A DNA stretch of 64,000 bases from Mesorhizobium sp. B2-1-8 (GTDB lineage: Bacteria > Pseudomonadota > Alphaproteobacteria > Rhizobiales > Rhizobiaceae): contig NZ_CP083953.1 of NCBI RefSeq assembly GCF_006442545.2, positions 372,001-436,000 on the forward strand. The letters are read 5' to 3'. A model generated the notes under the pieces. It had not been told where the DNA came from and made no database searches. It saw nothing but the letters and a program-made list of their open reading frames with translations. The translations under genes were made by a program, and so were the position numbers. This document shows positions 1 to 64,000 of this stretch, in pieces. The stretch's first letter is position 1, and each line of letters begins with the position of its first letter.

Positions 1-18
1 CGGGAGCGCGGACGATGA
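1..18 (+). CDS. 3' end of an upstream gene, probably first ABC permease
   Basis: Reading from base 1, five sense codons (Arg-Glu-Arg-Gly-Arg) are followed by TGA at 16-18. That stop overlaps the ATG of the next permease as ATGA. Four-base overlaps of this kind are usual between the two permease genes of Pot-type importers, so this is probably the last residues of a PotB-like permease. The assignment rests on position only. Confidence 0.5.
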   Translation, partial: RERGR

Positions 19-836
19 GCGACTTCAACCGCAATCGATGGGTCGACTGGGCACTGAAGCTTTACATCGTGCTGTCGTTCGCCTTCATCTTCGCGCCGAT
101 CGCGGCGAGCTTCGTCTTCTCGCTCAATGTCGACCGCTTTCCGTCGCTGCCGCTCGGCGGATTCTCGACGGTCTGGTATCAGACGGTCTACGCCGATCCA
201 CTGGTGTGGGAAGGCTTGCGCAACACGCTGGTCGTTGGGGCGATCGTCTCCGTGCTGGCGACGGCGATCGGCTTTGGTGCCGCTTACACGGATTTCCGCT
301 ACAGGTTCTTCGGCAAGCCGCTCTATCTCGCGCTGGCATTGTTGCCTCCGACCATTCCAGTCGTCATTCTCGGCCTTGCCATGCTGGCCTTCCTGTCGAA
401 TGTCAGCCTGTCGGGTGAAATCCATTCCGTCATCATTGCTCATGTGGTTATGTGCGCGCCGTTCGCGATGGCGATCTGTCGGCTCCGCCTGTCGCAGATG
501 GATCCGTCGCTGGAAGCAGCGGCCTGGAACCTCGGCGCCTCGGAATGGATGGCCATGCGGCATGTCATCATTCCGTTCTGCCGTCCGGCGATCTTCGCTG
601 CGCTATTCATCACGATGGCGGTTTCCTTTGATGAGTTCGCCGTGGCCTGGTTCGTGTCGGGGCTGCACGAAACGCTACCGGTAAAGGTGCTCGGCTTCCT
701 GCAGGGCCAGGTTAGCCCGCGCATCAATGTCATCGGCACCTTCGTCTTCCTTGCTTCGATGACACTGGTGATACTCGCCCAACTCCTTCTTATGAAACGC
801 AGTCCTGCCCTCAAGAGCGGCGGCAAAGCGGAGTGA
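15..836 (+). CDS. ABC transporter permease, spermidine/putrescine (PotC) type
   Basis: A 273-residue inner-membrane permease with about six hydrophobic segments, the first at residues 17-37. The cytoplasmic EAA loop that docks on the ATPase is visible at about 167-190 (EAAAWNLGASEWMAMRHVI). Length and layout are those of PotC-family permeases. It overlaps the preceding gene by ATGA and the ATPase gene by GTGA, so the three are translationally coupled. The neighbouring GlxA regulator and sarcosine oxidase genes suggest a methylated amine or betaine-like substrate rather than a true polyamine, but that is inference; the binding protein lies outside the window. Confidence 0.9.
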   Translation: MSDFNRNRWVDWALKLYIVLSFAFIFAPIAASFVFSLNVDRFPSLPLGGFSTVWYQTVYADPLVWEGLRNTLVVGAIVSVLATAIGFGAAYTDFRYRFFGKPLYLALALLPPTIPVVILGLAMLAFLSNVSLSGEIHSVIIAHVVMCAPFAMAICRLRLSQMDPSLEAAAWNLGASEWMAMRHVIIPFCRPAIFAALFITMAVSFDEFAVAWFVSGLHETLPVKVLGFLQGQVSPRINVIGTFVFLASMTLVILAQLLLMKRSPALKSGGKAE

Positions 837-1933
837 CAGCCATGACCGAAGAAGCCCTTGTCGTTTTTGACGGAGTGGTCAAAAGTTTCGGCAGTTTCGT
901 TGCCGTCGAGCGTATGGACCTCGACATTCGCAAGGGTGAGTTCCTCGCCATCATGGGCTCGAGCGGTTGCGGCAAGACGACGACGCTGCGCATGCTTGCC
1001 GGTCTCGAGGCGCCGACCGAAGGCGAAATTCGCCTCGCCGGCAAGCGCATCAACGATCTACCGACGTGGCGACGCGACACGCCAATGGTATGGCAAAGCC
1101 TGGCGCTGTTTCCGTTCCTGACGGTGCGCGAGAATGTCGAATTCAGCCTGCGCATGCGCGGCGTCGACAAGGCCGAACGCGTCCGGCGCGTCGACAAATG
1201 GCTGGAACGCATGCAGATCACCGAATTCGCCGACCGCAATATCGCGCACCTTTCCGGCGGCCAGCGCCAGCGCGTGGCGCTCGCCCGCTCGCTGGTAACA
1301 GAGCCCGAAATCCTCTTGCTCGACGAGCCACTGTCGGCGCTCGACGCGCATCTCAAGGTGCGCATGCAGACCGTTCTGTCGAATCTGCAGAAGGAGCTCG
1401 GAATCACTTTCGTCTACGTCACCCATAGCCAGTCCGAGGCGTTCTCGATGGCCGACCGCGTCGTCATCATGAGCCGCGGCCGCATCGAACAGATCGGCAA
1501 TCCGCAGGAGATCTATCGCGCGCCCCGCACCCGGTTCGTAGCCGAGTTCTTGGGTTCGTCGAATGTCTTCGCCGGCAAAGTTTCGTCGGTAGCCACCGAT
1601 GCCATCAGGATCGCCACGCCCGCGGGCGAATTCGACGTCGCGCGCAATCCGACCAAGACATTGGCAAAGGGCGACAAGGCGACTTTCGTGGTCTCTGGCG
1701 ACAGGGTGCAACTCACCAGTCGCCGGCCGAGTTCCGGCAATGCCATGCACGCCTCGGTGGTGGGCGAAGAATTCGTCGGCGCCACCGCTGTCGTCCATCT
1801 TGAAGGCGCAGACGGGCTAGAGCTCAAGGCACAGAAAAGCCATGACGAACTGGAACAGCTCAACCTGACGCCTGGCGCGAAAATCTGGATGTCCTGGCGC
1901 CCTGAGGCGAGCCATATCCTCCCTGGCGAATAA
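833..1933 (+). CDS. ABC transporter ATP-binding protein, PotA type
   Basis: A 366-residue cytoplasmic ATPase energising the adjacent permease. Walker A is GSSGCGKTT (42-50), the signature LSGGQ is at 140-144 and Walker B LLLDEP is at 161-166, followed by the D-loop SALD. Residues from about 285 form the TOBE domain typical of the PotA/FbpC/MalK group. The GTG start at 833 overlaps the permease stop; an ATG four codons later (842) is an equally good alternative. It is the last gene of the importer operon, and the next gene is on the opposite strand. Confidence 0.92.
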   Translation: MTAMTEEALVVFDGVVKSFGSFVAVERMDLDIRKGEFLAIMGSSGCGKTTTLRMLAGLEAPTEGEIRLAGKRINDLPTWRRDTPMVWQSLALFPFLTVRENVEFSLRMRGVDKAERVRRVDKWLERMQITEFADRNIAHLSGGQRQRVALARSLVTEPEILLLDEPLSALDAHLKVRMQTVLSNLQKELGITFVYVTHSQSEAFSMADRVVIMSRGRIEQIGNPQEIYRAPRTRFVAEFLGSSNVFAGKVSSVATDAIRIATPAGEFDVARNPTKTLAKGDKATFVVSGDRVQLTSRRPSSGNAMHASVVGEEFVGATAVVHLEGADGLELKAQKSHDELEQLNLTPGAKIWMSWRPEASHILPGE

Positions 1934-1951
1934 GACGCCGTATCCAACTCA

Positions 1952-3013
1952 CTAAGCGTTGCCTCGAAAGGTCGCCGGCGTCACGCCGCGGCGCTCGCGG
2001 AAGGCGCGGATGAAGTGGGACGAATCGCAAAAGCCGGTCGAGTTGGCGATTTCGGTTACCGAATTCGGTGTGTTCTTGAGCAGGAACTCACCATATTCAA
2101 GACGCATGATCTTGTAGGCCACGGTCGGTGCCATGCCGATGGTGCGCTGGAAATGCCTTTCAAGCTGCCGCCGGTTAACGCCGAGGCGCCTGGCAAGTTC
2201 GTCGACGGCAATCGGAGTGTCGATGGCCTGCTGCATCAGAAGCAGCGCTTTCTTCACCATCGGGTCGTCGGTGTGCAGGTCGAGCGGTATCCCCGGCTGC
2301 GGTGTCTCGGCCCGCTCGGCCTCGTCGATGATCATGATATGCAGGCTCTTGCGGGCCTGTGCGCGCCCGACATGCTTGTCGACCAGATAAGCGGCGAGAT
2401 GCGCCGAACTGGCGCCGCCCGAACAGGTCAGCCGGTCGCGGTCAACAACGAAGATCTGGTCGGAGACCGGTTTTAGCCCGTCGAACTGTTCCAGAAAATC
2501 GTCGTGGTGGAACCAGCTGACGCAGCACTTGTAGCCGTCCATCAGGCCGGCGCGGTGCAGAGCGAAGGCGCCGGTGCAGACACCGATCATTGGTATGCCG
2601 GCACTCGCCGCCCGGTGCAGGAACCGCACATAGTCCGGATGCAGGTTTTCTATCTCGTCGATCAGCCCGCCAACCACCACGATGTAGTCGAAGCGAGCCG
2701 GATCGCCCAGCCGCTCCTCGGGCTGAACCGCGATGCCAGAACTGGAGATGATGGGATCCATCGTGGCGGACAGCACGCGCCAGCCGCAGAGGATCGGCCG
2801 GCTGCGGTCGCCTTCGTCGGCGGAGAGACGAAGCACGTCGACAAAATTGGCGAAGGCGCACAGCGTAAAGCGCCGGGCCAGGATAAACCCGACTGAGAGA
2901 CGCCTTGAGCCGCCACGCTTTGGTGCAGGTCTCGAGATTGTCCGTGTTTCCATCGTGCCGGGTCCAGTTAGCGCAAGTCTGCCTGTCGCACTGGTAATAT
3001 TACTATGACGCAA
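1952..3013 (-). CDS. GlxA-family transcriptional regulator (DJ-1/PfpI + AraC HTH), GbdR-like
   Basis: A 353-residue regulator. The N-terminal half is a DJ-1/PfpI-like domain with the nucleophile-elbow sequence MIGVCTGAFAL (Cys146); the C-terminal 100 residues are an AraC/XylS helix-turn-helix pair ending in GFCDSSHFIRAFRERRGVTP. This family includes GbdR, which senses glycine betaine and dimethylglycine in Pseudomonas and controls sarcosine oxidase genes. Divergent placement against soxB fits that role. An internal Met21 (METRT) is a possible later start, and conserved sequence begins only near residue 38. The ligand is inferred from context. Confidence 0.88.
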   Translation of the reverse strand: MRHSNITSATGRLALTGPGTMETRTISRPAPKRGGSRRLSVGFILARRFTLCAFANFVDVLRLSADEGDRSRPILCGWRVLSATMDPIISSSGIAVQPEERLGDPARFDYIVVVGGLIDEIENLHPDYVRFLHRAASAGIPMIGVCTGAFALHRAGLMDGYKCCVSWFHHDDFLEQFDGLKPVSDQIFVVDRDRLTCSGGASSAHLAAYLVDKHVGRAQARKSLHIMIIDEAERAETPQPGIPLDLHTDDPMVKKALLLMQQAIDTPIAVDELARRLGVNRRQLERHFQRTIGMAPTVAYKIMRLEYGEFLLKNTPNSVTEIANSTGFCDSSHFIRAFRERRGVTPATFRGNA

Positions 3014-3022
3014 GCGTTCTGT

Positions 3023-3033
3023 CCAAGACTTGG
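3023..3033. promoter_or_regulatory. Candidate operator in glxA/soxB divergent promoter
   Basis: The palindrome CCAAGACTTGG lies in the 62-bp gap between the divergent regulator and sox operon starts. It is flanked by CGCAA (3009-3013) and TTGCG (3036-3040). Position suggests a binding site for the adjacent GlxA-type regulator; there is no consensus to test it against here. Confidence 0.3.
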
Positions 3034-3075
3034 CGTTGCGTGAATAATCCCGGCATGTTGAACCCGGGGTAGGTC

Positions 3076-4329
3076 ATGACCCGTTTTTCGTTTTCCGCGC
3101 TTTTGCGCAATGCCGCGACCGGCAACAAGAGCTGGCAGCCGCAATGGCCGGATGCCGAGCCGAAGGCCGAATACGATGTCGTCATCGTCGGCGCCGGCGG
3201 TCACGGGCTTGGTGCCGCCTATTATCTCGCCAAGGAACATGGCATCACCAATGTCGCCATTATCGACAAGGGCTGGCTGGGCGGCGGCAACACCGGCCGC
3301 AACACCACAATCATCCGCTCCAACTACCTCTATGACGAGAGCGCCAGGCTCTATGACCACGCCCTCGACCTGTGGGAAGGCTTGAGTCAGGAGCTGAACT
3401 ACAACGTCATGTTCTCGCAGCGCGGCGTGATGATGTTGGCGCACTCCGTCCATGACGTGCAGAGCTTCAAGCGTCATATCCACTCCAACCGGCTGAACGG
3501 CGTCGACAATGAATGGCTGACTCCGGAGCAGGCCAAGGCCTATTGCCCACCACTCAATATCGCTAGCGACGCGCGCTATCCGGTGATGGGAGCGGCGCTG
3601 CAGCGGCGCGGCGGCGTCGCCCGCCACGATGCGGTCGCCTGGGGCTATGCAAGGGGCGCGGCGGCGCGCGGCGTCGATATCATCCAGAACTGCCCGGTGA
3701 CTGCGATCCGCCGCGACACCTCGGGCAAGGTCATCGGCGTCGACACGCCGCGCGGCTTCATCAAGGCGAAGAAGGTGGCGGTGTCGGCCGCAGGCCATAC
3801 CTCCGTGGTCATGGACACCGCCGGAGTTCGCCTGCCGCTGGAGAGTTTTCCGCTGCAGGCGCTGGTGTCAGAGCCGGTGAAGCCGATCTTCCCCTGCGTC
3901 GTCATGTCGAACACGGTGCATGCCTATATGAGCCAGTCCGACAAGGGCGAACTGGTCATTGGCTCGGGCACCGACCAGTATGTTTCGTACAGCCAGCGCG
4001 GCGGCCTGCCGCTTATCGAGCACACCATCGCGGCAATTTGCGAGGTGTTCCCGATCTTCACGCGCATGCGCATGCTGCGCAAATGGGCCGGCATCGTCGA
4101 CGTCACACCGGACCGTTCGCCGATCATCGGCAAGACGCCGGTGGCAGGGCTCTATGTCAATTGTGGCTGGGGCACCGGCGGCTTCAAGGCGACGCCTGGT
4201 GCGGCGCATATCTTCGCCCATACCATCGCCCGCGACGAACCGCACCCGATCAACGCGCCCTATACGCTCGAGCGCTTCACCACCGGCCGGCTGATCGACG
4301 AAGCCGCCGCCGCCGCCGTCGCCCATTGA
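3076..4329 (+). CDS. soxB: Sarcosine oxidase beta subunit
   Basis: A 417-residue flavoprotein subunit of heterotetrameric sarcosine oxidase, which oxidatively demethylates sarcosine to glycine with H2O2 and, with tetrahydrofolate, 5,10-methylene-THF. The dinucleotide-binding motif [17 protein letters not shown] is at about 35-51. The motif [11 protein letters not shown] (His184) is the probable covalent FMN site of the family. The glycine-rich [10 protein letters not shown] near the C-terminus is typical of DAO-type subunits. It is first in soxB-soxD-soxA-soxG-glyA-sdaA, and length and order match the known tetrameric enzymes. Confidence 0.95.
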
Positions 4330-4342
4330 GGGGAGAAAAAAG

Positions 4343-4645
4343 ATGCTGCTTATCCGCTGCCCTTACTGCGCGGCCGAACGGCCGGAACTGGAATTCAGCT
4401 ATGCCGGCGAGGCGCATGTTTCCCGCCCAGCCGATCCCTCCGCACTCAGCGACGACGAATGGAAGAACTTCCTGTTTGTCCGTTCGAATGCACGCGGCAC
4501 GCATTTCGAACGGTGGCGCCACATGCATGGCTGCGGCCGCTTCTTCAATGCCGTGCGCGACACGGTCAGCGACCGGTTCGCCATGACCTACAAGGCTGGG
4601 ATGGCGCGCCCGACGGAAACCGAGATCAGGGAAGCGCGTTCATGA
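4343..4645 (+). CDS. soxD: Sarcosine oxidase delta subunit
   Basis: A 100-residue small subunit of tetrameric sarcosine oxidase that carries the structural zinc. The N-terminal CPYC gives Cys6 and Cys9, and the later RHMHGCGRFF supplies His60/His62 and Cys64; this matches the known three-Cys, one-His zinc site of the family. It starts 13 bases after soxB, preceded by GGGGAG, and its stop overlaps the soxA start as ATGA at 4642-4645. Confidence 0.95.
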   Translation: MLLIRCPYCAAERPELEFSYAGEAHVSRPADPSALSDDEWKNFLFVRSNARGTHFERWRHMHGCGRFFNAVRDTVSDRFAMTYKAGMARPTETEIREARS

Positions 4646-7641
4646 ACAGCTATCGCGTATCCGGCAAGGGCCGCGTCGACCACAAGCGGACGGTCCGCTT
4701 CACCTTCAACGGCGAAACCTTCGAGGGCCGTCAGGGCGACACGCTGGCCTCGGCGCTGCTCGCCAATGGCGTCCACCTCATCGGCCGCTCGTTCAAGTAT
4801 CACCGGCCGCGCGGTTTCCTTTCCGCCGGATCGGAAGAGCCCAATGCGCTCGTCGGCGTCGATCGCGGCGTCGGCCGGTCCGAGCCCAACACTCGGGCGA
4901 CAGTGCTCGAAATCTTCAACGGGCTGAACACGATCAGCCAGAACCACTGGCCATCTCTGAAGCGCGATATCGGCGCCATCAATGATCCGCTCTACATGCT
5001 GTTTTCGGCAGGCTTCTACTACAAGACTTTCATGTGGCCGAAGTCCTTTTGGAACAAGGTCTATGAGCCGTTCATCCGAGGTGCCGCCGGTCTCGGCAAG
5101 TCGCCCTCGCTTCCCGATCCCGACAGCTATGCCAGCCGTTTCGCCCATTGCGACGTGCTGGTGGTAGGCTCCGGTCCGGCCGGGCTTGCGGCGGCTCTGG
5201 AAGCGGGAAAGAGCGGCGCCAAGGTTATCCTTGTCGACGAGAATCCGGAATTCGGCGGCTCGCTGCTTAGCGAACCCGACGCCGAGATCAACGGCCTGCC
5301 GGCCTGGGATTGGCTGACACAGACCAGCGCCGCACTTGCCGCGATGAAGAATGTCACGCTGCTCACCCGCACCACGGCAATCGGCTATTATCACCAGAAC
5401 TTCGTCGGCCTGTGCCAGCGCCTGACTGATCACCTTTCCGAACCGTCCGACGGGGCTCCGCGCGAACGGCTGTGGAAAGTACGGGCAAAACAGGTCGTGC
5501 TGGCGCAAGGGTCGATCGAGAAGCCGCTGGTGTTCGACGGCAACGACCGCCCGGGCATCATGCTGGCAGGCTCGGCGCGCACCTATCTCAACCGCTACGG
5601 GGTCAAGGTTGGCAACCGGCCGGTGGTCGTCACCTCGCACGATTCGGCCTGGCTGACCGCCTTCGATCTGGCGCAGGCCGGCGCCAAGATCGCAGCGATC
5701 GTCGACATCCGCGCCAAGGTTCCGGAGTACCTCGTCAAGCGCGCCAGGGCGTTGGGCATCGAAACCCTATGCGGCTGGACTGTAACCGGAACCAAAGGGC
5801 GTCTTCGCGTCAGCTCCGTGCGGGTCAACCCGATCGCAGCCGGCGGCCAGGTCGGTCCGGCCCGGACGATCGCCTGCGACGCGCTGCTGATGTCGGGCGG
5901 CTGGACGCCGAGCGTCCACTTGTTCTCGCACACCAAGGGCAAGCTCGACTGGAACGAGGATCGGCAGATGTTTCTGCCGGGCGCGCGCACCGAAGACAGC
6001 CGCTGCGCCGGCGCCGGCAATGGCAACTTCGGTCTGGAGGAGTCGCTGCTGGAAGGCGCTTCGGCTGGAGCCGGCGCCGCGACTGAGGCCGGCTTCAGCG
6101 CCAGTGCCGGTTCCTACGCGGTGGAAGGCGAGGTGCTCTGCACTGGTGCCAGCAACTGCGAACTGCCGTCGGACAAGAACGCGTCCTGGGCCAAGGCCTT
6201 TGTCGACTTCCAAAACGACGTAACCGCCAAGGACATTCGGCTTGCCGTGCGTGAGGGCTTCAAGTCGATCGAGCACATCAAGCGCTACACGACCACCGGC
6301 ATGGCGACCGATCAGGGCAAGACCTCCAACATCAATGGTCTCGCCATCGCGTCCGATGCGGTCAAGCGGCCGGCGCCGTCGGTCGGGCTGACCACGTTCC
6401 GCCCGCCTTATACGCCGACCACGTTCGGCGCCTTCGCCGGCTACAATCGCGGCGACCTGTTCGAAGTCACGCGCAAGACGGCGATCGACAGCTGGGCCGA
6501 GGAGAATGGCGCGGTCTATGAGCCGGTCTCGCTGTGGCGGCGTGCCTGGTATTTCCCCAAGAGCGGAGAGGACATCCACCAGGCGGTGGGGCGCGAATGC
6601 AGGGCGACGCGCCAGTCGCTCGGCATGTTCGACGCTTCGACGCTGGGCAAGATCGAGATCGTTGGTCCGGACGCCGCCGAGTTCATGAACCGCATGTATA
6701 CCAACGCCTGGACCAAGCTGGCGCCGGGGCGGCTGCGCTACGGATTGCTGCTCGGCGAGGACGGTTTCATCCGCGACGACGGCGTCATCGGCCGGCTTTC
6801 GACGGACCGCTTCCATGTGACGACCACGACGGGCGGTGCGGCCCGCGTGCTGGGCATGATGGAAGACTATCTCCAGACCGAATGGCCCGAGCTGAAGGTC
6901 TGGTTGACCTCAACCACCGAACAATGGGCGGTGATCGCGCTGAACGGCCCGAACGCCCGCAAGCTGCTCGAGCCGCTGGTCGAAGGCATCGACCTCAGCA
7001 ACGACGCATTCCCGCATATGTCGGTCGCCGAGGGCAAGATCTGCGGCGTGCCGACGAGGCTGTTCCGCGTCTCCTTCACCGGCGAACTCGGCTTCGAGGT
7101 CAACGTGCCGGCGCGCTATGGCCGCGCCGTCTGGGAAGCGCTGTACGAGGCTGGCCCCAAATACGGCATCACGCCTTATGGCACCGAGACGATGCATGTG
7201 CTGCGCGCCGAGAAGGGATACATCATCGTCGGCCAGGACACCGACGGCACCGTGACACCAGATGATGCCAGCCTCGTCTGGGCAATCGGAAAGACCAAGC
7301 CGGATTTCGTCGGCAAGCGCTCGCTTGCCCGCCCGGACATGCTCAAGGCCGACCGCAAGCAACTGGTCGGGTTGCTCACCAGCGATCCGAAAACCGTACT
7401 GGAGGAGGGGGCTCAGATCGTTCTCGACCCGAGCCAGCCGGTGCCGATGAAAATGGTTGGCCACGTCACCTCGTCCTACTGGAGCGAGACGCTCGGGCGA
7501 TCAATTGCACTTGCCATCGTCGCGGGTGGACGGGCGAAGGAAGGCCAGACCATTCACGTGCCGATGCCGGACAGAACCCATGCAGCCGAGATCGTCGGCA
7601 TGGTGTTCGTCGATCCAGAAAACAAGCGCCTTAACGCCTAG
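4642..7641 (+). CDS. soxA: Sarcosine oxidase alpha subunit
   Basis: A 999-residue subunit. The N-terminal 100 residues resemble the [2Fe-2S]-type fold that lacks a cluster in this family. An NAD-binding segment (DVLVVGSGPAGLAAALEAG) sits near residue 170, and the C-terminal 380 residues are a GcvT-like folate-binding domain where the methyl-derived carbon is passed to tetrahydrofolate. The ATG at 4642 is chosen because it overlaps the soxD stop and begins the conserved MNSYRV-type N-terminus; the open frame extends about 60 codons further upstream inside soxD, which is not meaningful. Confidence 0.95.
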   Translation: MNSYRVSGKGRVDHKRTVRFTFNGETFEGRQGDTLASALLANGVHLIGRSFKYHRPRGFLSAGSEEPNALVGVDRGVGRSEPNTRATVLEIFNGLNTISQNHWPSLKRDIGAINDPLYMLFSAGFYYKTFMWPKSFWNKVYEPFIRGAAGLGKSPSLPDPDSYASRFAHCDVLVVGSGPAGLAAALEAGKSGAKVILVDENPEFGGSLLSEPDAEINGLPAWDWLTQTSAALAAMKNVTLLTRTTAIGYYHQNFVGLCQRLTDHLSEPSDGAPRERLWKVRAKQVVLAQGSIEKPLVFDGNDRPGIMLAGSARTYLNRYGVKVGNRPVVVTSHDSAWLTAFDLAQAGAKIAAIVDIRAKVPEYLVKRARALGIETLCGWTVTGTKGRLRVSSVRVNPIAAGGQVGPARTIACDALLMSGGWTPSVHLFSHTKGKLDWNEDRQMFLPGARTEDSRCAGAGNGNFGLEESLLEGASAGAGAATEAGFSASAGSYAVEGEVLCTGASNCELPSDKNASWAKAFVDFQNDVTAKDIRLAVREGFKSIEHIKRYTTTGMATDQGKTSNINGLAIASDAVKRPAPSVGLTTFRPPYTPTTFGAFAGYNRGDLFEVTRKTAIDSWAEENGAVYEPVSLWRRAWYFPKSGEDIHQAVGRECRATRQSLGMFDASTLGKIEIVGPDAAEFMNRMYTNAWTKLAPGRLRYGLLLGEDGFIRDDGVIGRLSTDRFHVTTTTGGAARVLGMMEDYLQTEWPELKVWLTSTTEQWAVIALNGPNARKLLEPLVEGIDLSNDAFPHMSVAEGKICGVPTRLFRVSFTGELGFEVNVPARYGRAVWEALYEAGPKYGITPYGTETMHVLRAEKGYIIVGQDTDGTVTPDDASLVWAIGKTKPDFVGKRSLARPDMLKADRKQLVGLLTSDPKTVLEEGAQIVLDPSQPVPMKMVGHVTSSYWSETLGRSIALAIVAGGRAKEGQTIHVPMPDRTHAAEIVGMVFVDPENKRLNA

Positions 7642-7651
7642 GAGACCCATC

Positions 7652-8212
7652 ATGCTTCAGGAACGCCACCCGCTGATGGGGCAGCGGATTTCGCTTGCAA
7701 AGCGGTCCTCCCTTACCATCCACGACGCCGAGGATTGGGCACGCTTCAACTTCCGCATCGCGCCGGAAAACCTGGGAGCTGCCTCGAAAGCCTTTGGCTG
7801 CGCACTGCCGGCGACGATCGGCGCCACGGCGACTTCGGGTGGCAGGCTGGCGCTTTGCCTCGGTCCGGACGAGTGGCAGCTCTACGCGCTGATCGCCGAA
7901 AGCCGCGCCATCGAAGCGACCTTCGCCGCTTTCTACGCGAACTGTCCGCACAGTCTGGTCGATGTCGGCCATCGCGAAATCGGCATCGCCGTCGAAGGAG
8001 AGGCGGCTGTGCTGGCGCTGCGCTCGGCTTGTGCCTTCGATTTCGACGCAATGCCTTCGGGAACCGGAACGCGCACCCTCTTCGACAAGGCGCAGGTCAT
8101 CTTGATCCGTCACGACGAGCACCGTTTCCGCATCGAGGTCTGGCGCTCATTCGCCGATCACGTCTGGGGATTGCTGCGGGCGACCAGCCGCGAAATCGCG
8201 CTCGGCATCTGA
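7652..8212 (+). CDS. soxG: Sarcosine oxidase gamma subunit
   Basis: A 186-residue subunit of tetrameric sarcosine oxidase, related in fold to part of the GcvT domain. The ATG at 7652 follows a GGAG ribosome site and begins MLQERHPLMGQRISL. Recognisable family features are ALCLGPDEWQLY in the middle and SLVDVGHREIGIAVEGEAA, where a conserved 'LVDVSHR'-type segment occurs. The open frame upstream of 7652 overlaps soxA and is not used. It completes the soxBDAG set. Confidence 0.93.
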   Translation: MLQERHPLMGQRISLAKRSSLTIHDAEDWARFNFRIAPENLGAASKAFGCALPATIGATATSGGRLALCLGPDEWQLYALIAESRAIEATFAAFYANCPHSLVDVGHREIGIAVEGEAAVLALRSACAFDFDAMPSGTGTRTLFDKAQVILIRHDEHRFRIEVWRSFADHVWGLLRATSREIALGI

Positions 8213-8229
8213 GAACACGGAAGAAATAA

Positions 8230-9504
8230 ATGACCCTGCACCAGACACGCTTGAATGCCCCACTCGGCGACGCCGAGATCGCGGCTTCCATTGGCCGCGA
8301 ACTCGACCGGCAGATGAACCAGATCGAACTGATTGCGTCTGAAAACATCGTCTCGAACGACGTGCTTCTGGCGCAAGGGTCGGTGCTGACCAACAAATAC
8401 GCCGAGGGCTATCCGGGCCGCCGCTACTATGGCGGCTGCGAATTCGTCGACGAGGTCGAGACGATCGCCATCGACCGCGCGAAAAAGCTGTTCGGCGCCG
8501 GCTTTGCCAATGTCCAGCCGCATTCGGGCGCGCAAGCCAACCAGGCGGTGTTCCTGGCGCTGCTCAACCCGGGCGACCGCATCATGGGCATGTCGCTGGC
8601 GCATGGCGGGCATCTCACCCATGGCTCGCCGGTGACGATGTCGGGCAAATGGTTCGACGTCGTCAGCTACGAGGTGCGCCAGTCGGACCAGCAGATTGAC
8701 TACGATCTGCTCAGGCGAAACGCGCTGGAAACGAGGCCGAGACTTATCATCGCCGGCGCTTCAGCCTATCCGCGGGCCATCGATTTCGCCGCCTTCCGGG
8801 GAATAGCCGACGAGGTCGGCGCCTATCTGATGGTCGACATGGCCCACTATGCCGGGTTGATCGCCGCCGGCCTCTATCCCGATCCGCTGCCGCACGCCCA
8901 CGTCGTCACCACCACGACCCACAAGACGCTGCGCGGCCCCCGCGGCGGCATGATCCTGACCAATGATGAGGCGCTGGCGAAGAAGTTCAACTCGGCAGTG
9001 TTTCCAGGCAATCAGGGCGGGCCGCTCATGCATGTCATCGCCGCCAAGGCGGTCGCCTTCGGTGAGGCGTTGCGGCCCGACTTCAAAACTTACGCCCGCC
9101 AGGTGATCGGCAATGCCAGGGTGCTCTGCGAGACGCTGATTTCGGGAGGCCTCGACATTGTCTCGGGCGGCACCGACTGCCACATGGTGCTGGTCGACCT
9201 GCGGCCGAAGATCGTCAAGGGCCGCGATGCCGAGCAGGCACTGGAGCGCGCCGGATTGACCTGCAACAAGAACTCGATACCCTTCGATCCGGAGAAGCCG
9301 GCAGTCACCTCCGGCGTGCGGCTGGGCACCTCGGCCGGCACGACGCGCGGCTTCGGCGAGACCGAATTCCGCCGCGTCGGCGAACTGATCCTCACTGTCA
9401 TCGAGGCGCTGGCCGAGGCCGGGCCGCAAGGCAATCGCACCGTCGAGGAGAAGGCTCTGGCCGAGGTTCGCAGCCTCTGCTGTCGCTTTCCGATCTATCG
9501 ATAG
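8230..9504 (+). CDS. glyA: Serine hydroxymethyltransferase
   Basis: A 424-residue cytosolic PLP enzyme interconverting glycine plus 5,10-methylene-THF with serine. The PLP-binding lysine is Lys232 in [23 protein letters not shown] and [15 protein letters not shown] are conserved active-site segments. Position immediately after sarcosine oxidase is functional: both glycine and methylene-THF made by SoxABDG are its substrates, so it drains both products. The C-terminus ends [12 protein letters not shown], as in dedicated sox-linked GlyA copies, and it is likely a second catabolic copy beside a housekeeping glyA elsewhere. Confidence 0.95.
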
Positions 9505-9591
9505 CACCGGCCTGACGCCCGTTTCCAAATGACTTTCGCCATGCCAAGGGGCAGGGCGGTGGTTCCTGCTGTAGCCAGTCGGGATGTTCAC

Positions 9592-10977
9592 ATGTTCCTT
9601 AGCGTATTCGACATCTTCAAGATCGGCATTGGCCCATCGTCTTCCCACACCATGGGGCCGATGACGGCGGCAGTGCGGTTTCTGCAGATGCTGCGTGATC
9701 GCGGCAGGGGCGTTCAGGCCACCAGCCTGCGAGTGACGCTTCACGGTTCATTGGCCTTCACCGGCAAGGGCCACGCGACGGACCGAGCGGTGGCGCTCGG
9801 ACTGCTAGGCTACGCGCCAGCCGATCTCGACGTCGATGCGGCCGAGCAGCGCTTGCTCGATCTTAGCCAGACCAGAACACTGCGACCGCTCGGCTTGCCG
9901 CCGCTCGCCTTCGATCCGTCTGCTGACGTCGTCTTCGACTATGGGCCGCCGCTGCCGGGGCATGCCAACGGCCTGATCTTCGAGGCCTTCGATGCCGATG
10001 CCAAGGTCTGCTTGACTGAGACCTTCTATTCGATTGGCGGTGGGTTCGTCGTCACGGCTGCGGAGCGCGCGGCGCCAGAAGCGGCAACAGCCGGTGAAAT
10101 AGCAGCCTGGCCCTATCCATTCGATAACGCCATTTCGATGCTGCGCATGGCAAAAGAAAGCGGCGAGTCGGTCGCGGCGATGAAACGGGCGAACGAACTT
10201 GTGGCGCGGCAGCCGCGCGAGTTTGAGGAGGGCATCGAGCGGACCTGGACGACGATGAGCCGCTGCATCGACCGTGGGCTCGCGCTTGACGGCGAACTGC
10301 CGGGCGGCCTTCGCGTCAGGCGACGCGCCAAGAAAATCCTCCAGCAACTTGAGCAGGAACGCGGCTCGAACCGGACGCAGCCGCACTTCGCCTCCGACTG
10401 GCTTAGCGTCTATGCCATGGCGGTCAACGAGGAGAATGCTGCCGGGGGCAAGGTGGTCACAGCGCCGACCAATGGTGCCGCCGGCGTCGTGCCGGCGGTA
10501 TTGCGCTACTATCTTGACCATTGCGTCGGCGCTGATCCGGCACGTGTTTCGGAGTTTCTGCTTACCGCCGCCGCCATCGGGGGACTAATCAAGCACAATG
10601 CCTCGATCTCGGGCGCGGAAGCCGGCTGCCAGGGCGAGGTCGGCTCGGCGGCAGCGATGGCCGCTGCCGGACTCTGTGCGGTCCTCGGCGGCACACCGGA
10701 GCAGGTGGAGAACGCAGCCGAGATCGCATTGGAACACCACCTCGGCATGACGTGCGATCCTGTCGCGGGGCTGGTCCAGGTACCTTGCATAGAGCGCAAT
10801 GGTATCGGCGCCACCAAGGCGGTCGCGGCCGCGTCGCTGGCGTTGCGCGGCGACGGTTCCCATTTCATGCCGCTCGACAACTGCATCGAGGCGATGCGCC
10901 AGACCGGCGAGGAAATGAGCACAAAATTCAAGGAAACCAGCCTCGGAGGCCTCGCCGTCAACCTGCCGGAGTGCTGA
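9592..10977 (+). CDS. sdaA: L-serine ammonia-lyase (Fe-S type)
   Basis: Converts serine to pyruvate and ammonia, the exit step of this pathway. From the ATG at 9592 ([20 protein letters not shown]) it has 461 residues, the usual length of single-chain bacterial enzymes. The frame opens earlier (9529), but family members begin at MFLS. Cysteine segments [31 protein letters not shown] and LDNCIEAM are those that hold the labile [4Fe-4S] cluster. It is the last gene of the sox operon and converges on the LysR gene 26 bases away. Confidence 0.93.
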
Positions 10978-11003
10978 GCACGTTCGCCAGGACAGGCAGG
11001 CAC

Positions 11004-11912
11004 TCAGCCGCGCGCGGGAAGGTTTTTTGCGACTTCGACGAAATGCCGGACCGCCTTTGCCCGGTTGGCGCGCTTCCAGACAAGGACTGTCTGGATTCGG
11101 AAATCGGGATGTATGATCGGCCGCACCTCGACGTTGCGCCCCAGAAAACCGATCAGGCTCTCGGGGTAAACCGTTACACCGAGGCCAGCTGCCACCAGGC
11201 CGAGCAAGGCGAGTGTATTGGAAGCCTCAAGCTTGATGTTGAGCGGCACGCCTTCGCCAGAAAACATGTCGTTCAGCCGCCACCGATAGGCCTCCCACTC
11301 GATCATGTCGCCCAGGATCAACTCCTCTTCGGCCAAATCCGCCGGGCGGACCTCGTGCAGTCGGGTGAACCGGTGATTTCTCGGCGTCACCACATAAAGC
11401 GGATCTGCGGTCAGCAGCAGGCTGTGGAAGTCGCTGTGGTCGAACGGGCCGATCATGTAGCCGATGTCCACCTCGTCGTGCGCCAGCGCCAGCTTCTGAC
11501 CCTGCGTGCGGATATAACGCAAATTGACCTCGACATGCGGGTAGAGCCGGCGGAACCGCGACACCGCATGCGGCATCAGCTCGGTCGCCGCGAAGGCCAT
11601 GTAGCTGAGGCGCAGAATGCCGGTCTTGCCTTCGGCGACCAGTTTTGCCGCTTTCACCGAACGCGAATAGTTCTGCAGCAGCCGGGCGTTCTCCTCATAA
11701 AAGGTGCGCCCCGCCGGGGTCAGCGAAACCTCGCGCGTGGTCCGTTCGAACAGCGCGAATCCAAGAATGTGCTCCAGCTTCTGGATGCGACGGGTCAGCG
11801 CCGACTGGTCGAGATTGAGCCTTTCGGCGCTGCGCCTGAAATTGAGCTCTTCGGCCACGACCGTGAAGGAATGAGTCAATTCAAGGCCGGCTTCAGCATC
11901 CATTGCGCGCAC
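11004..11912 (-). CDS. LysR-family transcriptional regulator
   Basis: A 302-residue LysR protein. The N-terminal winged helix-turn-helix is at about 12-70 (AEELNFRRSAERLNLDQSALTRRIQKLE), and the rest is the co-inducer-binding domain. Met4 is an alternative start. It is divergent from the N-carbamoylsarcosine amidase/hyuAB operon with a dyad in the gap, so it is the likely activator of that operon; N-methylhydantoin or a later intermediate would be the expected inducer (inference). Confidence 0.9.
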   Translation of the reverse strand: MRAMDAEAGLELTHSFTVVAEELNFRRSAERLNLDQSALTRRIQKLEHILGFALFERTTREVSLTPAGRTFYEENARLLQNYSRSVKAAKLVAEGKTGILRLSYMAFAATELMPHAVSRFRRLYPHVEVNLRYIRTQGQKLALAHDEVDIGYMIGPFDHSDFHSLLLTADPLYVVTPRNHRFTRLHEVRPADLAEEELILGDMIEWEAYRWRLNDMFSGEGVPLNIKLEASNTLALLGLVAAGLGVTVYPESLIGFLGRNVEVRPIIHPDFRIQTVLVWKRANRAKAVRHFVEVAKNLPARG

Positions 11913-11961
11913 CCAACTTCAAGCACAGCAATCTATCGATTGATGCGTCACGTGCAACAAT

Positions 11962-11980
11962 AATTGGCAAGACACCAATT
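11962..11980. promoter_or_regulatory. Candidate LysR box
   Basis: The perfect dyad AATTGG-N7-CCAATT lies in the 177-bp gap between the divergent LysR and amidase genes, 50 bp from the LysR start. It contains a symmetrical T-N11-A, the classic LysR recognition signature. It is the only strong dyad I see in the gap. Confidence 0.5.
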
Positions 11981-12089
11981 CAGCGCGGGCCCGTCGTGCG
12001 GCATTGTCTTCACGGATAACCCAACGGGATCCCCCGCAGGTCATCGGAGCAATCAATCAAGGCCTCGCGGCCGATCAAGAGGAACAGCC

Positions 12090-12818
12090 ATGAGTGACGT
12101 AGACAACAAAGAACTCGACCGCATGCTGCAGAAGGCCTTCGAGGCGTCGACCAAGATTTATCAGGAGCGCGGCTTCCAGCGCCGTGTCGGCTTCGGCAAG
12201 CGGCCGGCCTTGATCAGCGTTGACCTGGCCAACGCATGGACGCGCCCCGGCAATCCGTTTACCTGCGACCAGGAAGCCATGGACAAGGAGATCATCCCTG
12301 GCATGCAGCGCCTTCTCGAGGCTTGCCGCGCCAATGGTCATCCAGTCATCCATGTGACGACGGCCTACGAGATCACCGATCGCAATGCTGGCTTCACCGA
12401 CATGGGCCTGTGGCACTGCAAGATCCCGATCGATGTCGTCGACCTGAAGAACAAGGATCTGTGGGCGATCGACTCTCGCATCGCGCCGATCGAGGGCGAA
12501 TACACGATGCTCAAGAAGCGCGCGAGCTCCTTCCATGGCACCGGCCTTGCAGGTCTGTTGCGCGCTGCCGGCGTCGACACTATCCTAGTCACCGGCGTGA
12601 CCGCCACGGCATGCGTTCGCACCACGATCTGCGACGGTCTCGCCGATGGCTTCCGCACCATCGCGGTGCGCGAGTGCATCGGTGACCGTGTGCCTGGCGC
12701 CGTCGCCTGGAACCTCTACGACATCGACGCCAAATTTGCCGACGTCCATAGCGTCGACGAATGCGTCGATTATCTCAACAAGGTCAACGACACCGCCTCG
12801 CGTATCGCGGCGGAGTAG
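12090..12818 (+). CDS. N-carbamoylsarcosine amidase (isochorismatase-like hydrolase)
   Basis: A 242-residue cysteine hydrolase predicted to split N-carbamoylsarcosine into sarcosine, CO2 and ammonia. The family triad is visible: Asp45 (ISVDLANAW), Lys142/143 (MLKKRASSF) and Cys175 (TGVTATACVRTT), spaced as in the Arthrobacter enzyme (Asp51, Lys144, Cys177). The ATG at 12090 follows GAGGAA; the frame upstream is not conserved. Flanking hyuAB and sarcosine oxidase genes support this substrate over other isochorismatase-family activities such as maleamate or biuret hydrolysis. Confidence 0.85.
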   Translation: MSDVDNKELDRMLQKAFEASTKIYQERGFQRRVGFGKRPALISVDLANAWTRPGNPFTCDQEAMDKEIIPGMQRLLEACRANGHPVIHVTTAYEITDRNAGFTDMGLWHCKIPIDVVDLKNKDLWAIDSRIAPIEGEYTMLKKRASSFHGTGLAGLLRAAGVDTILVTGVTATACVRTTICDGLADGFRTIAVRECIGDRVPGAVAWNLYDIDAKFADVHSVDECVDYLNKVNDTASRIAAE

Positions 12819-12824
12819 CAATTG

Positions 12825-12857
12825 GGCGCGTCCCTTGGGACGCGCCTTTCTTTTTTC
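12825..12857 (+). terminator. Rho-independent terminator-like hairpin inside the hyu operon
   Basis: The stem GGCGCGTCC/GGACGCGCC (9 bp, loop CTTG) is followed directly by TTTCTTTTTTCC. This is a textbook intrinsic terminator, lying 6 bases after the amidase stop and just ahead of the hyuA ribosome site (GGGAGG at 12861). It probably lowers downstream expression relative to the amidase gene. Confidence 0.75.
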
Positions 12858-12873
12858 CCAGGGAGGAAACAGC

Positions 12874-14955
12874 ATGGCTCGCATAGGCGTGGACGTTGGC
12901 GGAACCAACACCGACCTCGTGCTCGAATGCGCAACGGGCGTATTCTACCACAAGGTTCCGACAACCTTGAAGAACCAGTCGATCGGTGTTGTCGAAGGCG
13001 TCAGGGGCATATGCGACATGGCCGGCATCGACACGAGTGATGTCGACGTCATCGTCCACGGCACGACCACGGCGACCAACATCACCATCGAGCACAATGG
13101 TTCGGAAACCGGCATGCTGACCACGCGGGGCTTCCGCGACATCCTGCATATCGGTCGTCACAAGCGCCCTTACAATTTCTCCCTGCATTTCAGCGTTCCG
13201 TGGCAGGACCAGCCGCTGGTGAAGCGCCGCAATCGCATCGCCATTTCCGAACGCATCCTGCCGCCCAAGGGCGAAGTCGAAACAGCGCTTGACGAACAGG
13301 AAGTCCACGACGCGATCAAGGTCTTCAAGAAGCGCGGCATCAATTCCATTGTCATCGGCTTCATGTTTTCGTTCCTGAACGACCAGCATGAGCGTCGCGC
13401 CAAGGAGATCGTCCTGGAAGAAATGCCCGACGCCTATGTCACGCTGTCGAGCGAAGTCGCCAATGTCATGCGCGAATACGAACGCTTCTCGACGGCGGCG
13501 ATGAACTGTTATGTCGGGCCGAAGACCGCCTTCTACCTGCGCGATCTGGAATCGAAGCTGCGCGAAGCCGGCGTGTCATCCAAACTGCGCATCATGCAGT
13601 CGAACGGCGGCGTCTCCACGGTGGAATCCTGCGCCACGCGTCCGGTCCGCATCCTGATGTCTGGCCCGGCCGGCGGTGTTATCGGCGGCGCCTCGGAAGC
13701 CGTCATGGCTGGCGTCAAGAACATCATTACGGTCGACATCGGCGGCACCTCGGCCGACATCAGCACCATTCCGGACGGCCGCGTGAAGATCATGAATCCA
13801 CGCGACACCTTTGTCTCGGGCCATCCGGTGCTTACCCCGATGATCGATCTCGTCACCATCGGCGCTGGCGGCGGCTCGGTCGCCTATATCGATGAAGCCG
13901 GTGCTTTCAATGTCGGTCCGCGTTCGGCCGGCTCCGAACCCGGTCCAGCATGCTATGGGCGCGGCGGCACGGAGCCGACCGTCACCGATGCGCAGATCGT
14001 GCTCGGCCGGCTCGACGCGGACCTTGTCCTTGGTGGCGACCTCAGGCTCGATCCCGAGCTTTCGAAAAAGGCGATCGAGGATAAGATCGCCAAGCCGCTT
14101 GGCTTGTCGGTCAAGGACGCCGCGATCGGCATCATCAAGATCATCAACAACAATATGGCGCTGGCCATTCGCTCGAACTCGGTGGCGCGCGGCATCGATC
14201 CGCGTCAGTTCTCCATCCTGCCTTTCGGCGGTGCCGGCCCGCTGCATGGCGTGGCGCTGGCCGAGGCGATTTCGGCCCGGGACGTCATCGTCCCGGTTGC
14301 GCCCGGCATCACCGCGGCGGTCGGGCTCTTGAAGACCGACCTTCAGTATGAGCACACCGAAGCGGTGATCGTTGAGCTGAACGCAGCCGGCGATAGCGAC
14401 CTTGATCGCATCAACCGCGCTGCCGAAGCACTGCGCGCCCGAGTTGTCGCCGAACTGGATGACGACGGCATTCCGCGCGACAAACAGTTCATCGAGATCG
14501 TAGCCGAGTGCCGCTATCACGGCCAGGGTTTTGAGCTTCGTGCCACAATGCCAAACGGGCTGGTGACGCAGGCCAACAAGGCGGTCATCATCGGAAGTTT
14601 CCACGATCAGCATCAGCTCGACTACGGCTACAGCTACCGTGACCAGGAGGTCGAACTAATCACGCTTCGCGCCATAGGCCGGGCCGCCGTCGAGCGGCTG
14701 CAAGTGCCCAAGGTGCGGCCGGCTGATGGCTCCAGTACTGACCGCGCGCTGATGTTCGTGCGGGCAACGACATTCGACGACGGACGCACGCTGGAGACGC
14801 CGCGCTACGACCGCACCAACCTCTACGCGGGCGACCGCGTCAGCGGACCGGCGATCCTGGTGCAGCACGATTCAACGACACTGGTGCCGCCCGGCTATGT
14901 CGCCGAAACGCTTGAATACGGCAACACGCGCATTCATCGCGCAGGCGTTGCCTGA
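12874..14955 (+). CDS. hyuA: N-methylhydantoinase A subunit (ATP-hydrolysing, HyuA)
   Basis: A 693-residue HyuA/OplA-type subunit with actin-like ATPase motifs: GVDVGGTNTDLVL at the N-terminus, HGTTTATN near residue 64, SGPAGGVIGG and TVDIGGTSADIS in the middle. With HyuB it hydrolyses a cyclic amide at the cost of ATP. The ATG at 12874 has GGGAGG upstream; the longer open frame overlaps the amidase. The family also includes 5-oxoprolinase and acetophenone carboxylase-like enzymes; N-methylhydantoin is favoured by the carbamoylsarcosine amidase and sarcosine oxidase next to it. Confidence 0.88.
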   Translation: MARIGVDVGGTNTDLVLECATGVFYHKVPTTLKNQSIGVVEGVRGICDMAGIDTSDVDVIVHGTTTATNITIEHNGSETGMLTTRGFRDILHIGRHKRPYNFSLHFSVPWQDQPLVKRRNRIAISERILPPKGEVETALDEQEVHDAIKVFKKRGINSIVIGFMFSFLNDQHERRAKEIVLEEMPDAYVTLSSEVANVMREYERFSTAAMNCYVGPKTAFYLRDLESKLREAGVSSKLRIMQSNGGVSTVESCATRPVRILMSGPAGGVIGGASEAVMAGVKNIITVDIGGTSADISTIPDGRVKIMNPRDTFVSGHPVLTPMIDLVTIGAGGGSVAYIDEAGAFNVGPRSAGSEPGPACYGRGGTEPTVTDAQIVLGRLDADLVLGGDLRLDPELSKKAIEDKIAKPLGLSVKDAAIGIIKIINNNMALAIRSNSVARGIDPRQFSILPFGGAGPLHGVALAEAISARDVIVPVAPGITAAVGLLKTDLQYEHTEAVIVELNAAGDSDLDRINRAAEALRARVVAELDDDGIPRDKQFIEIVAECRYHGQGFELRATMPNGLVTQANKAVIIGSFHDQHQLDYGYSYRDQEVELITLRAIGRAAVERLQVPKVRPADGSSTDRALMFVRATTFDDGRTLETPRYDRTNLYAGDRVSGPAILVQHDSTTLVPPGYVAETLEYGNTRIHRAGVA

Positions 14956-14972
14956 GAAAGGGAGGATTTTAC

Positions 14973-16772
14973 ATGATCAGCATGGCCCAGGCAGTGGCGC
15001 TCAAGGAAGTGCCGGCGGAAATCGATCCGATCACCTTGCAGGTACTTCGCGGCTCGTTCGAAACCATCGCGGAAGAGATGGCACATGTTCTCTACCGCAT
15101 GTCCTTTTCGTCGATCATCCGTGAATCCGAGGATCTCGGCGCCGGACTGTTCGATGCCGATTTCAACACGCTTTGCGAGTCCGAATCGACGCCGATGCAC
15201 ATCGGCTCGATCCCTGGCTACCTGCGCGGCATCCAGGCGACGCTGGAGGATGGGGAGTGGTATGACGGCGACGTCGTCGTCCACAACCATCCATATCACG
15301 GCTCGAGCCATTCCCCCGACCTCGCCATCGTGGTGCCGGTCTTCTACCAGGGACGTCTGGTCGGGTTCGCGGGCAACACCGCCCACCACGTCGACATCGG
15401 CGCGGCGACGCCGGGCCTTATCATCGACGTGCCTGACGTTTTCGCCGAAGGCATGCTGTTTGCTGGTACCAAGCTCTACCGCAAAGGCCAACCGAACAAC
15501 GCCATGTGGAATTTCATCCGCAACAACAGCCGTGCGGCCCGGCAGCTGGTGAGCGACATCGAAGCGCAGGTCGCTTCGGCCCGGCTAGGCGCCAAGCGCT
15601 TCGTCGAACTCATCGAAAAATTTGGCGAAGGTATTGTCTTCCAGGCGGCGAACCAGCTGATGGACTATGCCGAACGCATGATGCGCCAGCGCATCTCCGA
15701 CATCCCGGATGGCGAATACACGGCCGAAGGCTCGCTCGACGATGACGGCCGCAATCGCGACAAGCAGCTGAAGGTCAAGGTCACGATCCGGGTGAAGGGC
15801 GACGAACTCGATGTCGACTTGACCGGATCGGCCGACCAGACGCCGACCGCCTACAATGTGCCGTTCGAAGGATCGACGAAGGTCGCGGCTTATGCGGCGT
15901 TCCGCAAACTCCTGCTCGACGCCTATACATCGGATGTCCGCGTGCCATCGAACGAGGGATCATTCCGCCCGATCAACGTGATCGCGCCCCTGGGCTCGAT
16001 TTTCAATCCGAAGGCGCCGGCCTCCGCCGAAGCCCGCTTCACCCAGTGCAACCGGATGATCGATCTGATCATCAAGGCGCTAGCGCCGGTGATGCCGGAA
16101 ACCGTGATTGCCGGCAGTTCGGCCTCGATCTCGTTCGCCGCCTATTCCGGCGTCCGTCCAAGCGGCGACTACTGGGTGTTCCTGGAAGTGAATGAGGGCG
16201 CCTATGGCGGGCGTCCGCGCTCCGACGGCCCCGACAGCATCGACAATCTGATGGCCAATACGCGCAACAATCCACTCGAGGATCTGGCCATGCACATTCC
16301 GATGATCTGCGACCGCTATGAGCTTCGCGACGATATGCCGCCGGGCGCCGGCGAGTTCCGCGGCGGTCTTGGCGTGGTCAAGGCCCAGCGTGTCCTTTCG
16401 TCCGGCTTCATCACCCACGAATCCGAACGCCACAAGGAAGCTCCCTGGGGGGTGTTCGGCGGAACTGAAGGCGCGGTTGGCAAATGCGTCGTTTACAACA
16501 CAGCGAACCCGGCTAGTGCGCGCGAGATGTATTCGAAGTTCTCCGGCCTAGCCGTCGAGGCCAATGACGTGATGGCCTACTACAGTCCCAACGGTGGCGG
16601 CTACGGCTCGCCGCTGAAACGGCCTGCTCAGAAGGTCCTCGAAGACGTTCTGGACGGCTTTTATTCCGCCGACCATGCCCGCGAAGTCTATGGCGTGGCC
16701 GTCGATGTCGAGGCGGAAACAGTCGACATCGAAGCTACCGCGAAGCTGAGAGCAGCCAAGAACCAGACATAG
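14973..16772 (+). CDS. hyuB: N-methylhydantoinase B subunit (HyuB)
   Basis: A 599-residue HyuB/OplB-type subunit, partner of HyuA. Family segments include EEMAHVLYRMSFSSIIRES, DLGAGLFDAD, the metal-site-like HNHPYHGSSHSPDL, and the C-terminal DMPPGAGEFRGGLG. It begins 17 bases after hyuA with GGGAGG upstream. Products of this pair would be N-carbamoylsarcosine, the substrate of the amidase encoded just upstream. Confidence 0.88.
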   Translation: MISMAQAVALKEVPAEIDPITLQVLRGSFETIAEEMAHVLYRMSFSSIIRESEDLGAGLFDADFNTLCESESTPMHIGSIPGYLRGIQATLEDGEWYDGDVVVHNHPYHGSSHSPDLAIVVPVFYQGRLVGFAGNTAHHVDIGAATPGLIIDVPDVFAEGMLFAGTKLYRKGQPNNAMWNFIRNNSRAARQLVSDIEAQVASARLGAKRFVELIEKFGEGIVFQAANQLMDYAERMMRQRISDIPDGEYTAEGSLDDDGRNRDKQLKVKVTIRVKGDELDVDLTGSADQTPTAYNVPFEGSTKVAAYAAFRKLLLDAYTSDVRVPSNEGSFRPINVIAPLGSIFNPKAPASAEARFTQCNRMIDLIIKALAPVMPETVIAGSSASISFAAYSGVRPSGDYWVFLEVNEGAYGGRPRSDGPDSIDNLMANTRNNPLEDLAMHIPMICDRYELRDDMPPGAGEFRGGLGVVKAQRVLSSGFITHESERHKEAPWGVFGGTEGAVGKCVVYNTANPASAREMYSKFSGLAVEANDVMAYYSPNGGGYGSPLKRPAQKVLEDVLDGFYSADHAREVYGVAVDVEAETVDIEATAKLRAAKNQT

Positions 16773-16835
16773 GTTCGTCACGAGCACTCGCATCCGCAAA
16801 CACGAGATTATATGCAACCGTAGATGGAGGTAGCC

Positions 16836-18341
16836 GTGACTATTGCAGCTCAAACGATATCGGTCGAGCATGAGCGAAGCACGCTCATCGAGGAATCGAT
16901 CCTGCCTACAACTCTTGCCCAGCGGCCTATCACCACCCTGGGCTACGCCGGGATCTGGATCGGCATTGCAGTCATTATCGCAACCTATTCCCTCGGCGCC
17001 ACCGGCGTTGGGGGAGGCGTGTCCCTCGCAGGCGTCATCCTGACGATCTTCTTCGCCAATATCGGCATCGGGCTGTTCATGCTGTTCACGGCCGATATCG
17101 GCACCGAGCATGGGCTGCCGTTCGCGGTCTATCTGCGTGCGCCTTTCGGCGTTCACGGCACCCATGTGCCGGCCATCTCGCGTGGCCTTGTCGCCTCGAT
17201 GTGGTTCGGTATCCAGACATATCTGGGGGCCCTGGCGCTGAACGGCATCGGCTCGCACTTTCTTGGCTTTGACAATTGGTTCGTCTGGTATGCCTTGTTT
17301 GGCATCGTCCAGGTCGTCAACACGGCATTCGGCATCAAGGCGATTGAAAAGCTGGCTGCTCTGGCAGCGCCCTGCATCATCGCGATTTCGGTGTGGATGT
17401 ATTTCACCCTTGACGGTATTGCCCAGACCAAGGGACTGAACATCTGGAATTTCCATGCCGAAGGTCACATGTCGCTCGCAGTGCTCTTCATCGCCAACCT
17501 CGGCTTCTGGTCGACCATGGCAATCGACATTCCGAATCTGACGCGCTTCGTGAAGACCGTGCCGGGCACAAAGTCCTTCCTGAAACGCAACAAGAGCATT
17601 TTCGCCGCGCAACTGATCGCCCTGCCGCTGACGCAGGCGATGATTGCCGGCATCGGCGGCGTTTCGTTCATCGCAACGGGGAACTGGAACCCGATCGAAG
17701 TCATCCAGGCCGAAAGCCAGGGCTTCGCACTGATCTTGCTCCTGGTGCTTGTCGTCCTGGCGCAGTGGTCGACCAACACTGCCGCGAACCTGATCCCGTC
17801 GGCTCTGACTCTGGTCAACCTCTCGCCGCGTTACATCAACTACAAAACGGGCGTTGCGCTCGCCGGAATCATCGGCACGCTCTGCTTCCCGTGGCAGATC
17901 CTCAACAACCTGTTCGTCTTCCTCGGCTACTACGGCGCCTTCCTGTCGGCGATCGGCGGCATCATGACGGCCGACTACTATCTGATCCGCCGTCGCCGGC
18001 TGAACGTGCCAGATCTCTACTGCATGACTGGCCAGTTCCGCTATTCAGGTGGCGTCAATTGGGCGGGCATGCTCGCTTGGCTGATCGCCGGCGGCATAGC
18101 TGCGTATTATTCCGACTACGCCTTCATCATCGGCTTCCCGCTCGGCCTTGTTCTGTACTACGTCTTCATGAAGGCGCTGGTGCTCCCAGGTAACCCTCAG
18201 CAGGAAATCGAGAGCGGCTACTCCGACCGCTTTCTCGCAACCTCCGTCGGCGAAAACTGGGTCCATGTCGGGCACGGCAAGTTCCAGCGGATGAGCGCTT
18301 CCGAATTGGGCGCCGCTAACATAGGTCGCGAAGACCTTTAG
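16836..18341 (+). CDS. NCS1-family permease (cytosine/purine/hydantoin type)
   Basis: A membrane transporter of about 501 residues with roughly 12 hydrophobic segments, in the nucleobase-cation-symport-1 family (CodB, PucI, Mhp1 hydantoin permease). Segments such as GPLAVYLRAPFGVHG-like 'GLPFAVYLRAPFGVHGTHVP' and 'TNTAANLIPSALTLVNLSP' are typical. I choose the GTG at 16836 because GGAGG ends five bases before it; an ATG at 16824 in frame is the alternative. Last gene of the hyu operon, it is the likely importer of N-methylhydantoin or a related ring compound (inference). Confidence 0.85.
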   Translation: MTIAAQTISVEHERSTLIEESILPTTLAQRPITTLGYAGIWIGIAVIIATYSLGATGVGGGVSLAGVILTIFFANIGIGLFMLFTADIGTEHGLPFAVYLRAPFGVHGTHVPAISRGLVASMWFGIQTYLGALALNGIGSHFLGFDNWFVWYALFGIVQVVNTAFGIKAIEKLAALAAPCIIAISVWMYFTLDGIAQTKGLNIWNFHAEGHMSLAVLFIANLGFWSTMAIDIPNLTRFVKTVPGTKSFLKRNKSIFAAQLIALPLTQAMIAGIGGVSFIATGNWNPIEVIQAESQGFALILLLVLVVLAQWSTNTAANLIPSALTLVNLSPRYINYKTGVALAGIIGTLCFPWQILNNLFVFLGYYGAFLSAIGGIMTADYYLIRRRRLNVPDLYCMTGQFRYSGGVNWAGMLAWLIAGGIAAYYSDYAFIIGFPLGLVLYYVFMKALVLPGNPQQEIESGYSDRFLATSVGENWVHVGHGKFQRMSASELGAANIGREDL

Positions 18342-18373
18342 CTATCTTAGCTCCGCCAGACTGCTTCAAGTCA

Positions 18374-18404
18374 TTGGGCGTCGCCGGATTGTTGCGGCGC
18401 CCAA
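18374..18404 (+). terminator. Hairpin at the end of the hyu-permease operon
   Basis: TTGGGCGTCGC pairs with GCGGCGCCCAA (11 bp, one G-U), loop of nine bases, 33 bases after the permease stop. There is no T-tract, so it may be a mRNA 3'-end stabiliser or a Rho-linked structure rather than an intrinsic terminator. Confidence 0.4.
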
Positions 18405-18823
18405 CTGGGGCTGGAGGATACAAGCACGGCCATTGTCGCAGTCGGAGGCGCTCGTGCAAATATGTCAGTATCGCGTCCTGATCGGGACGCTCGGTCGCAG
18501 GATCTGTCGGTTCGGCCCGCACGCTGTCGCAACGGCGGGATACGGGTCGCGTTCATGGCGCAAAGGGGACGGTTGTATCCTCTTTCGGATGCGAGGGGGA
18601 ATCTTCTGGCTCGCCGAGCACCTTGGCGGCAATTTGCGCGACGCAACTTCTCGCGAGCTGTCCTCAAGGTGATAAGGCTGAAGCTAACAAGACTGCGCTT
18701 TCATCGCCTTTTGAGTGCTCCCAAAGTTGTCTAATTGCGATGGGGTCGTCAACCGTCTTTTAGGCGTTTCGACGGCGCTGCCGGTGCATGGTTGTCTACG
18801 CGGTCGACAGGAGTCGCCGCACG

Positions 18824-18860
18824 ATGGGGCTTCGCGGGAGGAGCCTTCCAATGTCGCATA
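18824..18860 (+). repeat. Left copy of diverged repeat flanking IS110 remnant
   Basis: ATGGGGCTTCGC at 18824-18835 and ATGTCGCATA at 18851-18860, start-to-start 27 bases. The same two blocks with the same 27-base spacing recur at 20096-20132, while the 15 bases between the blocks differ. In both copies the frame reads MGLR-x-R-x-x-PMSH. The direct orientation and position either side of the transposase suggest element ends or a duplicated target. Confidence 0.6.
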
Positions 18861-18966
18861 CGCACGCCACTCAATCAGCGTGCAACTTTCGAGGCGGAAT
18901 GACTCTGCCCACGTCCCGGCAGGGACGTCTCAAGCGCTCGGATGTTGAACGCTATTCACAAAAATC

Positions 18967-19997
18967 TCATGCTGCGACTCCTCCGAGTTGCCGATCGAAG
19001 TATGCACTGGTCTTGAGCATTGCGAGCATCGTCACATCTAAATTGCGCGCAACGGCTACAGCAGCACGTTTGAAGACAAACCTTTCCTTGAGTTTGAGCC
19101 CCCATGTCCGCAGGCAACTGGCAGCCTAACTGCGGGAAAGCATGACCGTCGCAGCTTCGTAAAGAGAAGGGTGCGCAAACGAGGATCGCCCCGCCTCGAG
19201 ATGTGACCATCATAATCAATCTCGCCCGATTGGTAGCGGCGGGTTGTCAGGCCGAGCCAGGCACCGACGGAGCGAGATGTCTTGAAGTTGCTCGGATCTT
19301 CGATGGCCGCCGCAAAGGACGTTGCAACAGTCACACCGACGCCGGGGATCGACATGAGAATTTTACAGGTCTCGCTTTGGCGCGCATCCACAATGAGTTG
19401 ACGGGCGAGATCGGCAGCGCGCATGCGAAGGCTGCACCACGCTTTCAGCAGTGGCAGGATAACAGGAGCCAGTTGCTCTTGGTCCGCAAGGAGGCGTTGG
19501 ACATGCCTCTCGAACATGTTCCCCTTGCCCGCCGGCACGATTATGCCGAAGGTCTTCATGAGCCCGCGGATCTGGTTGGACAGCTCAGTGGTCATGCGAA
19601 CCAGGCGGGCGCGGGCCCCGACCAGCGTGCGGGTCAGCATGCTGTCGAATCCCTTGACGCGTACTTCACGATAGAAGCCCACCTCCGCCAGATGCGCCAA
19701 ACCATCCGCGTCGTTGGCATCGGTTTTATTGGGCGCCATATCGAGCGCAGCCTTGGCATGACGTGCATCGATGCAGATTGCCGGCAACCCCTCAGCGCGA
19801 AGCGCATGATAGAACCATACCGACAGGGGGCCGGTTTCGAACACGACGCGTTTCACGTCCGGCGCGCGCTTGTGAACAAGCTCGGCAATGAGCTTCGGAT
19901 CAGAAGCACATTTGCCCCGCCAGACGCGGGCGCCGGCGCGTCGAATTGAGATTGCCGTCTCTTTCATCGAGACATCAAGGCCGATAAAATCATCCAT
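18967..19997 (-). pseudogene. IS110-family transposase, decayed
   Basis: Starts MDDFIGLDVSMKETAISI and keeps the DEDD-type residues (GLDVS; FETGPLSVW; PNKTDANDADGLAHL) and the C-terminal transposase domain (MSIPGVGVTVATSFAAAI...GAWLGLTTRRYQSGE). At about 19160-19170 the frame shifts: expected YEAATVMLSRS is read only in another frame. In that frame a TAG (19126-19128) interrupts before LRTWGLKLKERF, and the family C-terminus then runs to TGA at 18967. With a frameshift plus a stop, the enzyme is almost certainly inactive. An open frame upstream to 20081 is not conserved sequence. Confidence 0.88.
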
Positions 19998-20563
19998 GGC
20001 TGCTCTCTCCGATAGTTGCCTGGGCCCGTGCGAATCGTGAGCCCGTACGTCCATCTTATCGGGGGAGCAGCCACCTCCCATTTGGGATTGGTTTCATGGG
20101 GCTTCGCTCCCGCAATTACCCCATGTCGCATAAAGGGCAGCCTGGAATTTTGAGCCTAGGTACCGAGCAGGCGAGTGCCCGCTGGCCGGACATCTCCCGC
20201 TGCCTGGTGACCTGCAGCCAGCAATTGCTCGGCGACACATATGATTTAGCGCAAACTAAGTCAGTTCGCCGGCCTCATATCTGGAAAGCACCTGACGAAG
20301 CTTATATTCCACCATAGCGTGCCTTCGAACCTTACAAGCATCTCGAAGAAACCGCTTGTTTTGGCCAGTTCGATCGGCTTTCATGACGGCGCTTGCGAGA
20401 GTACCAGAATGCATTGGATAGGAAAGATGACCGCCGGCTTTCGAACTAGCCGATGCGACGGCAAAATTGATACGCCCGAATTTGGGCACTTAATGTCGAC
20501 TGGGGGAATCCTTGGGCTAATACAGAACGTTCAATCACGACGCGAACCTGTGTTCGCGATATC
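19998..20563. other. Non-coding stretch between IS110 remnant and amino-acid importer
   Basis: Nothing convincing is encoded here. The first 100 bases lie 5' of the transposase, where IS110 elements carry their guide (bridge) RNA, but I cannot recognise a structure with confidence. The remainder (20133-20563) has short frames without motifs and no clear promoter for the following operon. Confidence 0.4.
20096..20132 (+). repeat. Right copy of diverged repeat flanking IS110 remnant
   Basis: Blocks ATGGGGCTTCGC (20096-20107) and ATGTCGCATA (20123-20132), matching the left copy at 18824-18860 in order, orientation and spacing. The inner 15 bases are unlike those of the left copy. Confidence 0.6.
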
Positions 20564-21334
20564 GTGAAGCTTACGCCTGATCAGGATCGCAAGCCGATCA
20601 TCGTCGCTGAAGACGTCCGCAAGACCTATCGGTCCAATGATGGCCGTTCACACCTTGCGCTTGCCGGGGTCACCACTGCAATCGGGCATGGCGAGGTGCT
20701 CGTCATCTTCGGACCTTCCGGCTCCGGCAAGAGCACATTCCTTCGCACGATCAACGCGCTGGAGAGGATCGATTCCGGGCGGATCGTCATTGATGGCGTT
20801 TCGCTTTCTGAACCCGGGGCTGACCTCAACAGGCTACGCGCCGACGTGGGTATGGTCTTCCAATCATTCAATCTATTCCAGCACCGAACGGCGCTCGACA
20901 ATGTCGTGTTGCCGCAAACCGTGGTGCGTCGCCGTTCACGGACGGAAGCGTTGCGTCGGGCACATGAGCTGCTCGACAAAGTGGGCATAGATGATCGCGC
21001 GGGGCACTACCCCAGCCAACTGTCCGGTGGACAGCAGCAGCGCGTGGCCATCGCCCGCGCGCTGGCCATGGACCCCAAGGTGACGTTGTTCGATGAGCCG
21101 ACCTCGGCGCTGGACCCGGAAACCGTCACCGGCATTCTCGACCTGATGAAGGTTTTGGCATCTGAAGGGATGACGATGGCGGTGGTTACCCACGAGATGG
21201 GCTTTGCGCGTGAAATCGCCGACCGCATGCTGTTCATGGACGCCGGATTGATCATCGAGGAAGGCACCCCTCAGCAGATTTTCCACTCGCCAAGGCAAGA
21301 GCGGACAAAGGAGTTCCTCAATCAGATACTATGA
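20564..21334 (+). CDS. Polar amino-acid ABC transporter ATP-binding protein (GlnQ/HisP type)
   Basis: A 256-residue ATPase. Walker [10 protein letters not shown] lies near residue 50, [20 protein letters not shown] is the signature segment and [14 protein letters not shown] is Walker B with D-loop, all typical of the GlnQ family. It begins at a GTG with no strong ribosome site, so the start is uncertain. It is followed by its binding protein and two permeases in one operon, then a DAO-type oxidase, which suggests import of an amine or amino acid that is then oxidised. Confidence 0.92.
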
Positions 21335-21385
21335 TGTTGGACAATGTCAGATCGCAATCAACAAGGAAGAAAAGGGAGAGAGAAG

Positions 21386-22198
21386 ATGAAGAACAGTTTC
21401 AATACCAGATTGACCGGAGCAGCCGCGACCTTGGCGATGATGCTGGCAGCCTGGTTCACGCTAGCGAGCGTGGCGCACGCCGACGAAATGGACGATATCC
21501 TGAAGCGGGGCGAACTGGTCGTCGCCGTCCAGACGCAGGGTCCGCCGGTCAGCTTCGTCGATAAAAAGGGCGAGCGCACCGGCCTTGCCGTCGAGTTCGC
21601 CAAGCAGATGGCTGCCGATCTCGGCGTGAAGGTTGTATTCCAGGATTACGACTGGAAAGGCCTCATTCCGGCGCTTCTGGCTGGCAAGGCAGACATGATT
21701 GCCGGCGACATGACCCCTACGCCGCAACGGGCGGCGCAGCTTTTGTTTTCCCGGCCGATGTTCTTCAACGACACGCTGGCCTTTGCCGCCAAGGACTCCC
21801 AGTACAAGACGTGGCAGGACCTCAACAAGGAAGGTGTGACGGTGGCGGCGCTGCAAGGCAGCACCTATGCCGATGCCGTGACCAAATATCTGCCGAAAGC
21901 GACGCTGAAGGTGTTTGCAGGCGGCGGCCCGGCGGTAGCGCAGACCCTCACCATGGGGCGGGTCGACGCGATGGTCGGCGGGCAGGACTATAATTCGTAC
22001 GTGCGTCAGTTCGAAAATCTCAAGCCGCTCGAAGGCATAATGACGCGTGAGCCGCTGGCCTTTGCCACCCGGCCCAACGCTTTCCACCTCAAGATGTGGC
22101 TGGACAACTATGTAGAGCTGAAGACCGCCGATAATTCGCTGCAGACACTGCTGGCCTATTGGTGGACCTCCGATGCCTGGGAGAAGGATCACAAATAG
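21386..22198 (+). CDS. Amino-acid ABC transporter periplasmic binding protein
   Basis: A 270-residue solute-binding protein of family 3. The signal peptide is MKNSFNTRLTGAAATLAMML with a predicted cut after ASVAHA. The mature part shows the family features ILKRGELVVAVQTQGPPVSF and DMIAGDMTPTPQRA. The ATG at 21386 is preferred over the in-frame ATG at 21344 because GGGAGAG precedes it and the signal peptide then begins normally. A strong hairpin follows the gene, probably giving the binding protein higher expression than the permeases. Confidence 0.9.
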   Translation: MKNSFNTRLTGAAATLAMMLAAWFTLASVAHADEMDDILKRGELVVAVQTQGPPVSFVDKKGERTGLAVEFAKQMAADLGVKVVFQDYDWKGLIPALLAGKADMIAGDMTPTPQRAAQLLFSRPMFFNDTLAFAAKDSQYKTWQDLNKEGVTVAALQGSTYADAVTKYLPKATLKVFAGGGPAVAQTLTMGRVDAMVGGQDYNSYVRQFENLKPLEGIMTREPLAFATRPNAFHLKMWLDNYVELKTADNSLQTLLAYWWTSDAWEKDHK

Positions 22199-22211
22199 GG
22201 CTTCTGAAACC

Positions 22212-22243
22212 GATCGACGCGGTGATCCCGCGCCGCGTCGATC
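22212..22243 (+). terminator. Intercistronic hairpin after binding-protein gene
   Basis: A perfect 11-bp stem GATCGACGCGG/CCGCGTCGATC with a 10-base loop, 14 bases after the binding-protein stop and about 80 bases before the permease. No T-run follows, so stabilisation of the upstream mRNA or partial attenuation is more likely than full termination. Confidence 0.6.
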
Positions 22244-22322
22244 AAACCCCTTCTGCCCATAGCCTACATCCTGACTAGGTCGCCGAGGCGGTCAAAGCCC
22301 TGAGCTCCAATGCGGAAACCGG

Positions 22323-23018
22323 ATGAACTGGGTCCTTGATTTTTACAACTATCGCATCGTCGAGCAGTATCTCGGGCGCTTCGCCGAGGGTCTTGAAAAT
22401 ACGCTTGTCGCGGCGGCTGTCAGCCTCATCGCCGCCGTCACCCTTGGCACGGTGTTGGCGCTTTGCCGCATGTCGAGCCGCGCAATTCTGTGGCGCCCGG
22501 TAGCGGGCTATGTCGCGTTCATTCTGGCGACCCCACTGCTGGTGCAGATTTATCTTATCTACTACGGTCTACCGATCCTGGTTCCGGCAACTGGCCGCTG
22601 GAGCGAACTGACCCTCGGTATCATGGCGTTGTCGCTGCACAATGCCGCCTATATGAGCGAGATCGTGCGCGGCGGCATCGCGTCGGTTTCGCGGGGGCAG
22701 ATCGAAGGCGGCAAGGCAGTTGGCATGTCCTATCTGCAGCGGCTGCGGTACATCGTCCTGCCGCAGGCGTTCGCCAATACCCTGCCTCCCCTGCTTGGTC
22801 AGACCGCGGTGCTGATCAAGGACACCTCGCTTCTTTCGATCATCGCGGTTTTTGATTTCCTCAGTGCCGGCCTGTTGCTGAATAGCGAAAGGGTGCGGCC
22901 CAACGAGAGCTTCCTCACCATAGCCGCCGGCTATCTCGCCATCTACGCCGTGATGCTGGGTTTGTCATGGACGGTCAAGCGCTGGCTCGCCGGCCCCGCA
23001 TGGAACACCGGGAGGTAG
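22323..23018 (+). CDS. Amino-acid ABC transporter permease
   Basis: A 231-residue HisM/GlnP-family permease with about five hydrophobic segments. The EAA-type loop GGIASVSRGQIEGGKAVGMS is followed by LRYIVLPQAFANTLPPL, the standard ATPase contact. It is separated from the binding-protein gene by 124 bases containing a hairpin, and lies 2 bases before the start of the second permease, with which it would form the heterodimeric channel. Confidence 0.92.
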   Translation: MNWVLDFYNYRIVEQYLGRFAEGLENTLVAAAVSLIAAVTLGTVLALCRMSSRAILWRPVAGYVAFILATPLLVQIYLIYYGLPILVPATGRWSELTLGIMALSLHNAAYMSEIVRGGIASVSRGQIEGGKAVGMSYLQRLRYIVLPQAFANTLPPLLGQTAVLIKDTSLLSIIAVFDFLSAGLLLNSERVRPNESFLTIAAGYLAIYAVMLGLSWTVKRWLAGPAWNTGR

Positions 23019-23020
23019 CA

Positions 23021-23704
23021 ATGCAGCATTATCTCGACATAGTCGTCGCGATCCTGCCTTTCCTGTGGACCGGTTTCGTGCAGACGTTCTGGGTCTCGCT
23101 CATCGCAATCGTCGTCGGCTCCGTGCTGGGCTTCCTAATCGGCGTCGTGCGAAGCCAGCGGGTGCCGGTGTTCCACCAGCTTTTCGGCCTCTATATCCAC
23201 ATGCTGCGCGGGACACCGTTCCTGGTGCAGCTCTACGTCTTCTATTTCGTGCTGCCCAACACTGGCATTGACCCGCTGCAATGGAGTTCCGAGATGGCGG
23301 CGTTCGTCTCGCTCTCGGTCTATACCTCCAGTTATGTCGCCGAGATCGTGATGGGGGCTATCGACGCTGTTCCAAAGGGGCAGTGGGAGGCTGCCACCTC
23401 CTTGGGCTTAAGACGTGTCCCGATACTCTGCCTGGTCGTCCTGCCGCAGGCCTTGAAGTTGACAGTGCCGCCGATGAGCGGCGTCTATGTCAACATCATC
23501 AAGAACACAGCCATCCTTTCGGTGATCGGCATCTCGGAGCTGACGCGCCAGGGTGAGATTTCGATCATGCGGTTTCCGCGCGACGTGCTTTTCATCTACG
23601 GCGTGATCGCACTGGTTTATTTCGCCTACTGCTACCCGGTCCTGCGTTTCACGCGCTGGGCGGAGCGTAAGGTCGGCGGCACCCGTTTCATCAACCTCGA
23701 TTGA
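23021..23704 (+). CDS. Amino-acid ABC transporter permease, second subunit
   Basis: A 227-residue permease of the same family, partner of the preceding one. The contact loop reads GAIDAVPKGQWEAATSLGL and VVLPQALKLTVPPMSG. The ATG at 23021 has GGGAGG ahead of it; an earlier in-frame Met (22967) lies inside the previous gene. It is followed after 22 bases by a DAO-family oxidase, likely cotranscribed. Confidence 0.92.
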   Translation: MQHYLDIVVAILPFLWTGFVQTFWVSLIAIVVGSVLGFLIGVVRSQRVPVFHQLFGLYIHMLRGTPFLVQLYVFYFVLPNTGIDPLQWSSEMAAFVSLSVYTSSYVAEIVMGAIDAVPKGQWEAATSLGLRRVPILCLVVLPQALKLTVPPMSGVYVNIIKNTAILSVIGISELTRQGEISIMRFPRDVLFIYGVIALVYFAYCYPVLRFTRWAERKVGGTRFINLD

Positions 23705-23726
23705 GCCAGCGTGGCCGGCGGATCCA

Positions 23727-25016
23727 ATGACCCCCTATGTCGACACCTACTACAGACGCACGCTGACGTCAGAGGCTTCGTACCCCGTGCTGTCTGGCCG
23801 GCATGATGCGAACGTCTGTATTGTCGGCGGCGGCCTCGCGGGATTGACGACTGCGCTCGAGCTTGCCCGGCGCGGGCTTTCGGTGACGGTCCTTGAGGCG
23901 CGCCGCGTCGCTTGGGGTGCGTCGGGCCGCAACGGAGGTTTCGTGTCTCCGGGGTGGGCGGCGCGCGGCGACCAGATCCGTAAGCGCGTCGGTACCGACC
24001 ATGCCAGGGCCCTGTTTCGCCTTTCGATGGAGGGCGTCGCCATGGTCTCCGACGCCATCCGCGACCTGGCCATCACCGATGCGCAGGTCATTCACGGCAT
24101 CTTGCGGGTATCGCGTTACGAAAATAGCGAGGCACTGAAGGCTCAGCGTGACCAACAGGAGACTGAGTTCGGCCGCCAGTTGCGCTTGCTTTCCCGCGAG
24201 GAAGTGCAAAGCCTGCTGCTATCGAGGAAGTACCATCAAGGGCTCCTGGACGACGCCTCGTTCCATTTCCACCCGCTGAATTATGCCCGCGCGCTGGCGC
24301 GCGAAATTGTTCGGCTCGGCGGATCCGTCCACGAGGATACGCCCGCGGTTTCTGCCGATCTCGCCGGCGCGGAAAAAAGAATACGCACGCCCGAAGGCGA
24401 AGTAAGCGCCGCGAGCGTCGTCTTTGCCGGCGGCGGCTATACCGACCGCGTCCTGCCGGCTCTGCGCCGCGCCTTGCTGCCGATCGCCACATACGTCGTG
24501 CTGAGTGAACTGGCGCCCGAACTGATTGCAACCGCGATCCGCACGCAATCGGGGATCAGCGATGGCCGGCGCGCCGGCGACTATTACCGCGTGGTTGACG
24601 GCAAGCTGCTATGGGGTGGGCGCATAACTACGCGCACCACCGATCCGCGCGACATCGCTGCCGTGATCCGGCGAGAAATGATCGCGACCTACCCCCAACT
24701 AGAGAGCTTGAAGGTCGCCGTGGCATGGTCGGGACTGATGGCTTACGCAAGACATTTAATGCCGCTGATCGGACCGGTTATGCTGGGCGTGTGGGCCTGT
24801 ACCGGCTTCGGCGGCCATGGTCTCAACACCACCGCGATCGGTGCCCGGGTGGTCGCCGAGGCAATTGCGGGCGAGAGCGACCGCTATCGCGCGTTTGCGC
24901 CATTCGGTTTTTTGTGGAACGGCGGCCTTTTCGGCACTGCCGCTGTCCAAATGACTTACTGGGCCTATCAAGGCATGGACCTCGTCCGCGAACGCCGCTC
25001 AATGCGCGTTGCTTAG
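23727..25016 (+). CDS. FAD-dependent oxidoreductase, DAO family (PuuB/gamma-glutamylputrescine oxidase-like)
   Basis: A 429-residue flavoprotein. The FAD ADP-binding motif CIVGGGLAGLTTALELARRG lies at about 30-49, followed by the SGRNGGFVSPGW segment characteristic of the PuuB/OrdL subgroup. GFGGHGLNTTAIGARVVAE is the C-terminal FAD-binding segment. It oxidises a secondary or primary amine or amino acid; as last gene of the amino-acid importer operon it probably acts on the imported solute. The exact substrate cannot be read from sequence. Confidence 0.85.
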   Translation: MTPYVDTYYRRTLTSEASYPVLSGRHDANVCIVGGGLAGLTTALELARRGLSVTVLEARRVAWGASGRNGGFVSPGWAARGDQIRKRVGTDHARALFRLSMEGVAMVSDAIRDLAITDAQVIHGILRVSRYENSEALKAQRDQQETEFGRQLRLLSREEVQSLLLSRKYHQGLLDDASFHFHPLNYARALAREIVRLGGSVHEDTPAVSADLAGAEKRIRTPEGEVSAASVVFAGGGYTDRVLPALRRALLPIATYVVLSELAPELIATAIRTQSGISDGRRAGDYYRVVDGKLLWGGRITTRTTDPRDIAAVIRREMIATYPQLESLKVAVAWSGLMAYARHLMPLIGPVMLGVWACTGFGGHGLNTTAIGARVVAEAIAGESDRYRAFAPFGFLWNGGLFGTAAVQMTYWAYQGMDLVRERRSMRVA

Positions 25017-25021
25017 GCGTT

Positions 25022-26269
25022 TCAGAAGCGGTCAGGCGAATATGGGGCGGGGTCGATATGGGGCCGACTGGCGGTGACGAGTTCGGCGATCAGCCGTCCC
25101 GTCGAGCCGCCGCCGATCATACCCGTATGACCGTGGCCCGTCGCGACGAAGAGCGAGCTATGTCCCCGCACCTGGCCAATCGCCGGCACGCTGTCAGGCA
25201 GGGATGGGCGAAAGCCCATCCAGATCGTCGGCTCTCCGCCCTTCAGATCGGGAAACAGCGCTCGAGCGTGGGTGAGCAGGATTTCGGAACGCCGTTCGTC
25301 AGGTGGGGCTTCCAGGCCGGCAATCTCGACCGTGCCGGCGAGACGGAGGCCGTGTTCCATCGGCGACAGCGCGAAAGCCCGGTTCTTCATCTGGACCGGC
25401 ATCGGCAATTCGATCGACGGGGAGGGGATCATCAGGTGGTAACCACGTTCCGTCTCGAGCGGCAATTCGGCACCGAGCGGCTCGAGCAAGCGGTTCGACC
25501 AGGCGCCAGCGGCGATGATCACGGCGTCCGCCTTTCGGTTGGCCGTGTTCGTCATAAGCGTGTAGCCACCTGCTTCGCGAGGGATGATCTTCAGCACGCG
25601 TTCCGCTTCGAACACACCGCCGGCTTGCCGCACCCCGTCAGCAATGGCCATGACCAAGCTATGTGGATCGATCGTATGGGCGTTGTGGGGATAGAGGAGC
25701 CCGCGTTTTGCAATGTTTGAAATACCCGGCAACAAGCGCTCCAAATCCGAGCGAGACAACGGTTCGGTGACGACGCCTTGCCGCTCGTTGATTTCAGCAG
25801 TGATGCGGTCGGAGAGACCAAGGGCCTCGCTTTCCCAGATCTGGATACCGCCTACCTCGCGGATCAGGGCTGCGAACGTTGGACCGCCGATCAAATCACG
25901 ATAGCATTCGAGGTTGCCCCTATGAAGGTTGCATAGGGCGTCTGCTGCCCTATTCACGCGGTCCATCCGTCCGGCCCGAATCCATCTGAGCAGCCAAGGC
26001 GCTGCCTTCAACGCGTAGCGAGGCCTCAAAACCAGTGGTCCCAACGGATCGGTGAGCCAGCCTGGCACTTGCCGCAGCATTCCAGGGATGGCCACAGGCA
26101 CGTTGCAATCGTGCCTGACCATTCCGGCATTGCCGAAAGACGTCGCGGTGCCGGGGGGCAACGGGTCAAGGACCGTGACGTTCAGACCTGCCCGCTTCAA
26201 ATAAAGAGCTGCGCTGACGCCGACGATGCCCGCTCCAATAATTGCCACTTCCTTGACCAATTCCGGCAT
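25022..26269 (-). CDS. FAD-dependent oxidoreductase, DadA-like (D-amino-acid dehydrogenase family)
   Basis: A 415-residue DAO-family flavoprotein starting MPELVKEVAIIGAGIVGVSAALYLKRAGL. Segments DPLPPGTATSFGNAGM and ERGYHLMIPSPS resemble DadA-type dehydrogenases and 4-hydroxyproline epimerase-linked oxidases. An in-frame ATG 21 codons upstream (26332) precedes the conserved FAD motif but adds non-family sequence. It ends 5 bases from the convergent PuuB-like gene. A role in D-amino-acid or opine oxidation is plausible; substrate unknown. Confidence 0.85.
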   Translation of the reverse strand: MPELVKEVAIIGAGIVGVSAALYLKRAGLNVTVLDPLPPGTATSFGNAGMVRHDCNVPVAIPGMLRQVPGWLTDPLGPLVLRPRYALKAAPWLLRWIRAGRMDRVNRAADALCNLHRGNLECYRDLIGGPTFAALIREVGGIQIWESEALGLSDRITAEINERQGVVTEPLSRSDLERLLPGISNIAKRGLLYPHNAHTIDPHSLVMAIADGVRQAGGVFEAERVLKIIPREAGGYTLMTNTANRKADAVIIAAGAWSNRLLEPLGAELPLETERGYHLMIPSPSIELPMPVQMKNRAFALSPMEHGLRLAGTVEIAGLEAPPDERRSEILLTHARALFPDLKGGEPTIWMGFRPSLPDSVPAIGQVRGHSSLFVATGHGHTGMIGGGSTGRLIAELVTASRPHIDPAPYSPDRF

Positions 26270-27148
26270 GTAGACGTTCACCCAATTTTTGAATTTCAAG
26301 CGCACGAACGTAAATTCAGGGCCGGTTGTCAAGCATGGACGGCAGGTCCGCCGCCTTCAGGACAGCAATAGCGGAAGCGACAGGGCGCTTCGCAAAGGGC
26401 GAGAAGTTTCAGACCGATTGTCGTACCGATGTTTGTCCACGTCCCGAACGCCCCAAAGGCAGAATGCGTCCGCCGCGGCGAAGAGTTCAAAATTGCAAAC
26501 CGGAGCGGAACATCAGAGCTCTCTAACGGTTCTATCTTGGTCGATTTCCAAGGTAGGGGCGGCCGTGTCAGCGTTTGTGTCGTGTATTTTTCTGGTTTGA
26601 CGGCGAGTGATCTCTTAGGCGGCGTTGTCTCCTTATTGGCCTGTTGTGTGTTCTACAACGTTATCGCAGAGGGTCGCCCGCACCGGTAGGCGCGGGAGCC
26701 GAGCGCCTGGCCCGCTGGCTCCGCTTTTCATGCCGCCGTGCGGGAACCTAGTATCCTTCGGCTGGTTCAAATGGCGACAGCTCCCACGCTGCTGGTCAGA
26801 TCCCCTTAGACTAGGCCGGCCCGCTTCGCCGTCAGTGAGGCGCCCACTACATGGCAATTCAGGTCTGCCCTAATCGCGAAACCCGCTGCGGAAAGCTGGC
26901 GAGCTCACGCCGACGAGGCGCGTTACCTTGCCAAGCAAACCGGGCGAACAGGGTCCTGCTGCACGGATAGAACATAATGAGCTTAGGCCTCTTCGCTTTG
27001 CGCGGTGATGGCGTCACGATTTGAGCGCCCAAACGAAACTCTGCATTGGCCGCCTCTTCACTAAACGCGCGATCCTCCCAGAAACAAATTGGAACGGAAC
27101 TACTCTTTTTCTCATTACAGATGCTGGGCAATGGAAGGGAACCGTGTG
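26270..27148. other. Gene-poor stretch
   Basis: About 880 bases holding the 5' region of the DadA-like gene and no recognisable gene. Short frames (around 26326-26526, 26625-26873) carry no known motif and no good ribosome site. Base composition is more mixed than in the flanking operons. It may be worn-down coding DNA, but I cannot name a parent gene. Confidence 0.5.
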
Positions 27149-27505
27149 ATGGAAATCCAGGGTATTTATGCCGCTCTCGCGACAGCAAGCATTGCCAGTG
27201 CAGAGAAGTTTTATACCCAACTGTTCGGCCGGGAGCCTGATGATCGCCCCATGAATGGACTGATCCAATGGCGCGGCGTCGCAGGGGCGAACATTCAAAT
27301 CTTCCAGGACGAGGAAAATGCCGGGTCCGGTAGACTGACCGTCGTCGTGCCGGAAATGTCTAAGGCCCGCATGGCGCTTGAGCAGATTGGTGTGACGTTA
27401 GAGGATGAATTACAGGGCGACTACGGCAGGATCGCCCAAATTGTGGACCCTGATGGGAATCGCATCACTCTTGCGGAGCCACCCTCAAAACCCTTCAAAA
27501 CATAA
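27149..27505 (+). CDS. VOC-family (glyoxalase/bleomycin-resistance-like) protein
   Basis: A small protein of about 118 residues from the ATG at 27149 (MEIQGIYAALATASIASAEKFYTQLFGREPDD), with GGAAGGGA upstream; an ATG at 27131 in frame is the alternative. The AEKFYTQLFG start and the end IAQIVDPDGNRITLAEP are the hallmark beta-alpha-beta-beta-beta segments of the vicinal-oxygen-chelate fold. The usual metal ligands are not clearly all present, so catalysis or ligand binding is undecided. It stands alone, with no obvious operon partner. Confidence 0.75.
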   Translation: MEIQGIYAALATASIASAEKFYTQLFGREPDDRPMNGLIQWRGVAGANIQIFQDEENAGSGRLTVVVPEMSKARMALEQIGVTLEDELQGDYGRIAQIVDPDGNRITLAEPPSKPFKT

Positions 27506-27752
27506 CACCGAAAGCTCAGCCAGCCAAAAATATTTTTGCCGGAGCCGCGTTTCGACGACCGGTCTAGCGCTTGAGCGTTCCGTATCGCATGCTGGACCTT
27601 ATGTCGCAGCGTTCTATAATTAGTGACCCAGCCTTCTCGTGCTCACTATAGTTGCCGTTAGGGTGGGTAATGTAAGGAATGTCGCGGGCGACAGACGAGT
27701 TCGGGGCAATGGTCATGTTGATTCCCGGTTCACTTGTGGCGGGGCAGTAAGG

Positions 27753-30203
27753 TCAGCTCTTCACGCGTTCGCCATTTGGATCATACCAGGGGGAGATCTG
27801 GGCTGATGCGGGATAACGCTTTAGGGCTACTTCGATCTCGACTGGTTTGTCTCTAAGGAAGGCCAGATCCACTCCATCCGCCGATGTCACGTAACCCATA
27901 GCTAGCGATGCACCCACGCGGTGGCCATAAGCCCCCGAAGTTATCGCACCTATAATTTTCCCATCGCGCAAAATCGGCTCTTGGTGATAGACTAGGGGCG
28001 CATCAGAGTTATCGAGCTTCAGCTGAATCAGCCTGCGCTTCGTCGTTCCTTTCTCTTTCTGCTGGAGAAGGGCATCTCGACCTATAAACCCGTTGGTCTT
28101 GTTCCAATCGACCGCAAATCCCAGTCCCGCCTCGAGGGGAGTGTCCTCATCGCCAATATCGTGACCCCAGTGCCGGTACCCCTTCTCCATGCGTAGCGAG
28201 TTAATGGCAAAATAGCCGCCATGGCGCAGTCTAAACTCCTCGCCCGCTGTGACCAGACAATCGAATACATGAGTGGCGAACTCGGTTGGCATGTAAAGCT
28301 CCCAGCCAAGCTCGCCAACAAATGTTAGGCGGGTGGCGCGCACACGCGCGTAACCGAGTTCGATTTCTCGGCTGGTGCCAAAGGGGAACCCTTCTGCCGA
28401 GAAATCGTCGGGAGAAACAGCCTTCAGCAAGTTTCGCGAGTTGGGGCCCATTAGAGCCAGCATCGACAGCCCTGAAGTGACATCTTGTACGAAGACGTGG
28501 GCATCTGGAGCGATATGTTTGATAAGCCACGCAAAGTCGCGCCGTTGCGACGTACCCGATGTGGCGACAATGAATTCGATTTCCGAAATTCGAGTCACCG
28601 TGACGTCAGCTTCAATGCCGCCATGGGCATTGAGCCATTGTGTGTAAACGACTTTGCCAGAAGGGACATCAATCTCATTTGCGCACAGGTAGTTGAGGGC
28701 CTTGCAGGCATCCCTACCGCGTACCAGGAATTTGACTAGGCTAGAGTGATCGAAAAGCGTGACGTTCGCCGCCGTATTACGACACTCCTCACCGCAGAGT
28801 TCAAACCAGTTCTGGCGCCCGAAGGAGTAGTCTATTGTTGGCGTGGTGCCCGGTGCTCCAAAAAAGCCGGGCCGTTCGAACCCAGCAGCCTCAGTCATGC
28901 ATGCACCTGCCGCTAAAAGCCTGTCATGAAACGGGCCGCGCCGGATATCACGTGCAGTGTTATATTGACGATATGGCCAGTGCATCTGAAGCAAGAGACC
29001 GAGACTTTCTACGGTTCGGTCATGGAGATACTTTCTATTGGACTGGAAGGACATCGTGCGGCTCACATCAACGTCGATAAGATCCATCGGGGGGCGGCCG
29101 TCGCGGATCCATTGAGCAAGCGCCTTGCCTACGCCACCCGATGCGCCGATGCCTAAAGAGTTGAACCCGGTAGCACAAAAAAGACCGGGCACCTCCACCG
29201 TCTCGCCAACGTAGTATCGATGATCGGGCGTGAAGCTCTCTGGTCCGTTGAAGAAAAGCCTAATTCCAGCTTCCTTCAGCAAGGGGACTCGCTTTGTCGC
29301 TAAATCCAATACTGGTTCAAAATGATCAAAATCAGCTGGCAGTGAATCAAAGCAGAAATCAGGGGATATACCATTATGCCCCCATGGTTTTGCTTTTGGC
29401 TCAAAGCAGCCAAGGAGAAGCTTGCCGGCATCTTCTTTATAGTACGCATACTCGTCGCTTAAGATCATTATCGGTAGATTGCGCGGCAGATCAGGGATGG
29501 GTTCGGTCACAATGTAGAAATGCTCCGCCGCGTGCAATGGAAGCGTTACACCGACCTGCATCGCGAGATCGCGTGACCACATTCCGCCGCAGATCACGAC
29601 CGTCTTCGCTCGGATCCTTCCTCTGGTTGTCTCCACGCCCGAGGTTCGACCGTTGTCAACGAGGATGCGGACGACCGGTGTGTTTTCTAGGATCCGAGCG
29701 CCGCGGTTGCGGGCGCCCTTTGCATAAGCTTGGGTCAAATCGGTCGGATTGCCTTGCCCGTCGTTTGGCATCCAGATGCCGCCTACAATTCCGTCGATGT
29801 TTATCGGCGACCAGCGTTCTTTGATTTCGCCTGGGCTCACATGATCGACCACCAAGCCGAAGTTCCGCCCCATCGAAGCGCCGCGATCCAATTCTTCCAT
29901 ACGTGCGTCCGATGTAGCAATACGCAAACAACCCTTTTGGACAAAGCCCGTCGCCTGGCCCGTTTCCTCCTCCAGCGTAGCGAACAATTCGCTTGTGTAT
30001 TTTGCAAGCTCAGTCAGTTGTCTTGTCGCGCGCATTTGCGTGACCTGCCCCGCTGCGTGCCATGTCGTTCCACAGGCCAGTTGTTTGCGTTCACAAAGAA
30101 CGACGTCGTTAATTCCGATTTTGGTCAGATGATACGCGATTGAACACCCCGCTACGCCGCCACCAATAATCACAACCTCGGCCTGCTCTGGAACGTCTGA
30201 CAT
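27753..30203 (-). CDS. Dimethylglycine/sarcosine dehydrogenase-like flavoprotein (DAO + GcvT domains)
   Basis: An 816-residue two-domain enzyme. The N-terminal FAD domain begins VVIIGGGVAGCSIAYHLTKIG; TTWHAAGQ (His49) matches the covalent-FAD histidine segment of DMGDH and SarDH. From about residue 430 to the end is a folate-binding aminomethyltransferase-like domain. It would demethylate an N-methyl amino compound, passing the carbon to THF. The ATG at 30203 gives the family length; the longer frame adds 41 odd residues. Its promoter holds a perfect copy of the operator found at the divergent kinase operon. Its DNA looks less GC-rich than its neighbours. Confidence 0.9.
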   Translation of the reverse strand: MSDVPEQAEVVIIGGGVAGCSIAYHLTKIGINDVVLCERKQLACGTTWHAAGQVTQMRATRQLTELAKYTSELFATLEEETGQATGFVQKGCLRIATSDARMEELDRGASMGRNFGLVVDHVSPGEIKERWSPINIDGIVGGIWMPNDGQGNPTDLTQAYAKGARNRGARILENTPVVRILVDNGRTSGVETTRGRIRAKTVVICGGMWSRDLAMQVGVTLPLHAAEHFYIVTEPIPDLPRNLPIMILSDEYAYYKEDAGKLLLGCFEPKAKPWGHNGISPDFCFDSLPADFDHFEPVLDLATKRVPLLKEAGIRLFFNGPESFTPDHRYYVGETVEVPGLFCATGFNSLGIGASGGVGKALAQWIRDGRPPMDLIDVDVSRTMSFQSNRKYLHDRTVESLGLLLQMHWPYRQYNTARDIRRGPFHDRLLAAGACMTEAAGFERPGFFGAPGTTPTIDYSFGRQNWFELCGEECRNTAANVTLFDHSSLVKFLVRGRDACKALNYLCANEIDVPSGKVVYTQWLNAHGGIEADVTVTRISEIEFIVATSGTSQRRDFAWLIKHIAPDAHVFVQDVTSGLSMLALMGPNSRNLLKAVSPDDFSAEGFPFGTSREIELGYARVRATRLTFVGELGWELYMPTEFATHVFDCLVTAGEEFRLRHGGYFAINSLRMEKGYRHWGHDIGDEDTPLEAGLGFAVDWNKTNGFIGRDALLQQKEKGTTKRRLIQLKLDNSDAPLVYHQEPILRDGKIIGAITSGAYGHRVGASLAMGYVTSADGVDLAFLRDKPVEIEVALKRYPASAQISPWYDPNGERVKS

Positions 30204-30279
30204 CTTTGTCTCTTCAGATACACTGGCGCGATGCGCCGTGAGGGCAATTTGTTCGATTTCACCAGTCTGGCGCGAGTTA

Positions 30280-30308
30280 ATCAATGCACAAACGATTGTT
30301 CTTGTCAA
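30280..30308 (-). promoter_or_regulatory. Promoter of the DMGDH-like gene with embedded LacI-type operator
   Basis: On the minus strand TTGACA (30303-30308) and ATTGAT (30280-30285) are 17 bp apart, and the spacer is exactly AGAACAATCGTTTGTGC (30286-30302). The same 17 bases occur in inverted orientation at 30758-30774 in front of the divergent kinase gene. A repressor bound here would lie between -35 and -10. Confidence 0.7.
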
Positions 30309-30443
30309 TGACAGGGCCTTTATCAACCAAAGACAGCTACGGCTGATTAGACGATGATGCCGCCATCTGGGCTTCGGCGCATCTGACGAGCATTACGCGC
30401 CGTATCTTTGCAATCGTCTCCATGGCCAACATCCAAAACACAA

Positions 30444-30468
30444 ATGCCTCCGATCAAACCGGAGGCAT
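30444..30468 (-). terminator. Minus-strand intrinsic terminator without an obvious gene
   Basis: Perfect 9-bp stem ATGCCTCCG/CGGAGGCAT, loop of 7. Read on the minus strand it is followed by TTGTGTTTT, so it is oriented to stop leftward transcription. The only minus-strand frame ending nearby stops at 30510 and encodes an unrecognised short tail (ending ANTVIFRGMRTLFEG), possibly the 3' remnant of a lost gene. Confidence 0.55.
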
Positions 30469-30757
30469 CTTGATGCCCCCATCGTTAAGGGGTCCAGTTT
30501 GGACGAAAATCACCCCTCAAACAGGGTCCTCATTCCACGAAAAATCACAGTATTGGCTGTTTCAAGCGTGATGATGAGTGGTGCCCGTCCTCGCGCAAGC
30601 TCGCCGAAACCATCCGCCACGTCCGGCATAGTAGACCTTCCCGGCTTGTTGACGGTCCAGACAGAGCGAGGCTATCCGGCGTGGTTTGGCACCATCCACT
30701 CGACAATACCATCGGAGCCCTGCTGGTCCATTTCCGCAGAAGCCCCTGGAATGCACG

Positions 30758-30797
30758 AGAACAATCGTTTGTGCTTGCTCAAATCCTGCGCTATAGG
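30758..30797 (+). promoter_or_regulatory. Kinase-operon promoter with LacI-type operator
   Basis: The operator AGAACAATCGTTTGTGC (30758-30774) contains the near-palindrome ACAATCGTTTGT. It overlaps a -35-like TTGTGC (30769-30774), which is followed after 17 bp by TATAGG (30792-30797). The start ATG is at 30841. The arrangement is the same as at the class III aminotransferase promoter. Confidence 0.65.
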
Positions 30798-30840
30798 GAG
30801 GTTGTGGCCGTCAGCCGCGGCCGCCACCGCAGGAGAGTTC

Positions 30841-32322
30841 ATGGCGGAACGATTTCTGGGAATCGACCTGGGCTCGGGCAGCCTCAAGGCGACGGTCATC
30901 GATGGGCGTGGCGAAGTGATCGACGCTGCCTCCGCCAGCCTTATGACGAGCTATCGCCATCCGGGCTGGGCAGAGCAGGATCCGAAGGAATGGATCGCCG
31001 CAATGTCCTCCGCCCTGAAGTGCCTTGCCGAGAAAGGCAGCCTGCAGGGCGTTACCGCGGCGGCGGTCTCTTCCGGAACTCATATCGTGGTGCTCGTCGA
31101 CGAGAAGGGTGAGATTCTCCGCCCCGCCATCCTCTGGAGCGATCAGCGCAGCGCCGCGGAATCGGCTGAGTTGGTCCGGCTGTACGGCGAGCGCATCCTG
31201 CAGGTCGGCTATCAGAAGGCGAATCCGACGTGGACCCTGCCGCAGCTTCTGTGGCTGCGCCGACATGAGCCCCAGATCGTCTCGCGTGTCCACCGGGTCT
31301 ATCCCGCCAAGGATTATCTGCGCTTCTTCCTCACCGGGCGCTGGGAGACAGACTACGTGGACGCCGCCGGCACGCTAATGCTGGACATGGCGGCAAACGC
31401 GTGGTCGCCCGAACTGGCAGAGATGATCGGCTGGGATCTGTCGACCATGCCGCCGATCGGCAGTCCGTTCGCTCTTGCCGGCACGGTAACGCCGCAGGCG
31501 GCGACGATGACTGGCCTTGCCGAGGGAACTCCCGTCGTCATGGGGGCTTCGGACAGCTCGGTGGAGATGTTGACCGCGGGCGCGGCCGAACCCGGCCTGG
31601 CCGCGATCAAGCTCGCGACTGCGGGTGTCGTCGCCGTGGTGTCAGAGAAGGCGCATCCGCATGCGGACCTGCTGAACTATCGCCATATCGATCCCGACTA
31701 CTGGTACGTGGTGGCGGCGACCAATTCCTGTGCGTCAGCGCATCGCTGGCTCCAGGAGAATCTGGTCACTGGCCATGATGGCTTCGTCGAGCTCGACCGG
31801 CTTGCTGCGTCGGTGGAGCCGGGCGCTGAGGGCCTGATTTTCCACCCGTTCCTGAACGGGGAACGTTCGCCCTACTGGGACACGCAATTGCGCGCCGGCT
31901 TCCTTGGCATGTCGATGCGGCACGGCCATGCCCACTTTGTGCGCGCGCTCTATGAGGGGATCGGGTTCTCCCTGCTCGACTGCCTCAACTCCCTGCCGAA
32001 GGAGCTCGGGGCCCTGCGCGAGGCGAGGATCATCGGGGGAGGCGCGCGCAGCCCTGTCTGGCGCCAGATCATTGCCGACATCTTCCGCATTCGGGTCGTC
32101 TGGCCAGAGAACGACGATGCTTCCTTCGGCACCGCGCTGCTCGCCGCCGTGGGGATCGGCCAGTTTCCTTTCGTGCGGGATGCGGTGCGGACTTGCGTGC
32201 GGTTCAGAAAGGTCTGCGAGCCGAATGATGCTGCGGCGGAAGTATACGCAAGTCGGTATCCTTTTTATTGCGAGACAGTGAAAGCACTGCAGCCTTTATA
32301 CCGAAAATATACGGTGGCGTAG
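30841..32322 (+). CDS. FGGY-family carbohydrate kinase (xylulokinase-like)
   Basis: A 493-residue kinase. The N-terminal phosphate loop is FLGIDLGSGSLKATVID, WSDQRS marks the substrate domain, and GASDSSVEMLTAGAA contains the family catalytic-region Asp; GGGARSPVWRQIIADIF is the C-terminal ATP-binding segment. The ATG at 30841 follows AGGAG; the open frame continues 114 codons upstream through the promoter and is not real. It phosphorylates a sugar or polyol, but family membership does not give the substrate. First gene of a LacI-controlled operon. Confidence 0.9.
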   Translation: MAERFLGIDLGSGSLKATVIDGRGEVIDAASASLMTSYRHPGWAEQDPKEWIAAMSSALKCLAEKGSLQGVTAAAVSSGTHIVVLVDEKGEILRPAILWSDQRSAAESAELVRLYGERILQVGYQKANPTWTLPQLLWLRRHEPQIVSRVHRVYPAKDYLRFFLTGRWETDYVDAAGTLMLDMAANAWSPELAEMIGWDLSTMPPIGSPFALAGTVTPQAATMTGLAEGTPVVMGASDSSVEMLTAGAAEPGLAAIKLATAGVVAVVSEKAHPHADLLNYRHIDPDYWYVVAATNSCASAHRWLQENLVTGHDGFVELDRLAASVEPGAEGLIFHPFLNGERSPYWDTQLRAGFLGMSMRHGHAHFVRALYEGIGFSLLDCLNSLPKELGALREARIIGGGARSPVWRQIIADIFRIRVVWPENDDASFGTALLAAVGIGQFPFVRDAVRTCVRFRKVCEPNDAAAEVYASRYPFYCETVKALQPLYRKYTVA

Positions 32323-32337
32323 AGTTAGGAGTGGACT

Positions 32338-33786
32338 ATGCTTAAGTCAAAATTGCTTGATATGATGATCCTGAACGAGATCATCGGTATCGTGGGGCGC
32401 GACCATACGTTCACATCCGCGTCGGATCGCCTGTCCTACAGCCTGGATACCTACTGGGCCCCGCGCGCGCTGCTCGATCTGGGCGCCGAGCCAGACCTGC
32501 CGGATGTCGTCGTGGCGCCTGGGTCTGTGGAAGAGGTGGTGGAGTTGATCAAACTCGCCAACATCTACCGCATTCCCGTGATCCCGTTCGGCGGCGGGTC
32601 CGGATCGCAAGGCGCCATACTGCCTGTCTATGGCGGTATGGTCATCGATTTGAAGCGCCTCAAGCGGATCATCAACATCGACGAGGTGTCGGGCACGGTC
32701 ACCGTGCAGGCCGGAATTGTCGGCTATGACCTGGAGGCCGCGTTGAATGCGCGCGGCTGGACCTTTCCGCACTATCCCGCCTCGGTTCATGCCGCGACGA
32801 TCGGCGGCAGCCTTGCTTGCCGTGGCTCCGGCACGGTGTCCACGAAATACGGGAAGGCAGAAGATCTCGTGCTTTCGGTCGAGGTGGTGCTGCCCAACGG
32901 CGACGTGATGCGGACTCTGCCGGTGCCGAACCATGCGGCGGGTCCGGGCATCCTGCAAAATTTTGTGGGGGCGGAGGGCATCTTCGGCATTGTCACAGAG
33001 GCAACGCTGCGGATCACCCCGTTGCCGCAAACGCGTCGCTTCACGGCTTTCCTGTTCCCGGACCTTGCCTCGGGCATGGAGGCAGGCCGACGGATCATGC
33101 ATGCCGACCTGCGCCCCTGCGTGATGCGTCTCTACGACGAAGTCTCGACGGTCAAGACCGTCAAGAATGTGCTCGATCTCGACGTCAGCAAGGGGGCCTA
33201 CCTCGTGATCGGCTTCGACGGCTTCGAGGACATCGTCGACGTCTGCGAACGCAGGGCCATCGAAATCTGCAGGGAATTCTCAGCTGCGCCGCTCGGTGCA
33301 GAGGCCGGGATGAAATGGTGGGACAACCGCTACAACTTCTATTATCCGCCCAAGGCGCTCGATGTTCCGTGGATGTTCGGAACACTCGATACCGTTACGA
33401 CCTACAACAACATCATGAAATTATACACGAATAAGCGAGAGCGGCTCACCCAGGCCTTCGCCGAGTACGACCTCTACTATTACGCGCATTTCTCGCACTG
33501 GTTTCCTTGGGGCGTCATGGTCTACGACCGCTTTGTCATCGAGAAGCCGCCACAAGACAAGGAAGAGGCCATTCGCCTTCACGACGCTGTGTGGAACATG
33601 TCCACCGCGATCAACCTCGAATTTGGCGGGGTCCTCAATGAGCACCATGGCGTCGGACTCAAGCTGGCGCGCCATGTGCGCAGACAATACGGCGCCGGGT
33701 TCCAGGTCATCGAGGCAATCAAGGATGCGGTTGACCCGCATCACCTCATGAACCCTGGCAAGATGGGATTTGGGCCGACGCAATGA
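32338..33786 (+). CDS. FAD-binding oxidase, GlcD/alkyl-DHAP-synthase-like (VAO fold)
   Basis: A 482-residue flavoprotein with a PCMH-type FAD domain: PDVVVAPGSVEEVVELIKLA, then IPVIPFGGGSGSQGA (FAD pyrophosphate loop), and HAATIGGSLACRGSGTVSTKYGKAEDLV. The C-terminal half ends in VDPHHLMNPGKMG, the usual tail. It resembles GlcD and alkyldihydroxyacetonephosphate synthase; it probably oxidises a hydroxy compound. Starts at 32338 or at Met9/Met10. It overlaps the next gene by four bases (ATGA), a GlcF-like protein, suggesting a two-subunit enzyme. Confidence 0.85.
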   Translation: MLKSKLLDMMILNEIIGIVGRDHTFTSASDRLSYSLDTYWAPRALLDLGAEPDLPDVVVAPGSVEEVVELIKLANIYRIPVIPFGGGSGSQGAILPVYGGMVIDLKRLKRIINIDEVSGTVTVQAGIVGYDLEAALNARGWTFPHYPASVHAATIGGSLACRGSGTVSTKYGKAEDLVLSVEVVLPNGDVMRTLPVPNHAAGPGILQNFVGAEGIFGIVTEATLRITPLPQTRRFTAFLFPDLASGMEAGRRIMHADLRPCVMRLYDEVSTVKTVKNVLDLDVSKGAYLVIGFDGFEDIVDVCERRAIEICREFSAAPLGAEAGMKWWDNRYNFYYPPKALDVPWMFGTLDTVTTYNNIMKLYTNKRERLTQAFAEYDLYYYAHFSHWFPWGVMVYDRFVIEKPPQDKEEAIRLHDAVWNMSTAINLEFGGVLNEHHGVGLKLARHVRRQYGAGFQVIEAIKDAVDPHHLMNPGKMGFGPTQ

Positions 33787-34922
33787 AGGATCATGCAATG
33801 CTGCTGTCTGATTTTCGGTCACAAGTGGCCGCTCTGAGATTTTGTCCGATGCTCGCTCCAGCTGGTGAAGTGGCTGCAGTGTCCGAATGCGACGGACATA
33901 CGCTTCGTGCGCGAAGTGTGATGCTGTGGCGCGCCCTCGAGCGGGGATGCGCTCTGGACGGCCGCTCGACGGAGCTGCTGTTCCAGTCGACGCTGGACAG
34001 CATCAGCCAAGCTTACGACCCGTACCACGCACCGGTCTGGCAAATAATGCGAGCGGCCAGGGCCGATGCGGTCTTGACTGGCGGCGTGCCGGAACCTGTA
34101 GCGGCAGCGCTGGCCGAGCTCGCGAAGTTCGCGGCGCCATCCGTGCCGCAGGCGAAGCGAATCATGCTGCTGGGCGAGATAGTCTTGTTCGGCGGTGACG
34201 CCTCGCATGGGAAATCATTGGCGGAAGCCCTGCGTGTAGCGGGACATGGGGACGTGGAGCCCTGGCCTGCCCTGACGGGCGCGACGGCCCTTGCGTTCGG
34301 AGATCGCGAGCTGGCCCGCCGGCAAGCCGAAGCGATCGCCGGCGGACTCGCGAATTCGGTGGTCGAGGAGGTTATCTGCGACAGTCCCGAGACCTTTTGG
34401 GCGCTCAGTTCCATGTTCGCGGATCTGGAAGTGAAGCTTCCCGACACGATACAGGTCAGCCTTTTTTCCCGGCTGCTGGCGGACTCAGGGGTCGCGCCGA
34501 AGAAAAGCAACCGCACTGTCTACGTGCATGACTCGCGAGCGTCATATCTGCTGCGCGAGGGTGAGGCCGATTCGGTCACGCTCAAGCCTGGCTTCCGTTG
34601 GGAGCCTGAGGCAAGAGAGGAGTTGTGCGGCTCTGGCGCCGTTTATGAGCATGTTCGCGTGGTGGCCGATACTGCCTACGACCGGCGGGAATGGGACCTG
34701 TGGACGCGCGGGCTGGCGAAGTCCTGTGGTTCTGACGACGGGCTCTGGATGAGCTATCCGGAGACCGCAAGAAAGTTGGCCCTTGCCCGGCTGGATGATG
34801 CCGTGGAATTGCAGGCCGACGTGATCGTCACCGATTCGCCGCTTGCGGCCTGGTGGCTTGCGAAGAACCGTCAGCCGAGACATCCTGCGGTCGCGTGGCT
34901 GCCCGAACTGTTCGGGAACTAG
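33783..34922 (+). CDS. GlcF/CCG-domain-like protein lacking the Fe-S cysteines
   Basis: A 379-residue protein that a quick look would leave as hypothetical. Its layout follows GlcF-type Fe-S subunits: RGCALDGRSTELLFQSTL-like N-terminal helices, then a C-terminal stretch VYVHDSRASYLL...SCGSDDGLWMSYPETARKLA...ADVIVTDSPLAAWWL that aligns by eye to the CCG pattern HDPCHL, CCGAGGG and CPFC. Nearly all ligand cysteines are replaced (Pro-Cys-His by Ser-Arg-Ala, CCG by SCG, CPxC by SPLA), and no CxxCxxCxxxCP ferredoxin motif is present. Probably a structural partner of the preceding FAD oxidase without a cluster. Confidence 0.6.
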   Translation: MKDHAMLLSDFRSQVAALRFCPMLAPAGEVAAVSECDGHTLRARSVMLWRALERGCALDGRSTELLFQSTLDSISQAYDPYHAPVWQIMRAARADAVLTGGVPEPVAAALAELAKFAAPSVPQAKRIMLLGEIVLFGGDASHGKSLAEALRVAGHGDVEPWPALTGATALAFGDRELARRQAEAIAGGLANSVVEEVICDSPETFWALSSMFADLEVKLPDTIQVSLFSRLLADSGVAPKKSNRTVYVHDSRASYLLREGEADSVTLKPGFRWEPEAREELCGSGAVYEHVRVVADTAYDRREWDLWTRGLAKSCGSDDGLWMSYPETARKLALARLDDAVELQADVIVTDSPLAAWWLAKNRQPRHPAVAWLPELFGN

Positions 34923-34952
34923 ACTGGCCGTGTAAGCAGATTGGAGTGAAGA

Positions 34953-35972
34953 ATGAGGAGAGCCACGCTCGCAGATGTCGCGCAACATGCGAGGGTGGAC
35001 ATGTCAACCGCTTCACGGGTGCTACGTGGCGACTCGGAGCAGCGTGTTTCCCAGGAGACACGCGCCCGCATCCTCGCGTCGGCCGAGGCGCTTGAATATG
35101 TGCCCAATATGCTGGCACGGGGATTGAAGAATGCCAGAAGCTACACGATCGGCATCACCATTCCCCAGCTCGACAATCCCGTTTTCTATGACGCCATCCA
35201 GGGCGCGGCAGCGGCGCTGAAAAATCGGGGTTATTCGCTCGTCATCAACTATGTGAACCCATCGGAGAAAGACGAGAACCTCTACAAGAAGCTCGTACAG
35301 CGCCGCATGGTCGACGGGCTGCTCGTCAGCGGGTTCGACACCGGCGAGGACCTGGAAAAGGAGCTGAACGACCTCGGCTTTCCGCATGTGACACTCAACC
35401 GCGATGTGCCGGGCGCGCGCTTTTCGGTCTCTCACGACAACCAGACCGCTGCCATGATGGCGGTGGATCATCTCCTGGAACTTGGCCATCGCCGCATTGT
35501 GCACCTTGCCGGGCATCAGGGTGGTGTCAACGCCATGGCGCGGCTCGCCGGCTACAAGCGCGCGCTGGAACGCGCTGGCGTCGCCTACGACGAGTCCCTG
35601 GTGGAGCTTGCCGGCTATACGGCGGCCGGTGGCGCGACTGCGATGAAACGAATCCTCGAGCGCGTCTCGCCACGGCCCACGGCCATTTTCGCGGCGACCC
35701 TGATGAGCGCCGCGGGGGCCTTGCAGGTGATGCACGAGAAGGGAATCGACATACCCGGCGAGATGTCCATGATCAGTCTGCACGACGCTCCATTCGCCAG
35801 CCTGGTCTATCCACCCCTGACGACCGTTGCCCTGGCCAATGAGGAGATGGGGCGCGCCGCCGCCGAACTGCTCCTTGAGGTCATCGAGGGCAGCCACAAC
35901 GTTCCCAGACGAATTGTCCTGTCCCCAGTTTGCTTGACGAGGCGTGCATCGACCGCCGCCGCAAAGGCCTGA
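34953..35972 (+). CDS. LacI-family transcriptional repressor
   Basis: A 339-residue repressor with the N-terminal HTH ATLADVAQHARVDMSTASRVL (3-23) and hinge, then a periplasmic-binding-protein-like ligand domain (YTIGITIPQLDNPVFYDAIQGAA). It lies downstream of the kinase and oxidase genes and upstream of the importer. Four operator-like sites with core ACAATCGTTTGT surround it at the DMGDH, kinase, importer and aminotransferase promoters; this protein is the obvious candidate to bind them, and would relieve repression when the imported solute or its phosphate is present. Confidence 0.92.
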   Translation: MRRATLADVAQHARVDMSTASRVLRGDSEQRVSQETRARILASAEALEYVPNMLARGLKNARSYTIGITIPQLDNPVFYDAIQGAAAALKNRGYSLVINYVNPSEKDENLYKKLVQRRMVDGLLVSGFDTGEDLEKELNDLGFPHVTLNRDVPGARFSVSHDNQTAAMMAVDHLLELGHRRIVHLAGHQGGVNAMARLAGYKRALERAGVAYDESLVELAGYTAAGGATAMKRILERVSPRPTAIFAATLMSAAGALQVMHEKGIDIPGEMSMISLHDAPFASLVYPPLTTVALANEEMGRAAAELLLEVIEGSHNVPRRIVLSPVCLTRRASTAAAKA

Positions 35973-36065
35973 CGCGTCCCACTGTAGGCGCACGGCTTCC
36001 GACGTTTGCTCGACGCCTTTCCGAATACTTCGCTTCCTTTCCACGCAATCGCCGGCCCTGCGCGC

Positions 36066-36111
36066 TTGACATGGCTCAATATCCACGAATAGGATGAGCC
36101 ATCGTTTGTTC
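36066..36111 (+). promoter_or_regulatory. Importer-operon promoter with LacI-type operator
   Basis: TTGACA (36066-36071), 18-bp spacer, TAGGAT (36090-36095), then GAGCCATCGTTTGTTC at 36096-36111, which matches the kinase operator (GAACAATCGTTTGTGC) at 13 of 16 positions. The site would cover the transcription start. The importer ATG is 71 bases downstream. Confidence 0.6.
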
Positions 36112-36182
36112 AAAGCGTTTTTTGCCGCATCTCGAGGGTTCAACAACCGGCGGTAGGCAGAAGTTGACTACGGAGAACCGGT

Positions 36183-37256
36183 ATGGACGGCACACTGCTG
36201 GAGTACAGGGGCATCTCCAAGAGCCATGATGGCTCTACGATGGCCGTCCGCGATATCGACCTTCGGGTTCGGCGTGGGGAGTTCCTCACGCTGCTCGGCC
36301 CGTCCGGTTCGGGCAAGAGCACGCTGCTCATGATGACGGCTGGCTTCGACGAGCCGACCCGCGGCGAAATCTTCTACGACGGGGCATCAATGCGCAATGT
36401 TTCGCCCGGCAGGCGGAACATGGGCGTGATCTTTCAGAGCTATGCGCTGTTTCCGCATATGACGGTGGCGCAAAACATAGCCTTTCCGCTGCGCGTCCGC
36501 GGCAACGCGAAGGAGGAGATCCGTCGGCGAATTGAGAGGCAGCTGGCGCTGGTGCACCTCTCTGGCTATGGCGACCGCAAGCCCGGCCAGCTTTCCGGTG
36601 GGCAACAGCAGCGCGTTGCCTTGGCGCGCGCCCTGGTGTTCAGCCCGAACCTTGTCCTGATGGACGAGCCGCTCAGCGCACTGGACAAGAAGCTGCGCGA
36701 GCACATGCAGGTTGAAATCAAGCGAATCCAGCAAGAGACGGGCGTCACCGTCCTGTTTGTCACTCATGACCAGGGCGAGGCTCTGGCGATGTCGGACCGG
36801 ATCGCCGTGTTCAATGCCGGCAGGCTGGAACAGGTCGGGACTCCGGAGGAAATCTATCGGAACCCCGCGACGGAATTCGTTTCCACCTTCATCGGCAGCA
36901 ACGGCACGACCCAGGGAACCGTGCGTGAACGCCGGGGAGACCGCTACGTGGTTCAGATCCATGGCGGCGAACAGATCGAGGTCCGGGACAACTCGCATAT
37001 CGAGACCGGCAGCCGCGTGAAGGTCATGGTCCGGCCCGAAGATGTCATGCTGGGAAACGAAGAAACGGTGAACCGGCTGACTGCGGTCGTCGACGGCATC
37101 AGCTTCCAGGGCGACCACTACAAGGTTCAGCTGCGGGTGGGAAATTCCGACATCCTGTACGGCAAGGTCTCTCCGGAGGACCGGGGCCGGGTTGCTTTTG
37201 GGAAGAACGTGCCGATCGCGATCTCGCGTGAGGTTAGAATGTTTCGTCACGACTAG
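36183..37256 (+). CDS. ABC transporter ATP-binding protein, Pot/Ugp type
   Basis: A 357-residue ATPase: Walker [10 protein letters not shown] near residue 41, [19 protein letters not shown], Walker [14 protein letters not shown], and a C-terminal TOBE domain ([13 protein letters not shown]). First gene of an importer operon (ATPase, binding protein, two permeases) followed by a class IV aminotransferase. The order and protein types match spermidine/putrescine-like importers, which also carry opines, phosphonates and amino-polyols, so the solute is open. Confidence 0.92.
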
Positions 37257-37275
37257 CGCTAAAAAGGGGAGTAAA

Positions 37276-38319
37276 ATGAAACACAGCAGAAAGATGTGCC
37301 TGGCCGCCGTGGTTGCATTGGCGGTTTGGAGTACGGGAGCCGTCGCGGAGACTCTTACGGTAACCGCGGGGGGAGGAGCCTTCCAGGACACGCTCAGGGA
37401 GGTCTACTTCGAGCCATTCAAGAAGAAGTTCAACGTCGATCTGGTCGAGGATCAGTACAGCTATGAGCTGTCCAAGATCAAGGCGATGGTGGACTCTAAC
37501 AACGTGACCTGGGATGTCGTGAACACCGACTCCAATATGGTCATCATCGGCTGCGAGCAGGGGCTGTTCGAAAAGCTGGACTATTCGCAGATCGGTCCGA
37601 AGGATGACTTCATCAAGTTCGGGGCCATGGACTGCGGCGCGGGCAATGTCGTTGCGTCGACGATCTTCTTCTATGACAAGGAGAAGTTTACGGGCGAAAC
37701 GCCCAAGACCCTGCAGGACTTCTTCGATCTCCAGAAGTTCCCGGGCAAGCGCGGGATGTGGAAGCGTCCCTACGTGAATCTGGAATGGGCGCTGATGGCT
37801 GACGGAGTTCCGAAGTCAGAAGTCTATAAGGTTCTGGCGACCGAGGAAGGCCTGGAGCGAGCCTTCAAGAAGCTGGACACCATCAAGTCGGAGGTCATCT
37901 GGTGGGAGGCCGGCGCACAGCCAGCGCAGCTGGTCGGCGCGGGCGAGGCGGTGATGTCCACGGGCTGGAACGGCCGCATCGACAATGCCATCAAGGAAGG
38001 CCGGACCTTCCAGATCGTCTGGGACGGGCATGCGATCGACCTGAATTACTGGAGCATCGTCAAGGGCAGCCCGAACAAGGATCTGGCGATGAAGTTCATC
38101 CAGTTCGCCTCCGAGCCCGAGGTGATGAAGAACCATTCGAGCGTCGCCTCCTATGGCCCGAGCCGCAAGTCGGTCGGCGAGATGATCGATCCGGACCAGG
38201 CCGAGAAAATCCCGACCTCGAGCAAGAACATCGATCTCGGCTACTCCTATGACCCCGAGTTCTGGGCGGAGCACGGCGAGGAGCTTGTCCAGCGCTTCAA
38301 CAACTGGTTGGCACAGTGA
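37276..38319 (+). CDS. ABC transporter periplasmic binding protein, PotD-like
   Basis: A 347-residue binding protein. The signal peptide MKHSRKMCLAAVVALAVWST ends with GAVAE (cut after Ala25). The mature protein begins TLTVTAGGGAFQDTLREVYF, a family 1/PotD-like lead, with DVVNTDSN and GQPAQLVGAGEAVMSTGWNG-like segments. The ATG at 37276 follows AAGGGGA and gives a proper signal peptide; the earlier frame overlaps the ATPase. A strong hairpin follows within 31 bases. Confidence 0.9.
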   Translation: MKHSRKMCLAAVVALAVWSTGAVAETLTVTAGGGAFQDTLREVYFEPFKKKFNVDLVEDQYSYELSKIKAMVDSNNVTWDVVNTDSNMVIIGCEQGLFEKLDYSQIGPKDDFIKFGAMDCGAGNVVASTIFFYDKEKFTGETPKTLQDFFDLQKFPGKRGMWKRPYVNLEWALMADGVPKSEVYKVLATEEGLERAFKKLDTIKSEVIWWEAGAQPAQLVGAGEAVMSTGWNGRIDNAIKEGRTFQIVWDGHAIDLNYWSIVKGSPNKDLAMKFIQFASEPEVMKNHSSVASYGPSRKSVGEMIDPDQAEKIPTSSKNIDLGYSYDPEFWAEHGEELVQRFNNWLAQ

Positions 38320-38349
38320 TCCAGCAGAAGCCTGATTGGGTTGGTGTAT

Positions 38350-38375
38350 CGCCTCCCCGGATTTCCGGGGAGGCG
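38350..38375 (+). terminator. Intercistronic hairpin after binding-protein gene
   Basis: A perfect 11-bp GC-rich stem CGCCTCCCCGG/CCGGGGAGGCG with loop ATTT, between the binding-protein stop and the permease start. No T-tract. It resembles the stabilising structures that raise binding-protein over permease expression in other ABC operons. Confidence 0.65.
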
Positions 38376-38395
38376 ACCTGTCCGAGCGTGCGTGC

Positions 38396-39574
38396 ATGAT
38401 GCGCCGTCTCAGGCCGATCTTGCTGTTATCGCCGGCCGCCGGTTTGCTGCTTGCGGCATTCATCCTGCCGATAGCGATGATGCTGACGGCAAGCGTCGAT
38501 AATTCGGAGAACGTCTCGCGGCTTCCAAGGCTGTCGGAGGTGCTCCGGTCCTGGGACGGCAACGCGCTTCCCGGGCCCCCGGCCTATGTGGCGTTAGCCG
38601 AAGACCTCCTTGACTCTTCGCGGACCAACCAGATTTTGCGCCTGTCGGACGACCTGGGTAAGGAGTTTCGGCCTCTGAAACGCCTTGTCCGGCAGACTGC
38701 CTCCCAACTGGAAGAGAGCCCGACTGGGGATCCGGTCGAAATCCTGCATGCCATCGACGACAGGTGGGGGGAGGTCGAAACCTGGAAGCAGCTTCAGGTT
38801 GCCACCCGTCCCTATACCGACCGGTATCTGCTGACTGCGCTTGATCTCCGCAGGAACGACGCGGTGGAGATCGCCCGGGTCAGCGAAAGCCAGCGGACCT
38901 TCGTCACTGTCGCGCTGCGCACGGTTTCCGTCGCGCTGATAGTCACGCTGGCGAGCCTGCTGATTGCTTTCCCGCTTGCCTATTTCATGGTCACCCGATC
39001 AGACCGGGTAAGGAAGATCGTCTTTCTGCTGGTGCTGATCCCGTTCTGGACGTCGGTCCTGGTCCGGACCGTGGCCTGGATGGTGATCCTCGGCAACAAT
39101 GGCCTGCTAAAGACGGTGATCGGCCCACTCTGGCCCGGCGTTGGCGATGTTCCGCTGATCTACACGCGCCTGGGAGCGCTGTTGGCGATGATTCATATCC
39201 AGGTGCCTTTCACCCTGCTTCCTATCTATGGAGTCATGGCGGGCATCTCTCCCGCTTACATGCGCTCGGCGCTTTCGCTGGGCGCATCCCGTACCTATTC
39301 ATTCTGGCGGGTTTATGCACCGCTGACGATCCCCGGCGTGGTTGCAGGCTGCTTCATCTCCTTCATCGTGTCGTTGGGCTATTACATCACTCCAGCCCTG
39401 GTCGGCGGACCGCGTGATCAGATGCTGAGCTATTTCATCGCCTACTACATCAATATCGAGCTGAACTGGGGCATGGCTTCGGCCCTCAGCCTTGTGCTCA
39501 TCGTCATCGCTTCGCTGGCCATGGTTTTCTACGGCCGCTACGCGATGCGTTCCACATTCGATCCGGCGAAGTGA
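38396..39574 (+). CDS. ABC transporter permease, PotB type, with large extra-membrane insert
   Basis: About 392 residues from the ATG at 38396 (38399 is also possible), clearly longer than the roughly 280-300 of ordinary PotB. After the first membrane segment (ILLLSPAAGLLLAAFILPIAM) there are about 130 mostly charged residues before the remaining segments start at VALRTVSVALIVTLASLLIA. The ATPase-contact loop ALSLGASRTYSFWRVYAPLT is intact. The insert should lie on the periplasmic side and might contact the binding protein. It overlaps the next permease at GTGATG. Confidence 0.88.
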   Translation: MMRRLRPILLLSPAAGLLLAAFILPIAMMLTASVDNSENVSRLPRLSEVLRSWDGNALPGPPAYVALAEDLLDSSRTNQILRLSDDLGKEFRPLKRLVRQTASQLEESPTGDPVEILHAIDDRWGEVETWKQLQVATRPYTDRYLLTALDLRRNDAVEIARVSESQRTFVTVALRTVSVALIVTLASLLIAFPLAYFMVTRSDRVRKIVFLLVLIPFWTSVLVRTVAWMVILGNNGLLKTVIGPLWPGVGDVPLIYTRLGALLAMIHIQVPFTLLPIYGVMAGISPAYMRSALSLGASRTYSFWRVYAPLTIPGVVAGCFISFIVSLGYYITPALVGGPRDQMLSYFIAYYINIELNWGMASALSLVLIVIASLAMVFYGRYAMRSTFDPAK

Positions 39575-40413
39575 TGAGCGCGTCCCTCGAATCCGTGCTG
39601 GGTAAGCTGGTGCTTGTCACGAACATTCTGCTGCTGCTGTTCCTTGTCCTTCCGATTTTGGTCATCATCCCCATCTCGTTCAACGACCTGAACCTGGTCG
39701 GCTATCCGATCGGAGAGGTTTCGCTGCGATGGTACCGGGGGTTCATTTCCTCCGACCAGTGGCAGCGGGCGCTGAAGAACAGCCTTGTCGTTGGATTGAC
39801 GACGGTGGCCATCGCGACGCCGCTCGGCTATCTCGCCGCAGTCGGCCTCTATTACATCACCGACAAGCGGCTGCGCTCTCTCGTAAACTTCTTCCTGGTC
39901 CTGCCGATCATGGTGCCGGCGGTCGTTTCGGCGGTCGGCATGTACTATGCCTTCAACATGATCGGCATTGCCGGCACGCAGTTCGGCGTGGCGCTTGCGC
40001 ACACGTCGCTTGCCATCCCCTTCGCGGTGATCGCGTCGACTGCCTCGCTGGTCAATCTCGACCGGAGAATGCTCTATGCCGCCGAGAGCCTTGGCGCGTC
40101 GCACCTGCGGACGATCTGGTCGGTCATACTGCCGAATACGATCCCGGGCATTTTCGCCGCGGCGCTGTTCTCCTTCGCGACCTCGTGGGACGAGGTCGTC
40201 ATCGCGCTGTTCCTGACCGGGCCGGACGGCAAGACGATCCCCGTCCAGATGTACAGCGCGCTACGTGAGGAATTCAGCCCGATGATTGCCGTGGTTGGCA
40301 CAATCTTGTTCTTCACGACGATCATCGTCGTTGTCGGAATCGAGGTCCTGTCGACGATCCTCCAGCGCCGCGCCCGGGAGGCGAAACCAGTCCCGGCAGA
40401 AAAGGACCGTTGA
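39574..40413 (+). CDS. ABC transporter permease, PotC type
   Basis: A 279-residue permease, second half of the channel. Six hydrophobic segments, and the contact loop AAESLGASHLRTIWSVILPN in the expected place. The ATG at 39574 overlaps the preceding stop (TGATG); a GTG one codon earlier is possible. It is followed one base later by a class IV aminotransferase gene. Confidence 0.92.
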   Translation: MSASLESVLGKLVLVTNILLLLFLVLPILVIIPISFNDLNLVGYPIGEVSLRWYRGFISSDQWQRALKNSLVVGLTTVAIATPLGYLAAVGLYYITDKRLRSLVNFFLVLPIMVPAVVSAVGMYYAFNMIGIAGTQFGVALAHTSLAIPFAVIASTASLVNLDRRMLYAAESLGASHLRTIWSVILPNTIPGIFAAALFSFATSWDEVVIALFLTGPDGKTIPVQMYSALREEFSPMIAVVGTILFFTTIIVVVGIEVLSTILQRRAREAKPVPAEKDR

Positions 40414-40414
40414 G

Positions 40415-41338
40415 ATGAGCGATGCTAATGGCCAACCCTATGCGAACGGCGCCGCCTATGTCGACGGCCAGTATTACCCGATCGGCGAAGCGAAGATCTC
40501 CATCCTCGACTGGGGATACCGCAGATCGGACGTGACGTATGACGTCGTGGGCGTTTGGAACGGAGCCTTTTTTCGGCTGGACGACCACATCCGCCGGTTC
40601 CGTGCTTCGATGAACCAGTTGCAGCTGTCGCCACCCGAATCCGACGAGGAGATCAAGCAGGTTCTCACGAAGCTGATCCGCCTGTCTGGATTGCGCCATT
40701 CCTATGTCGGCATGGACTGTGTGCGTGGTACGCCCCCCGCGGGCGCGCCGCGGCATCCGAAGTACGCGCGGAACTATCTTGTCTGTCATGCGCTCCCGTG
40801 GATCTGGATAGCACCGAAGGAAAAGATCGACGCGGGGCTTTCCCTCTACATCGCTGGCCCACGGAGGATCCCTCCTGAATCCTTCGAGCCGCGGGTCAAG
40901 AATTTCCACTGGGGCGACCTGACACGCGGGCAGTTCGAAGCCCTCGAGGCCGGCGCAGACTTCGCAGTGTTGCTGGACGAGGCGGGGAATGTGACCGAGG
41001 GCGCGGGCTTCAACATCTTTTGCGTGACGGACGGCGTAGTTGCGACCCCGTCCCGCGGTGGCCTCGACGGCATCACCCGCATGTCAGTCATGGAGCTGTG
41101 CCAGGAACTGGGCCTGCCGCTGGGGGTGCGCCCCGTCTCGGCGGAAGAATTCCGCAACGCCGACGAGATTTTTGGATGCACCACGGCCGGCGGAATCCTT
41201 CCCGCGACGTGCATCGACGGGCGCATACTCGGCAACGGAAGCCCGGGGCCAATCTCTAGTCTCATCAAGGATCGGTTCTGGAACAAACGCGCCGAAGGCT
41301 GGCTTGCCACGCCAATCGATTACGACTCGCCTCTCTAG
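40415..41338 (+). CDS. Class IV PLP aminotransferase, (R)-selective amine transaminase-like
   Basis: A 307-residue fold-type IV transaminase. The PLP lysine is Lys162 in EPRVKNFHWGDLTRG. RRSDVTYDVVGVWNGAFFRLDDHI near the N-terminus and DEIFGCTTAGG near the C-terminus agree closely with my memory of (R)-amine transaminases such as the Arthrobacter enzyme, rather than with branched-chain or D-alanine aminotransferases. It is the last gene of the importer operon, so it probably deaminates the imported amine or its product. The claim of stereo-preference is motif-based only. Confidence 0.8.
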   Translation: MSDANGQPYANGAAYVDGQYYPIGEAKISILDWGYRRSDVTYDVVGVWNGAFFRLDDHIRRFRASMNQLQLSPPESDEEIKQVLTKLIRLSGLRHSYVGMDCVRGTPPAGAPRHPKYARNYLVCHALPWIWIAPKEKIDAGLSLYIAGPRRIPPESFEPRVKNFHWGDLTRGQFEALEAGADFAVLLDEAGNVTEGAGFNIFCVTDGVVATPSRGGLDGITRMSVMELCQELGLPLGVRPVSAEEFRNADEIFGCTTAGGILPATCIDGRILGNGSPGPISSLIKDRFWNKRAEGWLATPIDYDSPL

Positions 41339-41539
41339 GGGCGGCATCCGATCAAGCCGCATCGCACCCTGCCGCCTCGCAGCGGTTCGGCGATGCCGCG
41401 TGAGTGCAAAGGTCGACCCGGCATCGGACGGCGTCCAGCCTTGAGGTGCTCTGATTTGGCCTTTCTCCGAGGCGACCTGGCGCGAGCGTTACCCCAGGAG
41501 CCAACCGGGCCACCCGTCTCGGGGCCCAGCTCGCCAGTC

Positions 41540-42919
41540 TCAGAGTGTGTGGCCGAACGTCTCGTAGGTATCGTCGAGCGCTCGACACAGGCGCGACACC
41601 ATATCCTCCACCTGGTCGGCATCGATGATCAGGGGCGGGCTAAGCGCGATGGTGTCGCCGAGGGCACGAAGGATGAGGCGCTGCTCCTGCTGGGCGCGCA
41701 TCGCCAGATGAGCGCCCACCGCGCCAGCCGGATCGAATGGTCGCTTCGTGGCCTTATCGGCGACGAGTTCGATTCCAGCAATCAGGCCAATCCCTCGTAT
41801 TTCGCCCACCATGGGATGATCGGCGAACTCGCCAAGGCGCTCGTGCAGCAGGGCCCCCATCCGTCGGGCATTCTCGACCAGGCCGTCTTCCTCGATAATG
41901 CGAAGATTGGCCAACGCGGCAGCGGTTGCAACCGGATGCCCGGCCGTCGTGTAGCCGTGCCCGAAACTGCCGGCCCGGTCCGTCTCGTCGGCGACATGCT
42001 GGTATATCGCATCGCTGATCAGCAGCGCCGACAGCGGCTGGTATGACGAGGTGATCGCCTTCGACAGCGTCATCATGTCCGGATCGATGTCAAACACATC
42101 CGATCCGAACAGCTGCCCCAACCGGCCGAAGCCATTGATCACCTCATCGACCACGACCAGGACGTCATACTTGCGGCAGACCGCCTGGACCTTATCCCAG
42201 TAGCCGGTGGGGGGAACGATGACGCCGCCGCCTCCCATCAGTGGCTCTCCCAGAAAGGCTGCGACGGTGCTCGGCCCTTCCCGGAGGATGACCTCTTCCA
42301 ACTCATTTGCGAGCCTGGTGGAGAATTCCTCCTCGGTCTCTCCGGCTAATGCGTTCCGGTAGTAGTGCGGACAAGTTACATGGATGAAGCCAGGCAAGGG
42401 CAGGCCAAAACCGTGATGATTGATGGGGTTGCCGGTCAGACTCGCGGCTGCGACTGTGATGCCGTGGAAGGAAGGAGACCGAGAGATGAACTTCCGCTTC
42501 TGGGGCATGCCGCGGGAATGGTTGTAGTACCATGCCACCTTTATGGCAGTGTCGTTGGCCTCCGATCCCGAATTCGCGAACAGCACGTGCTGCAGGCGCC
42601 TTGGTGTCATCTGCACCAGCTTTTCTGCGAGATCGATGGCCGGGCCGTGCGACTTGTTCATGAAGGTATGGTAGAAGGGCAACTTCTCCATCTGTTCGGC
42701 CATGGCCCGGATCAGGCGTTCGTTCCGGAATCCGACCGCGACGCTCCATAGCCCGGCCAGGCCCTCGATATACTGGTTACCCTGATCGTCGTAGACGTAG
42801 ATGCCTTCTCCCCGATCGATGACTAGCGGGCCCAAGCTTTCGTGCTCGCGGAAATTGCTGTTGGGGTGGGTAAGGTAGGCGATGTCTCGCGCGGCGGCGG
42901 AATTCGGAACGGTGGTCAT
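41540..42919 (-). CDS. Class III aminotransferase (omega-transaminase family)
   Basis: A 459-residue fold-type I PLP enzyme. The PLP lysine is Lys287 in MTLSKAITSSYQPLSA; LVVVDEVINGFGRLG precedes it; FANSGSEANDTAIK binds the cofactor phosphate. Close relatives act on beta-alanine, putrescine, taurine or aromatic amines with pyruvate. It is transcribed from a promoter that carries the same LacI-type operator as the kinase and importer operons, so it belongs to that pathway although it points the other way. It converges on the class IV aminotransferase gene with a 201-base gap. Confidence 0.9.
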   Translation of the reverse strand: MTTVPNSAAARDIAYLTHPNSNFREHESLGPLVIDRGEGIYVYDDQGNQYIEGLAGLWSVAVGFRNERLIRAMAEQMEKLPFYHTFMNKSHGPAIDLAEKLVQMTPRRLQHVLFANSGSEANDTAIKVAWYYNHSRGMPQKRKFISRSPSFHGITVAAASLTGNPINHHGFGLPLPGFIHVTCPHYYRNALAGETEEEFSTRLANELEEVILREGPSTVAAFLGEPLMGGGGVIVPPTGYWDKVQAVCRKYDVLVVVDEVINGFGRLGQLFGSDVFDIDPDMMTLSKAITSSYQPLSALLISDAIYQHVADETDRAGSFGHGYTTAGHPVATAAALANLRIIEEDGLVENARRMGALLHERLGEFADHPMVGEIRGIGLIAGIELVADKATKRPFDPAGAVGAHLAMRAQQEQRLILRALGDTIALSPPLIIDADQVEDMVSRLCRALDDTYETFGHTL

Positions 42920-42975
42920 GACAGGACGCTCGGCCTCGCTTGCTCTTCTTAAGGGAGACGTAGGGAACGAAGGCG

Positions 42976-43012
42976 ATACTACCCTAAAGATAGAGTCTGC
43001 ACAAACGTTTGT
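42976..43012 (-). promoter_or_regulatory. Class III aminotransferase promoter with LacI-type operator
   Basis: The perfect 12-bp palindrome ACAAACGTTTGT (43001-43012) lies in GAACAAACGTTTGTGC on the minus strand, 15 of 16 identical to the kinase operator. TTGTGC (minus strand, 42999-43004) and TAGTAT (42976-42981) are 17 bp apart, repeating the -35/operator arrangement of the kinase promoter. Confidence 0.7.
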
Positions 43013-43177
43013 TCGCAGACCGCCAGCGTTCTCAGGCGCGAATTGCGCAGCACAAAATGACGTTTTAGGGTCTCGATGAGGGCGGCGTGAATCGTGCTTG
43101 GCATGGGAGGATCCTTTTGGCGAAGAATCCTCTATTCAATCACTCCAAGCCGTCCTCACCCTTGCGTCGTGTACTGT

Positions 43178-43455
43178 GCTAGAGGCTGGGGGCCGAGGAG
43201 CAAGTGCCTGCGCGGCCGTGCTCCGCATGGCCACTGGCGCATGCTGACCTTTCTCGGCTCCTTATGCTGCGACCGGCTTGCTGCGCCATGCGTCTTGGAC
43301 GGACCGATCAACGGACGGTGCTTCAGAGGCTGTGTCGAGCAGCAGCTCCTGCCCGTGCTCGACCCCGGCGACATCGTCATCGTGGATAATCTCGGCTCGC
43401 ACAAGGCCGCCGCTACCCGGCAGATGATCCGCGGCACCATTGCCAGGCTCATCCG
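43178..43455 (+). pseudogene. IS630-family transposase fragment
   Basis: About 90 codons of a DDE transposase: RGWGPRSKCLRG, HGHWRMLTFLGSL, APCVLDGPINGRCF and PGDIVIVDNLGSHK (second catalytic Asp region) are recognisable. Both the N-terminal half and the C-terminal catalytic Glu part are missing; similarity stops near 43455, just before the end of the oppositely oriented ABC gene. It is a relic marking an old insertion or rearrangement between the LacI-controlled region and the peptide-importer region. Confidence 0.8.
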
Positions 43456-43473
43456 ACCGAAGACTCCAGGGTC

Positions 43474-45144
43474 TCAGATCACCTGCGCCCTCTGGTTCTC
43501 ACGTTGGCGGGCGATCGCCTTCTCCAACCAACCAACCTCCATGTTAGGGACCGATGAAAGCAGCAGATCGGTGTATGCATCGAATGGAGGGGTCAGCACC
43601 TCGCTATTGGGCCCATAGCGCACGATTTCGCCCCGATACATCACCGCGATCGAGTCCGCGATTGCCTTCACGGTCGCAAGGTCGTGCGTGATGAAAAGGT
43701 ACGCGGTGTTGTCCTGCTTCTGTAGATTCAAGAGCAACTTCAAGATGCCATCCGCGACCAATTTATCGAGAGCAGAGGTAACTTCGTCGCAGATGATTAC
43801 CTTGGGTCTGGCCGCGAGCGCTCGAGCTATGCACACACGCTGCTTTTGACCCCCGGAGAGTTCATCAGGGTAGCGGTTTCTGTAGCCTTTCCCGAGTTCG
43901 ATCTCGTCCAAAAGTTCGATGACGCGCCTGTCGCGTTCAGCACCGCGCATACCGAAATAGAACTCCAGGGGCCGCCCGATGATTGCATCGACGGTGTGGC
44001 GTGGATTCATGGCGACATCGGCCATTTGGTGAATCATCTGCAACTGTCGCAGATCCTCCTTCGGGCGGTCGCGCAAATGGGGGACAAGGGCATGTCCGGA
44101 GAAGGTCAACCGCCCTTGCTCGGGCGCCAGGAGGCCGGTAATCACGCGCGCCAGTGTAGACTTACCTGAACCCGACTCGCCCACGACGGCGAGCGTCTGA
44201 CCCTCGAACAGATCAATCGAGACGTCTTTCAGCACTTTCAATGTCCCGCCGCCATACGAGGCGGTCACATTTTTCACGGACAGGAATGGCGTCGCACCAG
44301 GTTGCTGCTCCTGGCGTTTGATCTCGGCCGTGGAGACGAGACATCTCGTGTACTCCTGGCGAGGTTCCTTTATGATTTCGTGCGTCGTCCCTTTTTCCAC
44401 CAGCTTGCCGTGGCGCAGGACAAGGATTTCGTCCGACACTTGAGCGACGACGGCAAGGTCGTGCGTGATGTACAGCGCAGCCACACCGGTGTCGCGGATC
44501 GCGTCTTTGATTGCCGCCAGAACGCCGATCTGGGTGGTCACGTCCAGGGCAGTCGTCGGCTCATCGAAAACAATGAGATCCGGCGCCGGACAAAGCGCCA
44601 TGGCCGTCATCACCCGCTGCAACTGGCCGCCGGAAACCTGATGCGGGTAGCGCTCACCGATCTTCTCGGGATCAGGGAGCTTGAGCTTCCGGAACAGGGC
44701 CACCGCTCTTCGTTCGGCTTCTGCTCGGGTGGCAACGCCGTGCACCAGCGATGACTCCACCACTTGGTCCATGAGTTTCTGAGCTGGATTGAAGGCCGCA
44801 GCAGCCGACTGCGCAACGTAGCAGACTTCTCGTCCTCGCAGGCCCCGGGTTCCCCCGGTGCCTTCCTTGAGGATGTCCCGGCCGTTCAGGATGATCTGCC
44901 CCCCGGTAATCGTGATTCCGTCGCGCGCGTAGGCCAGGGAAGACAGGCCGATGGTTGACTTGCCTGCGCCCGATTCCCCGATCAGGCCCAGAACCCTGCC
45001 CTTTTTGAGAGAGAATGAGACATCATCGACCAGGATTGTGGTCCTGGGTGCTTCACCGGAAACGTCCACATTCGCCTCGATGCGCAGGTTTCGGACATCG
45101 AGCAGCGTATCGGCGGAAGTGTCTCGCGCAGCCATTTCAATCAT
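43474..45144 (-). CDS. Fused dipeptide/opine ABC ATPase (DppD-DppF in one chain)
   Basis: A 556-residue protein with two complete ATPase domains: GLIGESGAGKSTIGL (about residue 57) and [16 protein letters not shown] (about 325), each with its own signature (VSGGQLQRVMTAMAL; LSGGQKQRVCIARAL) and Walker B. Dipeptide and nickel importers usually encode these as two proteins; single-chain fusions are common in Rhizobiales. It overlaps the upstream permease gene by eight bases. Met4 is an alternative start. Confidence 0.92.
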   Translation of the reverse strand: MIEMAARDTSADTLLDVRNLRIEANVDVSGEAPRTTILVDDVSFSLKKGRVLGLIGESGAGKSTIGLSSLAYARDGITITGGQIILNGRDILKEGTGGTRGLRGREVCYVAQSAAAAFNPAQKLMDQVVESSLVHGVATRAEAERRAVALFRKLKLPDPEKIGERYPHQVSGGQLQRVMTAMALCPAPDLIVFDEPTTALDVTTQIGVLAAIKDAIRDTGVAALYITHDLAVVAQVSDEILVLRHGKLVEKGTTHEIIKEPRQEYTRCLVSTAEIKRQEQQPGATPFLSVKNVTASYGGGTLKVLKDVSIDLFEGQTLAVVGESGSGKSTLARVITGLLAPEQGRLTFSGHALVPHLRDRPKEDLRQLQMIHQMADVAMNPRHTVDAIIGRPLEFYFGMRGAERDRRVIELLDEIELGKGYRNRYPDELSGGQKQRVCIARALAARPKVIICDEVTSALDKLVADGILKLLLNLQKQDNTAYLFITHDLATVKAIADSIAVMYRGEIVRYGPNSEVLTPPFDAYTDLLLSSVPNMEVGWLEKAIARQRENQRAQVI

Positions 45145-45967
45145 CGCGCCGCCCGCCTCTCCGGCTCGTGGTGATGTTGAGGATCCAGTCGGCGACCAGG
45201 TTGACCGAAATGGCCAGCAGCGCGATGGCCGTCGCTGGTATCATAGCTGCCGGCACGCCAAACACGATACCGTCCTTATTATCGCCGACGATGCTGCCCC
45301 AGTCCGTTTGGGGAGGCTGAACACCAAGTCCGAGATACGACAGGGTCGACAGCAGGAGGACGGCGAATATGAACCGCATGCCCAGCTCTGCAATCAACGG
45401 AGGCAGCGAATTGGGAAGGACCTCCCGGAAAATGATCCAGAATATCCCCTCGCCGCGCAGCTTGGCGACTTCGACGAAGTCCATTGCATTGAGATCGGCC
45501 GCCACGGCACGGCTAAGGCGGAAGACGCGCGTGGAGTCGAGGATGCCCATCACCAATATGATTGTCGTAATGCTCCCCGGCAAAACCGACAGCACGACCA
45601 GCGCGAAAATCAATGTCGGGATGGACATCACGACATCGACGAAGCGGGAAACGAGCATGTCGAACCAGCCGCCGACCACAGCAGCCAGAAAGCCTAATAT
45701 CGAGCCGAGCGCGAATGACAATCCAGTCGCCACGGCGGCGATGAGGAGCGTTGTCCGCGTGCCGTAGATCATGCGTGAGAACAAATCACGCCCCAGGCTG
45801 TCCGTACCCAGCCAGAACCTTGAGGATGAAGGTTCCCAGACACCCCCGACCGCCTCTCCGATTCCGTAGGGAGCGAAAAGCGGACCGAATATCGCGATGA
45901 TGATGAAGATCACCACAATTATCGCGCCGATCTTCGGTACCGTCGGAATGTTTTTCAGGCTATACAT
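45137..45967 (-). CDS. Dipeptide/opine ABC transporter permease, DppC type
   Basis: A 276-residue permease with the N-terminal membrane segment IGAIIVVIFIIIAIFGPLFA, the LGTDSLGRDLFSRMIYGTRT segment typical of DppC, and the contact loop EVAKLRGEGIFWIIFREVLPN. It lies between the DppB-type permease (9-base gap) and the fused ATPase (8-base overlap), so the operon is binding protein, DppB, DppC, DppDF. Confidence 0.93.
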   Translation of the reverse strand: MYSLKNIPTVPKIGAIIVVIFIIIAIFGPLFAPYGIGEAVGGVWEPSSSRFWLGTDSLGRDLFSRMIYGTRTTLLIAAVATGLSFALGSILGFLAAVVGGWFDMLVSRFVDVVMSIPTLIFALVVLSVLPGSITTIILVMGILDSTRVFRLSRAVAADLNAMDFVEVAKLRGEGIFWIIFREVLPNSLPPLIAELGMRFIFAVLLLSTLSYLGLGVQPPQTDWGSIVGDNKDGIVFGVPAAMIPATAIALLAISVNLVADWILNITTSRRGGRRDD

Positions 45968-45976
45968 TGCGACGTC

Positions 45977-46936
45977 TCATCTCGGGTATCTCAGACGCGG
46001 GTTGGTGACAATCGCGATCAAGTCGGCAACCGTATTGAGGCCGATATATACGGACGCAAATATCAAACCCGCTGCCTGGACGACCGGCACATCGCGCTTC
46101 GATACATGGTCGACCAAATATTGTCCCATGCCGGGATAGCCGAATATTATCTCGACGACGACCACCCCAACGACGAGGTAGGCCAGTTCAAGCACGATCA
46201 CGGTCGTGATCGGGGCTATTGCATTCGGCAGGGCGTGCTTGCGGATGATTTCGATCGGCCGAAGCCCTTTAAGCTTGGCCGTCTCGATGAAGGGCGATTG
46301 CATGACGCTGAGGACCGCCGCCCGGGTCATCCGCATCATGTGTGTGAGCACGATCAGCGCCAGAACGGTGCCGGGCAGGGCGACCGCCTGGATTCGATCC
46401 ATTACGGGCATTCCGTCGTACACGGCCGCGAGGGCGGGAAATATTTGCCACTTAACCGCAAAGAAATAGACGGCGACATAGCCGAGGAAGAACTCGGGCA
46501 ATGAGTTCGACGCAAGAGCGACCGTGGAGATGAAGCGGTCCACAAGGCCGTCCCGATAACGTACGGAAATCAGTCCAAGCACGACTGACAGCGGCACCGC
46601 GATGGCAGCGGCCCATGCCGCCAGAACCAGCGTATTGAAGAGCCGGCCGCTGATGGCTGGCCCAATGTCGCGGCCGCTGATCAGCTCCTTTCCAAGATCG
46701 CCCTGCAGCATCCCCGACAGCCAGGACAGGTAACGGAGATGCGCCGGCTGATCGAGGCCCAATTCCAGTCGCAGGCTGGCGAGGGTTTCGGGCGTCGCCT
46801 CCTTGCCGAGGATTTGTTGTGCGACGTCGCCGGGCAGGAGTTCGGTGCCGGCAAAGAGGAGGATCGAAACCGCGAACAATAGGATGAGGCCCAACGCTAT
46901 GCGCTGGACAACAAGCCTCAAAATTGTCGCTGACAT
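45977..46936 (-). CDS. Dipeptide/opine ABC transporter permease, DppB type
   Basis: A 319-residue permease from the ATG at 46936 (MSATILRLVVQRIALGLILLFAVSILLF), the standard DppB N-terminus; the frame upstream is not conserved. ELLPGDVAQQILG and the contact loop ETAKLKGLRPIEIIRKHALPN are typical. It is separated from the binding-protein gene by a 94-base gap containing a strong hairpin. Confidence 0.92.
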   Translation of the reverse strand: MSATILRLVVQRIALGLILLFAVSILLFAGTELLPGDVAQQILGKEATPETLASLRLELGLDQPAHLRYLSWLSGMLQGDLGKELISGRDIGPAISGRLFNTLVLAAWAAAIAVPLSVVLGLISVRYRDGLVDRFISTVALASNSLPEFFLGYVAVYFFAVKWQIFPALAAVYDGMPVMDRIQAVALPGTVLALIVLTHMMRMTRAAVLSVMQSPFIETAKLKGLRPIEIIRKHALPNAIAPITTVIVLELAYLVVGVVVVEIIFGYPGMGQYLVDHVSKRDVPVVQAAGLIFASVYIGLNTVADLIAIVTNPRLRYPR

Positions 46937-46981
46937 TAGAAGCCTATCGAAACGGGTTGGATCCACTGCGTGGTCGTGGCG

Positions 46982-47013
46982 GAGAGGGCGGCGGGCCAAG
47001 CCGCCACCCTCTC
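46982..47013 (-). terminator. Intercistronic hairpin after binding-protein gene
   Basis: Thirteen-base arms (46982-46994 and 47001-47013) pair with a single mismatch around a six-base loop, between the binding-protein stop (47031) and the DppB start (46936). No T-run. Same position as the hairpins in the other two ABC operons of this window. Confidence 0.6.
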
Positions 47014-47030
47014 TGTAAGAACCAGGTGTT

Positions 47031-48611
47031 TCAGGCTGTCAACCAGCACTTCGCCAAGCCGTAGCCATTCATCAACTGCTGATGCGGATCGTCGATCCAC
47101 CCGCCGACATTGGGACCCGTGCCATCGAGCACGTGCATGAAGGCTGGCATGATTATGCCTCCTTCGTCACGCAGGATCACAGCCATGTCATAATACATCT
47201 GCTTGCGCTTGGCTTGGTCGAATTCACCGCGTGCTGCGACGAGCAGGCTGTCGAACTTCTCATTGCGGAAGTTGCTGAAGTTCCAGGCGGCGGTTGACGT
47301 GTAGGCGACCGAGTACATGAGATCCTGCGTCGAGCGTCCGCCCCAATTGTCGGCAAAGAACGGCTGCTTCCCAACCACCTCGGCGAAGTAGCTGTCGGCC
47401 GGCTCCCGCTTGACCTCGATATTGATGCCGGCCTTGGCTGCGCTGTACTGGAACAGCTGACCGGCATCAACCGCGCCCGTGAAAGCGACGTCCGAAACCC
47501 TGAACACAAGCGGCCCTTCGTGGCCGGATTTCTTGTAGTAGAATTTCGCCTGGTCAGGATCATACTTCCGCTGTTCGATCTCGGTGAACAGGGGATAGGA
47601 GGCGTTGATCGGGAAGTCGTTGCCAAGCGAACCGTGCCCAAGCAGAACCTTCTCTAAGATCGCCTCACGGTCGATCGCCAACTTCAGCGCCATACGCAGA
47701 TCCCTGCTGTCGAAGGGCGCCTTGTCGCAGGCCATGTCGAAAACGAAATGCGTCGGACCGGCAGTCTCGCGGACAGTGATCCCCGGCACCTGCTTGATGC
47801 GATCAACGATCTTCGGGTCGATGCCGTTGACCATATGGACCTGGCCGCTCTGCAGCGCGGCCATACGGGGCGTGGTATCGCCAATGGCCAGAATCTCGAT
47901 CTGGTCGGCGAACCCCATCTTGTCGGGCTGCCAATAGTTGGCGAAGCGTTCACCGCCGAAACGCACTCCCGGTTCATTGACGGTGACCTTGTAGGGCCCT
48001 GCTCCGATACCAGCATTCGGGTCATCCTTCCCGCCATTCGGCTGCACGACCAGATGATAGTCCGCGAGGAGATAAGGCAGGTCCGCGTTCGGCTCCTTGA
48101 GCGTGATCACAACTTCCTTGCCGTCGACCTTTACGGTTTCGACACCCTTTAGATAGCTGAACGCAGCCGACTTCGAGCTGGGATTCATATGGCGCTCAAG
48201 GGTGGCGGCAACATCCTCGGCGGTCACGGTCTTGCCGTTGTGGAACTCGATACCGTCGCGGATCTTGAGCGTCCAGGTCTTGGCGTCCTTGGAAGCGTTG
48301 GCCTCCTCCGCGATCCTATATTCAATCCCGCCGTCCGGGGCATATTCAACGATTACCTCGCCCCAGGACTTCAGAAAGGTGAGTTGCGTCATCACTTGGG
48401 CAAGAGCAGGATCAAGACTGGGGTCCTTTCCGATCAGTCCGGCCTTGAGGATGCCTCCCCGAACCGGACCTGCGGCTTTGACTGCGTTTGTCAGTAGCAA
48501 ACTGGCAAAGCTTGCAGTGGCGCCCAGGGCGAGGGCCCGGCCTAAGAAATTTCTTCGGCTCAGTTTGCCCGCAGCAACGCTACGGCTAAGGTATTCCAAC
48601 TCAGTCGGCAT
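47031..48611 (-). CDS. Dipeptide/opine-type ABC binding protein, Tat-exported
   Basis: A 526-residue family 5 binding protein. From the ATG at 48611 the N-terminus contains LSRRNFLGRALALGATASFA, a twin-arginine signal, so it is folded before export; this is common for rhizobial DppA-like proteins. The mature part has LKAGLIGKDPSLDPALAQ and RDGIEFHNGKTVTAEDV, family hallmarks. A longer frame to 48722 lacks a signal and overlaps the operator at 48716-48733. Solute class: peptides, opines or oligosaccharides. Confidence 0.92.
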   Translation of the reverse strand: MPTELEYLSRSVAAGKLSRRNFLGRALALGATASFASLLLTNAVKAAGPVRGGILKAGLIGKDPSLDPALAQVMTQLTFLKSWGEVIVEYAPDGGIEYRIAEEANASKDAKTWTLKIRDGIEFHNGKTVTAEDVAATLERHMNPSSKSAAFSYLKGVETVKVDGKEVVITLKEPNADLPYLLADYHLVVQPNGGKDDPNAGIGAGPYKVTVNEPGVRFGGERFANYWQPDKMGFADQIEILAIGDTTPRMAALQSGQVHMVNGIDPKIVDRIKQVPGITVRETAGPTHFVFDMACDKAPFDSRDLRMALKLAIDREAILEKVLLGHGSLGNDFPINASYPLFTEIEQRKYDPDQAKFYYKKSGHEGPLVFRVSDVAFTGAVDAGQLFQYSAAKAGINIEVKREPADSYFAEVVGKQPFFADNWGGRSTQDLMYSVAYTSTAAWNFSNFRNEKFDSLLVAARGEFDQAKRKQMYYDMAVILRDEGGIIMPAFMHVLDGTGPNVGGWIDDPHQQLMNGYGLAKCWLTA

Positions 48612-48715
48612 TTTCGATTTCTCCTCTTTCGGTCTCCCAGATGGCAGGCGCGTTCGGCCGCCGAAGCGGCAGCGTGCTCTTTTACGATATAAATACCCCA
48701 TTCGAAGCCTTATAT

Positions 48716-48733
48716 CAATCACTATCGCTCATA
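48716..48733 (-). promoter_or_regulatory. Candidate DeoR operator, binding-protein promoter
   Basis: Read on the minus strand this is TATGAGCGATAGTGATTG. It matches TATGATCGATAGTGATTG, in inverted orientation at 49099-49116 ahead of the DeoR gene, at 17 of 18 positions. It lies 105 bases upstream of the binding-protein ATG. Confidence 0.6.
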
Positions 48734-49098
48734 GTTGTGCGCTTTTTAATCTTTACTGTGAAATGCGCGGAGGCGGGGGACCATGCCGAGGCGAACCTGA
48801 CTCGAGTTGGGGCCCGAGTCGGTTGAATGCCGTCCTTGTTCGGTCGGGAGAGTCGCTCCGCTCCGAACACGCCCGCGCTCCCGGTATCCAGCGCGTGGCT
48901 GCTCGTTCGAAGAATGTGCGTCGCGGGCAATCTTGTTGCCTTGTCTGCCACCACGGCTTCTGCCGTGAGCGATTCTTGTGCAGGATGCGGCTGCGTCCAG
49001 TTGTCGATTCTGTCGCATGCCGCCTCAGCCGAATTTCAATTCGCCTCAAAGCATGCCGGACGGAACAGTCACTTGCTCTGGCTATAAGAATCTGGGAT
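48734..49098. other. Divergent intergenic region between importer and DeoR gene
   Basis: About 365 bases with no gene; short frames on both strands have no motifs. It separates the two mirrored operator-like sites and must hold the divergent promoters, but I cannot single out -35/-10 pairs with confidence. Confidence 0.5.
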
Positions 49099-49116
49099 TA
49101 TGATCGATAGTGATTG
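49099..49116 (+). promoter_or_regulatory. Candidate DeoR operator, regulator promoter
   Basis: TATGATCGATAGTGATTG, 17 of 18 identical with the inverted site at 48716-48733. It lies 32 bases before the DeoR ATG and is part of an imperfect palindrome GATCGATA-GTGAT-TGTCGATC (49102-49122). Suggests autoregulation. Confidence 0.6.
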
Positions 49117-49130
49117 TCGATCAGAGTATG

Positions 49131-49150
49131 TTGAGCTATATTGAGCTATG
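49131..49150 (+). repeat. Tandem 10-bp repeat at the DeoR start codon
   Basis: TTGAGCTATA followed directly by TTGAGCTATG; the second copy runs into the ATG (49148). No ribosome site of normal strength is present, so the repeat may take part in translational control or be a second regulator half-site pair. Confidence 0.5.
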
Positions 49151-49936
49151 GGAAAATCGAATCGAGCACCTGGCGTTCGCCGCGCAGAGATAAAGCGGAT
49201 CCTGCGCACAAGGCAAGCAGCGACCGTCGAGGAGTTGTGCAGCCTTCTCGGCGCATCGCCAGCGACGATTCGGCGCGACCTGATAGCGCTTGAAAAGAGT
49301 GACGGGTTGGAGCGGAGCCGCGGCGGCGCGGCGGTGCCCAGCCTGAGGGAAGCTGAGCAGAATTTTGCTCGGCGGGAGGCCAAAGACACGGAAGAGAAGA
49401 TTTCAATAGCAGAAGCGGTGGTCTCCCGGCTTACACCCGGCAGCGCGTTGTTTTTGAACGACGGTTCAACCGTGATGGCTGTCGCGAAAGTCATCGTGGA
49501 ACGCAATATCGAGTTTTTCGTCGCTACGCCTGCAATCAATGTAGCGTCTACACTCACGGCAAGCCCAAAGATAACCGCGTGTCTGCTCGGAGGATTCGTC
49601 CGAGCGGCCTCGCTCGCGACTTCCGGGCCGTTTGCGGAAACGATGGTCTCCCAAATCAACGCAGATATCGCCATCATTTCCCCAGACGGATTGCACCCGG
49701 AGCAGGGGCTGACCTTCGCCAATGCTCATGACGCATCGCTGGCACGCCGAATGGCGGATCAGTCCCGGCATGTGATGGTTGTTGCAACCCGATCGAAGCT
49801 TATGTCCATTTCACGTGTTAGCGGCCTCCCCATCAACAGGGTGCATGAACTGGTCGTTGGCTGCCCGCTTGCCGACGTGCCGCTGCCAATAAGCCAGGAG
49901 ATACGTGACATCGTGTCCGCGGTTGAGGCCCAGTAG
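49148..49936 (+). CDS. DeoR-family transcriptional regulator
   Basis: A 262-residue regulator: helix-turn-helix TVEELCSLLGASPATIRRDL at about 26-45, followed by the DeoR sensor domain (LNDGSTVMAVAKVI, a phosphosugar-binding-like loop, and CLLGG). DeoR proteins usually sense a phosphorylated sugar or sugar-like intermediate. It stands at the head of the plus-strand catabolic run and divergent from the importer, with mirrored operator-like sites, so it probably represses both. Confidence 0.9.
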   Translation: MGKSNRAPGVRRAEIKRILRTRQAATVEELCSLLGASPATIRRDLIALEKSDGLERSRGGAAVPSLREAEQNFARREAKDTEEKISIAEAVVSRLTPGSALFLNDGSTVMAVAKVIVERNIEFFVATPAINVASTLTASPKITACLLGGFVRAASLATSGPFAETMVSQINADIAIISPDGLHPEQGLTFANAHDASLARRMADQSRHVMVVATRSKLMSISRVSGLPINRVHELVVGCPLADVPLPISQEIRDIVSAVEAQ

Positions 49937-50051
49937 TGCATTATCTGGCCAGAAATCCTGCATCGCCCTTTAGCCGCCCGGCCCCCTGATCTCTGTTCCT
50001 CCGCTGCCGCCTCAAGCAGCGCGAGACCCCACGTTCGGATTGACAAGACGT

Positions 50052-50870
50052 ATGACACCACCCGAGGCTTTGCTGATCAACCTTCCCATATGGAAAACCA
50101 CGCCTGAGCTCCGGCGTATCGAAGAAGGCCGCACCAATTCCAACTTCTTTGTTCGTGATGGTGACGCAAGCTATTTCGGGAGGGTTGGGACCGACCTTCC
50201 GCACCACGGCATTTCCCGAAGCAATGAAACGCTTTGCGTCCGACTGGCCGCTAAGCGCGATGTAAGCCCCCGCGTCCACTTCGCCGGCGAGGGGGTGCTG
50301 ATTACCGAGTTCGTCGTCGGCGAAACGCTGTCTCCCGGTGCCATGCACAATGCGGCGACGCTGCGACAGACGGCAGATGTATTGCGGCGTCTCCATGCCG
50401 AGCCGGCTAACGATAGACGGCTGTTGCCGCGGTGCGGCGTCGCCATGTCGCTCGCCTATCTGAAGGGCATTCCGGATGCCGATCTGCCGGTGCCGCGCGA
50501 CAGGATCATTTCGCGTATAGGCTCACCAAGCAGTGGCGGGGACCGACTGGTGCATTGCGACATAATCCCGGAGAACCTCATACGCGTGAATGACCGGTTG
50601 CTCCTCATCGATTGGGAATATGGGGGCGTGGGCATTCCGGAGATCGATCTTGCTTCCGTGATAGCAAACGCGGACCTGAATCGAGAGGAGGCTGCCGAGC
50701 TACTGTCTGCCTATGGCCCTCATGACAAGGAGAAGGTGGAGCAGCAGCGGATTGCGCTCGTGGTTCGGGAAGCACTCTGGTGTCTGACGCAAATTCGCCA
50801 TAGCGGGCCTAAAGGTGACCTGGTGGCCTACACGCAGCTTTGCGTTGAACGAATGCTGAGCGAATTCTGA
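50052..50870 (+). CDS. Aminoglycoside/choline-kinase-like phosphotransferase
   Basis: A 272-residue kinase-fold protein with Brenner's motif HCDIIPENLI (His168, Asp170, Asn175) and the metal-binding LIDWEYGGVGIPEIDLA (Asp187), closest by pattern to choline kinase/LicA-type enzymes. It would phosphorylate a small hydroxylated molecule such as an amino alcohol. The ATG at 50052 is preferred; a TTG at 50040 extends it by four residues. Its stop overlaps the next ATG (TGATG), tying it to the following oxidoreductase. Confidence 0.8.
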   Translation: MTPPEALLINLPIWKTTPELRRIEEGRTNSNFFVRDGDASYFGRVGTDLPHHGISRSNETLCVRLAAKRDVSPRVHFAGEGVLITEFVVGETLSPGAMHNAATLRQTADVLRRLHAEPANDRRLLPRCGVAMSLAYLKGIPDADLPVPRDRIISRIGSPSSGGDRLVHCDIIPENLIRVNDRLLLIDWEYGGVGIPEIDLASVIANADLNREEAAELLSAYGPHDKEKVEQQRIALVVREALWCLTQIRHSGPKGDLVAYTQLCVERMLSEF

Positions 50871-52264
50871 TGAGCTCCGCGTTTGACATCGCGATCATAG
50901 GCGCCGGTGTGGTGGGGACTGCCATAGCACGCGATTTCTCGCGCTATCCGTTAAAAGTCGCGCTGCTGGAGGCCAACCCGGATTTCGGAGACGAGTCCAG
51001 CAAGGGCAACTCGGCTCTGATGACCCAGGGACACGATACGCCCGCTGGCACCTTGGAGCGCCAGCTCGTCATTCGAGGCTATCAACGGTATCTGGCAGAA
51101 GCGCCCGGGTTAGGGCTTCCAATGCGCAAGACCGGCGCTCTCATGCTGGCTTGGACAGCTGAGCAGCGAGCGATGGTAGAGCACTTCGTGCGCGAGGCGA
51201 ACGATGATGGTTTTCACAACATCCATCTGATCGAGGGCGAGGAGGTCCTGCGCCGCTGGCCCCAGTTCCGGCCAGGCGTGTTGTGCGCGCAGTGGATGCC
51301 GGACGAGATCATCGCAGATCCGTTTTCCACCCCTTATGCCTATGTTCTCGATGCCGTGTCCAACGGAGTCGAATTCTTGCGCCCCTGGCGCGTCACACGC
51401 GCCGACCGTAGCTCGAATGGCTGGCAGCTCTGGAATGATCGGGGCGACTCCATCACGGCCGGCCTTGTCGTCAACGCGGGCGGCTTGCGCGGCGATATCG
51501 TTGATGGACTGGCCGGATATCACGACTTTTGCGTGCGGCCTCGCCGCGGTCAGTACATGCTTCTCGACAAGCCGGCCCGGGCTATTCACGACGTTATCGC
51601 CTATCCGACACCGACGCCCACGTCGCGCGGTATCCTCATCGCACCCACTATATTCGGGAACGTGCTTGTAGGGCCAACGGCGGAGGATGTCACTGATCGT
51701 GATGACCGCGCCGTGACAAAAGAGGGTTTGGCGGCTCTGCGCCAGGCGATCGATCAGATGGTGCCCGCGCTGAGAACTGTGTCGGTGAACACGATCTATG
51801 CCGGGATGCGTCCGGCGACAAACCATAGCGAGTATCAGATTAGGCCGCGCTTTGCGGAAAGTTGGCTGACTGTTGCCGGCATCCGTTCGACCGGTTTCTC
51901 CGGCGCGCTCGGTATCGCGGAGTACGTCACATCGCTCGTTTTTCCAGCCGTCTTCGATTGCGAGCGGACGAAAGCCGTGCGCGGAGTCAGAGTATCTGAC
52001 CTCTCGGAAACCAGCGTCCGGCCTTGGGCCGATCCCAGCCGCATCGCCGCGGATTCCTCCTATGCCGAGATCATCTGCCATTGCGAGCGGATCAGCGTCG
52101 GGGAAGTCCGTGACGCGTTGAACTCCCCGATACCGCCGGCCTCGATCAAGGGATTGAAACGGCGCACGCGCGTGATGTTCGGCCGCTGCCAGGGCTTCTA
52201 TTGCGGAGCCCGAGTGCAGGCCATGTTCATGGAAGCTCAAAGGAAGCAAAAGAGTGATGCGTGA
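50870..52264 (+). CDS. GlpA-like FAD oxidoreductase with C-terminal BFD-type Cys domain
   Basis: A 464-residue flavoprotein. FDIAIIGAGVVGTAIARDFSRYP is the FAD motif (3-25); SKGNSALMTQGHDTPAGTLE is typical of GlpA/LhgO-type enzymes. The last 70 residues contain CHC (IICHCERIS) and RCQGFYC, the four-cysteine BFD-like [2Fe-2S] pattern. With the next gene it resembles the two flavoprotein subunits of GlpABC or of opine/hydroxyproline dehydrogenases; no third GlpC-like subunit follows. The substrate is probably a hydroxy acid, polyol phosphate or amine. Confidence 0.82.
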   Translation: MSSAFDIAIIGAGVVGTAIARDFSRYPLKVALLEANPDFGDESSKGNSALMTQGHDTPAGTLERQLVIRGYQRYLAEAPGLGLPMRKTGALMLAWTAEQRAMVEHFVREANDDGFHNIHLIEGEEVLRRWPQFRPGVLCAQWMPDEIIADPFSTPYAYVLDAVSNGVEFLRPWRVTRADRSSNGWQLWNDRGDSITAGLVVNAGGLRGDIVDGLAGYHDFCVRPRRGQYMLLDKPARAIHDVIAYPTPTPTSRGILIAPTIFGNVLVGPTAEDVTDRDDRAVTKEGLAALRQAIDQMVPALRTVSVNTIYAGMRPATNHSEYQIRPRFAESWLTVAGIRSTGFSGALGIAEYVTSLVFPAVFDCERTKAVRGVRVSDLSETSVRPWADPSRIAADSSYAEIICHCERISVGEVRDALNSPIPPASIKGLKRRTRVMFGRCQGFYCGARVQAMFMEAQRKQKSDA

Positions 52265-53273
52265 TCCAGCAGTAATTGTCGTCGGTGCCGGTCCCGCAGG
52301 ACTTGCCGCAGCTACCGAAATGGCGCGCCGGGGAGTTCGGGATATTCTCGTCATCGACCGCGATGACGCACCCGGTGGCCTGCCCCGATTCTGCTCCCAT
52401 CCAGGATTCGGACTAGGTTATCTCACGGTCCCTCGTTCCGGCCCCGGTTTCGTCAGAAGTCTGCTTCGGCCGCTCGAGTCCTCTCAGGTGCGCATCCTGT
52501 GCGGCACGACCCTGATTAGTCTGGACGAAGGACCCGTCGCAACCCTCACGGGTCCCGAACTCGGCTACCGTACACTTCGTCCGCGCGCGATCATTCTTGC
52601 TACCGGTATCCGTGAAGCCAACCGCGGCAACCGTCTCGTTCCTGGCGATCGGCCGGCCGTCGGAGTGCTTACGACAGGGTTGCTGCAACAGATGGTGGCT
52701 CGGAATGTGCCCTTCCCGGCGGACATGAAATCGCTCGTCGTGGTGGGAACAGAGCACGTCTCCTTCTCCGCGGTGTTAACGGCGCGCCACGCAAGACTGA
52801 AAGTTCGTGCGATGATCGAAGAGGAGCCGAGGATCTCCTCTTATTCTCCCTTGGCCTGGCTCGCGCGTGTCGCCGGTATCGACATTCGCCTCAAGACCCG
52901 CGTCGCCGCGATCAAGGCGAAGGACAATCGCGTCTCGGGTGTCGAAGTCGAGCGCAACGGCGTGATCGTAATCATTCCTTGTGACGGAGTTGTGTTCACC
53001 GCCGGGTGGATCCCGGAAGTCTCGGCCCTTCTGAACGGACCTTTGGACATCGATGCGGCAACCGGCGGCCTGGCTGTCGATGACCAGAACGCGACCAGTC
53101 TTGCGGGGGTCTATTCGGCTGGCAACGTGCTTCATCCGCTGAAGGCCAGCGGGACTTGTGCCAGACAGGGCAGGCAGGTTGGAACGGTCGTCGCCGGCTA
53201 TTTGTCGACCGCGCGGGGATGTAGCAACCGTTCGATCGGGTCGAGCCGGAAGGAGCGTGTCATGTGGCGATAG
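52257..53273 (+). CDS. NAD(P)/FAD-dependent oxidoreductase, partner of the GlpA-like protein
   Basis: About 338 residues from the ATG at 52257 (GTG at 52254 also fits), overlapping the previous gene by eight bases. The FAD motif VIVVGAGPAGLAAATEMARRG is at the N-terminus, the second nucleotide-binding region is around SLVVVGTEHVSFSAVLTARH (note Glu-His in place of the usual Gly-Gly), and AGVYSAGNVLHP is the C-terminal FAD segment. It resembles the alpha subunits of opine oxidase and D-hydroxyproline dehydrogenase, which pass electrons within a multi-subunit complex. Confidence 0.8.
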   Translation: MRDPAVIVVGAGPAGLAAATEMARRGVRDILVIDRDDAPGGLPRFCSHPGFGLGYLTVPRSGPGFVRSLLRPLESSQVRILCGTTLISLDEGPVATLTGPELGYRTLRPRAIILATGIREANRGNRLVPGDRPAVGVLTTGLLQQMVARNVPFPADMKSLVVVGTEHVSFSAVLTARHARLKVRAMIEEEPRISSYSPLAWLARVAGIDIRLKTRVAAIKAKDNRVSGVEVERNGVIVIIPCDGVVFTAGWIPEVSALLNGPLDIDAATGGLAVDDQNATSLAGVYSAGNVLHPLKASGTCARQGRQVGTVVAGYLSTARGCSNRSIGSSRKERVMWR

Positions 53274-53288
53274 CGATCATTAATGATC
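53267..53288 (+). promoter_or_regulatory. Candidate regulatory site before the FAH-family gene
   Basis: GCGATAGCGATCA (53267-53279) agrees with the DeoR-site core GCGATAGTGATTG at 10 of 13 bases and overlaps a perfect 14-bp palindrome GATCATTAATGATC (53275-53288). It lies at the end of the upstream gene, about 280 bases before the next ATG. Confidence 0.4.
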
Positions 53289-53567
53289 ACATTTATGCCG
53301 TATACGCGCATTATAGACCTTTGTAATGGACACTTGCATTGACGCCGTTTGGACCATCAGTTACCGTGCAGCCGGATGGTTCAGGTTGAACCGATGGTCA
53401 CGCGTTCGGGTGAATGGTTGGGAAAGCTGCGCGTCCCATCGGCGTGGCGCAGGTTTCGGATTATTGCGCAAGGGCTTGCTTCGCGGTCACCCGCATTGCG
53501 CCGCCTTTGCAGGCCGCGTCTCAGCGGCAGCCATTTCAGAACAGGGGTCAGCCGCCGGAGAGTTGGA
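53289..53567. other. Gap before the FAH-family gene
   Basis: About 280 bases. The FAH frame is open from 53349, but the translated sequence is arginine-rich and unlike the family, so I regard it as untranslated leader or worn DNA. A promoter is expected here; none is clear. Confidence 0.45.
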
Positions 53568-54410
53568 ATGAAGTTGTTGCGCTATGGTCCTGCTGGCTCC
53601 GAAACGCCGGGAATTGTCGATCAGCAGGGCTCCATCCGGTCGCTGTCTTCGGTCGTTTCCGATATCGACAGCGACATGCTGGCCGGCGGCGGCATAGACC
53701 TTCTCCGGAACATCGATACCTCCGGCCTGCCGCTGGTCGCGCCTGGTCGTATCGGGGCATGCGTCGGCAACGTCGGCAAGTTCATCTGTATAGGCCTCAA
53801 CTATACGGATCATGCTGCGGAGGCGAATCTCGCGCTCCCGACCGAGCCGATCATCTTCCAGAAGGCCGTCAGCGCCATTTGCGGCCCCAATGACGACATC
53901 GAGATTCCCCGCGGCGCTTCTCGAGTGGACTGGGAAGTCGAACTCGGGATCGTCATCGGGAAAGAAGCGAAATATGTCACTGAGGCGAAGGCTCTCGACC
54001 ATGTCGCCGGCTATTGCGTGCTCAACGACCTTTCCGAGCGTGAGTTTCAGATGCATCGCCAGGGACAGTGGACCAAGGGCAAGAGTCACGACACCTTCGG
54101 GCCCATCGGCCCCTGGCTTGTAACGGCGGACGAGGCCGTCGGAATTGAAGACCGCGGCATCTGGCTATCCGTGAACGGCGCTCCCAAGCAGCACAGCTCG
54201 ACGGGCAAGATGGTGTTCAAGCCCGCCTTTCTGATCAGTTACGTCACCCAATTCATGACGCTCAAGCCCGGAGACATCCTCGCCACGGGAACGCCTGCGG
54301 GCGTGGGCTTGGGCATGAACCCTCCACAATATCTGCAGGAAGGCGACGTGGTTACCCTGGGCGTCGAAGGACTGGGTGAGCAGCGCCAGCTCTGCAGACG
54401 CGTGCAATAG
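53568..54410 (+). CDS. Fumarylacetoacetate hydrolase family protein
   Basis: A 280-residue FAH-fold enzyme from the ATG at 53568 (MKLLRYGPAGSETPGIVDQQ), with a GGAG upstream. The metal-binding core DWEVELGIVIGKEAKYV, CIGLNYTDHAAEANLALP and ILATGTPAGVGLGM are family landmarks. Members hydrate or cleave 2-keto acids and acylpyruvates in sugar-acid or aromatic catabolism, for example 2-keto-3-deoxy-sugar-acid steps. The specific reaction cannot be read from sequence; the adjacent dehydroquinase-like gene suggests a cyclic or branched sugar-acid route. Confidence 0.88.
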   Translation: MKLLRYGPAGSETPGIVDQQGSIRSLSSVVSDIDSDMLAGGGIDLLRNIDTSGLPLVAPGRIGACVGNVGKFICIGLNYTDHAAEANLALPTEPIIFQKAVSAICGPNDDIEIPRGASRVDWEVELGIVIGKEAKYVTEAKALDHVAGYCVLNDLSEREFQMHRQGQWTKGKSHDTFGPIGPWLVTADEAVGIEDRGIWLSVNGAPKQHSSTGKMVFKPAFLISYVTQFMTLKPGDILATGTPAGVGLGMNPPQYLQEGDVVTLGVEGLGEQRQLCRRVQ

Positions 54411-54430
54411 CCATCATTGCTTCGATTGAT

Positions 54431-54447
54431 GCAGACAACTCGTCTGC
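54431..54447. promoter_or_regulatory. Small perfect inverted repeat before the dehydroquinase-like gene
   Basis: GCAGAC-AACTC-GTCTGC lies in the 59-base gap between the FAH gene and the next ATG, 23 bases before the start. It could be an RNA hairpin affecting translation or an operator; the sequence does not decide. Confidence 0.35.
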
Positions 54448-54469
54448 GCAAGCACCCAAAGGCCGGAAA

Positions 54470-55276
54470 ATGGACAAGTATCCAACCTATATAGCACCCA
54501 AGACACTGACAATTGCGCATGATCACACCACAGAGGGGTGTATCGGCACCTTCCGTAACGCGGAATACGAAGGCACGGACGCATATGGCATTATGATCAA
54601 CACACTTGATCTCGCCGAGCGCTCGGAAGAGAAGCTTCGCGCCCTGTTCAACTACGCTGGCGACAAGCCGGTCCTTGCAATGAACTACAGGGATCAGCGG
54701 CCCGATCTCCCGCCGATCACGGACGAGGAGATCGTCGAAAGCCTTATCGCATCGGTGCGTGCCGGGGCGGATATGGTGGACCTTATGGGGGACCTCTACG
54801 ACCCGTCCCCCATTGAACTCACGAGCGATGTGGCGGCGCTTGCCAAGCAGAAGGCGCTGGTCGAACGCATCCACGGCATGGGCGCGAAGGTCCTCGCATC
54901 CTCTCACACGTGGAAATTCATGACCACCGAAGAGACCATCGAGCACTTCCGCGCGCTGCAGTCGATCGGTGCCGACATGGTCAAGATTGCCATGTGCGCC
55001 AACAGTGAAGAAGAGGCGGACAGCGTCTTCCACACGACGATCTCTCTGCGCAGTGCTTTGAATATACCGTACATCTACATCTGCATGGGGCAATACGGCA
55101 AACGGCATCGCATGATGGCGCCGATGCTCGGCGCGGAATATGCGCTGTGCGTTCAGCAGTTCACGGCGGGCAGCCACAGGGAGCAGGTTCTGCTCCGAAG
55201 CGCTCGCGCCGTTTATTCCAATGTCGACTGGACCATGGCGCGGGACCCCGCGACCTCGACCATCGCGCCTTTCTGA
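54470..55276 (+). CDS. Type I 3-dehydroquinate dehydratase-like protein
   Basis: A 268-residue TIM-barrel protein with the type I dehydroquinase signature: ASSHTWKFMTTEETIEHF holds the catalytic-type His146, and GADMVKIAMCAN holds the Schiff-base-type Lys172. The loop following the lysine and the C-terminus differ from AroD (QQFTAGSHREQVLLR in place of the usual PGQ-type end), and the start IAPKTLTIAHDHTTEGCIG is not typical. In this catabolic setting it is more likely a dehydratase or aldolase for a quinate-like or deoxy-keto acid than a shikimate-pathway enzyme. Confidence 0.75.
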   Translation: MDKYPTYIAPKTLTIAHDHTTEGCIGTFRNAEYEGTDAYGIMINTLDLAERSEEKLRALFNYAGDKPVLAMNYRDQRPDLPPITDEEIVESLIASVRAGADMVDLMGDLYDPSPIELTSDVAALAKQKALVERIHGMGAKVLASSHTWKFMTTEETIEHFRALQSIGADMVKIAMCANSEEEADSVFHTTISLRSALNIPYIYICMGQYGKRHRMMAPMLGAEYALCVQQFTAGSHREQVLLRSARAVYSNVDWTMARDPATSTIAPF

Positions 55277-55317
55277 GCAAGCCGACGCTGGCGTGAGGGA
55301 TAGGGAGTTGAGTTCTC

Positions 55318-57042
55318 ATGGCCTTCGCATTGGCGGAGCCGGGCGGGCAAAACAATGATGTCGAGACGCTGCGATCCCGCCTTCGGGCAATCGTCGGCCC
55401 ACGGCATGTGCTTGTCGCGCCCCGTAAGCAGCGCCCTTTCGTCCGTGGCTACCGGTATGGAGACGGCATCGTAAACGCGGTTGTGCGTCCAGGCTCGCTT
55501 TTGGAGCTCTGGCGTGTCTTTAAGCTCTGCGTCGAGTTCGACCAGATCATCATCATGCAGGCGGCCAATACCGGGCTGAACGGCGGGTCGACGCCTTTCG
55601 GCGAGGGGTATGACCGCGGTATTGTCTTGGTCAGCGGCATACGGATCGATCGGATCGACCTTCTCGGAGGATGCCGCCAGGCACTCTGCTTCCCGGGTTC
55701 ACGGTTGCGATCGCTGGAACAACTGCTGGCCCCAGTGGGGCGGGAACCGCACTCCGTGCTCGGGTCGACGTCCATCGGTGCGACTGTCGTCGGGGGCATA
55801 TCCAATAATTCCGGTGGCGCGTTGCTGCGTCGAGGTCCCGCCTATACCCAACTGGCCCTGTACGCCCGAATAAACGAGAAGGGTGAGGCGGAACTCGTAA
55901 ACGAGCTCGGCATCCGGCTGGGCGACAGCGCTGAAGAAATTCTGGCGCGGCTCGACAACAAGGATTATTGCGACGACAATGTCATTTGGGACGATGGTCG
56001 GTTGGCATCGGATCCCGACTATGCGCGGATCGTCAGGGAAATAGACGAGGACACGCCGGCGAGGTTCAACAACGACCCACGCCTCCTCTTCGGAGCATCC
56101 GGTGCCGCAGGCAAGGTCTGCACCTTCGCCGTTCGGGTCGATACTTTCGAAAAGGCCACTGGCGATAGCGTTTTCTGCCTGGGCAGTGACGATTATTCCG
56201 TGCTGACGGACCTGCGGCGCTATCTTCTCACAACGTTTTCGCCGCTGCCCATTGCCTGCGAATATCTGAGCCGCGACGGCCATCATTTCGCGGCGAAGTA
56301 CGGGAAGGATGTCTATGCCTACCTCAAATATGTCGGCGCCAAGCGGATTTCACTCGCGCTCGACGCAAAGCGCTGGTTCGACGGGATCACCGAAAAGATG
56401 GGAATCGGAACCGCTATCTCCGATCGCATTTTTCAGTTCTTGTCTGATATCGCTCCGCCTCATCTCCCCGCGCGTCTGGCAGAGCTGTGCGGCAGATATG
56501 AGTATCATCTCTTCCTGCGGATCGAAAAGAATGCGGCGGCCGAGCTTCGTGGGCATCTGGCCGGGCTTCGCGCCTCTTCACGTCTGGACTTCTTCGAATG
56601 CACACCGAACGAGGCTGCATCCGCTTTCCGGCATCGATATGTGCTGGGCGCGGCCGCGGTTCGCTATCGGGCCGTTCATGCAGACAGAGTCGAGAATCTT
56701 GTGGCCCTGGATGTTGCCTTCCCCAGGAACACCCAGGATTGGCGAGACAACATCCCTACAGCGCTTAAAAGGGATATCGTCGCGCGGTTCCCCTGCGGGC
56801 ATTTCCTGTGCCACACATTCCACTACGACTACGCGGTCCGCACAGGTGCAGACTGGCTGGAGGTGGAGCGCGGCCTCGTCCGGCATTTCACCGAACGTGG
56901 CGCGGAAGTGCCGTCCGAGCACAATGTCGGGCACATGTACGTCGCGAAAGCCGCCTTGGTCCGGCACTACCTGAGCCTGGATCCGACCAATTCGATGAAC
57001 CCGGGAATCGGCGGGGCAAGCAAGAAGCGAAACTGGGCGTAG
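55318..57042 (+). CDS. FAD-dependent D-lactate dehydrogenase-like protein (Dld type)
   Basis: A 574-residue protein, matching the roughly 571 of E. coli quinone-dependent Dld in length and layout: RSRLRAIVGPRHVLVAPRKQ at the N-terminus, VVRPGSLLELWRVFKLCVEF and IIIMQAANTGLNGGSTPFG in the FAD domain, and HFLCHTFHYDYAVRTGADW near the C-terminus. It would oxidise D-lactate or a related 2-hydroxy acid at the membrane and deliver electrons to quinone. Within this cluster it may handle a lactate-like fragment. It starts 41 bases after the dehydroquinase-like gene. Confidence 0.88.
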   Translation: MAFALAEPGGQNNDVETLRSRLRAIVGPRHVLVAPRKQRPFVRGYRYGDGIVNAVVRPGSLLELWRVFKLCVEFDQIIIMQAANTGLNGGSTPFGEGYDRGIVLVSGIRIDRIDLLGGCRQALCFPGSRLRSLEQLLAPVGREPHSVLGSTSIGATVVGGISNNSGGALLRRGPAYTQLALYARINEKGEAELVNELGIRLGDSAEEILARLDNKDYCDDNVIWDDGRLASDPDYARIVREIDEDTPARFNNDPRLLFGASGAAGKVCTFAVRVDTFEKATGDSVFCLGSDDYSVLTDLRRYLLTTFSPLPIACEYLSRDGHHFAAKYGKDVYAYLKYVGAKRISLALDAKRWFDGITEKMGIGTAISDRIFQFLSDIAPPHLPARLAELCGRYEYHLFLRIEKNAAAELRGHLAGLRASSRLDFFECTPNEAASAFRHRYVLGAAAVRYRAVHADRVENLVALDVAFPRNTQDWRDNIPTALKRDIVARFPCGHFLCHTFHYDYAVRTGADWLEVERGLVRHFTERGAEVPSEHNVGHMYVAKAALVRHYLSLDPTNSMNPGIGGASKKRNWA

Positions 57043-57136
57043 GTGGGAGTTCCCTGTGCCGGAGCGGGCGTGCGTCCCCGCTCATCATTCTAGAACGATG
57101 CCATTGTCAGACAGCAGGTACCAAGGAGTGTCACAA

Positions 57137-57889
57137 ATGAATTTCGCCAACAGAACCGCAGTCATCACCGGAGCATGCGGGGGCATCGGGAGGGCACTTT
57201 GCAGCCAGTTTGCAGCAGCGGGAGTTCGCGTGGCTGCCACCGACGTCAATTCGCAGGTTCTCGAGAAGGCACAATCTGAGTGGCGCAAGGGCGGCCTGGA
57301 TATTCAGGGGTACGTTTTGGACGTCACATCTCGCGAGAGCGTCGAATCGGTCGTTGGCGCGATCGAACGTGACTTTGGAAAGATCGACATCCTCATCAAC
57401 AACGCCGGCGCATGGGAACATCTGGATTCGCAGGGCCAGCATTTTCTGGAGACGATGCCGGAGGAACAGTGGTTACGAATCATCGAGATCAATCTCTACG
57501 GAACGATCCGCTGCATGCAGGCTGTTCTGGCAGGGATGGTAGCCCGGCGATACGGACGCATCCTCAACATCAGCTCGATAGCGGGTCTGGTCGGGCTACC
57601 CGGATATGCGGACTATTCGGCGGCAAAGGCCGCGATCACCATGCTCACTAAGACGGTCAGTATGGAAAATGCCAAGCGTGGCATTACGGCCAACTGCGTC
57701 TCCCCCGGTATGATTGCGAGCGGTCCGGTCGCTCCCAACGATGGCACATGGCTTGGTCGTGATGGAGCGCCTGATGAAGTTGCGCGCGCTGTCCTGTTCC
57801 TGGCTGCAGATGAGTCAAGCTACATAACGGGAGTTGATTTCCCGGTAGATGGCGGGCGGGTCCTCGGTCCGCACGGAGCGACGATGTAA
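57137..57889 (+). CDS. Short-chain dehydrogenase/reductase
   Basis: A 250-residue classical SDR: TGACGGIG (11-18) binds the nucleotide, NNAG (88-91), Ser146/147 (NISSIAG) and Tyr160-x3-Lys164 (YSAAK) form the active site. Asp37 after the second beta strand (ATDVN) suggests NAD(H) preference. The ATG at 57137 has AAGGAG upstream; the longer frame from 57056 is non-coding. Substrate unknown; alcohol or ketone of a cyclic or sugar-like compound. Confidence 0.9.
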   Translation: MNFANRTAVITGACGGIGRALCSQFAAAGVRVAATDVNSQVLEKAQSEWRKGGLDIQGYVLDVTSRESVESVVGAIERDFGKIDILINNAGAWEHLDSQGQHFLETMPEEQWLRIIEINLYGTIRCMQAVLAGMVARRYGRILNISSIAGLVGLPGYADYSAAKAAITMLTKTVSMENAKRGITANCVSPGMIASGPVAPNDGTWLGRDGAPDEVARAVLFLAADESSYITGVDFPVDGGRVLGPHGATM

Positions 57890-57989
57890 AGCGGCCGCTG
57901 TCGGACGGTCCCCCGTTTGGGCGAAACGCAAACCCAAGACGCCACTCCGTCGCAGTCGGACACGCACAGCACGTTCCACTGTTCGTATC

Positions 57990-58007
57990 CGATCACTAAC
58001 GCGCGAT
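57990..58007 (-). promoter_or_regulatory. Candidate DeoR-type site before second SDR gene
   Basis: On the minus strand GCGTTAGTGATCG matches the core GCGATAGTGATTG of the paired sites at 48.7/49.1 kb at 11 of 13 positions (12 of 18 over the whole site). It lies 59 bases before the SDR ATG, in a 176-base gap that is the largest break in this run. Confidence 0.4.
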
Positions 58008-58065
58008 ATATTGATCGATAACAGAATGTGAGCTAGGCTGCCCAAGCTTTGATGAGAGAGGGACG

Positions 58066-58953
58066 ATGGCAGGGTACAAGCGCCGCGTGGTTACGATCAC
58101 GGGAGGAACGAGTGGCATCGGCCTGGCCATCGCGAAGCGCCACCTGTCCGCCGGAGACAGCGTGGTCATAGGCAGTCTGGACGTGACGGAGTTCACCCCG
58201 GGCAGTCTCCACCTCGCCCCGAATCGGGCACGCTTTCTTCGTGTCGACGTCGGCCGCGCCGAGGACGTGGAAGCCTTGGTAAGTTACACGCTCGCGGAAT
58301 TTGGTCGGCTTGACGTCATGGTCAACAATGCCGGGATAGGCGATGGCGGACTGCTGGTTCGCGATTTCGACCACGAACGCATGCGGCGGGTGAACGCTGT
58401 GCTGTTCGAGGGCGTCGCGCTCGGTATGAAGCACGCCGCGCGCGTGATGGTTCCCCAGGGCTCTGGATCCATCATCAACATTTCCAGCATAGCCGGGATA
58501 GCGACCCACATTAATTCCGACCACATCTACAGCGCGGCGAAAGCAGCCGTCGTGCATCTGACAAAGACGGCCTCGCTCGAGCTGGCCGCAGCAAACGTGC
58601 GTGTCAACTGCATCTGCCCCGGATACATCGCGACACCTCTCTTCGGACGGGATTTGGGGCTGACAGGCGAGGCGCTTGAGGGATCGGTCGAGGTCGCGCT
58701 CGAGGTGTTCTCCGACATGCAGCCCCTGCGTCGCGCAGGACGGCCGGAGGACATAGCTGCGGCATGTTTCTGGCTCTCGTCGGGCGAGGCGAGTTTTGTG
58801 ACCGGCCATGCCCTGGTGGTCGACGGAGGCGCAAGTGTGGGAAACTGGGAACCCGAACGCGGGCGCGGTCACGCGATCGATCTTGCGATGGAGAAGATCA
58901 ACAAGAACAAGCGGGAAGGCAGCGCCGGCATTGATGCGAAAATGCGCAGCTAG
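58066..58953 (+). CDS. Short-chain dehydrogenase/reductase with C-terminal extension
   Basis: A 295-residue SDR, about 40 residues longer than usual. TGGTSGIG (12-19), NNAG (87-90), Ser140/141 and Tyr155-x3-Lys159 (YSAAK) are intact. The extra C-terminus after VVDGGASVGNWEPERG is charged (LAMEKINKNKREGSAG) and of unknown role. The start MAGYKRRVVTITGG follows GAGAGGGA. Substrate unknown. Confidence 0.9.
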   Translation: MAGYKRRVVTITGGTSGIGLAIAKRHLSAGDSVVIGSLDVTEFTPGSLHLAPNRARFLRVDVGRAEDVEALVSYTLAEFGRLDVMVNNAGIGDGGLLVRDFDHERMRRVNAVLFEGVALGMKHAARVMVPQGSGSIINISSIAGIATHINSDHIYSAAKAAVVHLTKTASLELAAANVRVNCICPGYIATPLFGRDLGLTGEALEGSVEVALEVFSDMQPLRRAGRPEDIAAACFWLSSGEASFVTGHALVVDGGASVGNWEPERGRGHAIDLAMEKINKNKREGSAGIDAKMRS

Positions 58954-59019
58954 AGCATTTGGCACGGGGTGGAATCACCTGCTGTCGCACATCCTTCCTG
59001 GAGATAAGCTGGAGGAAAA

Positions 59020-59790
59020 ATGGCCGAAGGTCGCGTAAGCCTTGAAGGAAAGGTCGCATTGATCACCGGTGCGGTGGGTGCAATCGGCACTGCGTCCGCC
59101 AGGCTTCTTGCAAAAAGGGGCGCGCGTATCGTCGCGGTAGATCGCCCCGGCACCGATTTTTCTTTGTTCAGATCCGCCCTGGCAGGCGCGAGCATCGTCA
59201 CGTTCGAGGCGGATGTGACGGTGGAGGAGCAGGTGGCGGCCTACGTCGCATACGCGATCGGGTCTTTCGGCGGCCGCATCGACATCTTCTTCAACAATGC
59301 TGGCATAGAGGGCCCGGTGAAACCGATCCATGAACTGTCGCTGGCGGAACTCCGACGGGTGATGTCCGTCAATGTCGAAGGCGTGTTCCTGGGCCTCAGA
59401 CACGTGATGCCGGTCATGATCGCTCAGCGCTCCGGGAGCATCATAAACTCGTCGAGCGCGGTCGGACTCGCAGGAGCGCCGGACATCTCGGCCTATGTGG
59501 CCAGCAAACACGCAGTTCTCGGGCTCACGCGCAGTGCCGCTCTTGAGGTCGCCGGCAAGGGCGTGCGCGTCAACTGCATCAACCCGGGGCCAATCCGCAG
59601 CAGAATGATCGACTCACTCGATGGCAGCTACGGGACCGACGAGGCGCAAGGCGCTGCCAACATTCCCCTCGGTCGCTACGGTTTGCCTGACGAAGTGGCA
59701 GGGATCGTGGGCTTTCTGGCATCTGACGAAGCCAGCTACGTCACCGGATCGCATCACCTCATAGATGGCGGACGCCACGCGCGAATCTAG
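59020..59790 (+). CDS. Short-chain dehydrogenase/reductase
   Basis: A 256-residue SDR. The nucleotide loop reads TGAVGAIG (16-23), with Ala replacing the usual Gly in the GxG part, which may weaken cofactor binding. NNAG (92-95), Ser144-146 and Tyr159-x3-Lys163 (YVASK) are present, and the end SYVTGSHHLIDGGRHARI is standard. It has GGAGG upstream of the ATG and lies 66 bases after the previous SDR gene. Confidence 0.9.
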   Translation: MAEGRVSLEGKVALITGAVGAIGTASARLLAKRGARIVAVDRPGTDFSLFRSALAGASIVTFEADVTVEEQVAAYVAYAIGSFGGRIDIFFNNAGIEGPVKPIHELSLAELRRVMSVNVEGVFLGLRHVMPVMIAQRSGSIINSSSAVGLAGAPDISAYVASKHAVLGLTRSAALEVAGKGVRVNCINPGPIRSRMIDSLDGSYGTDEAQGAANIPLGRYGLPDEVAGIVGFLASDEASYVTGSHHLIDGGRHARI

Positions 59791-59856
59791 AATCTCGTCC
59801 CTGTGGATCCAGAATGAGACTTAAGCTCCCCAGCGGCACTATCAAGGAACGGTTCA

Positions 59857-60546
59857 ATGGCATTGGCAGGCGACGGTCTTCTGGGGCTTTGGTTTGATAT
59901 TGCTCCCGATCGGCTTGACGACTTCTATGAGTGGCACAATCGCGAGCACATTCCTGAACGTCTGGGAAACGCAGGCTTTCTGTCCGGTCGCCGCTTCAAG
60001 GCTCTGCGTGCCGAACGTCAATTCATGGTTCTCTACGAAACGCGCAGCCCAGATACCGTTTCAGGCCCGGAGTACATGAACTGCATCCGCTTCGAAAGCG
60101 AATGGTCCCTGCGCCACGATCTCATCAACAATAGCCGAGCAATCTTTCGAGTGCTCTGTGCCTATGGGCATGGCCAGGGCGGCTCAGCCCTGTCGATACG
60201 ATTCACGGTGGAGACCGGACGGGAAGCAGAAATGCGGCGCCTGCTGGCGCACGGGATTCTTCCAGCCTTGGCCGATGTGCCCGGAATTGCAAGCGCGCGC
60301 CTTCTGCGTATCGACCAGCGCGCAATGCACGCGTCTGCCAATCAGGGCATCCAGTTCAAAGTTGAACCCGGCCAGGAAATTGGACCTGACTGGTTGATCG
60401 TCATGGAAGGCAACCAAGACCCGGAGCCGCTGGACAGCGTGGGCGCCGCGGAAATCAGCGACGAACTGCTTGCTTCAGCAGGAGCCGAAGGCCGCGCTCG
60501 TAGGGGCCTTTACTCATTCCAATACGGACTGACGCGCCATGGTTGA
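59857..60546 (+). CDS. Unrecognised protein, possibly two-repeat dimeric alpha/beta barrel
   Basis: A 229-residue soluble protein. The N-terminal half begins LLGLWFDIAPDRLDDFYEWH and has NREHIPERLGNAGFLSGRRF, a pattern seen in EthD/DUF4286-like ferredoxin-fold domains; the second half SALSIRFTVETGREAEMRRL may be a second copy of that fold. No catalytic residues can be named with confidence (the EWHNREHIPER His residues are the best candidates). It sits between SDR and quinone-oxidoreductase genes and is probably in their operon. Function unknown. Confidence 0.7.
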   Translation: MALAGDGLLGLWFDIAPDRLDDFYEWHNREHIPERLGNAGFLSGRRFKALRAERQFMVLYETRSPDTVSGPEYMNCIRFESEWSLRHDLINNSRAIFRVLCAYGHGQGGSALSIRFTVETGREAEMRRLLAHGILPALADVPGIASARLLRIDQRAMHASANQGIQFKVEPGQEIGPDWLIVMEGNQDPEPLDSVGAAEISDELLASAGAEGRARRGLYSFQYGLTRHG

Positions 60547-60593
60547 GCGCTCGAGGCCGACAATCGATCCTCTGGCGTGGAAGTGACAAAGAC

Positions 60594-61592
60594 ATGCCCG
60601 ACCGCGACACAGCCGACATGCTCGCCGTTGAGATTTCGCAATCCGGCCCGCCTGAAGTGTTGAAACCTGTGCGACGCCCCCGGCCCCACCCGGGCGCAGG
60701 CGAAGTGCTCATCCGCGTCGCAGCAGCTGGTGTAAATCGACCTGACGTCCTCCAGCGAAAGGGGTTGTATCCACCTCCCGACGGAGCATCCGATTTGCCT
60801 GGTCTCGAGGTTTCAGGCGAGATAGTTGCCGTGTCGCCGGGCGTCGAGTGGCCGCGCGTGGGGAATGCGGTCTGCGCCCTCGTCAACGGAGGCGGCTACG
60901 CGGAGTACGTCTCCGCCCCGGCCGTCCAGTGTTTGCCAGTTCCAGCGGGTCTCTCGCTGGTCGAAGCGGCAGCCCTTCCAGAGACATGCTTTACGGTTTG
61001 GGCCAACGTGTTCCAGCAGTGCGCCCTGCAGCCGAAAGAAGTGTTCCTGGTGCATGGCGGCGCAAGCGGTATCGGTACGACCGCGATCCAGATTTGCACT
61101 GCGATGGGTGCCCGAGTGTTCGCTACGGCTTCGACGGATGAAAAGTGCGCGACCTGTGTTTCCCTTGGTGCAGAATACGCAATCAACTATAACAAAGCTG
61201 ACTTTGTTGAAGAGATTCTGTCACGCACGTGCGGAGCTGATGTGATCCTGGATATGGTCGGCGGCGATTACACCGCTCGGAACCTGAAGCTTCTCCGAAG
61301 AAAAGGCCGGATGTCCCAGATATATTTTCTTAGAGGTAGCCGAGTTCAAATAGATCTTACGGACATATTGTCGAAGCAACTGGTTGTGACTGGCGGAACT
61401 CTGCGTGTGCGCAGCAGAGAGGACAAGCGAGTCCTCGCAACCGCTCTGAAAGAGAACGTCTGGCCGATCATAGAGCGTGGGGATTTCAAGCCTCTCATTC
61501 ACGAAGTATTTCCTCTTGCCCAAGCTAGCGATGCACACCGATTTATGGAATCGGACAAGCATATTGGCAAGATTGTACTCAACGCTGGTTGA
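60594..61592 (+). CDS. NAD(P)H quinone oxidoreductase-like protein (MDR family, zinc-free)
   Basis: A 332-residue medium-chain reductase: PRPHPGAGEVLIRVAAAGVNRPDVLQ at the N-terminus, the cofactor loop VHGGASGIGTTAIQI near residue 150, and KHIGKIVL at the end. No structural or catalytic zinc cysteines are seen, which places it with PIG3/quinone oxidoreductase rather than alcohol dehydrogenase. I use the ATG at 60594 (MPDRDTADMLAVEIS); a TTG at 60543 extends it into the previous gene. Enoyl reduction or quinone reduction are the likely roles. Confidence 0.85.
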   Translation: MPDRDTADMLAVEISQSGPPEVLKPVRRPRPHPGAGEVLIRVAAAGVNRPDVLQRKGLYPPPDGASDLPGLEVSGEIVAVSPGVEWPRVGNAVCALVNGGGYAEYVSAPAVQCLPVPAGLSLVEAAALPETCFTVWANVFQQCALQPKEVFLVHGGASGIGTTAIQICTAMGARVFATASTDEKCATCVSLGAEYAINYNKADFVEEILSRTCGADVILDMVGGDYTARNLKLLRRKGRMSQIYFLRGSRVQIDLTDILSKQLVVTGGTLRVRSREDKRVLATALKENVWPIIERGDFKPLIHEVFPLAQASDAHRFMESDKHIGKIVLNAG

Positions 61593-61651
61593 TATCCGCG
61601 TGTGTCCTATGCGGTCAAGGGATGAACAATGCCAAATGATGAGTTGCTGAC

Positions 61652-62395
61652 TTGCCAACCGCATTGATCACGGGAGCTTCTTCGGGGCTGGGGCAACACT
61701 TCGCAAGGTTGCTCGGGTCCAGAAGCTTCACTGTTGTGGTTGCGGCCCGGCGCACGGATGAACTGCACACCTTGGCTGCCGAGATCGAGGCTCGTGGAGG
61801 CGTCGCCCACCCTGTCTCGCTCGACGTAACGGATCCGCGGTCCGTCAACGCTGCCTTTTCGGTGATTGACGATTTGGGGTTGCACATCGATGTCGTCGTC
61901 AACAATGCGGGTCTTTCCGACATGAAGCCAGCGTTGGACGTGTCGGCCAACGAATGGGACGTGGTCATGGCCACCAATCTCAAGGGTGTGTTCCTGGTGG
62001 CCCAGGCAGCCGCCCGAAAAATGGAAGCGCACGGGAAAGGCGGTTCGATCATCAACATCGGCTCCATTCTCGGGCACCGCGTTGCAGGCTCTCTGGCGAG
62101 CTACGCCACGAGCAAAGCGGGCGTCGTGCACCTCACCGAGGCTCTCGCCCTCGAATGGGCACGCCACGGCATCCGGGTGAACTCCCTATGCCCCGGGTAT
62201 ATCGAAACCGATCTCAACCGAGCATTCTTCGCAAGCGAAGCCGGGCTGGCCCTCCTCAAGCGGATACCCCAGCGCCGCCTGGGGAAAATGGAAGATCTCG
62301 ACGGAGCACTGCTTCTGCTGGCGACGGAGGCGGGCCGATACATCACAGGCTCATCGATCGTCGTCGACGGCGGCCATCTCGTCTCATCGCTTTAG
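61652..62395 (+). CDS. Short-chain dehydrogenase/reductase, TTG start
   Basis: A 247-residue SDR: TGASSGLG (7-14), NNAG (84-87), Ser138 and Tyr151-x3-Lys155 (YATSK). The only usable start is TTG at 61652: in-frame stops (TGA at 61637 and 61640) lie just upstream, and GATGAG sits 8 bases before it. A six-codon ATG mini-frame (61622-61639) ends right ahead. It is next to the acyl-CoA dehydrogenase, so beta-oxidation-like hydroxyacyl or keto steps are possible. The upstream stop codons show that no longer form exists. Confidence 0.88.
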   Translation: MPTALITGASSGLGQHFARLLGSRSFTVVVAARRTDELHTLAAEIEARGGVAHPVSLDVTDPRSVNAAFSVIDDLGLHIDVVVNNAGLSDMKPALDVSANEWDVVMATNLKGVFLVAQAAARKMEAHGKGGSIINIGSILGHRVAGSLASYATSKAGVVHLTEALALEWARHGIRVNSLCPGYIETDLNRAFFASEAGLALLKRIPQRRLGKMEDLDGALLLLATEAGRYITGSSIVVDGGHLVSSL

Positions 62396-62403
62396 GATTG
62401 GAC

Positions 62404-63609
62404 ATGGATTTCAAGATCAGCCCTCATATTGAAGACTTTCGGAGCCGCGTCGCGACTTTCATTAATCAACATGCTGTTCCACTCGAGGCTGATCGCGCCA
62501 GCTACGACGCGCACGACAACATCAGAATCGACGTTCTGGATCGCTTGCGTGTGAAAGCGCGCGCCGAAGGGCTCTGGTGCCTGCAGCTCAAGCCGGAGAC
62601 CGGCGGGCAAGGTCTTGGAAAAGTCGGTATAGCAATCTGCTACGAAGCGATGAACAGGTCGATTTTCGGACCGGTGATCTTCAATTCGGCCGCGCCAGAT
62701 GACGGCAACATGATGCTTCTGGAAGCGGTCGCAACCGATGCGCAGAAGGAGCGGTGGCTGAAGCCGATCGTCGAGGGACGTATCCGCTCGTCGTTCGCAA
62801 TGACCGAGCCGATGCCTGGTGGCGCTTCCGATCCCGCGATGATTCGCACAACAGCGCAGAAACGGGGCGGCAAGTACACGATCACCGGCGGGAAATGGTT
62901 CATCACCGGGGCCGAGGAGGCGCAGCACTTCATTCTCATAGCTAAGACTTCGGACGATCCCCGTAAAGGCCTGACGGCTTTTCTGTTCGATCGGGATCAG
63001 CCGGGCTGGCGCATCGAACGTCGCATCCCGATCATGGGGCCTGAGGAACACGGTGGCCACTGCGAGCTCGTCTTCGACGCTCTGGAGGTTCCAGAGGAGA
63101 ACATCTTGATGAAAGAGGGCGACGGGCTCAAGGCGGCCCAGATCAGGCTCGGGCCTGCACGGCTCACACACTGCATGCGATGGCTCGGGCTATCGAAGCG
63201 CTGTGTCGAGATCGCCCAGGCCTATGCAGCCTAACGGACAGGATTCGGTGTCCGCCTCGCGGATCGGGAATCAATCAAGATGATGATCGGCGATCTTGCC
63301 ATGAAGATCGAGATCGGACGGATGCTGGTGATGAAGGCAGCATGGGCCCTCGATCAGGGTTCCTTCGCCCGCAAGGAAGTCTCCATGGCGAAGATCCACG
63401 TCGCCAATCTCCTTCACCAGGCCGCAGACGCGGCAATCCAGATCAACGGGGCCCGTGGCTACTCCAAGGACACCGTGCTTGAATGGATATACCGCTATGC
63501 GCGGCAGGCACGTCTCGTCGATGGCGCCGACGAAGTCCACAAGATGGTGCTGAACAACCACTTCGTCGCGGAGGGCAATAACTTCTGGAGCTGGCCCGTA
63601 GCCGGATAG
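62404..63609 (+). pseudogene. Acyl-CoA dehydrogenase interrupted by one in-frame stop
   Basis: The reading frame is that of a normal 401-residue acyl-CoA dehydrogenase, starting MDFKISPHIEDFRSRVATFI, with FAMTEPMPGGASDPAMI (FAD/acyl contact) and ITGGKWFITGAEEAQHF. At 63232-63234 a TAA stands where the family has Glu (AYAA-stop-RTGFGVRLADRES). The same frame continues without loss to 63609 (INGARGYSKDTVLEWIYRYAR). A single base change from GAA would produce this, so the break is recent or a sequencing error; no frameshift is needed. The truncated product lacks the C-terminal helical domain and should be inactive. Confidence 0.88.
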
Positions 63610-63619
63610 GGAGAGCAGC

Positions 63620-64000
63620 ATGCAGGTGGAGGAGTATCTGCGGCCACGTGTCGCCAATCACGTTCCGCTGACCCCGTTGGAGTTCTTCAGGCGCGCTGTC
63701 GAAGTCTTCCCGGCGCGACCTGCCATTGCCTGGAACGGGCGCCTGTGGACATATCGCGAGTTCGACCGGATCGTGGCACGTCTGGCAGTGTTCCTTCTGG
63801 AAAAAGGTGCCCAGCCGGGCGAAGTCATATCTGTCAGGGCGTCGAACCGGCCCGAGATGCTGGCTGCGCACTATGCAGTCCCGATGATCGGTGCGGTGTT
63901 GAACACGATTAACACCCGTCTCGATGTCGAGACGGTCGGGTATATCCTGAAGCATTCGCAATGCCGGCTCATGATATCCGAGCAGGCGTTTTGGAAGGTC
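63620..64000 (+). CDS. Acyl-CoA synthetase (AMP-forming), 5' part
   Basis: The first 127 codons of an AMP-binding ligase that runs off the window. MQVEEYLRPRVANHVPLTPL is followed by FPARPAIAWNGRLWTYREFD, VISVRASNRPEMLAAHYAVP and GAVLNTINTRLDVETVGYIL, as in long- or medium-chain fatty-acyl-CoA ligases. A GGGAGAG ribosome site lies upstream. It probably activates the substrate of the acyl-CoA dehydrogenase gene 10 bases upstream. Confidence 0.9.
   Translation, partial: MQVEEYLRPRVANHVPLTPLEFFRRAVEVFPARPAIAWNGRLWTYREFDRIVARLAVFLLEKGAQPGEVISVRASNRPEMLAAHYAVPMIGAVLNTINTRLDVETVGYILKHSQCRLMISEQAFWKV

Follow-up and report, generated by a model that had tools for sequence, protein, structure and literature searches.

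Within the window (the whole 64-kb stretch of DNA that was analysed), the genes considered here can be grouped into four predicted transcription units (Table 1): a gene for a protein resembling dimethylglycine dehydrogenase (DMGDH-like); a kinase gene followed by a glcD homolog, an open reading frame (ORF) of 379 codons and a lacI gene; the genes of an importer followed by a class IV aminotransferase gene; and a class III aminotransferase gene. Dimethylglycine dehydrogenase/oxidase gave the nearest solved structures to the DMGDH-like protein, and MotA, polyamine, GABA, and agropine binding proteins the nearest to the importer binding protein. At E ≤ 1e-90 this binding protein was matched in 37 of the 297 genomes of the family (the window's own included), and it is not by itself a marker of the regulon. 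The LacI-family protein (339 aa, ending near the ends of its relatives as read off the alignment) presented the domains PF00356 (N-terminal helix-turn-helix) and PF13377/PF00532 (effector domain resembling periplasmic binding proteins) above the cut-off. A looping tetramer of the Lac-repressor type would carry a C-terminal tetramerisation helix in addition to this core. For the 379-aa protein there were weak matches below threshold to SBD_N (E 0.054) and to a CCG domain (E 0.27), nothing significant among solved structures (4 matches, best E 0.1) and no relatives in 98 congeners at E ≤ 1e-30; a single-sequence AlphaFold2 model with a mean pLDDT of 39 was set aside. DNA matching IS21-associated stretches was located between the DMGDH-like gene and the kinase gene. 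When positions 27000-48700 were compared with plasmids, short matches alone were obtained, none of the best 20 of 38 records covering more than 3% of the query; 14 of the 38 plasmid records belonged to Mesorhizobium.

Table 1. Genes, promoter and candidate operators in the window, and the corresponding operators of relatives.
Feature	Position	Strand	Remarks
Unit 1, DMGDH-like protein	27753-30203	-	Pfam: FAD oxidoreductase, GCV_T and GCV_T_C
Operator 1	30286-30301	-	GAACAATCGTTTGTGC; DMGDH-like start 82 bp downstream; matrix score 26.4
Operator 2	30759-30774	+	GAACAATCGTTTGTGC; kinase start 66 bp downstream; score equal to operator 1
Unit 2, first gene, FGGY kinase (XylB-type)	30841-32322	+	Pfam
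Unit 2, GlcD / alkyl-DHAP-synthase-like FAD-linked oxidase	32338-33786	+	Pfam
Unit 2, 379-aa protein	33783-34922	+	ORF without a Pfam family at threshold
Unit 2, last gene, LacI-family regulator	34953-35972	+	Pfam; behind operator 2
Importer promoter	36066-36095	+	TTGACA-18-TAGGAT; 10 of 12 consensus letters by scan
Operator 4	36096-36111	+	GAGCCATCGTTTGTTC; directly after the -10; importer start 71 bp downstream
Unit 3, ABC importer	36183-40413	+	PotA-like ATPase, PotD/MotA-type binding protein, two permeases
Unit 3, class IV aminotransferase	40415-41338	+	Nearest solved structures are amine transaminases, several (R)-selective
Unit 4, class III aminotransferase	41540-42919	-	Omega-transaminase type by nearest solved structures
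Operator 3	42999-43014	-	GAACAAACGTTTGTGC; class III aminotransferase start 79 bp downstream; matrix score 26.9, rank 1
Operator of relatives L014, L015, L016			GAACAAACGATTGTTC
Operator of relatives L028, L029			GAACAAACGATTGTGC
Operator of relative L030			GAACAAACGATTGCGC
Operators of relative L017			GCGCAAACGTTTGTTC and GAGCAATCGATTGGTC
Operator of relatives L032, L033			GAACAAACGTTTGTTC

The candidate operators of the window were even palindromes with a central CG placed at the promoters of the units, all four at 66-82 bp ahead of the first start codon. The sequence GAACAAWCGTTTGTGC occurred exactly at operators 1, 2, and 3 and as a weaker copy at operator 4. Operators 1 and 2 are 473 bp apart, and the 17-mer AGAACAATCGTTTGTGC had one copy per strand, at the DMGDH-like and the kinase promoters; the exact inverted copies reported there in the initial annotation were correct in letters and coordinates. 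The 15-of-16 match with a perfect palindrome that had been noticed at the class III aminotransferase promoter was found on the reverse strand, where operator 3 includes the palindrome ACAAACGTTTGT, and the 13-of-16 match described after the importer promoter corresponded to operator 4. The left half of the latter is degenerate, with three mismatches to GAACAAWCGTTTGTGC and two to the consensus of the relatives. At up to three mismatches the window presented seven matches (palindromes being scored on both strands), as compared to 0.72 expected, and none of 100 shuffles gave seven.

Each site had also been described as overlapping a plausible -35/-10 pair, which was strongly borne out at the importer and more weakly at the other three. 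The promoter scan found no promoter at the DMGDH-like, kinase, and class III aminotransferase sites, where weaker pairs were read by eye: TTGACA-17-ATTGAT at the DMGDH-like site, with operator 1 one base after TTGACA (30303-30308); TTGTGC-17-TATAGG at the kinase site, where the last six bases of operator 2 could serve as -35; and TTGTGC-17-TAGTAT at the class III aminotransferase site.

The window was also scored with a symmetric matrix built from ten sites of the relatives alone, near-identical ones being down-weighted. The four window sites occupied ranks 1-4 (26.9, 26.4, 26.4, and 20.4), the fifth position scoring 10.4. The best score of a shuffle averaged 13.1 over 200 shuffles and reached 21.3 in the one shuffle that exceeded the weak site, and 0.005 places per 64 kb would be expected at or above the score of 20.4. 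A Streptomyces locus (L004) with a similar site, GAACAATCGATTGTGC at 7647, was left out of the matrix; its LacI was 34% identical and no glcD or kinase match was found there at E ≤ 1e-10.

The genome searched amounts to 6.87 Mb in two contigs, the window lying within the 494-kb contig (C2). At up to two mismatches to GAACAAWCGTTTGTGC, the whole genome yielded the three strong sites and no others, and the reversed control pattern one place. At the same tolerance, the consensus of the relatives, GAACAAWCGWTTGTTC, gave five places, the fifth being on the other contig (C1) beside a tRNA-like sequence; since four of the five fall within the cluster, the motif was considered confined to it. A scatter of the motif away from promoters, named beforehand as evidence against a common regulon, was thus not observed in this search. 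At up to three mismatches to GAACAAWCGWTTGTTC there were 38 places (33 at exactly three) as compared to 13 for the reversed control, so that many of the three-mismatch places may be due to chance. Two palindromes outside the cluster were discarded as targets: C1:764493 (AGACAATCGATTGTGT) runs across the beginning of an ORF with the appearance of a flavin oxidoreductase, and C1:1151596 (GGACAATCGATTATTC) adjoins a sequence that by eye resembles a tRNA gene; neither was target-like.

The lacI gene is rare. At E ≤ 1e-70, orthologs were found in five others of 297 family genomes and in six others of 397 order genomes, and among 385 class genomes the window's genome alone was matched at E ≤ 1e-80. 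LacI proteins of 96% and 88% identity (P0002 and P0003) are encoded on metagenome contigs. The 11 orthologs displayed 43-52% identity to the LacI of the window, and the surroundings of all their loci were examined. In nine of the 11, a site resembling GAACAAWCGWTTGTTC (14-16 of 16 letters) directly preceded a glcD homolog, and orthologs adjoined the motif in four families. The locus of G252, on a 3.8-kb contig with no glcD match, was without a site; in G809 (L022/L031) glcD was present and no site of at least 12 of 16 letters was found, another palindrome, GGTAAATCGTTTTAGC, occupying a like place. The recognition helix of the G809 LacI reads VSLAAVSR, and that of the sequences with the site VDxST[AV]SR. 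In four congeners lacking this LacI, the consensus found no match at up to one mismatch.

Gene content around the orthologs varied. In L017, glcD, the kinase gene, a class III aminotransferase gene (31% identity to that of the window), a homologous PotD-type importer, whose binding protein is 52% identical to that of the window, and lacI were found together. In the relatives annotated for neighbouring genes, L028 and L030 with NCBIfam and L014 and L087 by eye, the pair glcD and kinase was accompanied by genes of the short-chain dehydrogenase (SDR) and glycerol-dehydrogenase types. Neither the DMGDH-like gene nor the class IV aminotransferase gene was detected by tblastn around the clusters of the relatives, in stretches of up to 20 kb.

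Searching 397 order genomes for the motif itself (GMACAAWCGWTTGTKC) gave a match in 13, and the reversed control one in G907 among the matches listed. A glcD homolog lay beside the site in seven of the 12 other genomes with the motif (G971, G1053, G912, G1071, G938, G959, and G923); the remaining five had none beside it, so that the motif extends beyond this LacI group. In G853 and G961 the related form GAACAATCGATTGTGC adjoined another lacI, of 25-27% identity, and in G1080, G1101, and G1131 neither glcD nor a kinase or LacI was matched in the stretches examined around the motif. Cross-tabulation of the LacI ortholog against the exact motif over the 397 genomes gave five with both, two with LacI only, eight with the motif only and 382 with neither; G938 and G959, whose LacI relatives (41-42% identical) fall outside the E ≤ 1e-70 matches, were tallied as motif only. 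The co-occurrence had a Fisher P of 3e-7 (7e-6 without the window's genome), a figure that ignores genome relatedness and presumes that both searches drew the same 397 genomes.

The proposed regulon is of the ordinary, well-known LacI type. In Ravcheev et al. (2014, PMC4052901), sites of the LacI family fall 30-140 bp upstream in more than 75% of cases, autoregulation is given for 72% of regulators, one and two units for 31 and 38% of them, respectively, and carbohydrates for 96% of the groups with an assigned pathway. Like the local catabolic regulons described there, the window has a 16-bp even palindrome with a central CG, sites 66-82 bp upstream, few operons and the regulator gene within the regulon. 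Unlike them, it has four units, and its targets point to an amine-bearing compound instead of a carbohydrate. We also compared it with clusters containing glcD and an FGGY kinase gene (G139, G203, G258, G971, G1053, G1117, G1071, G912, G938, G959, and G118). A LacI ortholog, a GlcD-like flavoenzyme, an FGGY kinase, an ABC ATPase and the operator were common to these and the window, whereas the relatives have one operator per stretch (two in G118) in contrast with the four of the window, and the binding protein of the window was matched in G118 alone.

We consider it very probable that the LacI-family protein encoded in the second unit has its operators at the four sites, binding them as a dimer and repressing the four units until an effector releases it. 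Binding, the dimer, repression rather than activation, the effector, and the substrate are inferred, the dimer and repression by analogy with the LacI family. The LacI dimer would occupy the four sites, blocking RNA polymerase from between or upon the likely promoter elements at the DMGDH-like, kinase, and class III aminotransferase genes and from just past the -10 at the importer unit. LacI would be freed from the sites by the effector, which is probably the imported compound itself or one of its breakdown products. With lacI placed last in the kinase unit, under operator 2, the regulator would also limit its own synthesis (negative autoregulation). Compared with the relatives, where one operator precedes glcD (two in G118), the regulon appears to have undergone rearrangement and to have taken in further units. 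The joining of four units by one regulator, as put forward in the initial annotation, was well supported by the confinement of the sites to the cluster and the presence of LacI orthologs beside the same motif. These two facts, orthologs adjoining the motif in four families and sites restricted to the neighbourhood of this lacI, also make it very unlikely that the operators are those of a different LacI paralogue encoded in this genome. Such an assignment would draw on the 36 LacI candidates seen in the genome at a first look, seven of which were scored, on the occurrence of GAACAATCGATTGTGC beside a different lacI in G853 and G961, and on CG-centred palindromes being common across the LacI family (PMC4052901). 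The role of the weak site was weighed separately. With its three mismatches and broken left half, and one of 200 window shuffles scoring higher (21.3 against 20.4), it could be a relic, the three strong sites being the sole operators and the importer and class IV aminotransferase genes being expressed constitutively or by read-through from the kinase unit. We regard this as unlikely: the matrix of the relatives ranked the weak site fourth, far ahead of the fifth position, and its surroundings resembled those of the operators in the relatives. The distance from TTGAC to the operator was 30 bp at 36096 and 29-31 bp in nine relatives (values given without a chance control), and the site lies 124 bp past lacI. 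In six of the nine relatives the operator is found about 48-330 bp beyond the end of the LacI match; for L032 and L033 it was 1.9 kb further on, and L017 has lacI in last place. Because of the matching TTGAC distance, the layout at the importer site is probably ancestral, and the site is best taken for the former operator position, its left half having decayed, the strong sites being those in other promoters.

Regarding the function of the regulated genes, the single pathway suggested earlier was supported in part. The kinase, the GlcD-like flavoenzyme, the importer, and a class III aminotransferase co-occur in L017, whereas the DMGDH-like protein and the class IV aminotransferase are tied to the rest by operator or operon position in one genome. 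The core formed by glcD and the kinase gene may handle a polyol-like compound, since both accompany the SDR and glycerol-dehydrogenase-type genes in annotated relatives. The compound served by the whole regulon is probably a hydroxylated amine, and one that is perhaps N-methylated would fit the importer, the aminotransferases, and the DMGDH-like enzyme. More speculatively, an ancestral polyol-type LacI regulon with one operator might have become, in this lineage, a four-unit, self-limiting one that serves an amino polyol or an N-methylated one, possibly opine-like, by gaining operators at the DMGDH-like, kinase, and class III aminotransferase genes while the start-site operator decayed. Import of the MotA/polyamine type would then be followed by N-demethylation, by transamination of the (R)-amine/omega-amine type, and by the FGGY kinase and the GlcD-like oxidase. 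It is also conceivable, if somewhat unlikely, that the operators are real and serve no single pathway, amine demethylation and transamination being grouped with an unrelated polyol pathway or the DMGDH-like gene being a recently captured bystander. The absence of this gene and of the class IV aminotransferase gene from the examined clusters of the relatives is in line with such a mixture, as is the IS21-associated type of DNA between the DMGDH-like and kinase genes; operator 1, exact and one base from TTGACA, argues against such a reading, and the importer family, both aminotransferases, and the DMGDH-like protein would all fit amine substrates.

The operators group enzymes that annotation leaves apart, namely the importer, two aminotransferases, the DMGDH-like protein, the kinase, the flavoenzyme, and the 379-aa protein, and the motif searched alone also reveals glcD-type clusters in other families. 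The genes so grouped constitute a testable set for the use of a nutrient that is probably amine-bearing.

For the 379-aa protein encoded between glcD and lacI, two domain hits fell below threshold (SBD_N, E 0.054; CCG, E 0.27), and relatives at E ≤ 1e-30 were absent from the 98 congeners searched. The CCG match would fit a decayed GlcF-type partner for the GlcD-like flavoenzyme.

Positions of the features considered
Feature	Stretch	Position	Remark
DNA between DMGDH-like gene and kinase	window	30309-30549	
379-aa protein	window	33783-34922	no Pfam family above threshold
DDE_3 transposase fragment	window	43094-43618	adjoins class III transaminase promoter
Second importer	L092	7593-11779	about 359.6-363.8 kb on the contig
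Palindrome GAACAATCGATTGTGC	L004	7647-7662	
Palindrome GGACAATCGATTGCGC	L004	7727-7742	

The DNA separating the DMGDH-like gene from the kinase contained pieces of 75-152 bp about 93-97% like Mesorhizobium plasmids; among the matches listed, three plasmid matches corresponded to an IS21 istA annotation. This segment is probably an insertion remnant lying between two predicted operators, and the DDE_3 fragment perhaps marks the cluster edge.

Besides the importer of the cluster, the same contig carries a second one of its type around 50 kb upstream, with a binding protein 44-47% identical. No operator-like sites matching at least 13 of the 16 motif letters were found in the 20-kb stretch around it (L092).

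Two similar palindromes occurred at a Streptomyces locus (L004) with a LacI relative of 34%, where glcD and kinase matches were both absent. In two motif-bearing genomes (L076 and L077) a different lacI gene adjoins GAACAATCGATTGTGC, and therefore the operator type of the cluster may be common to other LacI groups.
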